Origin: Chloroflexota bacterium | Lineage (GTDB): Bacteria > Chloroflexota > Limnocylindria > P2-11E | Direction of reading: 5' to 3' | Length of the DNA: 34,969 nucleotides | Assembly (NCBI GenBank): GCA_027310565.1 | Contig: DAIDAP010000013.1 | Location: 1-34,969, forward strand | Shown here: positions 1-34,969 of the stretch, piece after piece | Layout: the number at the start of each line of letters is the position of its first letter | Position numbering within the stretch: position 1 is the first letter of the stretch | The notes under the pieces: generated by a model | Seen by the model: the letters and a program-made list of their open reading frames with translations, nothing else | What the model was told of the DNA's origin: nothing | Databases searched by the model: none | Translations under genes and position numbers: made by a program

Positions 1-141
1 GAACGGCCGGAACTCGGCCTCGCCCTTGAGCGCGAGGGTCTTGGTGATCGCCGCGGTGAGCGTGGTCTTGCCGTGGTCGATGTGACCGATGGTCCCCACG
101 TTCACGTGCGGCTTGGTGCGCTCGAACTTCTTCTTCGCCAT
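1..141 (-). CDS. tuf: Elongation factor Tu, 5' end (partial)
   Basis: The first 47 codons of EF-Tu, running off the left edge of the window. EF-Tu is the cytosolic GTPase that carries aminoacyl-tRNA to the ribosome. The start [20 protein letters not shown] and the P-loop GHIDHGKT are diagnostic. It starts 29 nt after the fusA stop, behind purine-rich GGGGGTAAGG, so it is probably the last gene of the rpsL-rpsG-fusA-tuf unit. Everything after the first G-domain motif lies outside the window, so completeness cannot be judged. Confidence 0.97.
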
Positions 142-170
142 ATCTGCTGCCCTTACCCCCTTCGCTCGCG

Positions 171-2276
171 TTACTTCGTCTTCGTGATCTCGGCCGCCAG
201 GTTCGGCGGCAGGACCTCGTAGTGCGACGGCTCCATCGAGTACGAGCCGCGGCCCTGGGTCATCGACCGCAGGTCCGTGGCGTACCCGAACATCGTCGCG
301 AGCGGCACGTTCGCGGTGATGACGCGCGCGTTGGCGCGCTCCTCCATCCCGCTCACGTGGCCGCGGCGGCTGTTGATGTCGCCGATCACGTCGCCCATGA
401 ACTCGTCGGGCACCGTGACCTCGACCTTCATGATCGGCTCGACGATCACCGGGCCACCCTTCTGGACTGCCTCCTTGAGCGCCATCGAGCCCGCGATCTT
501 GAACGCCATCTCGCTCGAGTCGACCTCGTGCTGCGACCCGTCGACGACGCTCACCTTGAGGTCGACGACCGGGTAGCCCGCGACGACGCCGTTCTCCATG
601 GCCTCGCGCATCCCGGCCTCGATCGCCTTGGCCCACTCCTTCGAGAGCGCGGTCCCCTTGATCGCCCACTCGAACAGGAAGCCCTCGCCGCGCCGGAGCG
701 GCTCGAACTCGGCGATGACGTCGCCCCACTGGCCCTTGCCGCCGGACTGGCGCACGTAGCGGCCCTGCGCCTTCACCGCGCGCGTGATCGCCTCGCGGTA
801 CGCGACCTGCGGCTTGCCGATGTTCGCCGCGACCTTGAACTCGCGCTTCATGCGGTCGACGATCACGTCCAGGTGCAGCTCGCCCATGCCGGCGATGATC
901 GTCTGCCCGGACTCCTCGTCGGTGTGGACGCGGAACGTCGGGTCCTCCTCCGCCAGGCGCGCGAGGGCGAGCGACATCTTCTCCTCGTCCGCCTTCGTCT
1001 TCGGCTCGACCGCGACCTGGATGACCGGCTCGGGGAACTTGATCGTCTCGAGGACGATCGGGTGGTCGGGGTCGGCGAGCGTATCGCCGGTGAAGGTCTG
1101 CTTCAGGCCGACCGCGGCGGCGATGTCGCCCGCGGCGACCATCTCGACCTCCTCGCGGTGGTTCGCGTGCATGAGGAGGATGCGGCCGATGCGCTCCTTG
1201 CGGTCCTTGGTCGTGTTCTGGACCGTGTCGCCCTGGCGGAGCACGCCGGAGTAGACGCGGAAGAACGCGAGCTTGCCGACGAAGGGGTCGGAGGCGATCT
1301 TGAAGGCGAGGGCGCTGAAGGGGGCCTCGTCCTCGGCCTTGCGCACCAGCGTCTCGCCGGTCCTGGGATGGGTCCCCTCGACCGGCGGCACGTCGAGCGG
1401 CGACGGGAGGTAGTGGACGACCGCGTCGAGCATCGGCTGGACGCCCTTGTTGCGCAGCGCCGCGCCGGCGAGCACCGGGACGATCGTCCCGGCGATGGTC
1501 GCCTTGCGCAGCGCGGCGCGGATCTCGTCGGAGGTGATGTGGTGCTCCTCGAGGTAGCGGTGGAGGAGCGCGTCGTCGGTCTCGACGACCTTCTCGACCA
1601 TCGCCTCGCGCGCCGCCTCGGCCGCGGCCCTCATGTCGTCGGGGATCTCCCCCACCACCGGCTCGGCCGGCGTGTCGAGCGGCCAGGTGAGCGCCTTCAT
1701 CTCGACGAGGTCGATGACGCCCTTGAAGCGGTCCTCGCTGCCGATGGGGAGCTGGATGACGCAGGGATTCGCGCCGAGCCGGTCGACGATCATGCCGACG
1801 CAGCGCGCGAAGTCCGCGCCGAGGCGGTCCTGCTTGTTGATGAAGCAGATGCGCGGGACCTTGTACTTGTCGGCCTGGCGCCAGACCGTCTCGGACTGCG
1901 GCTCCACGCCGGCGACGCCGTCGAACACGACGACCGCGCCGTCCAGGACGCGCAGCGAGCGCTCGACCTCCACGGTGAAGTCCACGTGTCCGGGCGTGTC
2001 GATGATGTTGATGCGGTGGTCGCTCCAGAAGCACGTCGTGGCGGCGGCGGTGATGGTGATACCGCGCTCCTGCTCCTGGGGCATCCAATCCATCGTCGCG
2101 GCGCCCTCGTGGACCTCGCCGATCTTGTAGATCTTCTTGGTGTAGAAGAGGATCCGCTCGGTCACGGTCGTCTTCCCCGCGTCGATGTGCGCGATGATGC
2201 CGATGTTGCGGTAGCGCTCGAGCGGGTACTCGCGCGCCACGCCGGCCGTCTTCTGGGTCTTCGGCTCTACTGCCAT
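171..2276 (-). CDS. fusA: Elongation factor G
   Basis: Translocase GTPase of translation, 701 aa, the usual full length. The G-domain motifs appear in order: AHIDAGKTT (P-loop, about residues 25-33), RGITI (switch I), DTPGHVDF (G3) and NKQD (G4; the common form is NKMD). Domains II-V follow and end in EITKTK. The frame is open for 30 more codons upstream, but those would run through rpsG; the ATG of MAVEPKTQ, 13 nt behind the rpsG stop, gives the expected N-terminus leading into [13 protein letters not shown]. It is co-directional with rpsG and tuf and probably co-transcribed. Confidence 0.98.
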
Positions 2277-2289
2277 CACTGCCACTTCG

Positions 2290-2760
2290 CTACCACTTGT
2301 AATGGCTGAAGGCCTTGTTGGCCTCGGCCATCTTGTGGGTCTCTTCCTTGCGGCGCACGGCGCCACCCGCGTTGTTCATCGCGTCGACCAGCTCCCCGGC
2401 GAGGCGCTCGGACATCGACTTGCCCGGGCGCTTGCGCGCGGCCTCGATGATCCAGCGCATCGCGAGAGAGCTGCGGCGGTCGGCGCGGATCTCGACCGGG
2501 ACCTGGTACGTCGCGCCACCGACCCGCCGCGGCTTCACCTCGATCAAGGGGGAGGCGTTGCGGATCGCGGTCTCGAAGACCTCGACACCCGGCTTGCGCG
2601 TCGTGTTCTCGGCGAGCGTGAGCGCGCCGTACACGATGCCCTCGGCCGTGGAGCGCTTGCCGCGCTGCATGAGCTTGTTGTTGAACTCGGCGATGGTGAC
2701 GTTGCCGAACTTGCGGTCCGGCACCGTCTTGCGCTCCTGGGGGCGCGCGCGACGCGGCAT
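2290..2760 (-). CDS. rpsG: 30S ribosomal protein S7
   Basis: 156 aa, the normal S7 length. S7 binds the 3' major domain of 16S rRNA and starts assembly of the 30S head. The N-terminal MPRRAR, the central [11 protein letters not shown] segment and the C-terminal [15 protein letters not shown] are typical. Its ATG overlaps the rpsL stop in a TGATG arrangement, with AAGG about 7 nt upstream inside rpsL, so translation is probably coupled to rpsL. Confidence 0.98.
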
Positions 2761-3194
2761 CAGGAGGCCTTCTTCTTCGGATTGGGGTTCTTCGCACCGT
2801 AGAGCGAGCGGCCGCGCTTGCGGTCCTTCACCCCGGCGGTGTCGAGCGTGCCGCGGACGATGTGGTACTTCACCGACGGCAGGTCCGGCACCGCGCCGCC
2901 CTCCACCAGGACGACCGAGTGCTCCTGGAGGTTGTGGCCGATGCCGGGGATGTAGGCGGTCACCTCCATGCCGTTCGTGAGGCGGACGCGGGCGATCTTC
3001 CGGAGAGCCGAGTTCGGCTTCTTCGGGGTCATGGTGCGGACGACCGTGCAGACGCCGCGCTTCTGCGGCGCGCCACGCTTCAGGACCGTCTGGCGGCCCT
3101 TGAGCGAGTTCCAGGTGGTCCGGAGGGCCGGGGTGTCCACCTTCTTCTTCTGTAGCTTCCGCGGCTTGCGGATCAGCTGCGCGATCGTCGGCAC
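2760..3194 (-). CDS. rpsL: 30S ribosomal protein S12
   Basis: S12 is the decoding-centre protein of the 30S subunit. The start is most likely the GTG that gives [10 protein letters not shown], matching the family N-terminus; AGGAG lies 11 nt upstream. An in-frame ATG at 3251 would add 19 residues that S12 proteins lack. The 144-aa product is longer than the roughly 124 aa of E. coli S12 because of a ~14-residue insertion between TPALR and PQKRGVCT, as in Bacillus-type and, as I recall, Chloroflexota S12. The conserved [11 protein letters not shown] and [12 protein letters not shown] segments are intact. Any promoter must lie in 3195-3370; I found no convincing -35/-10 there. Confidence 0.95.
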
Positions 3195-3370
3195 GGTCTT
3201 CCCTACTCCTGTCGCTTTCGTCTGGGTTCGGCCCAGCGCGCGCGAACGCATCCGGACGTGTCCTTGTGTGTCTTCGCTTGGACTCCCCCGACCGGGAAGC
3301 CGCCCCCTGGAGGGTCGGTCCCCGGGCGCAGCGCGGCCGCCGTCACAAGATCGCGACTGGGCCGATGCGC

Positions 3371-3394
3371 GAAAACAGCCGCCCGAAGGCGGCT
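3371..3394 (-). terminator. UUCG-loop hairpin upstream of rpsL
   Basis: A perfect 7-bp stem (AGCCGCC/GGCGGCT) closes a TTCG tetraloop when read on the minus strand and is followed by GTTTTCG. It resembles a short intrinsic terminator for a minus-strand transcript entering from the right. No intact minus-strand gene now lies just upstream (3.4-6.3 kb is plus-strand), so it may be a leftover of an older rpoC-rpsL junction. The U-tract is only four residues. Confidence 0.5.
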
Positions 3395-3455
3395 ATTCGC
3401 CTCGAAAGACGCCAAACGTGAGTGTACGGACCCCGATGGCGGGCGGTCAACTGAG

Positions 3456-3700
3456 GTGGCGCCGGAGGCGCGGCGGCGAGCGCCGGCGTTCGGCCGCGGA
3501 CCGCCCGCAAGGCGGCGCCGCACTTCCCCGCGCCTGACCGAGCTCGTCAGACGCTACCTCGTCGCCAAAGAGGCGTCCGGCCGCTCCCCGGCGACCGTCG
3601 ACTGCTACCGCGTGCGGCTTGCGCGGCTCGTCGCGCGCCTCGGCGACCGGCCCCTCACGCGGATCCGGGCCGACGACCTCCGCGCCTGGCTCCTCACGAT
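3456..3700 (+). pseudogene. Tyrosine recombinase, N-terminal stump
   Basis: The frame encodes an arginine-rich lead and then LTELVRRYLVAKEASGRSPA, continuing with TVDCYRVRLARLVARLGDRP and ending in the TRIRADDLRAWLL helix. This is the core-binding (SAM-like) N-terminal domain of phage-type integrases. It stops being integrase-like at about 3697; no catalytic domain with the R...HxxR...Y residues follows in any frame nearby. The GTG at 3456 is a possible start but is not certain. The high G+C matches the host side, and the break coincides with the shift to lower-G+C island DNA. It is probably the remnant of the element's own integrase or of an older one. Confidence 0.7.
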
Positions 3701-3847
3701 CTGTTCAAACTGCTCGCTGGCACTGGGCTTACTTGGGAAACCGACCATCAACTTCGCTGGCGTCTCAACTGGCTACAGGGCTCGGGCGCGATCGCCCGTG
3801 TCGGCTCGACGTACGTACGCGTGCCTCCGGACCATGCGCAAGCATAA
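3698..3847 (+). pseudogene. 3' stump of an unidentified gene (winged-helix-like tail)
   Basis: Immediately after the recombinase stump, in another frame, a run of about 49 codons ends with TAA. The peptide contains DLFKLLAGTGLTWETDHQL and then NWLQGSGAIARVGSTYVRVP, which looks like a folded C-terminal domain of winged-helix type (helices followed by a beta-hairpin wing). It has no start codon or ribosome site of its own; the left part of the gene seems to have been deleted when it was joined to the recombinase fragment. The parent gene is not recognised; a restriction or defence protein is a guess from context. From 3848 to 3994 I see no gene, only the likely promoter region of the next one. 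Confidence 0.45.
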
Positions 3848-3994
3848 GCCGTATGTATATAGACCAGAGCGACTCGGTGCTGTACCGCCGGCGCGCCCGG
3901 CCACTCCTCCCACGGAGTATTGCGAACGCCAGAAAGTTTACTCCCGCATTCGCTAACCTTGCCCGCGAAACGACGGTTCCCGGGCGAGGTGCAA

Positions 3995-4810
3995 GTGCCC
4001 CGGCCACTCAGCGTCAACGCCATCGATAGGCTTGGAGAGAGACTGGCGTCCAACAGCGGGAGTGCCGACGATCTCGAACGATTCGACGAATTGCGAATGT
4101 ATTACTTCGGACTCGGCATAGTGGCAGCGGACCGTGTAAGTCAGTGCGTCGGCATAGCTCCAACTTGGCGACTCAAGGATCGCGAACACACGCTCTACAA
4201 GGTAAGAAAGCTGAGAACGAAGCTCAGCCGAATGCAGGATCTGGTGGGACTCAGGATACCGAGCGACGGCGTGGAGACGCTAGCGCAGCAGGACGCCCTT
4301 GTCGAGGCGATAAGGGCGTGCTTCAAGGTGGCAGAGGTCGTCGATCGACGAGAGAAGCCAACACATGGGTATAGAGCTGTTCATATCATAGTCAAAGTTG
4401 ACGGCTGTGACGTTGAGATTCAGGTCCGAACCTCCCTTCAGGAGCTGTGGGCGCAGGCGATGGACAAACTCGCCGACCTTTTTGGTCGCGCGATCCATTA
4501 CGGCGAGATCCCAGATGATGTCGGTGATTCAGCGCGAAGGGCTGCGCTCAAGGGGTTGCTCGATGCTGCCGGCAGCGCCTCCCTGTCGCTCGGTGAATTC
4601 GAACAGCAGGAGCGATTGCTGCTAGAGGCGCAAAGGACGCAGCAGCGGCTCCACACCGCTCAGGCCAGCGTCAGCACCAAGGAGCGACTGGCCGAGCTGG
4701 ACCGGGAGCTGGAGCGCCTCCATCTGCGCCTCGAGCAGCGGCGGGTGGCCTTGAGACGCGCATTCACCGAACTCAAAGGGCGCGCACACAGCCTGGGCGA
4801 ACCGGCATGA
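3995..4810 (+). CDS. RelA/SpoT-domain small alarmone synthetase-like protein, candidate toxin
   Basis: About 271 aa with a single RelA_SpoT synthetase domain, no HD hydrolase, no TGS and no ACT domain. Visible motifs, from this start: LKDREHTLYKVRKL (ATP-binding K/R region, about 60-74), DLVGLRI (82-88), HGYRAVHI (124-131) and VEIQVRT (140-146); these are the residues expected of an active pyrophosphokinase. The C-terminal third is a charged, heptad-like helix rich in L, E, Q and R. Family members make (p)ppGpp or, as toxSAS enzymes, (p)ppApp or pyrophosphorylated tRNA. The GTG at 3995 has GGGCGAGG about 6 nt upstream; TTG 3920 and GTG 3989 are in-frame alternatives. It overlaps the next small gene by ATGA, which suggests a toxin-antitoxin pair. 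The toxin role is inference. Confidence 0.8.
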   Translation: MPRPLSVNAIDRLGERLASNSGSADDLERFDELRMYYFGLGIVAADRVSQCVGIAPTWRLKDREHTLYKVRKLRTKLSRMQDLVGLRIPSDGVETLAQQDALVEAIRACFKVAEVVDRREKPTHGYRAVHIIVKVDGCDVEIQVRTSLQELWAQAMDKLADLFGRAIHYGEIPDDVGDSARRAALKGLLDAAGSASLSLGEFEQQERLLLEAQRTQQRLHTAQASVSTKERLAELDRELERLHLRLEQRRVALRRAFTELKGRAHSLGEPA

Positions 4811-5055
4811 AGTACTACCTCATCCTGTACGACCGAAAGGCCGGTCAAATCGTCGGGGCCCCCAAGGAATTCTCAGAAGAGAGTCAGGCTGACGCTCTTC
4901 AAGAACGCTTCCTCCGAGAGCGAGAGGCGGTACCAGGGGTGGAGGTGATGCTTCTGGCTGCCGAATCGCTCGCGGTCCTCAAGACGACGCATGCGCGCTA
5001 CTTCTTCGATTTGGACCATCTCGCTTCACCTAAGGATGAGCGGTCACGTGAGTGA
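4807..5055 (+). CDS. 82-aa protein coupled to the RelA-like gene, candidate antitoxin
   Basis: It starts inside the stop of the RelA-like gene (ATGA), so the two are translationally coupled. The protein begins MKYYLILYDRKAG and contains LQERFLRERE and THARYFFDLDHL; it looks like a small alpha/beta protein with no signal peptide or membrane segment. I believe similar small proteins follow RelA/SpoT-domain genes in actinomycetes, but this is memory only. An antitoxin for a toxSAS enzyme is the most economical reading; an accessory or regulatory subunit is also possible. No catalytic motif is visible. Confidence 0.7.
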   Translation: MKYYLILYDRKAGQIVGAPKEFSEESQADALQERFLREREAVPGVEVMLLAAESLAVLKTTHARYFFDLDHLASPKDERSRE

Positions 5056-5296
5056 GCGGCGGTCTACGCGCTTAGGGACAGCGGCGTCGCGAGCATCCAT
5101 CCTCATCACGACGACAGAGGCGGCGCGGATCCTACTCGTTACCCCTGCACGCGTGCGACAGCTCGCAGGTCAGGGGCGCCTAAAAGGTGTTCGACACGGC
5201 CGGGCATGGGCGTTTGACCGCGCGAAGACCAGAGCGTTCGCCAAATTGCCGCGAACACGAACTGGACGGCCGAATAAATCCTTGCGTAATCGTTAG
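5036..5296 (+). CDS. Small helix-turn-helix (excisionase/MerR-type) protein
   Basis: About 86 aa. The core ITTTEAARILLVTPARVRQL followed by AGQGRLKGVRHGRAWAFDRA is the HTH_17 type found in excisionases and small MerR-like regulators: helix-turn-helix, then a short wing that ends in the WxFxR pattern. A basic tail (RTRTGRPNKS) follows. The ATG at 5036 and the GTG at 5048 are both possible; GTG has AAGGA about 11 nt upstream. It overlaps the end of the 82-aa gene and ends 15 nt before the methyltransferase, so it may belong to either unit. Possible roles are control of the methyltransferase or a recombination directionality factor of the island; neither is shown. Confidence 0.7.
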   Translation: MSGHVSERRSTRLGTAASRASILITTTEAARILLVTPARVRQLAGQGRLKGVRHGRAWAFDRAKTRAFAKLPRTRTGRPNKSLRNR

Positions 5297-5311
5297 GACT
5301 TAACTAAACTG

Positions 5312-6367
5312 ATGTCCGTGCCCTCAAGAGCGCTGACGAAGGCGTATTCAACGAAGCTCGGCGCTGCGTACGTGGGCAATGGTCTCGATCTTCTTCGATC
5401 GTTGAGGCCAGCGAGTGTCGCCTTGGTGCTGACCTCCCCGCCGTTCGCGCTTACGCGGCCCAAAGCCTACGGTAACGAGGGCATCGATGACTACATCAAG
5501 TGGTTCATGCCATTCTCTCGCCTCATTTACCGCGTTCTCAAGCCGAATGGGAGCTTCGTTCTCGACCTTGGTGGTTCATGGGTACCGGGTCGGCCGATTC
5601 GAAACGTCTATCAGTTTCAGCTTCTACTGGAGCTCGTCCAGGCTCGTTCTCATCGCTTTGTGTTGGCCGAGGAGTTCTATTGGCTCAATCGGGCTAGATT
5701 ACCCGGGCCGATCGAGTGGGTGAACGTGCAGCGAATCCGCGTCACCGATGCGGTGAATGTGGTTTGGTGGTTGGCAAAGACCGACCGACCTTTCGCGGAT
5801 AACACCGCGGTGTTGCGCCCCTACTCGCCAAGCCAGCTCAAACTCTTCGAGACGGGCTACAACTCAGGTGCGCGCCCGTCAGAGTGGAATATCGGCCGCA
5901 CAAGCTTCTCACGCGACAACGGCGGCAGCATCCCGTCTAATTTCATACGTGGCGACGACGACGGTGAGGCCGAATACGGCTACCCCGCGACACTCGCGCC
6001 ACAACCGACAAACCTCTTGGCGGGGTCTAACACTGCGTCACGCGACCCATACTTGAAGGCTTGCCGGGAACTCGGGCTAACGATCCACCCGGCACGGTTT
6101 CCAGTTCACTTCGCCAGCTTCTTTGTCCGATTCTTGACGCGCGAGAACGACGTCGTTGTGGATCCGTTCGCTGGCAGCAACACGACGGGCTGGGCCGCGC
6201 AACTGAGCGGGCGTCGGTGGCGCGCGGCCGACCTGGACCGGGACTACGTCGCCGGATCGGCGGCACGTTTCGGATTGGATCCAACACTTGTCCTACGCAA
6301 GAGTCAGGCAAGTCCTGGCGTCAGGTTGACTCCGACGTCCGCGAGGCCATTGCGAAGAGGTCGGTAA
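5312..6367 (+). CDS. PvuII-family DNA N4-cytosine methyltransferase
   Basis: 351 aa, complete. Motif order is that of beta-class amino-methyltransferases: catalytic motif IV TSPPFALTRPKAYGN near residues 41-55, then YRVLKPNGSFVLDLGGSW, the target-recognition region with AEEFYWLNRARLPGP, and finally the SAM-binding motif I DPFAGSNTTG near residues 291-300. The SPPF form and the almost linear match to the M.PvuII layout (IHPARFPVHFASFFVRFLT before motif I) indicate an m4C enzyme, possibly for CAGCTG; the target is inference. No PvuII-like endonuclease or Xre-type C-protein lies beside it. Its 3' end overlaps the convergent 123-aa gene by 47 nt. It may be an orphan, or may provide self-marking for the neighbouring helicase/ATPase operon. 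Confidence 0.88.
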   Translation: MSVPSRALTKAYSTKLGAAYVGNGLDLLRSLRPASVALVLTSPPFALTRPKAYGNEGIDDYIKWFMPFSRLIYRVLKPNGSFVLDLGGSWVPGRPIRNVYQFQLLLELVQARSHRFVLAEEFYWLNRARLPGPIEWVNVQRIRVTDAVNVVWWLAKTDRPFADNTAVLRPYSPSQLKLFETGYNSGARPSEWNIGRTSFSRDNGGSIPSNFIRGDDDGEAEYGYPATLAPQPTNLLAGSNTASRDPYLKACRELGLTIHPARFPVHFASFFVRFLTRENDVVVDPFAGSNTTGWAAQLSGRRWRAADLDRDYVAGSAARFGLDPTLVLRKSQASPGVRLTPTSARPLRRGR

Positions 6368-6692
6368 ACCGAAGCTGATCGTTATCGTGAAGTCTGCCAA
6401 TCTCCGCTACTCCCGCTTCGGCCAGTCGCTCCGCAATTTCGTAGGGGGTCCCAGGCTCGTTCGGGTATAGCTCAAGGATCACGTTGCGTATCGTGCCGTC
6501 TCCATCGAACGAGCCCACGTTCAGGAATGTCTTCATTCGGATGCCGCGCTCAGCAATGACTCCCGATGCGATAGCGAGTCCGATTCCCAAGCGAAAGCCG
6601 TCACGCATTTCGCCGATCAGCCCTTCCTCCTTCAAACTTTGAAGGATCTCCTGACTGCGATCTGAGTATCGAATGGTCATGTTCTCGTCCAT
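6321..6692 (-). CDS. 123-aa protein, last gene of helicase/DndD-like operon
   Basis: Its ATG overlaps the ATPase stop (TGATG), so it is coupled to it; a GTG one codon earlier is an alternative. The N-terminal part, MTIRYSDRSQEILQSLKEEG then FRLGIGLAIASGVI, suggests a helical DNA-binding fold with loose resemblance to DndE (a short protein with a Ser-rich start, an LK motif and an R-x-G/A helix). The second half has DGDGTIRNVILELYP and a final helical part, ending AMASRTSEST. I do not recognise it with certainty. As a small subunit encoded next to an SMC-like ATPase it probably binds DNA or the ATPase. Its 3' end overlaps the convergent methyltransferase gene. Confidence 0.7.
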   Translation of the reverse strand: MDENMTIRYSDRSQEILQSLKEEGLIGEMRDGFRLGIGLAIASGVIAERGIRMKTFLNVGSFDGDGTIRNVILELYPNEPGTPYEIAERLAEAGVAEIGRLHDNDQLRFTDLFAMASRTSEST

Positions 6693-8662
6693 CACTCGAG
6701 TACCACGATCTCACTCTCGTTTGAGCTCTTCTTCACGATGCTGTACTCGCGCTCGATCTTTGTGCGCACGCTAGCGAGGTCCCTGCCGCGATCGACCTCA
6801 CCTGCATGGACTAAGAGTGTCACCTGATCCGCCATGGTGGGTACGAACTTCAGGATGTTCTCTCGGTGCGTCGGATCGAGTCGGCCAAATGGCGTATCCA
6901 TAACGATAGGACCTCGTCGAACGGCATTCTTGTTGAGTGCCCCAATGAGGCTCAGCGCGACAATCTGCTCCGCGCCGGCGGCGCGAACGGGCACGTCGTC
7001 GCCGTCCGCGTCCACGATCGTCAGTGCGTATGTCGGACTGATTCGTAGTCCTCGGTACGACTTGTCTGTGGTCAGTTGTCTGAAGATCGTCGTCGCGTCG
7101 TGTTCGACCGTGCTGCGGAGGCGATCCCGCAGTTGCGAGATCGCCGCTTGGAACACGGCGATGAGCTGGTCGTAGGCCGCGACTTCGCGGTTGAGGCGCT
7201 CGAGCTCGGGACCGCCAAACTTCGAGATCTTCTGCCGGTTGGCCGCAGCAGCTGCGTGTTTCTCGGCCATCTCGAGGACTCGCGCCTTTATCGTCTCCTC
7301 AAGCACTCCGATTTCTTTGGTTATCTCGTCGTATTCCCGCCGGCTCCTCGCAATCTCATCATCCGCGTGATCGCGAAGCCTCTCCTCTATCTCCTCCCTC
7401 TTAAGGGTGAGGTCGGCACGCGCGGTACGAATCTCGAGGAGCCGTCGTTCGATGTGTCGAATCGCTTCAGGCGCACCCGTCCCACGAACACTCGTAAGTC
7501 GCCGAACCGATTGCAGCGATTCCGCCTGGTCGCCAACGGCATCCGGGACGGCTCGAAGCTCGGCTTCGAGCGAGCTGACCTCTTCGGACCACCTCCGGTT
7601 GCCTCTGTCCAGGCTGGAGCCGCAGACGGGGCAGTTCCCCTCCTCGCGAATCCTTGTTAGCTGTCTAAGGCGCGTTCGAAGCTCTGCCGCCTTCCGGGCA
7701 GTATCGGCGTTCCTCTCGAGTGATTGCTGTACGTCATGAAGCCGCGCACTTAGTCGCGGTACGACTAGGTCCTTCCATGCGTCCACGAGCCGGGCGCGAC
7801 GCTCCTCGCTGAGGTCCTGCTGTTCAAGGTCGAGCTGAGTAAGCTGCGCGCGAATCAGATCCAGGCGATCCATCTCGCTCTCGATTGCCGCCGTAAGGCG
7901 CAGCCGTTCCGCAAGCTGCGACTGCCGATACTGCAGATCCTCGCGCTGCTTCTGCAGATCGCGTATGTCTGCCTCAATCTCCTCGATCTCGCGATCTAGA
8001 TTCGCTGCAATCGTGGCAAACACCTTTGCCGCCTGGTCCTTCCGGGCAAGGTTTTGCTGTCGCCTCGCAGCTTCGCGGTGGTTTATCCGCAGATCCGCGA
8101 TCGCGTTCGAGAGTGCGGGCACGCCGAGGATGTCCTCGATAGAGTCACGAATCGTCGCCGCCTGCTCGTCCTTGTCGGCGAGCAGACGCTCGTATTCGTC
8201 CAGCTGCTCTCCATCAAATAGGAAGAAGCGCGCTATCCGCTCAGGCAGGAGCTGATTGATCTCGGACGGGCGAGCATCGACGTGGAATCCGTCTCGTTGG
8301 AGGAAGATCTTCTCATCGAAGTCACTGTCCACGCTCGGCTCTCCAGGGCCGCGCGGCTGAATCGCCCGCGTCAGTTCGTACTCAGTGCCGTTCTGCTGCA
8401 TGGCAAGCGTCACGGACATCTTCCAGTCGCCGCGTTTTGCCGCCTCCTTGTTGACGAGGTGTTTGCGCCGGATGTCCTGGCCAATTCGGTCCTTGACGGT
8501 CCCGTACAGCGCCCAACGGATGGCGTTGAAGAGGCTGGTCTTCCCACTCATGTTTGCGCCATGCACAACAACGATGGGCTTGGCGCCGTCGAGCCTCACA
8601 TCCTGGTGCCCGCGGTAAGGCCCGAAGTTCACGAGACCGATTCGTCTAAGACTTGTCGGCAT
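6692..8662 (-). CDS. DndD/SMC-like ABC ATPase with zinc hook
   Basis: 656 aa, about the size of DndD. In order: Walker A GANMSGKT (35-42); the DndD-type FFLFDGE (146-152); a long coiled coil (about 195-335); a Rad50-like hook CPVC (344-347); a second coiled coil to about 495; an ABC signature region AAGAEQIVALSLIGALN; and Walker B with D-loop in VMDTPFGRLDPTHREN (about 587-602). Such proteins dimerise through the hook and use ATP to clamp or scan DNA. The gene overlaps the 75-aa gene by 17 nt and the 123-aa gene by 1-4 nt, so stoichiometric expression is likely. It is not evidence of phosphorothioation: no DndB/C or cysteine desulfurase is present. Related ATPases serve in Lamassu-like, Dnd and ABC three-component defence systems. 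Confidence 0.88.
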   Translation of the reverse strand: MPTSLRRIGLVNFGPYRGHQDVRLDGAKPIVVVHGANMSGKTSLFNAIRWALYGTVKDRIGQDIRRKHLVNKEAAKRGDWKMSVTLAMQQNGTEYELTRAIQPRGPGEPSVDSDFDEKIFLQRDGFHVDARPSEINQLLPERIARFFLFDGEQLDEYERLLADKDEQAATIRDSIEDILGVPALSNAIADLRINHREAARRQQNLARKDQAAKVFATIAANLDREIEEIEADIRDLQKQREDLQYRQSQLAERLRLTAAIESEMDRLDLIRAQLTQLDLEQQDLSEERRARLVDAWKDLVVPRLSARLHDVQQSLERNADTARKAAELRTRLRQLTRIREEGNCPVCGSSLDRGNRRWSEEVSSLEAELRAVPDAVGDQAESLQSVRRLTSVRGTGAPEAIRHIERRLLEIRTARADLTLKREEIEERLRDHADDEIARSRREYDEITKEIGVLEETIKARVLEMAEKHAAAAANRQKISKFGGPELERLNREVAAYDQLIAVFQAAISQLRDRLRSTVEHDATTIFRQLTTDKSYRGLRISPTYALTIVDADGDDVPVRAAGAEQIVALSLIGALNKNAVRRGPIVMDTPFGRLDPTHRENILKFVPTMADQVTLLVHAGEVDRGRDLASVRTKIEREYSIVKKSSNESEIVVLE

Positions 8663-8873
8663 CGGTACCTCCGCGCTCTTGAGTAGTTAGCTCGACGAAA
8701 GGCTGCACAATCTCTCGTATGCGTGATGGTGCTTCCGGACGACCTGCATCAAACTGGACTCGCTCTTCGATCCGATAGATCTTCTCAACAAGATCCGCGG
8801 ACAGGCCCGGTGCTAGGGCACCCCGCTGCTCCTGAAGAACCACTAGCGCCCGAGCCGCAACATCCTCAGTCAC
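8646..8873 (-). CDS. 75-aa small subunit between helicase and ATPase genes
   Basis: Starts with GTG overlapping the helicase stop (GTGACTGA, 8 nt) and ends 17 nt inside the ATPase gene. The protein is all-helical by eye: VAARALVVLQEQRG, GLSADLVEKIYRIEERVQF, then APSRIREIVQPFVEL. It has no cysteines and no catalytic motif. The double overlap shows it is a genuine coupled gene and suggests a linker or middle component that connects the helicase-nuclease to the ATPase. Family not recognised. Confidence 0.7.
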   Translation of the reverse strand: MTEDVAARALVVLQEQRGALAPGLSADLVEKIYRIEERVQFDAGRPEAPSRIREIVQPFVELTTQERGGTDADKS

Positions 8874-10932
8874 TGCTCGCTCCCTCGTCCTCCATCATGT
8901 TCGGCTCCCAACCCTCGCGGGCACGCTCCTCATCAAGCGGCACGGCGTACTCCTGCGCGATCCGCCTGATGCGGAAGCGTACGGCCGTGTTGGAGGCATC
9001 ATCGGCGAACCTCGCCGCCCTCGCGATCTCGCTCCCAAGCATTGAGAACCCTGCGGGCTCTACGACGCCCGCCGGCGGCAGCACGATGGCATCGTGGATA
9101 TCGGCGGAGAATTTGCGCGGACTTGACCGGAGAACCCGCCCGCGCCGTTGAATGAACTCGCGCGGATTGCGTGACGAGGCGAGGACTAGTGCGTGATCAG
9201 CGTCAGGAATGTCGACGCCCTCATCGAGACATCTGACGGCAACGAGACATCCCCCAACCGCGCCGAAGTGCGCAAGGGTAGCGGCGCGATCACCTGGCAT
9301 CTCAGCGTAATAGGGCTGAGCCGGAACCGCTGCGCATCTAACCGCATCGACTACCTGGGACAGCTGAGACACCGAGTCGCAGTAAACCAGCCAGCGATGC
9401 CCCGACACATATTCGGCTTGCAGGACTTCTTGCGCCAGCGGCACTTTGCGCTCTGCCTGCTTCACAACTGCGGCACGCTGAATCATCAGCAGTTCAAGGC
9501 GCGCGCGTACCGACTCGTCGAGCATAGCTTCGTCCCCACCGAGAAGACGCGCGATCTCGATCGTAAGAGACTGCCACCGATGAGCTTCAGCCTCAGTGAG
9601 GTGAACAGGATGAATGAAGTAGCGATACGGGCAGATGCGTCCGACTGCGATGCCGTCGCGAATACTGAAGTTCGACTCAATCGCCCCTCGAAAGTACTCG
9701 TCGATGACCTGAGTCCCTGCGGGATCGCCGGCTCGATTGGCGGTAGCGCTAAGTCCGAGGCGGGCACCAGCAGCGACTAACGCCTTGCGGTGTACCGGAC
9801 TGCCTGCGCGGTGCACTTCGTCCACGACGAGCATCAGGTGATCGCCCTCGAGCACGCGCCGGCGGAACTCGTTGGTGCTCGCTGTCTGCACAGTGGCAAT
9901 CGTGACTCGCGGGGGACCTTCACGGCGAGTGAAGCCCTCAACGACGTCGGGCTGCCGCCAGAGATCATTGCCAGCGCCAACCAACAGCCGCTGAAGCGTT
10001 ACCTCGCCGACCTCCATCCGCAGTTCCCTATCCCACTGTTGCAGGAGGTCCTTACTCGGCACGATGATCATCGCTGGTCCTGCAACATGAATCCAATTGT
10101 CGATAGCGCGAATCGCCGTAAGTGTCTTCCCTGAGGACGTCGCGTGGGTCAGTATTCCCGTCCTTCCACGGCGTTCCCAGGCATCAAGGGCCTCCAGCTG
10201 ATGTCTCTGCAGCGTCCTCCGCCGCGGCGCGCCTTCGAGCGAGCGAAAGGCGGCTTCGACACCTGCCGAATTCGCCAGCGGCATCAGTACGGTGCGCGCA
10301 ACATCCGGGAAGTCAACCGTCATCACGTTGGGCTCGACGCCACGCCACAGTCGTTCGAAATAGGCGGCATGTTCCCGGACGCGGCCGGAGTCCTGAGACC
10401 AGGATGTAAAGACTTCAACTGACTCGTGGTTTCCTTTGGGATCCCACGCGAAGGCCGTCTCGTTCGCGGAACCAACAAAACTTACGCACTCGGTGCCGTC
10501 GCTGGCAACACCCACCTTGTCATGGAATATGCCGCGTGCACCGGGCCGAAAGGCCAACTTGATCTCCAGAGCGCGCACAGCAACCAAGGTCGCGAGGAAC
10601 TCAAGCGCCGGCTTCGACGACGCGTCCTGAATCAAGCTCTGTAGCGAGTTCAGGATCAGAGACTCGAAGTCGTCTCGGCGGTCGTATCCCAGCTGTATCG
10701 CCGCGCGGTCTTCCGGGTCCAGCTCCGGCGAGCAGATAAGTTGAATCCGGTTTCCACGCGCTGCAAACTCGGCAATTGGCTCCCGACACAGGTCGATGAG
10801 TGAAGAACGAAAGTACCCGACGGCGCGATCGTAGGTCCTCGCCCGGAGAAGGAGCGGCGCAAAGAACGAGGTACTTAGATCGTCGCGACTTGTCGAATAC
10901 CGCGGCTTGAAGGAGAAGTCTCTAAGCGGCAT
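8866..10932 (-). CDS. PLD-family nuclease fused to SF2 helicase
   Basis: 688 aa from ATG 10932 (GGAAGAGG just upstream); an in-frame ATG at 11004 would add 24 poorly conserved residues and overlap the divergent gene. Residues 1-200 form a phospholipase-D/HKD-type nuclease half: FFAPLLLRARTYDRAVGYF, then HDK at 137-139 with FVGSANET, the usual HxK...GSxN pattern. Residues 235-640 are a superfamily 2 helicase: RRTLQRHQLEAL (Q-like), Walker A ATSSGKT (264-270), DEVH box (371-374), LSATANR (motif III), DEGVDIP (motif V) and QRRGRVLR (motif VI, about 595-602). It is the first gene of a four-gene overlapping operon. The architecture fits ATP-driven translocation with DNA cleavage by the PLD part, as in DISARM- or type-I-like restriction; that role is inference. 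Confidence 0.88.
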   Translation of the reverse strand: MPLRDFSFKPRYSTSRDDLSTSFFAPLLLRARTYDRAVGYFRSSLIDLCREPIAEFAARGNRIQLICSPELDPEDRAAIQLGYDRRDDFESLILNSLQSLIQDASSKPALEFLATLVAVRALEIKLAFRPGARGIFHDKVGVASDGTECVSFVGSANETAFAWDPKGNHESVEVFTSWSQDSGRVREHAAYFERLWRGVEPNVMTVDFPDVARTVLMPLANSAGVEAAFRSLEGAPRRRTLQRHQLEALDAWERRGRTGILTHATSSGKTLTAIRAIDNWIHVAGPAMIIVPSKDLLQQWDRELRMEVGEVTLQRLLVGAGNDLWRQPDVVEGFTRREGPPRVTIATVQTASTNEFRRRVLEGDHLMLVVDEVHRAGSPVHRKALVAAGARLGLSATANRAGDPAGTQVIDEYFRGAIESNFSIRDGIAVGRICPYRYFIHPVHLTEAEAHRWQSLTIEIARLLGGDEAMLDESVRARLELLMIQRAAVVKQAERKVPLAQEVLQAEYVSGHRWLVYCDSVSQLSQVVDAVRCAAVPAQPYYAEMPGDRAATLAHFGAVGGCLVAVRCLDEGVDIPDADHALVLASSRNPREFIQRRGRVLRSSPRKFSADIHDAIVLPPAGVVEPAGFSMLGSEIARAARFADDASNTAVRFRIRRIAQEYAVPLDEERAREGWEPNMMEDEGASSD

Positions 10933-10953
10933 GCCCTCTTCCGCGTTAAGCGA

Positions 10954-11916
10954 ATGGCCACCGATACTTATGCCGTGCACTATACCGACGAGGAGGCCCG
11001 CCACCGTCCCGAGGACTCAACCCTGCGCCGCCAGGCTGCGAAAATCCTCCGACGTAGCGGGCCGACATTGACTGGCGACATCCTATTAGCCCTGCACCGC
11101 GAGCCTCGATGGCGCTCTCTCAAAATCTCCGACCTCGACAGCGCTTTGCGTGGGGCGCCACTCTGGTTCACGAGAATCGGCGAACGCTGGTCCCTCACGG
11201 CGGCGGCAGTGCCAGCAGATGAGCGCGTAATTGAGGCCGCAGCTTGGGAGATCCTTCGGACTCGCGGCCCGCTCCGCGCCTCCGAGCTGGCACGGAGCCT
11301 TGCCAACTTCGGCTTCAGCAAGGGATACATCAGTTTGACCTTGTCGCAGTCAACTCTCCTCGCACGACTGGACGATGGCACGTACTGCGGGGTGGGACAA
11401 GCCAGTTCCCGTCCAAGTCAACAGATTGGGCGAGCCGACGCCCTCTCGGTCCACGCAAGACAGGTCGCTCCCGCAGGTGCCGGCGTGCCAGCAGCCGAGC
11501 CAAGCAGCCTGCGCAGAGGCGATGTGTTGACAACGCGGCGCGAAATCAGCAAGAGGTTTGGAGGCACCCCGTTTCGCGGCATTAGCTACAAGACGGGCGG
11601 CGACTGGGTAATTGTCATATCCAGCGAGCACGGCAGATGGTACGGCTACAAGGACGGCTGGGTCGACGACGACGACGACGAGGCGCGGTTTCTGTATTCG
11701 GGCGAGTGGCGAGGTTGTGGTGACATGTCGATGACCGGCGGCAATGCTGCGGTCAGGGATCGCAGCGGACGCATCTTCCTGTTCGTCAAGGACGCAGGGC
11801 TCTACCGATTCCGAGGCAGATTCTCAGTCGAGGAGGTCCGGCGGCAAGGGATGACTTGCCCGCATTGTGCCAGGACGCATGCCGGCATTCGGTTCTTGCT
11901 TAAACGCTTGTGCTAG
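10954..11916 (+). CDS. Double winged-helix plus ScoMcrA-type SRA-like domain protein
   Basis: 320 aa. The N-terminal half carries two helix-turn-helix units (RRQAAKILRRSGPTLTGDIL and later AAWEILRTRGPLRASELARS). After a proline/alanine linker, residues from about 187 match the SRA-like domain of ScoMcrA-type HNH enzymes: RGDVLTTRREISKRFGGTPF, then GRWYGYKDGW, FLYSGEWRGCGDM and GNAAVRDRSGRIFLFV. In those enzymes this domain reads modified cytosine and an HNH nuclease follows; here there is no HNH, only a short CPHCARTH tail. It may be a reader or regulator without cleavage. It starts only 21 bp from the divergent helicase start and has no strong SD. Its stop abuts the rpoC relic. Confidence 0.72.
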   Translation: MATDTYAVHYTDEEARHRPEDSTLRRQAAKILRRSGPTLTGDILLALHREPRWRSLKISDLDSALRGAPLWFTRIGERWSLTAAAVPADERVIEAAAWEILRTRGPLRASELARSLANFGFSKGYISLTLSQSTLLARLDDGTYCGVGQASSRPSQQIGRADALSVHARQVAPAGAGVPAAEPSSLRRGDVLTTRREISKRFGGTPFRGISYKTGGDWVIVISSEHGRWYGYKDGWVDDDDDEARFLYSGEWRGCGDMSMTGGNAAVRDRSGRIFLFVKDAGLYRFRGRFSVEEVRRQGMTCPHCARTHAGIRFLLKRLC

Positions 11917-12247
11917 AGATCGCGCCTCGCCCGGCTCGGCGATTCCCTCGAGATCCGCGCGGCCTTCCTCGCCGTCCTTGTCCGCCGTCGAGCTACTCGA
12001 CAGCGGGCGGAAACGGCTTGGCCTCTTCCTCCTCGTCGGTACCGATCGTCGCGCCAGGGCGCGCGTGTTCGGCGTTCACTCGAGCTGGTCGCGGCGGGAC
12101 GGAAGACCGGTGCCCACTGAGATGAGCTCGCCGGTGATGAGTTCTCCTTGAGCTCGACCAGCCAGTGGTTCTGGCCAATCATCGCGGCCCCGTAAGGACG
12201 CGCGTGGTCTCCTGGAGCGAGTGACTACTACGAAGACGCAGGTATTG
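11914..12247 (-). pseudogene. rpoC: Decayed copy of the rpoC 3' end
   Basis: Read on the minus strand and allowing frameshifts, this stretch gives LQETTRVLT, then [50 protein letters not shown] and DGEEGRADLEGIAEP. They follow the order of the intact RpoC tail encoded at 28256-28620 ([75 protein letters not shown]). DNA is identical over 22 nt at 12195-12216 versus 28572-28593. At least three frameshifts and in-frame stops destroy it. Only the last ~110 codons are represented. The orientation is the same as the real gene, 16 kb away. No other gene is seen in this interval. Confidence 0.88.
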
Positions 12248-12304
12248 GCCCTCCGGCAGTCGTTCCGCCCTGGCGAGCTCTCGCGGCCGCAGGGATCGCG
12301 CGCC

Positions 12305-12337
12305 GTATATCCACCTCCTGCCGGTCCTGTATATACT
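12305..12337 (+). promoter_or_regulatory. Possible promoter/operator of the brnT-brnA pair
   Basis: GTATAT occurs twice (12305-12310 and 12329-12334) in a stretch otherwise rich in G and C. The second copy overlaps TATACT (12332-12337), a good -10 box. Transcription would begin about 6-8 nt later, at or next to the ATG at 12347, so the message may be leaderless; no Shine-Dalgarno sequence precedes it. No clear -35 is visible. The repeats could be the binding sites of the RHH antitoxin, which usually represses its own operon. Confidence 0.4.
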
Positions 12338-12346
12338 GTGCTATGG

Positions 12347-12628
12347 ATGGATCAACGCCCGGTCGTTTGGAACGCCGCAAACACGAAACACATCGAGGGC
12401 GATCACCCCGAGCGGTCCATATCTAGCGCAGAGGTAACAGAGGCGCTGAGTGATCCCGACCGAGTCGAAGCGATCGCGACCCGATCTGGCGTTGACTACC
12501 ACGAAGTCCTTGGCCTCAGTCGGGCAGGCCGACCGCTATTCGTCGTCTGGGTGGACCATCCAGACGGTCGGTTTCCGGTCCACGGGAGGCGAGCAGGTCG
12601 AAAGGCTGCGGGGAGGTACTACCGATGA
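12347..12628 (+). CDS. BrnT-like (RelE-superfamily) ribonuclease toxin
   Basis: 93 aa from ATG 12347. MDQRPVVWNAANTKHI, the SSAEVTEALSDPDRVEAIAT helix/strand and the C-terminal HGRRAGRKAAGRYYR follow the BrnT (DUF497) plan: a W-x-x-x-N/K-x-x-H start, a D-P turn, and a basic R-x-A...YY end. BrnT toxins cut mRNA. The open frame reaches back to GTG 12221, but those 42 codons run over the rpoC relic and are best ignored. It overlaps the next gene by ATGA, the usual toxin-first order of brnT-brnA. Confidence 0.72.
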   Translation: MDQRPVVWNAANTKHIEGDHPERSISSAEVTEALSDPDRVEAIATRSGVDYHEVLGLSRAGRPLFVVWVDHPDGRFPVHGRRAGRKAAGRYYR

Positions 12629-12900
12629 ACGCGTTTCGCTGGAGTGATCCCTACGATGACATGACGGATGAGGAGTTGGACGAGTACGCCGCGCGTTCAT
12701 TTGCCAAGCGCACCGGTACGGTCGCCGTGTCGCTGCGCATTGCGCCGGAGCAGCTCGCGAGACTCAAGCGTGAGGCCGCGCGCGCTGGCGTGCCGTATCA
12801 GACATTCATGAAAGGGATGCTCGAAGCTGGCCTCTCTAGACTTGAGCGACGGCCGACGCTTCGCAAACGAAGTCGAGGGAGCGTGAGCCGGGCTCGGTAG
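12625..12900 (+). CDS. BrnA/CopG-type ribbon-helix-helix antitoxin
   Basis: 91 aa. After an acidic N-terminus (DPYDDMTDEELDEYAARSF) comes a ribbon-helix-helix: VAVSLRIAPEQLARLKREA followed by GVPYQTFMKGMLEAGLSRLE, and then a basic tail. RHH antitoxins neutralise the upstream toxin and repress the operon. The ATGA overlap with the BrnT-like gene supports coupling. In the classical BrnA the toxin-binding part follows the RHH; here the acidic extension is N-terminal, so the pair may be a BrnT with a CopG-like variant antitoxin. Confidence 0.78.
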   Translation: MNAFRWSDPYDDMTDEELDEYAARSFAKRTGTVAVSLRIAPEQLARLKREAARAGVPYQTFMKGMLEAGLSRLERRPTLRKRSRGSVSRAR

Positions 12901-13008
12901 TCGGCCCACCCTCGCGACTCAGGTCGGCACACGGACGCCGCGACGAACCGGTAGGACGTGGACTACCGCTCCAGCTCTCGCATCGCCGAGAGCTCCTGAC
13001 TCGGAAGT

Positions 13009-13140
13009 GGCACGAGCGCGCGCTCGGCGAGCCGGCCCTGGGCGGGCGCGCGAGGCGGAGGCGGCGGCCGACCTGCGCGCGCTCGTCGAGGCCGGGTCAC
13101 TCACTGTGGTCGGCCGTGGGCGCCCGCGCGTACCGTGCGC
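13009..13140 (+). pseudogene. Inverted, deleted copy of the ERCC4 gene's 3' part
   Basis: On the plus strand this stretch encodes ERALGEPAL and, after a short unrelated segment, AAADLRALVEAGSLTVVGRG. The intact ERCC4-type protein on the opposite strand has DERALGEPALS and AAADLRALVERGSLVIVGRG, separated by ~45 residues. The relic lacks that spacer (deletion) and continues with RPRVPCA, whereas the functional gene has RARTYRA. It is therefore a broken second copy in opposite orientation, forming an imperfect inverted repeat with 13240-13470. In the rest of 12901-13214 I see no gene. Confidence 0.78.
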
Positions 13141-13214
13141 GTCGTTGATCTCGACGCATCGGGGCATCCTGGAGGCGCCGGCAGCACGGACGACGGTGGC
13201 GGCCCTACCCGGGG

Positions 13215-14327
13215 TCAGCGCTTCGGGACGACCGCCGTCGCGCGATAGGTGCGCGCCCGTCCGCGGCCCACGATGACGAGCGATCCGCGCTCGACCAGCG
13301 CGCGCAGGTCGGCCGCCGCCGTGAGCTGCGCGACACCGCAGCGCTCGGCCGCCTCCCGGCTCGTCCACACGTGGCCGGCCGCGGCCTCGCGGGCCAGCAG
13401 CGCGCGCCGCGCCTCGGCGTCCATCACGCGCGGCGCCGCCTCCTGCGAGAGCGCCGGCTCGCCGAGCGCGCGCTCGTCGAGGAGCGGCATCGCGTAGGGC
13501 TGGTCCGCGCGCGCACACGCCGCGAGCCAGCGGTACGCCCAGTCCTCGGCGAGCTGCCGCGTCTCGGCGAACATCCACGCGACGCGCGGATGAGACACCT
13601 GAAGCGCCGCGAGCAGGTCGGCGAGCCAGCCCGCGCGCACGTTCCCGGCGGACGCCGCCTTCACCGCGTCGGAGAGGCGGCCCTCGACCACGAGCGCGGC
13701 GTGCGGCGTCGCCGAGAGGTCCGCGAGCGCGAGGGCGAGCTGCCCGCTCACCGCCGAGCTCGCGAGGTCGCTCGGTGTCTTGCGCTCGACCGCCGCGACC
13801 ACGGCATCGTCACGGAGCAGCGCGTAGTCGCCGGCGGGGAGCTTGCGGCGGCTCACCGACACGCCGCGGCCCGAGAAGCGCCAGGGGTAGCGCTCGGCCA
13901 CGTCGACCGCGACGTGGAGGGTCTCGCGGAACGAGCGCGCGAGCGGGACGCGGATGCCCGGACGCGCCCGCGCCATCGAGGCCGGCGAGCGCCAGAAGAT
14001 GAGCGTGCGCCCCGCCTTCTTCGTCCACACGAAGAGCGAGCGGCGGTTCTGACGGCGGCGGAGCACCAGATGAACGGCCGGCCCGACGCGCCAGCACGCC
14101 TCGACCGGCACCTCCTCGATGATCTCGGCCTCCGCCGGCCACTCGCGCAGCTGGTAGCAGAACACGTCGCCGCTGCGCGGCCAGGTCTCGCGCGCCGCGA
14201 GGTAGATGCGGCCCTCGCCGCGGACGGGCAGACGCAGCACGTACGGCAGCCGGCCGCCGCGCGTCGGATCGCGCCCGACCCAGAAGGTGGTGAGGCTATC
14301 GAGCCCCGTGGCGGCGGCCGCGCTCAT
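13215..14327 (-). CDS. ERCC4-type nuclease with C-terminal winged helix
   Basis: 370 aa from ATG 14327; a GTG at 14348 would add seven residues. The middle carries the XPF/ERCC4 nuclease signature GDYALLRDD...VVAAVERKTPSDLAS (GDY and ERKxxxD), whose acidic residues bind metal in structure-specific endonucleases. The N-terminal third (TTFWVGRDPTRGGRLPYVLR onward) is of unknown function. The C-terminal ~50 residues form a winged helix: WTSREAAERCGVAQLTAAAD followed by LRALVERGSLVIVGRGRART. It is not a full XPF helicase and not MUS81. Possible roles are repair or recombination of branched DNA, or defence. High G+C suggests host-type DNA. A fragmentary inverted copy lies just downstream. Confidence 0.82.
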   Translation of the reverse strand: MSAAAATGLDSLTTFWVGRDPTRGGRLPYVLRLPVRGEGRIYLAARETWPRSGDVFCYQLREWPAEAEIIEEVPVEACWRVGPAVHLVLRRRQNRRSLFVWTKKAGRTLIFWRSPASMARARPGIRVPLARSFRETLHVAVDVAERYPWRFSGRGVSVSRRKLPAGDYALLRDDAVVAAVERKTPSDLASSAVSGQLALALADLSATPHAALVVEGRLSDAVKAASAGNVRAGWLADLLAALQVSHPRVAWMFAETRQLAEDWAYRWLAACARADQPYAMPLLDERALGEPALSQEAAPRVMDAEARRALLAREAAAGHVWTSREAAERCGVAQLTAAADLRALVERGSLVIVGRGRARTYRATAVVPKR

Positions 14328-14401
14328 CCTTCGAGGTCGATGATGCACGCCCGCGGCGCGGTCGTTCCTCGTGACGGTGGGTACCGAGGCCGGACGCCGG
14401 G

Positions 14402-17400
14402 CTAGCGCTGCACCTCGATCGCGTCGGTGTAGACCAGGCGCCGATCACCCGGCGTGGCGCTGAAGCGCTCGAACTCCGCGATCACGACGCGGAAGCGGTC
14501 GCCCTGCGCCTTGGGCAGCGTGAGCTGCCCCTGCCACAGCGTCGTCCCGCTCGGGCCCGCGGACGGCGTGAGCGCGACGGTCGACGCGGGCACCAGCTCC
14601 CAGGCGAGCTCGGCGGCCTTGTTCGGCTCGGTGTTGGCGCGGCGGCGCTCGAGGCTGACCTCGACCGTGCTCGGCCCGCCGGCGCCGACGAGCTTGGAGT
14701 AGCTGCGCCCGGACACCGTCAGGCTCAGCGTGTCGGACTTCTTCGGATCGCGCGTGAGGCTCGCGCTGCGGTCCGCGGCCAGCTGGACGAAGTCGGCGAG
14801 CTGCACCCGCGAGAGGTGCGCGCCATTCACCGAGTGCGGCTGGTAGCGCGCGAACGCGAGACGCACGAACGGCGTGTACGAGGGGCCGGCGTCGATCTCG
14901 AGGTCGCAGTACCAGAGCTTCCGCTCGGCGTCGTAGCCGACCTGGTGCCCGGCGACGTGCAGCGTCGTCACGCCGGGGAGCTCCTCGAGCGAGAGCCCGC
15001 TCGTCTTGCTCGCCGTGGCCATGGTGAACGCGCCGACGGTCGGCGCGGGCGTCGTCGCTCCCGACGAGTAGAGCGGGTCCAGGCCCCAGTCGGAGACGAA
15101 CGGCTTGGCGGCGTCCGGCGGCGGGGTCGCGCCGCTCCAGATGACCACCCCGAGGAGCTCGCCGTCGCCGGAGGAGAACCACGGCCGCTCGACGTACGCG
15201 CGAAGGCCCCCGCCGCGGCGCTCGCTCGTGAAGAGCGTGCCGTCCCGGCTCGCGGTCGAGGACCACCCGAACGTCGGGACCAGGTAGAGCACCTTCGGCG
15301 CGGCGGGCCGCGCGGTCGAGGGGATGTCGAGGTCGGTCGGCGCCGCGGTGCGCCGCACCACCGGCGGCGCGAGGAAGGTGATGCTCACGCTCTTGCCGTC
15401 GAGGGACGCGAGCGGCGTGAGCGTGCCTTTCGCGTAGTCCATCGTGTAGTCGGTGCCGCGGACGTAGCGCGTCGAGCGGTCGTCGGCGACCACCGCCTCG
15501 GAGCCCTCGACGACGCCGCCCCAGTCGATGCCGTCGTCCTTCACCGGCGCGTTGAGCTGCACCGCCCTGTACGCCCTGAGCGCCTCCCGGTCCTTGCGCT
15601 CGGCGAAGTACTCGGCGAAGCGGCTCGTCGCGTCCGCCGCGTAGGAGACACGGCGGTACCTGGTGTCGTGGAACTCGTGGCGGCCGCTCACGTGGAGGGC
15701 CGTCTCCTGCGCCGGGGTCGCCGCGAGCGGGACGTTGAAGATGAACGGCCGGGCGCTCCCCTGGGTCTCGATCGGGCCGGGTTGCGCGAGCGAGTCGATC
15801 GTCTCGTTCCAGGTCGCGAGGAGATCGAGCCGCCCGGTGCTCTTGCGGGAGAGCTCCATCGCGGCGTCGTCGAGCAGGGCGAACGTGTCGCCGAGCGCGC
15901 GCGTCGCGCCGAGGCCGACGAAGCGCGGCCGCAGGAGCGGCTGGCGCACCGCGTGGACGAGCGTGAGCGTGCGGTACGGCGTGACCATCCAGTGCACGCC
16001 GTCGGCGACCTGTTGCCGGAACGTCGGCACGGACGCGGGCTCGTTCGCCTCCATCCAGCGCAGGAGCGCCATGCGGTCGACGTCGCCCAGGTCCGGGTCG
16101 AGGTACGACGAGAGGCGCACCGTCGCGATGTCGCCCTTGCCGAGCCGCACCTCGAGCCGGCGCGGCGCGGCGCGGTACGCCGGCGCGCCGGAGCCCTCGC
16201 GCAGCACGAGATCGAACGCGCGGATGTCCGGCCAACCCTTCGCGCCCTGCGAGCCGAACGCGACGCGCGTCGCGCCCGATGCGCCGGGCAGGCCGCGCCA
16301 GACCGTGCCGCGCGCGAGGCCGTCGGGGAGGTACGGGAGCTTCCCGTCCTGCTGCTTCACGAAGAAGACGCCGGGGTGATGCGGGTCCTCCGTCCCGACG
16401 TCGACCCATGCTCCGCCGTCGCGGTCCTCCAGGAGCCGGTACGCGTCGCGATCGAACCCGCCCGGCGTGTCGAAGAGGCCGGTCGTCTCGACCGTGGGCT
16501 CGGCCGCCTTGGGCGGCGCGATGTGCCGGACCGCCTCCTGCTCGATGTTGCCGTCGTAGTTGCTGCGGATGACGACGCGCGCGACGGCGTCGCCCTCACC
16601 GAGGGGCCCGTCGAGCACGACCTCGGGCGACGCGACCGGCTCGAAGCGGCCGAACGTCACCGCGGCGGTCGCGTTCGTGAGGCCGGCGAGCGCCTCGCGC
16701 GGCGTGCGGTTGCCGGCGAGGTCGACGGCGCGCGCGCGCAGGCGGTACGTCTCGCCGTGGCGCAGGCGCGGGAGCGAGCCGGGCTTCGCCTTGAAGTCCA
16801 CCTGCAGTTCGAACTGCGTCGTCGGCGTGTTCTGGGGCGCGACGGGGTTGCCGTCGGCGTCGATGGTCTTGCCCGGGCGCGGCGCGGCGAGGCTCCAGCC
16901 CCACCAGTTGAAGAGCGTCTCGCCGAGCTTGGTGTCGGTGGACGAGCCGTCGGCGGGGCCGGCGAGGCCCATGGAGACGAAGCCCTCGTCCTGCACCGCG
17001 GGGAGCGACGTGCCGCCGAAGCGGTACGTGCCGACGCGCTCGCAGAGCGAGCGCCAGGCGCCGCTGGTCGCGTCATGAACGTCGATCGCGTAGCCGCGCA
17101 CGAGGTCCTCGGCGTCGAGCGTGACGCTGCCGCCCTCGAGCGCGGTGTTGTTCGTCGCCGAGGCGGCGAGGTTCGCCGTGACCGCCGCGGCGCGGTCGAC
17201 GCGCGCGACCGCGAGCCCGGCGGTCGAGAGCGCAGGGATCGCGTACTGGCCCGGCGTGTCGTCGGTCTTGTAGACCTTCTCGGTCGTATCGGCCTGCCCC
17301 GGGTAGTTCGTCGTGTCGGCCGGGTCGAACGTCGCGCGCACGATCGTCTCGGCGAAGCGCAGCGTCTTCAGCACCGCGCCGTCCTGGTTCACCTGCACGA

Positions 17401-18289
17401 GCTCGTACGCGCTGCCGTCGCCGAGCGGGAGCATGCCGAGCCCGTCGAGCGAGAGCTCCGGGTTCACGCCGCGTGGCGTCGCGAAGAACGCGCTCGCGCC
17501 CACGAAGCAGCGCGTGAGGAGCGCCGGGAGCGTCGGCGCGCCGGGCCACGACGCGAGCACCTGCACCGTCGTCGCGCCGAGACCGCCGGGGTGCGCGACC
17601 TCGAGGTCGTGCACGATGCCGAGCATGCGCATGAGCACCGGGTAGCGGCCGAGCGCCGCGAGCATCTGGTGGAACTCGATGTCCGGCGGCGCCGGGTCGA
17701 TGCGGTTGTTCGGGTTGAACGGCTTGTGGAAGTCCTCGACCTCCTTGAAGTTCAGGTAGTCGGTCGAGGGGCCGGCGAAGATCGACTTGATGATGGGGCC
17801 GGGCGGCGGGGGCGGCGGCGGGATGAACGGCGCCGCCAGGTCGTAGAAGGGCCCGTTCACGTCCAGGAGCTCGTCGACGGTGGGGTACTCCTCGGGATTG
17901 TTCTTCGCGAAGTACGTGTACACGGTCTGGAGCTTCTGGTGGACGGCCTGCACCTTGTACGACTTGATCGTCGTCTGCGTGAGCGCGGTCTCGAAGGTGC
18001 GGGGGCGCAGGTACGAGGTCGGCGCGAAGAGCGCCTGCCACAGATCCGAGCGCGGCGCGTCGCCGACGCGCGTCGCGGCGATCGGGCTCCCGCCTCCGAA
18101 CTGCGCCTGGAACGTGAGCGCGGTGGCGGGCCAGTCGAGCCAGTCGGGGAACTCGGAGAGGGCGACCTGCGCGCTCGCGCCGTCGTCGGTCCAGAGGCGC
18201 GGCGAGACGAAGACCGAGAGGCGCAGCTTGCCGCTCGGCGCGACGCCGTTCGGCAGCGCGGTGAAGGTGATCGTCTGTGTCTTCGCCAT
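14402..18289 (-). CDS. 1295-aa protein of unknown function, partner of the Tat protein
   Basis: A very large protein with no signal peptide: MAKTQTITFTALPNGV, then GKLRLSVFVSPRL. A proline run (seven or more P) sits near residues 155-165. In the middle are beta-rich segments such as ETYRLRARAVDLAGNRTP, reminiscent of an immunoglobulin/FnIII-like sandwich, and DLVRGYAIDVHDATSGAWRS. No catalytic motif is recognisable. It begins 15 nt after the Tat-signal gene, with GGGGGAG 4 nt upstream of the ATG, so the two are co-transcribed and their products may act together. I faintly recall similar paired giant hypotheticals in other soil bacteria, but cannot name a family. A structural, coat or adhesin role is a guess. 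Confidence 0.85.
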   Translation of the reverse strand: MAKTQTITFTALPNGVAPSGKLRLSVFVSPRLWTDDGASAQVALSEFPDWLDWPATALTFQAQFGGGSPIAATRVGDAPRSDLWQALFAPTSYLRPRTFETALTQTTIKSYKVQAVHQKLQTVYTYFAKNNPEEYPTVDELLDVNGPFYDLAAPFIPPPPPPPGPIIKSIFAGPSTDYLNFKEVEDFHKPFNPNNRIDPAPPDIEFHQMLAALGRYPVLMRMLGIVHDLEVAHPGGLGATTVQVLASWPGAPTLPALLTRCFVGASAFFATPRGVNPELSLDGLGMLPLGDGSAYELVQVNQDGAVLKTLRFAETIVRATFDPADTTNYPGQADTTEKVYKTDDTPGQYAIPALSTAGLAVARVDRAAAVTANLAASATNNTALEGGSVTLDAEDLVRGYAIDVHDATSGAWRSLCERVGTYRFGGTSLPAVQDEGFVSMGLAGPADGSSTDTKLGETLFNWWGWSLAAPRPGKTIDADGNPVAPQNTPTTQFELQVDFKAKPGSLPRLRHGETYRLRARAVDLAGNRTPREALAGLTNATAAVTFGRFEPVASPEVVLDGPLGEGDAVARVVIRSNYDGNIEQEAVRHIAPPKAAEPTVETTGLFDTPGGFDRDAYRLLEDRDGGAWVDVGTEDPHHPGVFFVKQQDGKLPYLPDGLARGTVWRGLPGASGATRVAFGSQGAKGWPDIRAFDLVLREGSGAPAYRAAPRRLEVRLGKGDIATVRLSSYLDPDLGDVDRMALLRWMEANEPASVPTFRQQVADGVHWMVTPYRTLTLVHAVRQPLLRPRFVGLGATRALGDTFALLDDAAMELSRKSTGRLDLLATWNETIDSLAQPGPIETQGSARPFIFNVPLAATPAQETALHVSGRHEFHDTRYRRVSYAADATSRFAEYFAERKDREALRAYRAVQLNAPVKDDGIDWGGVVEGSEAVVADDRSTRYVRGTDYTMDYAKGTLTPLASLDGKSVSITFLAPPVVRRTAAPTDLDIPSTARPAAPKVLYLVPTFGWSSTASRDGTLFTSERRGGGLRAYVERPWFSSGDGELLGVVIWSGATPPPDAAKPFVSDWGLDPLYSSGATTPAPTVGAFTMATASKTSGLSLEELPGVTTLHVAGHQVGYDAERKLWYCDLEIDAGPSYTPFVRLAFARYQPHSVNGAHLSRVQLADFVQLAADRSASLTRDPKKSDTLSLTVSGRSYSKLVGAGGPSTVEVSLERRRANTEPNKAAELAWELVPASTVALTPSAGPSGTTLWQGQLTLPKAQGDRFRVVIAEFERFSATPGDRRLVYTDAIEVQR

Positions 18290-18304
18290 TGCTCTCCCCC
18301 TCCC

Positions 18305-21300
18305 TTACGCCGCGAACGCCGCGGTGTACTCGTCCCAGTCGGCCTCGCTCAGCAGGTCGGTGAAGCTGAGACCGCCGCCGGACGTCTTCGCGGCGAGGCT
18401 CGCCCGCCGCGGCGCCATGCCGGACGCCGCGACGACGCCGAACGGCGCCATGAGCGACGAGGTCGACGACGGGCCGGCGATGCGCCGCTCGATGTTGAAG
18501 CTGTAGGACGCGCTGAACATGAGCACGTCGACCTCGACGGTGAGGGTCGCCTGCCCCCACAGCTCGTTGGTCTCGAACTGGAACTTCATGCCGAGGTAGA
18601 GCTCGATGCTCACGTTGATGATGCCGAGGACGTTCAGGCTGCCGCCGAGGCGCACGTACGCGGTGAGGCTCGCCTCGTCCGTCGCGGGCGGCGTCTTGCG
18701 CTCGAGCTTGTAGTAGATGCCGGCGAGCGCGTGGATCTCCCCGGACGCGACGCCCAGGTCGAGCGCGAGCGACGCGCCCACCTCGATCGACGCCTCGAGG
18801 ACCTCGAGGCCGTCCAGGCCGAGCGCGATCGCGAAGAACCCGCCGCCCCCGAGGCCGATGACGGTGACGAGGAACGGGTCCTGGCGCTCGCTGAAGTTGA
18901 AGCGGGCGCGCGCGGGCTTCCCGGTGAACGGGATGGTGAGCGCCGCGCCGAAGACGATGTTCTGGATGGTGAGGACGCCGACGCCGACGGTCGGGATGGG
19001 CAGGTTGAAGCCCGCCGTGACCGACGTGGGCGCGAGGTCGATGTACGGGCCGGTGCCGCCGAACTTCAGGAAGTCCTTCAGCGTGTTCACGAACTTGAGG
19101 ACGCCCTCGAAGGTGACCTCGCGGATGTCGACGTCGACGTTCGTCTTGCTGCCGGTCTTGGACGTGAACTTCAGCTGGTTGAACGCGAGGCCGATGAGCG
19201 GCGCCGGCGTCCCCAGGAGGAGGACGCGGAACCGGCGCAGGTCGCCGACGATCTCGTACGTCGGCGCGCCCGGCGGGAGGATCGGCGCGGTGAACGTCGC
19301 GTCGATCGTCATCGTCGCGCTGTCCGTCGTCGGGTCGAAGATCCCCAGCGGGTCGGGGTGCAGGCCGGGGACGAAGTTGAAGGTCGTGACGAGCTTCTCC
19401 GGCGGTCGCGTCGTGTCGCCGTTCGGGTAGATGACGTTCGAGACGAGCTTGGGCACCTGCGGGCCGCTCGCGAAGCCGAGGACCTCGTCGATGATGTCCT
19501 TGAGCAGGATGCCGCCGAGGATCTTCGCGCCGTCGAAGAACGTGGACGGGTCGAACTTCGGCGGGATCGCGGCGACGTCGCCGCCGACCGGGCCGAGCTT
19601 GCGCGAGAGGCCGCCGATCTTCATGTCCGGGCTCACCAGGCCGCCCGAGCGGTCGACCGCCGGGAGGCTCGGGCCGGTGAACGAGAGGTCGACCTTGTCC
19701 TTGAGCTTCGCGAAGATCTCGCTCCCGTCGTACCCGCTCGTCACGTACGTCGGGTGCGGCTGGATGACGGTCTTCGCGAGCGAGCCGCCCTGGACCGCCT
19801 CGACGGCGTCGAGCCGCACCTCGGCCTCGGTCCAGACCGGGTAGAACGGGGCGAACCCCTTCGGCACCGCGCCGTCGGGGTCGGCCGCGCTGAAGGTGAG
19901 GTTCTTCGTCTCGACCGCGGTGTCGCCGGGTTTCCCGTCGGCCGCGCCGTCGTTCTTCGTGGAGCGCGCCATGCCGACCTTTTGTCCCTTGAGGTCGGCG
20001 GTCTTCATGGCCGCGGTGAAGCTCGGGGAGCCGCTCACGGCGTCGTAGTCGTCCACCACCTTCGCGATGTCGGTCTCGGTGAACGGCGGGATCACCGCGA
20101 CATCCGGGTACGACACGAAGACGAGCGGGAGCGTGAACTCGCTCGCCTGCCCGTCGCGGTCGGTGCCGACGATGCTGAACGGGAGCGCACCGCCCTCGAC
20201 GACGGGGATGAACGCGTGGTCGCCGTACGTCTCGAACGACCAGCTCGGGTCGGCGGGGTCCCCCAGGGTCGGCGTGACGAGCGTCTTGAGCTCGACCGTC
20301 TTGTACGGCATCTGCCGGCCGGCGTTCGGCTGCGGCGCCGTCTCGGGGTAGGTGAGGCGCGGCTGGCGCACGACGATGAAGAAGCGCTGGCGCAGGTACG
20401 CGCCGCGCGCCGTGCCGGCGGGGATCGGCTGGAGCTTGCGCTCGGTGACCTTGATGAGCGCCGCGGGGTGGCCGAACGGCAGGAGCCAGCCGAGGTAGAC
20501 GACGCGGACGTACTGGTCGCGCGCCATCGTCGCGACGTGGCGCCACTCGCCGAGGTTGTACCCCGTCGGCGGCTCGGTGAAGTAGCCGCGCGTGTTCTGC
20601 CACGCGCCGAGCGCGCTGAGCATGAGGCGCTCGACCTGGATGGCGCGCGGAAGGTAGTCGTCGGGGAGCGCGAAGTCGGAGGAGAGGTGCACGAGGCGCC
20701 AGCGGTCCTGCGGCGTGAGGGACATGCGGAACGGGTCCGCGCCGGCCGGCGGTGTGTCGTAATCGAAGCCGTCCATCCACACCGCGCGCACCGCACGCTG
20801 TGCGGCGTCGCTCTCGTCGGCGACGTAGCGCGTCGGGTCGCTCGCCGAGGGCTTGCGCACCGCCAGACGCGTGTGCCACAGCTCGGTGCGTCCGTTGCGC
20901 ACGACCGGCTCCGAGGCGTGGGCCCAGGCGGACCCGCCGTGCGGCGAGAGGACGAGACGCCACGGGGTCTCGACGCGCGTCTCGGTGTCGTCCGGCTCGC
21001 GGATCACCGGGACGGACGCGGGGTCCGCGAGCGGCGGGAGCGCGGCCGGGACGACGCTGGGCTCGAGCTGGGCGAGATCGAGGAGCGCCGCGAGCGTGAA
21101 CGGGATGGACGCGGTGGCGGCGGGGACCTTGAAGGCGAGGCGGGTCGGGCCGGCGAGGAGCGCCTGGACGTCGCCCGGGTCCGCGAGCGGCTCGCCGCTG
21201 GTGCCGCTGTCGTCGGTCTCGAGGAAGGCCTGCTCGCCGACGTTCTGCGGCGCGTGGTCACTTCCGTAGCCGAGCGTGGCGACGACGTAGGCCGGCTGGG

Positions 21301-21577
21301 CCGCGACCTGCCGTACGAGGTCGCCCTTGTTGTCGCGGACGAGGTTGTACAGGGAGAAGCGCAGCGCGAGCATGTCCTCCCGCCGCAGGACCGAGGCGGT
21401 GAGCGACGGGGTCGCCGCGAGCAGCGCCTTCGCCTCGGCGGCGGTCGGCTTCCACGCGAACCGGGTGACGACGTCGCCGGCGACGACGCTGAAGGTGGCG
21501 GTGGCGCCGGTCTTCTTGAGGAACTCCCGCCGGGTGATCAGCCCACGCCTACTCGCCCGCTTCGATGAGCGTGCCAT
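18305..21577 (-). CDS. 1090-aa Tat-secreted protein of unknown function
   Basis: The ATG at 21577 follows GGGGAGGG by 5 nt; a longer frame to 21658 lacks support and would bury the twin-arginine motif. The N-terminus has KRASRRGLITRREFLKKTG (twin arginine at residues 16-17) followed by a short hydrophobic stretch, ATATFSVVAGDVV: a Tat signal, so the protein is exported folded or anchored. The remainder is beta-rich with segments like LPRAIQVERLMLSALGAWQN, EWRHVATMARDQYVRVVYLG and PFGHPAALIKVTERK, and a C-terminal part from about 690 on with repeated F-x-V-x-L strands. No enzyme motif seen. It has its own promoter and is first in a two-gene unit with the 1295-aa protein. Confidence 0.87.
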   Translation of the reverse strand: MARSSKRASRRGLITRREFLKKTGATATFSVVAGDVVTRFAWKPTAAEAKALLAATPSLTASVLRREDMLALRFSLYNLVRDNKGDLVRQVAAQPAYVVATLGYGSDHAPQNVGEQAFLETDDSGTSGEPLADPGDVQALLAGPTRLAFKVPAATASIPFTLAALLDLAQLEPSVVPAALPPLADPASVPVIREPDDTETRVETPWRLVLSPHGGSAWAHASEPVVRNGRTELWHTRLAVRKPSASDPTRYVADESDAAQRAVRAVWMDGFDYDTPPAGADPFRMSLTPQDRWRLVHLSSDFALPDDYLPRAIQVERLMLSALGAWQNTRGYFTEPPTGYNLGEWRHVATMARDQYVRVVYLGWLLPFGHPAALIKVTERKLQPIPAGTARGAYLRQRFFIVVRQPRLTYPETAPQPNAGRQMPYKTVELKTLVTPTLGDPADPSWSFETYGDHAFIPVVEGGALPFSIVGTDRDGQASEFTLPLVFVSYPDVAVIPPFTETDIAKVVDDYDAVSGSPSFTAAMKTADLKGQKVGMARSTKNDGAADGKPGDTAVETKNLTFSAADPDGAVPKGFAPFYPVWTEAEVRLDAVEAVQGGSLAKTVIQPHPTYVTSGYDGSEIFAKLKDKVDLSFTGPSLPAVDRSGGLVSPDMKIGGLSRKLGPVGGDVAAIPPKFDPSTFFDGAKILGGILLKDIIDEVLGFASGPQVPKLVSNVIYPNGDTTRPPEKLVTTFNFVPGLHPDPLGIFDPTTDSATMTIDATFTAPILPPGAPTYEIVGDLRRFRVLLLGTPAPLIGLAFNQLKFTSKTGSKTNVDVDIREVTFEGVLKFVNTLKDFLKFGGTGPYIDLAPTSVTAGFNLPIPTVGVGVLTIQNIVFGAALTIPFTGKPARARFNFSERQDPFLVTVIGLGGGGFFAIALGLDGLEVLEASIEVGASLALDLGVASGEIHALAGIYYKLERKTPPATDEASLTAYVRLGGSLNVLGIINVSIELYLGMKFQFETNELWGQATLTVEVDVLMFSASYSFNIERRIAGPSSTSSLMAPFGVVAASGMAPRRASLAAKTSGGGLSFTDLLSEADWDEYTAAFAA

Positions 21578-21656
21578 CGCGCACCCTCCCCGTGACGCAC
21601 GGCTACTGACCGACCGACCGTTCCTTCTCCCCACGGCCAGCCGCGCGCTGTGCGGC

Positions 21657-21684
21657 ACGCTACCCCCTTAACCGAACCTGTCAA
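21657..21684 (-). promoter_or_regulatory. Sigma70-type promoter of the Tat-protein operon
   Basis: On the minus strand a consensus -35 TTGACA (21679-21684) is followed after 16 bp by TAGCGT (21657-21662) as -10. Transcription would start near 21649, about 70 nt before the ATG at 21577. It separates the two giant-protein genes from the ArsA unit upstream. Confidence 0.6.
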
Positions 21685-21742
21685 GGGGTGTTACGAGAGG
21701 GCAAGGAGGGACGAACGCGACCCCGGGCGGGCCTTGGCGGGT

Positions 21743-21765
21743 CCCTCCGGCGTGGGCCGGGAGGG
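21743..21765 (-). terminator. G+C-rich hairpin behind the second ArsA gene
   Basis: CCCTCCGG and CCGGGAGGG can pair (one bulged G) around a six-base loop, 16 nt after the ArsA stop on the minus strand. It lacks a U-tract, so termination here is only a possibility. It fits with the new promoter that follows. Confidence 0.35.
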
Positions 21766-21780
21766 CGGCTGACGTCGGCG

Positions 21781-22782
21781 CTACGCGGTCGCCGGCTCCG
21801 CGAAGAGCTTCTCCCCCGCCTTGTCGAGCATCGCCACGCCGCGCACGTCGGAGTCGAAGAGCGGGATGACCGCGCGCACCTGGCCCGGGAAGCGCTCGGC
21901 GATCTCGCGCAGGTACCCCTCCTGCATCGCGACGCGGTTGCGCACGAACTCGCTCTCGCTCCGGGCCTCGGCCGGGTCGATGACCATGTTCACCACGACC
22001 CCGCCGACCGGGATGCCGAAGTCGGTGAACCAGTCGATGAAGCGGCGGATGACGGCGATGGGGAGCGCCTCGGGGAGCGTGACGAAGAAGAACGCGGTCT
22101 TCGCCGGATCGGTGAGCAGCTCGCGCGCGTGCTCGATGCGCTTGCGGAAGTCGACGAGGTAGCCCATGAGCGGGTCCTCCTCCTTCTTCTTCGTGAAGGA
22201 GAGGGTCTCGCGCAGCGACTGCGCCTCCTGGCGCGACTTCACCATCTTCTGCACCCAGAGGCCGTACACCTTGCTCATCCCGAGCAGCCGGCGTGCGTTC
22301 GCCGTCGGGGCGGTGTCGAACACGTAGACGTCGTACTCGCCCTTGAACATGAGGTCGACCATGTTCTCGAACATCGCCGACTCCTCGAACGCCGGGTTGG
22401 TCGTCGCCGCCTCGACGAACTCGTCGGCCTTGGTGCTGATCTCGGCGAACTTCAGGAACCACTGGATCTTGTCGCGGATGTCGCGCTTGCTGCGCTCGAT
22501 CGCCTCGCGCGTGTCGATCTCGAGCGCGAAAAGGCCGGGCACGCCCTCGACCGGGGTGTGCCTGCCGAACACGTCCTGCCCGAGCAGCCCGGAGAGGCTG
22601 TGCACCGGGTTCGTGCTCGCCAGCAGCACGCGCTTGCCCTGCCTGGCGAGCTGGACCGCGCTGACGCCGGCGAGGACCGTCTTCCCCACGCCGCCCTTCC
22701 CGCCGAAGAAGACGTAGCGCAGGCCGGGGTGCTCGCGCAGGAAGCCGGTGAGCGGCGTCGCGGCGAGCGGGCCGTCGTCCAT
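21781..22782 (-). CDS. ArsA/Get3-like ATPase, copy 1 (catalytic Asp replaced)
   Basis: 333 aa. Deviant Walker A FFGGKGGVGKT (about residues 25-35), switch-I-like STNPVHSLSGLLG and switch-II-like DTAPTANARRLL place it in the ArsA/Get3 family of dimeric ATPases, which deliver tail-anchored proteins or drive ArsB pumps. In Get3/ArsA switch I reads STDPAHS, where D is the catalytic residue; here it is N. The protein has no cysteine, so it can have neither the metalloid site of ArsA nor the Zn clasp of Get3. Its ATG overlaps the stop of the second ArsA gene (TGATG), arguing for a heterodimer. No arsR, arsB or arsC nearby, so arsenic resistance is unlikely. Confidence 0.88.
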   Translation of the reverse strand: MDDGPLAATPLTGFLREHPGLRYVFFGGKGGVGKTVLAGVSAVQLARQGKRVLLASTNPVHSLSGLLGQDVFGRHTPVEGVPGLFALEIDTREAIERSKRDIRDKIQWFLKFAEISTKADEFVEAATTNPAFEESAMFENMVDLMFKGEYDVYVFDTAPTANARRLLGMSKVYGLWVQKMVKSRQEAQSLRETLSFTKKKEEDPLMGYLVDFRKRIEHARELLTDPAKTAFFFVTLPEALPIAVIRRFIDWFTDFGIPVGGVVVNMVIDPAEARSESEFVRNRVAMQEGYLREIAERFPGQVRAVIPLFDSDVRGVAMLDKAGEKLFAEPATA

Positions 22783-23810
22783 CAGGACTTCCCGTACATG
22801 AGCTCGGCGACGCGGGCGATCATGTCGAGCCCGGTGACGTCGCGCTCGAGCTCGGGCACGCGCGCGAGGACGCTGCGGCCGAGGTCGCGCTCGATCGCCT
22901 CGAGCTCCCCGCGCTGCATCTCGATGCGGTTGCGCAGGTAGCTCGGCGCGCTCGCGAGGAGCTCGCGCGGGAGCACGCGGTTCACGATGTACCCGGCGAT
23001 CGGGACGTCGAAGCGCGCGAACATCCCCGCCGCCTTCCGCGTGTCGAGGAGGATCATCTGCTCCGGCACGAGCACGAAGAAGAACGCGGTCCGCGTGCGG
23101 TCGGTGAGGATCTGCGACGCCGCGTTGATCCGCGTGCGGATGTACTGGAGCTCGCCGAGGATCTGGTCCTCCTCGGTCTCCTTCTTTCGGCGCATGCGCG
23201 CGGCCATCTCCTCGTACTCGCGCATCTCCTCACGCAGGTGCGTGATCTTCCCGATCCACTCGTCGTACACCTTCGCCATCGAGAGGTAGTAGAGCGCGTG
23301 GCCGAGCGGCACGAGGTCGTAGATGTAGTAGTCGTATTCGCCCGTGGCGAGGATGTCGACGACCGAGTCGAAGATCGCCGACTCCTCCATCGCCGGCTCG
23401 GCCGACGCCGCGGCGATGTAGTCCTCGATCTCCGCCGGCACCGCGTCGAGCCCGTACATGTCGAGGATCTTCTGGCGGACCTGCTGCTGGTATGCGCGGA
23501 TGTGCCGGTCGGCGTCGATCTCCTGGGCCCAGAGGTTCTCCATGACCTGGACGGGGCCCCGGCCGAAGATGTCCTGCTGGAAGATGTCGGTGAGGCTCGC
23601 CTGCGGATCGACGCTGAACACGAGCACCCGCTTGCCCTGCCGCGCGAGCCAGTATCCGGTCGCGGCGGAGAAGGTCGTCTTCCCGAGGCCGCCCTTGCCG
23701 CCGAACATGACGTAGCGGCGCTCGGGGTGCTTGCGGAAGAAATCGGCGAGCGACTCCTCGGGCCCCGCGAGCGTCGCGGGCGCCGAGGGCGGCGGCTCTA
23801 CCCGCGCCAT
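22782..23810 (-). CDS. ArsA/Get3-like ATPase, copy 2
   Basis: 342 aa with deviant Walker A MFGGKGGLGKTT (about 36-47), FSVDPQASLTDIF as switch I (Asp kept, but DPQ as in MinD/NifH-type proteins) and YDLVPLGHALYYL where Get3 has DTAPTGHTLRLL. It is clearly a paralogue of the next gene: both share the FFFV-LPE strand (TAFFFVLVPEQM against TAFFFVTLPEAL) and the C-terminal YLRNRIEMQ / FVRNRVAMQ segment. No cysteines. It follows the 97-aa gene after 18 nt and is coupled to copy 1. The two switch regions have diverged in complementary ways, which suggests one active and one structural site in a mixed dimer; that is inference. Confidence 0.88.
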   Translation of the reverse strand: MARVEPPPSAPATLAGPEESLADFFRKHPERRYVMFGGKGGLGKTTFSAATGYWLARQGKRVLVFSVDPQASLTDIFQQDIFGRGPVQVMENLWAQEIDADRHIRAYQQQVRQKILDMYGLDAVPAEIEDYIAAASAEPAMEESAIFDSVVDILATGEYDYYIYDLVPLGHALYYLSMAKVYDEWIGKITHLREEMREYEEMAARMRRKKETEEDQILGELQYIRTRINAASQILTDRTRTAFFFVLVPEQMILLDTRKAAGMFARFDVPIAGYIVNRVLPRELLASAPSYLRNRIEMQRGELEAIERDLGRSVLARVPELERDVTGLDMIARVAELMYGKS

Positions 23811-23828
23811 CCGGGGGCGGCCGGTGCG

Positions 23829-24122
23829 CTAGAAGATCGCATCGGTGACGTCCTTCTCGCGGAGCATGCGCCGCTTCCACGTCGCGATCTGCGGAACGAC
23901 GTACGGCAGGAGCCGGAGCGAGTAGTACGGCGGGAGGATCGGGACGCCGAGGAGGTCGCCCATCGTCGTGAGGATGAAGAGGTGCTCCATGCTCGCGCGG
24001 CTGCGCATCGCGTAGCGGGTCATGTCGTGCGCGGCCATCCCGTAAGTGACCTCGCGGAACTTCGCCACGACGCCGCGCAGGCCGCCGGGCCGCTGCTCCT
24101 CGGGACGGTCCCTGCCGCTCAC
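23829..24122 (-). CDS. Small paralogue B of the ArsA unit (97 aa)
   Basis: Starts with GTG 3 nt after the preceding gene's stop, with GAGG just upstream. The core EHLFILTTMGDLLGVPILPP then YYSLRLLPYVVPQIATWKRR is almost the same as in the 91-aa gene (ETIFMLVTLGDLIGVPVLPP, YYSLRVLPYVVPEIATWKRR). A hydrophobic stretch with a PP break could form a membrane-inserting or amphipathic hairpin. N-terminally it has FREVTYGMAAHDMTRYAMRSR. Function unknown; it may be a client, membrane anchor or adaptor of the ArsA-like ATPases encoded next to it. Confidence 0.82.
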   Translation of the reverse strand: MSGRDRPEEQRPGGLRGVVAKFREVTYGMAAHDMTRYAMRSRASMEHLFILTTMGDLLGVPILPPYYSLRLLPYVVPQIATWKRRMLREKDVTDAIF

Positions 24123-24125
24123 GCC

Positions 24126-24401
24126 TCACACCCCGTGCAGGTCATAGTCGTGCTCCTCGCTGAACTCGCGCTCGCGGAGCACGCGACGCTTCCACGTCGC
24201 GATCTCCGGCACCACGTACGGTAGCACGCGGAGCGAGTAGTACGGCGGCAGGACCGGTACGCCGATGAGGTCGCCCAGCGTCACGAGCATGAAGATGGTC
24301 TCGAGGTTCGAGCGCATCGCGAGCGCCTCGCGCTCGAACTCGTGTCCGGTCATCCCGTACAGGAACTCGCGGACGGCGCCCACGAACGACATCCGGCTCA
24401 T
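24126..24401 (-). CDS. Small paralogue A of the ArsA unit (91 aa)
   Basis: First gene of the unit; ATG 24401 with GGAG ten nt upstream. VREFLYGMTGHEFEREALAM precedes the shared hydrophobic core (see 23829-24122). The C-terminus is acidic, REREFSEEHDYDLHGV, unlike the paralogue, which ends REKDVTDAIF. Two small paralogues followed by two ATPase paralogues point to duplication of an ancestral small-protein/ATPase pair, and to one small partner per ATPase. Not recognised as a named family. Confidence 0.82.
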   Translation of the reverse strand: MSRMSFVGAVREFLYGMTGHEFEREALAMRSNLETIFMLVTLGDLIGVPVLPPYYSLRVLPYVVPEIATWKRRVLREREFSEEHDYDLHGV

Positions 24402-24425
24402 GTCCGTCTACCATTCTCCACCCGC

Positions 24426-25094
24426 ATGCCCGACCTGAGCACGCTCCTCCAGAGCCTCGGCGTCGTCCTCGTCGTCGCCGTGCTGCTCTGGTTCACGGCG
24501 GGCACCCAGGCGAACATCCGCACCGGGAACCGGGTCATGCGCTGGCTCCAGGCGGGGCTCCCCGCCGTCGGGCCGCGGGCGACGGTCCGCTGGCTCGGGA
24601 GCAGCGTCGCGGATCTGCGCGTCGTCGAGCCACGCGCGCCGTACCGCGCGGCCGAGCTCAAGATCGTCCTCGAGCCGCGCGACGTGGGCGCGCTCTGGGC
24701 GCTCACCCGCTCGCGCGGGCGGCGCGACTTCCTCCTCCTGCGTGCCGACCTCGTCCGCGCGCCGCGGTTCCGCGCCGATCTCGTCGCGCCGGCGGCATGG
24801 ACCGCCGGCGACCGCCGCGCCGACGACGCGCCGTTCGACCGCGAGGAGACCTGGACCGACGCGACCGGCGGCGCCGTGTCGCTCCGCGCCGACCGCGGCG
24901 CCGACGTCGCGGCGCTCGAGCGCACCTGGGATGCGCTCCAGCGCCAGGCCGGCGGGATGTGGCGCATCTCGGTGCGGCCGCTCGTGCCGCACCTCGAGCT
25001 GCACCTGCGCGTGCCGGCGGTCGAGCGGACCGACGCGCGGGTGCTGCTCGAGACGATCGGCGAGCTCGCCCGGACGCTCGGCGGAGGGCGGTGA
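24426..25094 (+). CDS. Single-pass membrane protein of unknown function
   Basis: 222 aa from ATG 24426. Residues 6-25 (LLQSLGVVLVVAVLLWFTAG) form one N-terminal membrane helix; the rest is soluble, with DLRVVEPRAPYRAAELKIVL and a C-terminal region MWRISVRPLVPHLELHLRVP. The frame is open to 24342, but that part would overlap the divergent small gene. Only 24 bp separate the two divergent starts and there is no Shine-Dalgarno sequence, so the message may be leaderless. Its place beside the ArsA unit may mean shared function; unproven. Confidence 0.75.
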   Translation: MPDLSTLLQSLGVVLVVAVLLWFTAGTQANIRTGNRVMRWLQAGLPAVGPRATVRWLGSSVADLRVVEPRAPYRAAELKIVLEPRDVGALWALTRSRGRRDFLLLRADLVRAPRFRADLVAPAAWTAGDRRADDAPFDREETWTDATGGAVSLRADRGADVAALERTWDALQRQAGGMWRISVRPLVPHLELHLRVPAVERTDARVLLETIGELARTLGGGR

Positions 25095-25098
25095 CGAG

Positions 25099-25129
25099 GA
25101 GGGCCGGAGGCTTCGTGCCTCCGGCCCTC
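25099..25129. terminator. Bidirectional terminator between convergent genes
   Basis: A perfect 13-bp stem (GAGGGCCGGAGGC and its complement) around the loop TTCGT lies right after the membrane-protein stop and 25 bp before the cstA stop on the other strand. There is no U-tract on either side, but position and symmetry suit a terminator used from both directions. Confidence 0.8.
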
Positions 25130-25153
25130 GCGCGGAAAGGAACGCGTCGCGGG

Positions 25154-27022
25154 CTAGTCGCCGGTCGCGGCGTGCGCGGGTGCGGGGGCCGGAACGGCGC
25201 GGAGCCGGTTCCACGCGCCCCACGCGTCGTACGCGATGACGAGCGCCGCCACGACGAGCAGGATCGCGATCGCGATCATCGCCCACGCGCCGGCGATGGA
25301 GATCCCCGCCGCGCCGGGCTTGATCACGATGGTGTTGTAGAGGTTGTACGCGGTGACCCCTGTCGCGACGATCGTCGTGATGTACATGAACAGCATCGGG
25401 AGGCCGGCGTACGCCGGGTTCCGCTTCGTCGACGCGAGCCAGATCGTGACGAGCAGCAGGCTGAGCGCCGCCATGAGCTGGTTCGACGCGCCGAAGAGCT
25501 GCCAGAGGTACACCCACGTCCCGGAGAGGACGAGGGCGAGCACGAGGATCGCGGAGGTGATCGTCGCGATGTGCTGGTTCTTGAACCCGAGCCACACCTC
25601 GCCGAGCCACTCGCCGAGGGTGACGCGCATGACGCGGAAGATCAGCTGGACGACGGTGAGCACGATGACGACGAAGGCGCCGAACCCGAGCGCCGTGCCG
25701 TACGGGACGCCGATGAGGCCGAATGTCGCGGTGTTGAGGAGGTTGCCGACTCCCGCGGCGAACGCACCCGCGCCGGCGCCGCCGGCGATGGACACCGCGG
25801 TGAGCGAGAGCAGGCCGAGCGTGTTCTCGCTGAACATGCCGCCGCCGCCGACCGGCAGCGCGTCGGTCTCGTACTCGAGCTGGCGGGCCGTGCCGACCGA
25901 GCCGAAAAGCGCGTGCCAGCCGGAGATCGCGCCGCAGGCGATGGTCACGAAGAGCATCGGCCAGAGCGGCTGGAACGCGCCGGAGGCCTGGATGGCCGCG
26001 GTCCCGGTGAAGGTCGTGAACGCGGGGGTCTTGAACGAGGCGAGCGCCGCGTTCGTGAACGGCGCGAGGACCGCGCCGATCGCGCTGACGACGATGACGA
26101 TCGCCATGATCCAGAAGCCGATGTAGTTCACCGGCTGCGCGAAACGCCAGATCGCGAGGTTGGTCCCGAGGTAGCTGAACGCGATGAGGAAGAGGGCCCA
26201 CAGGAGGAAGCTCGGCATGACCTGGATCGTGCCGGTCTTCGGGTCGCCGTACGCGCCGGCGAGGCGCGGGTCGGCGCCCGTCGGGTCGATGACGCTGTAG
26301 AGCGCGCCGGCGCCGTTGAGCGCCTTGTTGATGCCGACGACGGCGGCGCTCACCGGTCCCGCGTCCCACGTCGGCGCCTTGCCCTGGGCGAACGTCACGC
26401 CCGCGGGTCCGAGCGCCATCGCGCCCATGGTGAGCACGACGATGAGGAGCGTGACCCAGATGAGGTCGGCGCGCCTGCGGTAGAGGAGCCACCCGCCGAG
26501 GAGGCCCATGAGTGCGAGGACGAGGATGCCGAACGGCACGTCGGGCCGCGCGTCGAGGATGGATCCCATGATGCCGACGAACGCGCCGCCGATGAGCAGC
26601 AGGTAGAAGAAGATGAAGACGAACATGATCGTGCGCGTGCGCGGGCTCACGAAGCGGTGCGCGATGGCGGAGAGCGAGTTCCCGTCGTTGCGCACGCTCA
26701 TGATGATCGCGGAATAGTCGCTGGCCCAGCCGATGAAGCTCACGCCGATCAGGAGCCAGAGGATCGAGGGGACCCATCCCCAGATGTTCGCCGCGGTGAT
26801 GACGCCGACGATCGGGCCCGCGGCCGCGATGGACTTGAAGTGGTAGCCGTACAGGATGAAGCGGCTGGTCGGGACGAAGTCGGCACCGTCCATGTACATC
26901 TTGGCCGGCGTCGCCTTCTTCTCGTCGGACTGGATGACGACCCGGTCGATGCGGCGTGCGTAGTAGTTGTACGCGAGGTAGATGACCACGATGCCCGCGA
27001 GGACGACCCAGAGTGAGTTCAT
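25154..27022 (-). CDS. cstA: CstA-family carbon starvation / peptide-pyruvate transporter
   Basis: 622 aa, polytopic, many membrane helices. Family hallmarks: the early YARRIDRVV, then GADFVPTSRFILYGYHFKSI, AGPIVGVITA, and the long series of hydrophobic helices ending with the charged C-terminus. CstA proteins take up peptides or pyruvate during carbon limitation. The ATG is preceded by a perfect AAGGAG at 5 nt. It is the last gene of a minus-strand series behind rpoC, 49 nt after a CQHC thioredoxin-like gene. The usual small partner YbdD is not seen. Confidence 0.92.
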   Translation of the reverse strand: MNSLWVVLAGIVVIYLAYNYYARRIDRVVIQSDEKKATPAKMYMDGADFVPTSRFILYGYHFKSIAAAGPIVGVITAANIWGWVPSILWLLIGVSFIGWASDYSAIIMSVRNDGNSLSAIAHRFVSPRTRTIMFVFIFFYLLLIGGAFVGIMGSILDARPDVPFGILVLALMGLLGGWLLYRRRADLIWVTLLIVVLTMGAMALGPAGVTFAQGKAPTWDAGPVSAAVVGINKALNGAGALYSVIDPTGADPRLAGAYGDPKTGTIQVMPSFLLWALFLIAFSYLGTNLAIWRFAQPVNYIGFWIMAIVIVVSAIGAVLAPFTNAALASFKTPAFTTFTGTAAIQASGAFQPLWPMLFVTIACGAISGWHALFGSVGTARQLEYETDALPVGGGGMFSENTLGLLSLTAVSIAGGAGAGAFAAGVGNLLNTATFGLIGVPYGTALGFGAFVVIVLTVVQLIFRVMRVTLGEWLGEVWLGFKNQHIATITSAILVLALVLSGTWVYLWQLFGASNQLMAALSLLLVTIWLASTKRNPAYAGLPMLFMYITTIVATGVTAYNLYNTIVIKPGAAGISIAGAWAMIAIAILLVVAALVIAYDAWGAWNRLRAVPAPAPAHAATGD

Positions 27023-27071
27023 GGAGACTCCTTCTCTCAGCTCGTCATAGGTCGCGCGAAGCGATGCTCGG

Positions 27072-27476
27072 CTACGCCTCCCCCCTTCTCTCCGGGCCGG
27101 TGCCCTGCCGAGCGAGCCGCAGCTCGACGGCGCGGTCCGCGGCGGCGAAGTCGGCGCCGACGATTCGGTCGCGGCCGTCGACGACGACCGCGGGGTAGCG
27201 GCGGACGCCGTGCCGGAGCGACTTCCACGCGCCCTCGATCGAGGCGGCGTCGACCACCCGCACGCTCACCCGGCCGGCGTGCCGCTGGAGGAGCGCATGG
27301 ACCCAGTCGGAGAGGCGCTGGTAGTCCTGGAGGAGGTCGTCCGGGAGGGCATCGGCGGCCTCCCGGCGATGGACGCGCTCCGCGAGGCCGACCCCGGCGA
27401 ACGCCACCTCGCAGTGCTGACAGTGGCGGAAGACGGTCGGCGCGTACGCGATCACCTCGATGGTGACTGGCCGCAT
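27072..27476 (-). CDS. Thioredoxin-fold protein with CQHC motif
   Basis: 134 aa. RHCQHCEVAF near residues 17-26 supplies the CxxC, and the C-terminal half VRVVDAASIEGAWKSLRHGV then RRYPAVVVDGRDRIVGADF has the cis-Pro strand (YPAVVV) of thioredoxin-like domains. The middle is a helical insertion (LLQDYQRLSDWVHALLQRH). It starts 3 nt after the DUF2325-like stop with GAGG upstream, so it is coupled to it. I recall similar proteins next to cstA in other bacteria. Substrate unknown. Confidence 0.82.
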   Translation of the reverse strand: MRPVTIEVIAYAPTVFRHCQHCEVAFAGVGLAERVHRREAADALPDDLLQDYQRLSDWVHALLQRHAGRVSVRVVDAASIEGAWKSLRHGVRRYPAVVVDGRDRIVGADFAAADRAVELRLARQGTGPERRGEA

Positions 27477-27479
27477 CTT

Positions 27480-28214
27480 TCAGCCTCGCCTCGGACCTGT
27501 CGGCCCGAGGATACTCCCGCCCGCCGTGCCGGGCGGCGGGCACGCCCGGCCTCCTGGGGGGCCGGGCGCTCGGCCGCGCCGAACGCCGCTTTCCGCCTCG
27601 CGTCGCGCGGCCCACGCGGTGATCGCGTCGATGAGGGCCGCGGCACCGCGCTTCGCGACGGTGATCCTCTTTCCGCCGCGGTCGGGGATCTGGCTGTAGA
27701 GCATCGACACCTTGTGCCTGAGCTCGGTGCCCGCCCAGATCACGACGACGTCCGCCCACGCGTGGTCGGCCGCGGCCCGCTCCTTCGTCCAGCGCGCCGT
27801 GCCATCGACCTGTCGCAGCTCCGCGATCGGAGCGAGCTGCCGGTCGATCTCCGAGCGCGTGCCCGCCGAGCCGCCCACGACGACGACGCGCAGCCTGCGT
27901 CCCGCTCCGCCGAGGCGCAGCGCGCTCCGTCGGGCAGCCGATCCTCCGCAGCGCCGACAGGCGCTCGCGCTCACGGCGATCAGCCGCCTGCCGTCGGCCG
28001 GCACGCCCGCGGCGCACTCCGCGCAGAGCAGGACGAACGCCCGCGCGAGGACCTCTTCGACGCGCGGGATCTTCTCCGGACTGATCCGGGTCTTGCGCGG
28101 GTTGGTCAGCCCGGCGGCCTCGAGCTCCGCCCGCGCGAGCGCGGTGTCCGCCTCGCTCCCGACGCCCAGACGCGCGAGCACGTCCACGATCGGGAGGCCG
28201 GCGCGCCCAGCCAA
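27480..28214 (-). CDS. Zinc-ribbon and DUF2325-like protein
   Basis: About 244 aa from TTG 28214, 38 nt behind rpoC; the start is uncertain. The N-terminal part GLPIVDVLARLGVGSEADTA is a helical, SpoVT/HTH-like region; then cysteine pairs CAEC and CRRC suggest a zinc ribbon. The C-terminal domain starts LRVVVVGGSAGTRSEIDRQL and includes WADVVVIWAGTELRHKVSML, the pattern of DUF2325 (a Rossmann-like strand, VVxxxxSxH, Lys near the end). The last ~40 residues are low-complexity G/P/R. Function not known. Confidence 0.65.
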   Translation of the reverse strand: MAGRAGLPIVDVLARLGVGSEADTALARAELEAAGLTNPRKTRISPEKIPRVEEVLARAFVLLCAECAAGVPADGRRLIAVSASACRRCGGSAARRSALRLGGAGRRLRVVVVGGSAGTRSEIDRQLAPIAELRQVDGTARWTKERAAADHAWADVVVIWAGTELRHKVSMLYSQIPDRGGKRITVAKRGAAALIDAITAWAARREAESGVRRGRAPGPPGGRACPPPGTAGGSILGPTGPRRG

Positions 28215-28252
28215 CCTACGTCGCCCACTCGACCTGATCCGCGAGCGCCAGC

Positions 28253-32590
<4,338 letters not shown>

Positions 32591-32595
32591 GTGCG

Positions 32596-34969
<2,374 letters not shown>

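Follow-up and report, generated by a model that had tools for sequence, protein, structure and literature searches.

Organisation of the four-gene cassette and the adjacent methyltransferase

Four genes lie on the minus strand between positions 10932 and 6321 of the window, that is, the whole 34,969-nucleotide stretch of Chloroflexota DNA analysed here. The first gene, pbeA (8866..10932), encodes a fusion of a PLD/HKD nuclease with an SF2 helicase, 688 aa long from its ATG, with the frame open to a GTG at 11004. It is followed by pbeB (8646..8873) for a small protein of 75 aa, pbeC (6692..8662) for a CxC-type ABC/SMC-like ATPase of 656 aa with a zinc hook, and pbeD (6321..6695) for a predicted DndE-like double ribbon-helix-helix protein of 124 aa from GTG (120-124 aa, later ATG starts giving the shorter forms). 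The operon and the overlaps at its junctions (8, 17 and 1-4 nt, the last depending on the start chosen), as read in an earlier note on this DNA, were borne out by the ORF coordinates. PbeA contains HxK(x5)D as HDKVGVASD at 137, along with ATSSGKT, DEVH, SAT and QRRGR, while PbeC has a zinc hook, CPVC, at 344 in addition to the Walker A sequence GANMSGKT. All the cassette genes are intact, and the motifs of the nuclease, the helicase, Walker A and the zinc hook are conserved. The same compact A-B-C-D order was found again in more than 20 genomes from several phyla and the cassette is, therefore, not a product of chance. The earlier note had proposed to look for such co-occurrence, and its view of the four genes as one unit is supported. 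The stretch at 4-12 kb is poorer in G+C (about 0.60, against about 0.70).

A beta-class DNA methyltransferase gene (5312..6367, plus strand), missed by the earlier note, is convergent to the cassette and its 3' end overlaps that of pbeD by 47 nt. The protein matched PF01555 (6e-28) and the PADLOC profile MTase_II PDLC03323 (1.8e-98), and carries the motifs TSPPF and DPFAGSNTT. In beta-class methyltransferases, SPP[YF] points to N4-cytosine. Judged from its motifs, the mark made by this enzyme is probably on N4 of cytosine, or possibly on N6 of adenine.

Identity of the four proteins

The PbeA protein matched the PADLOC PbeA profile PDLC02707 with 589 bits (3e-177) over residues 27-674, and the Pfam domains PLDc_2, ResIII and Helicase_C were recognised in it. 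The PbeC protein matched PADLOC PbeC PDLC02725 with 538 bits (1.1e-161) and Pfam AAA_23, and a zinc hook was present in every clade PbeC looked at. The equivalog cut-offs of NCBIfam for DndD and dnd_restrict_1 were not reached, the ATPase scoring 183 bits against the DndD equivalog TIGR03185 (cut-off 245.85). The 75-aa protein, searched alone, gave a weak match of 15.1 bits to Sp-DndD PF20306 (cut-off 27.2). When 20 proteins encoded between pbeA and pbeC were aligned, 11 of them matched Sp-DndD, the best at 3.6e-10, and on this sequence kinship we tentatively assign the 75-aa protein to the PbeB / Sp-DndD small-protein group. Since sequence-only search of Pfam and PDB gave nothing useful for the 124-aa protein, its fold was recognised through structure. 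An AlphaFold2 model computed from 25 aligned sequences (pLDDT 84) has two copies of a strand-helix-helix unit, and the best 17 Foldseek matches to it in PDB were all DndE, with probability up to 1.00 and modest E-values (best 0.016). The 124-aa protein is thus modelled with a DndE-like fold and corresponds to PbeD.

The locus is a PbeABCD cassette, also called the CxC ABC-ATPase-DndE system; it is real, intact and of an already described kind. The PbeABCD gene order was described in Haloterrigena jeotgali A29 as part of DndCDEA-PbeABCD (Xiong 2019, PMC6459918), and the A, B, C and D proteins have been described as HKD-SF2 helicase, small protein, CxC ABC ATPase and DndE, respectively (NAR 2024, PMC10853773). 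These accounts and the profile matches for PbeA and PbeC overturn the earlier statement that the operon matches no named system. The related proposal, that it was the strongest candidate for an undescribed antiphage system in the window, was to fall with a match to a named system, and profile search found one.

The window resembles the A29 locus in its order of PLD-helicase, small protein, SMC-like ATPase and small protein. However, the A29 system relies on DndCDEA phosphorothioation, whereas no DndC was found in the genome of the window (97.5% complete), where a methyltransferase stands beside the cassette instead; we therefore do not class the cassette with the phosphorothioate-based DndCDEA-PbeABCD. 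With the CxC ABC-ATPase-DndE systems that have a methylase, the window shares the HKD-SF2 helicase, small protein, zinc-hook ATPase, DndE-like protein and linked methylase, but it shows no MTaX1 match, and HTH_17 and RelA/SpoT-like genes precede its methyltransferase. DndD, Lamassu and DISARM were each rejected as the identity of the locus, their features being weaker or missing. In the Dnd modification systems, DndD and DndE are related to the ATPase and the DndE-like protein found here, but this ATPase stays below the DndD cut-off and bears a zinc hook, and DndC is missing. An SMC-like ATPase is shared with Lamassu, but PbeC scored 128 bits against LmuB as compared to 538 bits against the PbeC profile, and the three other proteins of the operon (PLD-helicase, small protein, DndE-like protein) are those of a PbeABCD cassette.

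Distribution of the methyltransferase and of DndC among PbeA relatives

We compared a sample of at least 80 loci with PbeA relatives, 27 of which (L036-L062) form the clade of the window and 53 of which are others. Methyltransferase relatives were sought within 10 kb of PbeA with an iterated profile of the window enzyme. Among the matches listed, a related methyltransferase was present in 23 of the 27 clade loci as compared to none of the 53 others, while DndC was present in none of the 27 clade genomes as compared to 16 of the 22 other genomes tested, and in L064. In the PbeA tree the window grouped with the methyltransferase loci (30-row set) with a support of 99, and the labels tracked the tree, requiring 2 changes against 13.2 in shuffles. 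Fisher p-values were 3e-15 and 1e-8, which ignore shared ancestry and were obtained with the clade count entered as 22, a slight undercount as the list gives 23/27. DndC is swapped for a methyltransferase throughout the clade, in a near-exclusive manner. The methyltransferase at 5312-6367 is, therefore, likely to be the modification partner of PbeABCD.

Among the clade loci where the enzyme was not detected, L039 and L040 are both truncated close to the contig end, L054 has another methyltransferase-like gene, recognised by eye, in place of a detected beta-class one, and L050 is a further case. In L051 and L057 the methyltransferase lies several kb off, and the convergent arrangement was seen again in L053 and L055. 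The clade enzymes also differ in type: L049, L052, L053, L055, L061 and L062 have a single TSPPF enzyme as in the window, while elsewhere in the clade they come as tandem pairs, or as large proteins in which DPPF motifs occur. Cultured relatives with clade loci include Salinispora mooreana (L055) and Sphingomonas (L041). An Aurantiacibacter plasmid carries the PbeABCD set plus a methyltransferase. MTaX1, which is frequent but not universal in methylase-linked CxC systems and lies there upstream of pbeA (PMC10853773), was found in L036 (fused to HTH_17), L037, L052, L054 and L064, upstream of pbeA in several loci.

Two further arrangements were observed. In L054 (8496-9488) and L064 (8593-9489), methyltransferase-like genes of another type (FAGSAGYS and DPPY by eye; no Pfam match) lie beside MTaX1, where the beta-class enzyme would be. 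A simpler pairing is seen in L012 and L016, where a PLD-less helicase akin to the helicase part of PbeA adjoins a relative of the window methyltransferase.

Upstream genes and genomic setting

Three plus-strand genes (3920-5296) run up to the methyltransferase, neighbouring genes either overlapping or standing 15 nt apart. They encode a RelA/SpoT-like protein (3920-4810; PF04607, 3.6e-12), an 82-aa protein whose gene overlaps the former (4807-5055), and a small excisionase-type HTH_17 protein (5036..5296; PF12728, 1.2e-6) just upstream of the methyltransferase. Among the matches listed, none of the three had a tblastn match in the 80 PbeA-related loci, and they were rejected as conserved parts of the system. 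Across 400 genomes of the phylum, the RelA-like protein had only weak matches, in 2 other genomes. The RelA/SpoT-like and 82-aa ORFs match separate parts of PADLOC PDC-S33 and together cover that candidate; the pair is probably a separate defence candidate. The RelA/SpoT-like and HTH genes, which share an apparent operon with the methyltransferase, could instead be functional parts of a PbeABCD variant, with an alarmone-type growth arrest added to methylation-based restriction and the HTH protein replacing MTaX1, but we hold this to be very improbable.

In a congeneric genome, the matches to window positions 177-3460 and 28266-34931 stand about 2 kb apart, so that about 25 kb (window 3460-28266), including the cassette, is extra here. 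The extra DNA is flanked by the EF-G gene and by rpoB/rpoC. A direct repeat (12021-12216 / 28395-28593, 79% identical) has its second copy in the 3' portion of the rpoC reading frame, close to the edge of the additional segment, and an ERCC4-domain nuclease gene (13215-14348, minus strand) lies near the cassette.

Proposed mode of action and alternatives

From the identity of the parts, the conservation of the cassette and the clade-wise swap, we consider it fairly probable that the locus is a methylation-paired PbeABCD cassette, in which methylation labels self DNA and PbeA, following a scan by PbeC-PbeD, acts on DNA that lacks the label. The methyltransferase would methylate host sites, and the zinc-hook ABC ATPase PbeC together with the DndE-like double ribbon-helix-helix protein PbeD would scan DNA at cognate sites and read self from non-self. 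Where the mark is missing, PbeA, with its HKD nuclease and SF2 helicase, would be engaged and would then cut the invading DNA or block its replication, while PbeB may be a small linker or a negative regulator. Anatomy and linkage are what the analysis shows, whereas the target site, the scanning, the self/non-self reading and the effector action are inferred. The earlier suggestion of a PLD-helicase effector and an SMC-like ATPase as DNA sensor, acting against invaders, gains support as plausible, its scanning and effector steps keeping this conditional standing. In a haloarchaeon all four pbe genes add to virus resistance, and the archaeal phosphorothioate-based system inhibited replication of virus DNA, with cleavage not seen (PMC6459918); other authors hold that cleavage must belong to the action (PMC10853773). 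No experiment on a methylation-paired PbeABCD member was found in the literature searched. Counted against the methylation reading, besides this and the uncleaved virus DNA of the archaeal system, are the clade loci where the methyltransferase was undetected or lies several kb off, as well as MTaX1, usual beside methylases in the clade, which had no match in the genome of the window, though the control search for it matched nowhere either.

Alternatively, PbeABCD may be abortive and independent of the methyltransferase, with PbeC-PbeD sensing a phage structure, PbeA cutting host DNA and PbeB acting as a brake that infection lifts. Both a suicidal mode of action and a regulatory role for the small protein have been put forward for the family (PMC10853773), and solitary PbeAC loci that have no modification gene exist (PMC6459918). 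However, along the PbeA tree a methyltransferase and DndC replace each other almost exclusively, a pattern which implies that the cassette depends on a modification enzyme, and we regard the abortive mode as unlikely. That the cassette needs phosphorothioation, and is orphaned or inactive in its own genome, has a precedent in the tested system, which needs DndCDEA (PMC6459918), but is very improbable given cassette genes that are all intact with conserved motifs, and DndC missing from its own genome as well as, among the matches listed, from the 27 clade genomes. An undescribed defence system, suggested by single-sequence search in which the D protein had no match and the B protein only a weak one, is scarcely credible when the four genes map in order onto PbeA-D, A and C matching their profiles over the full length, D having the modelled DndE fold and B a probable kinship with Sp-DndD.

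The pairing of PbeABCD with methylation, preferred here, has already been suggested in print, since methylases are known to adjoin solitary PbeAC or CxC systems (PMC6459918, PMC10853773); the locus thus belongs to a known kind and is one more example of it. What is new is the sharp split along the PbeA tree between the methyltransferase clade and the DndC-bearing groups, which makes the methylation pairing testable in about two dozen loci, several of them from isolates.

Follow-up and report, generated by a model that had tools for sequence, protein, structure and literature searches.

What do two very large, adjacent open reading frames (ORFs) in a Chloroflexota bacterium encode, and do their products act together? 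They lie on a contig of 34,969 nt, analysed here over its whole length (the window). An original prediction, made from sequence, described two giant ORFs 15 nt apart with a promoter of their own and no recognisable catalytic domain, one product carrying a Tat signal and the other none, and proposed that the pair may form a complex exported together or a surface structure; assignment to a known enzyme or structural family was named beforehand as its refutation. Both ORFs were found where the prediction placed them (Table 1). They are encoded on the minus strand and span 7176 bp in all, and the purine-rich GGGAGGGGGAG in the gap is the ribosome-binding sequence ahead of the ATG of B. Homologues of A and B with the same arrangement of two ORFs are spread over more than a dozen phyla (30-49% identity), so the ORFs are not a product of chance. 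The promoter was not confirmed: a consensus scan 5' of A gave none, and the weak candidate read by eye, about 80 nt 5' of the ATG of A, has a good -35 element but a poor -10 element.

Table 1. Coordinates of the A-B genes and of their features within the window
Feature	Position	Strand	Description
Protein A	18305-21577	(-)	1090 aa, 116.5 kDa; all-beta, Tat-type N-terminus
Protein B	14402-18289	(-)	1295 aa, 139.4 kDa; string of Ig/FN3-like beta-sandwiches, without signal peptide
A residues 1-50, putative Tat signal	21428-21577	(-)	TRREFLK, RR at residues 16-17; model mostly of low confidence (disordered)
A residues 755-1034, long antiparallel beta-meander	18476-19315	(-)	Most strands with one hydrophobic face in the predicted model
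A residues 1072-1090, conserved C-terminal helix	18308-18364	(-)	Follows a disordered linker; candidate docking tail
A-B intergenic gap, 15 nt	18290-18304	(-)	Contains ribosome-binding sequence for B
Possible promoter 5' of A	21657-21684	(-)	TTGACA-16 nt-TAGCGT; weak, read by eye

We searched for known families. A and B of the window had zero matches in Pfam and PADLOC, weak scores at most against PHROGs and NCBIfam, and no significant match among PDB sequences; no match passed a curated cut-off for family membership. About 30 relatives of A were assigned to no family in Pfam or NCBIfam, and among 30 relatives of B the generic Ig repeat Big_3_5 (Pfam) was found in three, plus one borderline NCBIfam match. 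These five collections bear out the claim that no domain is recognisable, and the search for a known family was negative. Phage structural proteins were rejected as candidates, the PHROG scores being sub-significant and B having no match in the phage collection; weak tail-tube matches resemble generic Ig folds, and comparison of A with viral structures gave no convincing match. A defence system was also rejected, PADLOC being negative for both proteins. The open-access literature searched contained nothing on the pair. By the curated-family and literature searches, what is new here is the protein families and their pairing.

The search for the same pair in other genomes, proposed with the original prediction, was carried out with two peptide patterns on one genome per species (84,980). 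It returned 196 loci encoding A, 80 of which were kept; with one IMG/VR locus these form the examined set of 81. The kept loci span Acidobacteriota, Aminicenantota, Actinomycetota, Armatimonadota/Zipacnadia, Bacteroidota, Chlorobiota, Chloroflexota, Cyanobacteriota, Ignavibacteriota, Nitrospirota, Planctomycetota, Pseudomonadota, Thermodesulfobacteriota and Thermomicrobiota, among others. B lay directly 3' of A at 77 of 81 loci, which represent more than a dozen phyla. Two of the four exceptions (L084, L104) are at contig ends and two (L058, L069) have no adjacent B; all four genomes encode B elsewhere. L058 and L069 come from near-identical lineages, the only ones seen with A away from B, and each has two B genes elsewhere. 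No third gene beside the pair was widely conserved across the examined loci. Plasmid-borne pairs occur in Streptomyces, Rhizobium, Cupriavidus and Diaphorobacter, with annotated genes labelled 'hypothetical protein', and an IMG/VR contig (L039) carries the pair near prophage genes, probably as host DNA. A-B is thus a widespread, nearly always linked and previously undescribed two-gene module. Since the genes stand side by side in a fixed order in so many phyla, their products almost certainly work together.

We then compared the divergence of the two proteins. Distance matrices of A and B were strongly correlated over 52 loci (r = 0.91; Mantel 0 of 2000; calculated without control for the species tree), and the nearest neighbour was identical for A and B in 40 of them. 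On the A tree the phylum label had to change 28 times, against a minimum of 13 and a mean of 42 for shuffled labels, and there were cross-phylum sisters such as Caballeronia and Nitrospira with 100% SH-aLRT. This mixing of phyla is consistent with joint transfer of the two genes; misbinned contigs and paralogues could be the source of part of it. We consider it likely that A and B are the two subunits of a single large complex rich in beta structure, and that their genes make up a self-contained module that spreads horizontally. The idea that the pair forms a complex has good, if indirect, support: the genes nearly always occur together, their order is fixed and their divergence is correlated, which suggests that A and B bind each other. 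That more than a dozen phyla have kept this 7-kb unit intact, apparently passing it between them, makes a benefit to its carriers very likely, and naming it as one module opens interaction, localisation and phenotype to testing in culturable hosts.

The genome of the window has a second, diverged A-B pair (contig C10) in the same order, beside lepA and 35-41% identical. A was absent from all 40 related genomes searched, including four of the same genus, and present in 12 of 400 sampled genomes of the phylum Chloroflexota, counting the window's own; the A proteins of three of the phylum genomes (L008-L010) look identical to those of the Dehalococcoidia-labelled L040-L041. A genome of the same genus (G001) has rpoB, rpoC, rpsL, rpsG and fusA in one cluster, where rpoC is 2.3 kb away from rpsL. 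In the window the distance between rpoC and rpsL is about 25 kb (3251-28253) with A-B inside, and the stretch between them looks like an insertion in the rpoBC-rpsL region. A contaminant contig was rejected as an explanation because rpoB and rpoC are 88% and 87% identical to those of same-genus genomes; the rpoB value indicates that the contig is genuine.

The rpoC-rpsL stretch also carries CstA, two ArsA/Get3 ATPases, an ERCC4-type nuclease and a Pbe-like defence island. The last (5312-11004; lower GC, 61%) comprises PbeA-like (8866-11004) and PbeC-like (6692-8662) genes and a DNA methyltransferase (5312-6367). The ERCC4-domain nuclease (13215-14348), just 3' of B, was unmatched in the defence-model library. 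Near rpsL lies a RelA/SpoT-domain gene (3920-4810, plus strand), possibly a small alarmone synthetase. The two ArsA/Get3-type ATPases are in tandem just upstream of A (21781-23810), with an overlapping start/stop junction, and seem to be part of the island, since same-genus genomes have no close homologues of them. They share strand and variable region with A-B and are adjacent to it, which could indicate a functional tie. We regard this as very unlikely: a gap of 203 nt precedes A, there is no such ATPase beside the second A-B copy of the same genome, and none recurs beside the pair at other loci, which led us to reject a general link.

Where would an A-B complex act? The N-terminus of A, MARSSKRASRRGLITRREFLKKTGATATFSVVAGDVVTRFA, matches the Tat consensus S/T-R-R-x-F-L-K at residues 15-21. 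The RR pair was conserved in six of six members of the clade of A (including the paralogue and L040-L043) at about 40-50% identity, and TatC is encoded in the same genome (222 bits). The predicted Tat signal on A is supported by consensus and conservation, though the NCBIfam Tat model TIGR01409 scored 11.5 bits, under its cut-off of 16.7. By a strict rule, 31 of 66 A proteins had a Tat-type motif together with a hydrophobic stretch; this count is approximate, as the rule overlooks real-looking cases (A of the window, L040) and may admit false ones (L085, motif at residue 285). A possible Sec-like segment was detected by a home-made rule in two of the 66, the N-terminus of A in the window being of the RR type. 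None of 54 B proteins had an N-terminal signal, in agreement with the prediction for B, and in most of them about ten residues at most separate the start codon from the conserved core. Because roughly half of the A relatives have no recognisable signal, export is not a defining property of the family.

We also inspected recurrent neighbours of the pair. They begin with a Sec-type signal, as judged by eye, at seven loci with an RR-type A (L071, L072, L074, L080; L046, L068, L079), and have none, where the start was readable, at six loci with a signal-less A (L053, L076, L094; L083, L096, L099); these thirteen loci represent four gene families and are not independent cases. At L071, L072, L074 and L080 the neighbour, directly 3' of A-B, belongs to an actinobacterial family of about 400 aa and is a possible third component there. 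The Ig/FN3-like folds described below and the Sec-secreted neighbours agree with a role outside the cytoplasm in some lineages. Overall, an extracytoplasmic site of A-B has moderate support in this organism and in other Tat-bearing lineages.

The original prediction went further, proposing possible hitch-hiker export, in which B would fold against A while still in the cytoplasm and the two would cross the membrane together via Tat. A signal was seen on A and never on B, the genome encodes TatC, and Tat accepts folded hetero-oligomers such as the 135-kDa PaoABC, which is exported by hitch-hiking (PMC4273604). Like A-B, the Tat hitch-hikers HybOC and PaoABC have an RR-type signal on one partner and are encoded in one operon. 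Unlike them, A-B has no recognised cofactor or redox domain and a summed mass of 256 kDa, far beyond the reported range of Tat cargo (up to about 150 kDa; PMC6708511), and many signal-less A relatives still keep B. The placement of the signal agrees with this route, size and signal-less relatives speak against it, and B could instead remain cytosolic. We consider this stronger form of the complex model possible but doubtful. If B does leave bound to A, the pair would test the size limit of folded Tat cargo and, pre-assembled, would be one of the largest known.

Alternatively, A may be an uncleaved membrane protein for which the RR segment is merely an anchor, with the pair acting on the cytoplasmic side. 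Some RR segments run on without a clear cleavage site, and the signal-less half of the family would in that case consist of soluble cytosolic proteins. We find this rather unlikely, as RR-type motifs recur in many phyla, the neighbours at the seven RR-bearing loci have Sec signals, and bacterial Ig-like domains, common in proteins outside the cell, occur in the three B relatives mentioned above. Under the preferred model of a single A-B complex, the RR peptide, in this organism and roughly every second lineage, would take A, possibly with B bound to it, through Tat across the cytoplasmic membrane to its outer side. In signal-less lineages the complex would stay inside or leave by another route.

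Structures were predicted with AlphaFold2 on family alignments for A and for residues 1-1200 of B, with mean pLDDT of 82.6 and 88.2, respectively. The B model is mainly beta with some helices within the first 400 residues and consists of a string of Ig/FN3-like domains. Its best matches were generic Ig/FN3 tandems (Z < 8), and a specific known fold for the B model taken as a whole was rejected on these grounds. The string resembles the beta-sandwiches of fibronectin, contactins and GbpA, and Big_3_5 is recognised in a few B relatives; B differs from these proteins in having no sequence relation to them, no signal peptide and an obligate partner, A.

The A model is almost all beta. In its C-terminal meander most strands are strongly amphipathic, with a mean hydropathy difference between faces of up to 5.2 compared with an average of 1.7 for 16 other A strands. 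The best fold match of the meander was CymA (Z 13.3, rmsd 5.3 Å over 187 residues), and residues 840-1038 resemble the long antiparallel amphipathic meanders of CymA, OmpG and LptD. The meander might accordingly form an outer-membrane beta-barrel and A-B a surface or secretion apparatus, such barrels being the top fold matches. Against this, Foldseek gave them E-values of only about 3e-4 and TM-scores near 0.1. A has no sequence similarity to these barrels, is present in phyla that are mostly monoderm and has a linker and a conserved helix after the meander. The Sec signal peptide typical of such barrels is not seen in A of the window, which has an RR-type N-terminus. Chloroflexota and Actinomycetota mostly have no classical outer membrane. 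As the meander is kept in these two phyla and in signal-less A proteins, we judge a barrel in the outer membrane improbable, and it is likelier that the hydrophobic face seen in the predicted model is directed inward, as a trough or an interface with B.

Foldseek also returned lipid carriers as weak matches of A (6i7s, E 2.7e-3; 6ekt, E 2e-2). The microsomal triglyceride transfer protein and P47/TULIP proteins share with A a single hydrophobic face; A has no sequence relation to them and the scores are weak. More speculatively, within a complex of A and B the C-terminal meander may form a trough or barrel, either to accommodate a hydrophobic ligand or to pack on B, and the conserved W..Y..AFA helix (W1081, Y1084, A1087, F1088, A1089) may serve as a docking tail. 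The most far-reaching version, which we consider a long shot, is that A-B is pre-assembled at about 256 kDa and exported by Tat as the product of a phylum-crossing cassette, the hydrophobic trough of A being capped by B and binding or moving hydrophobic molecules at the cell surface.

Finally, one locus has a related arrangement. An Agrobacterium plasmid (L038, 6377-21076) encodes a distant A relative of 3039 aa and, after it, two ORFs of which the second has a weak match to B; this suggests a deeper superfamily in Rhizobiales.
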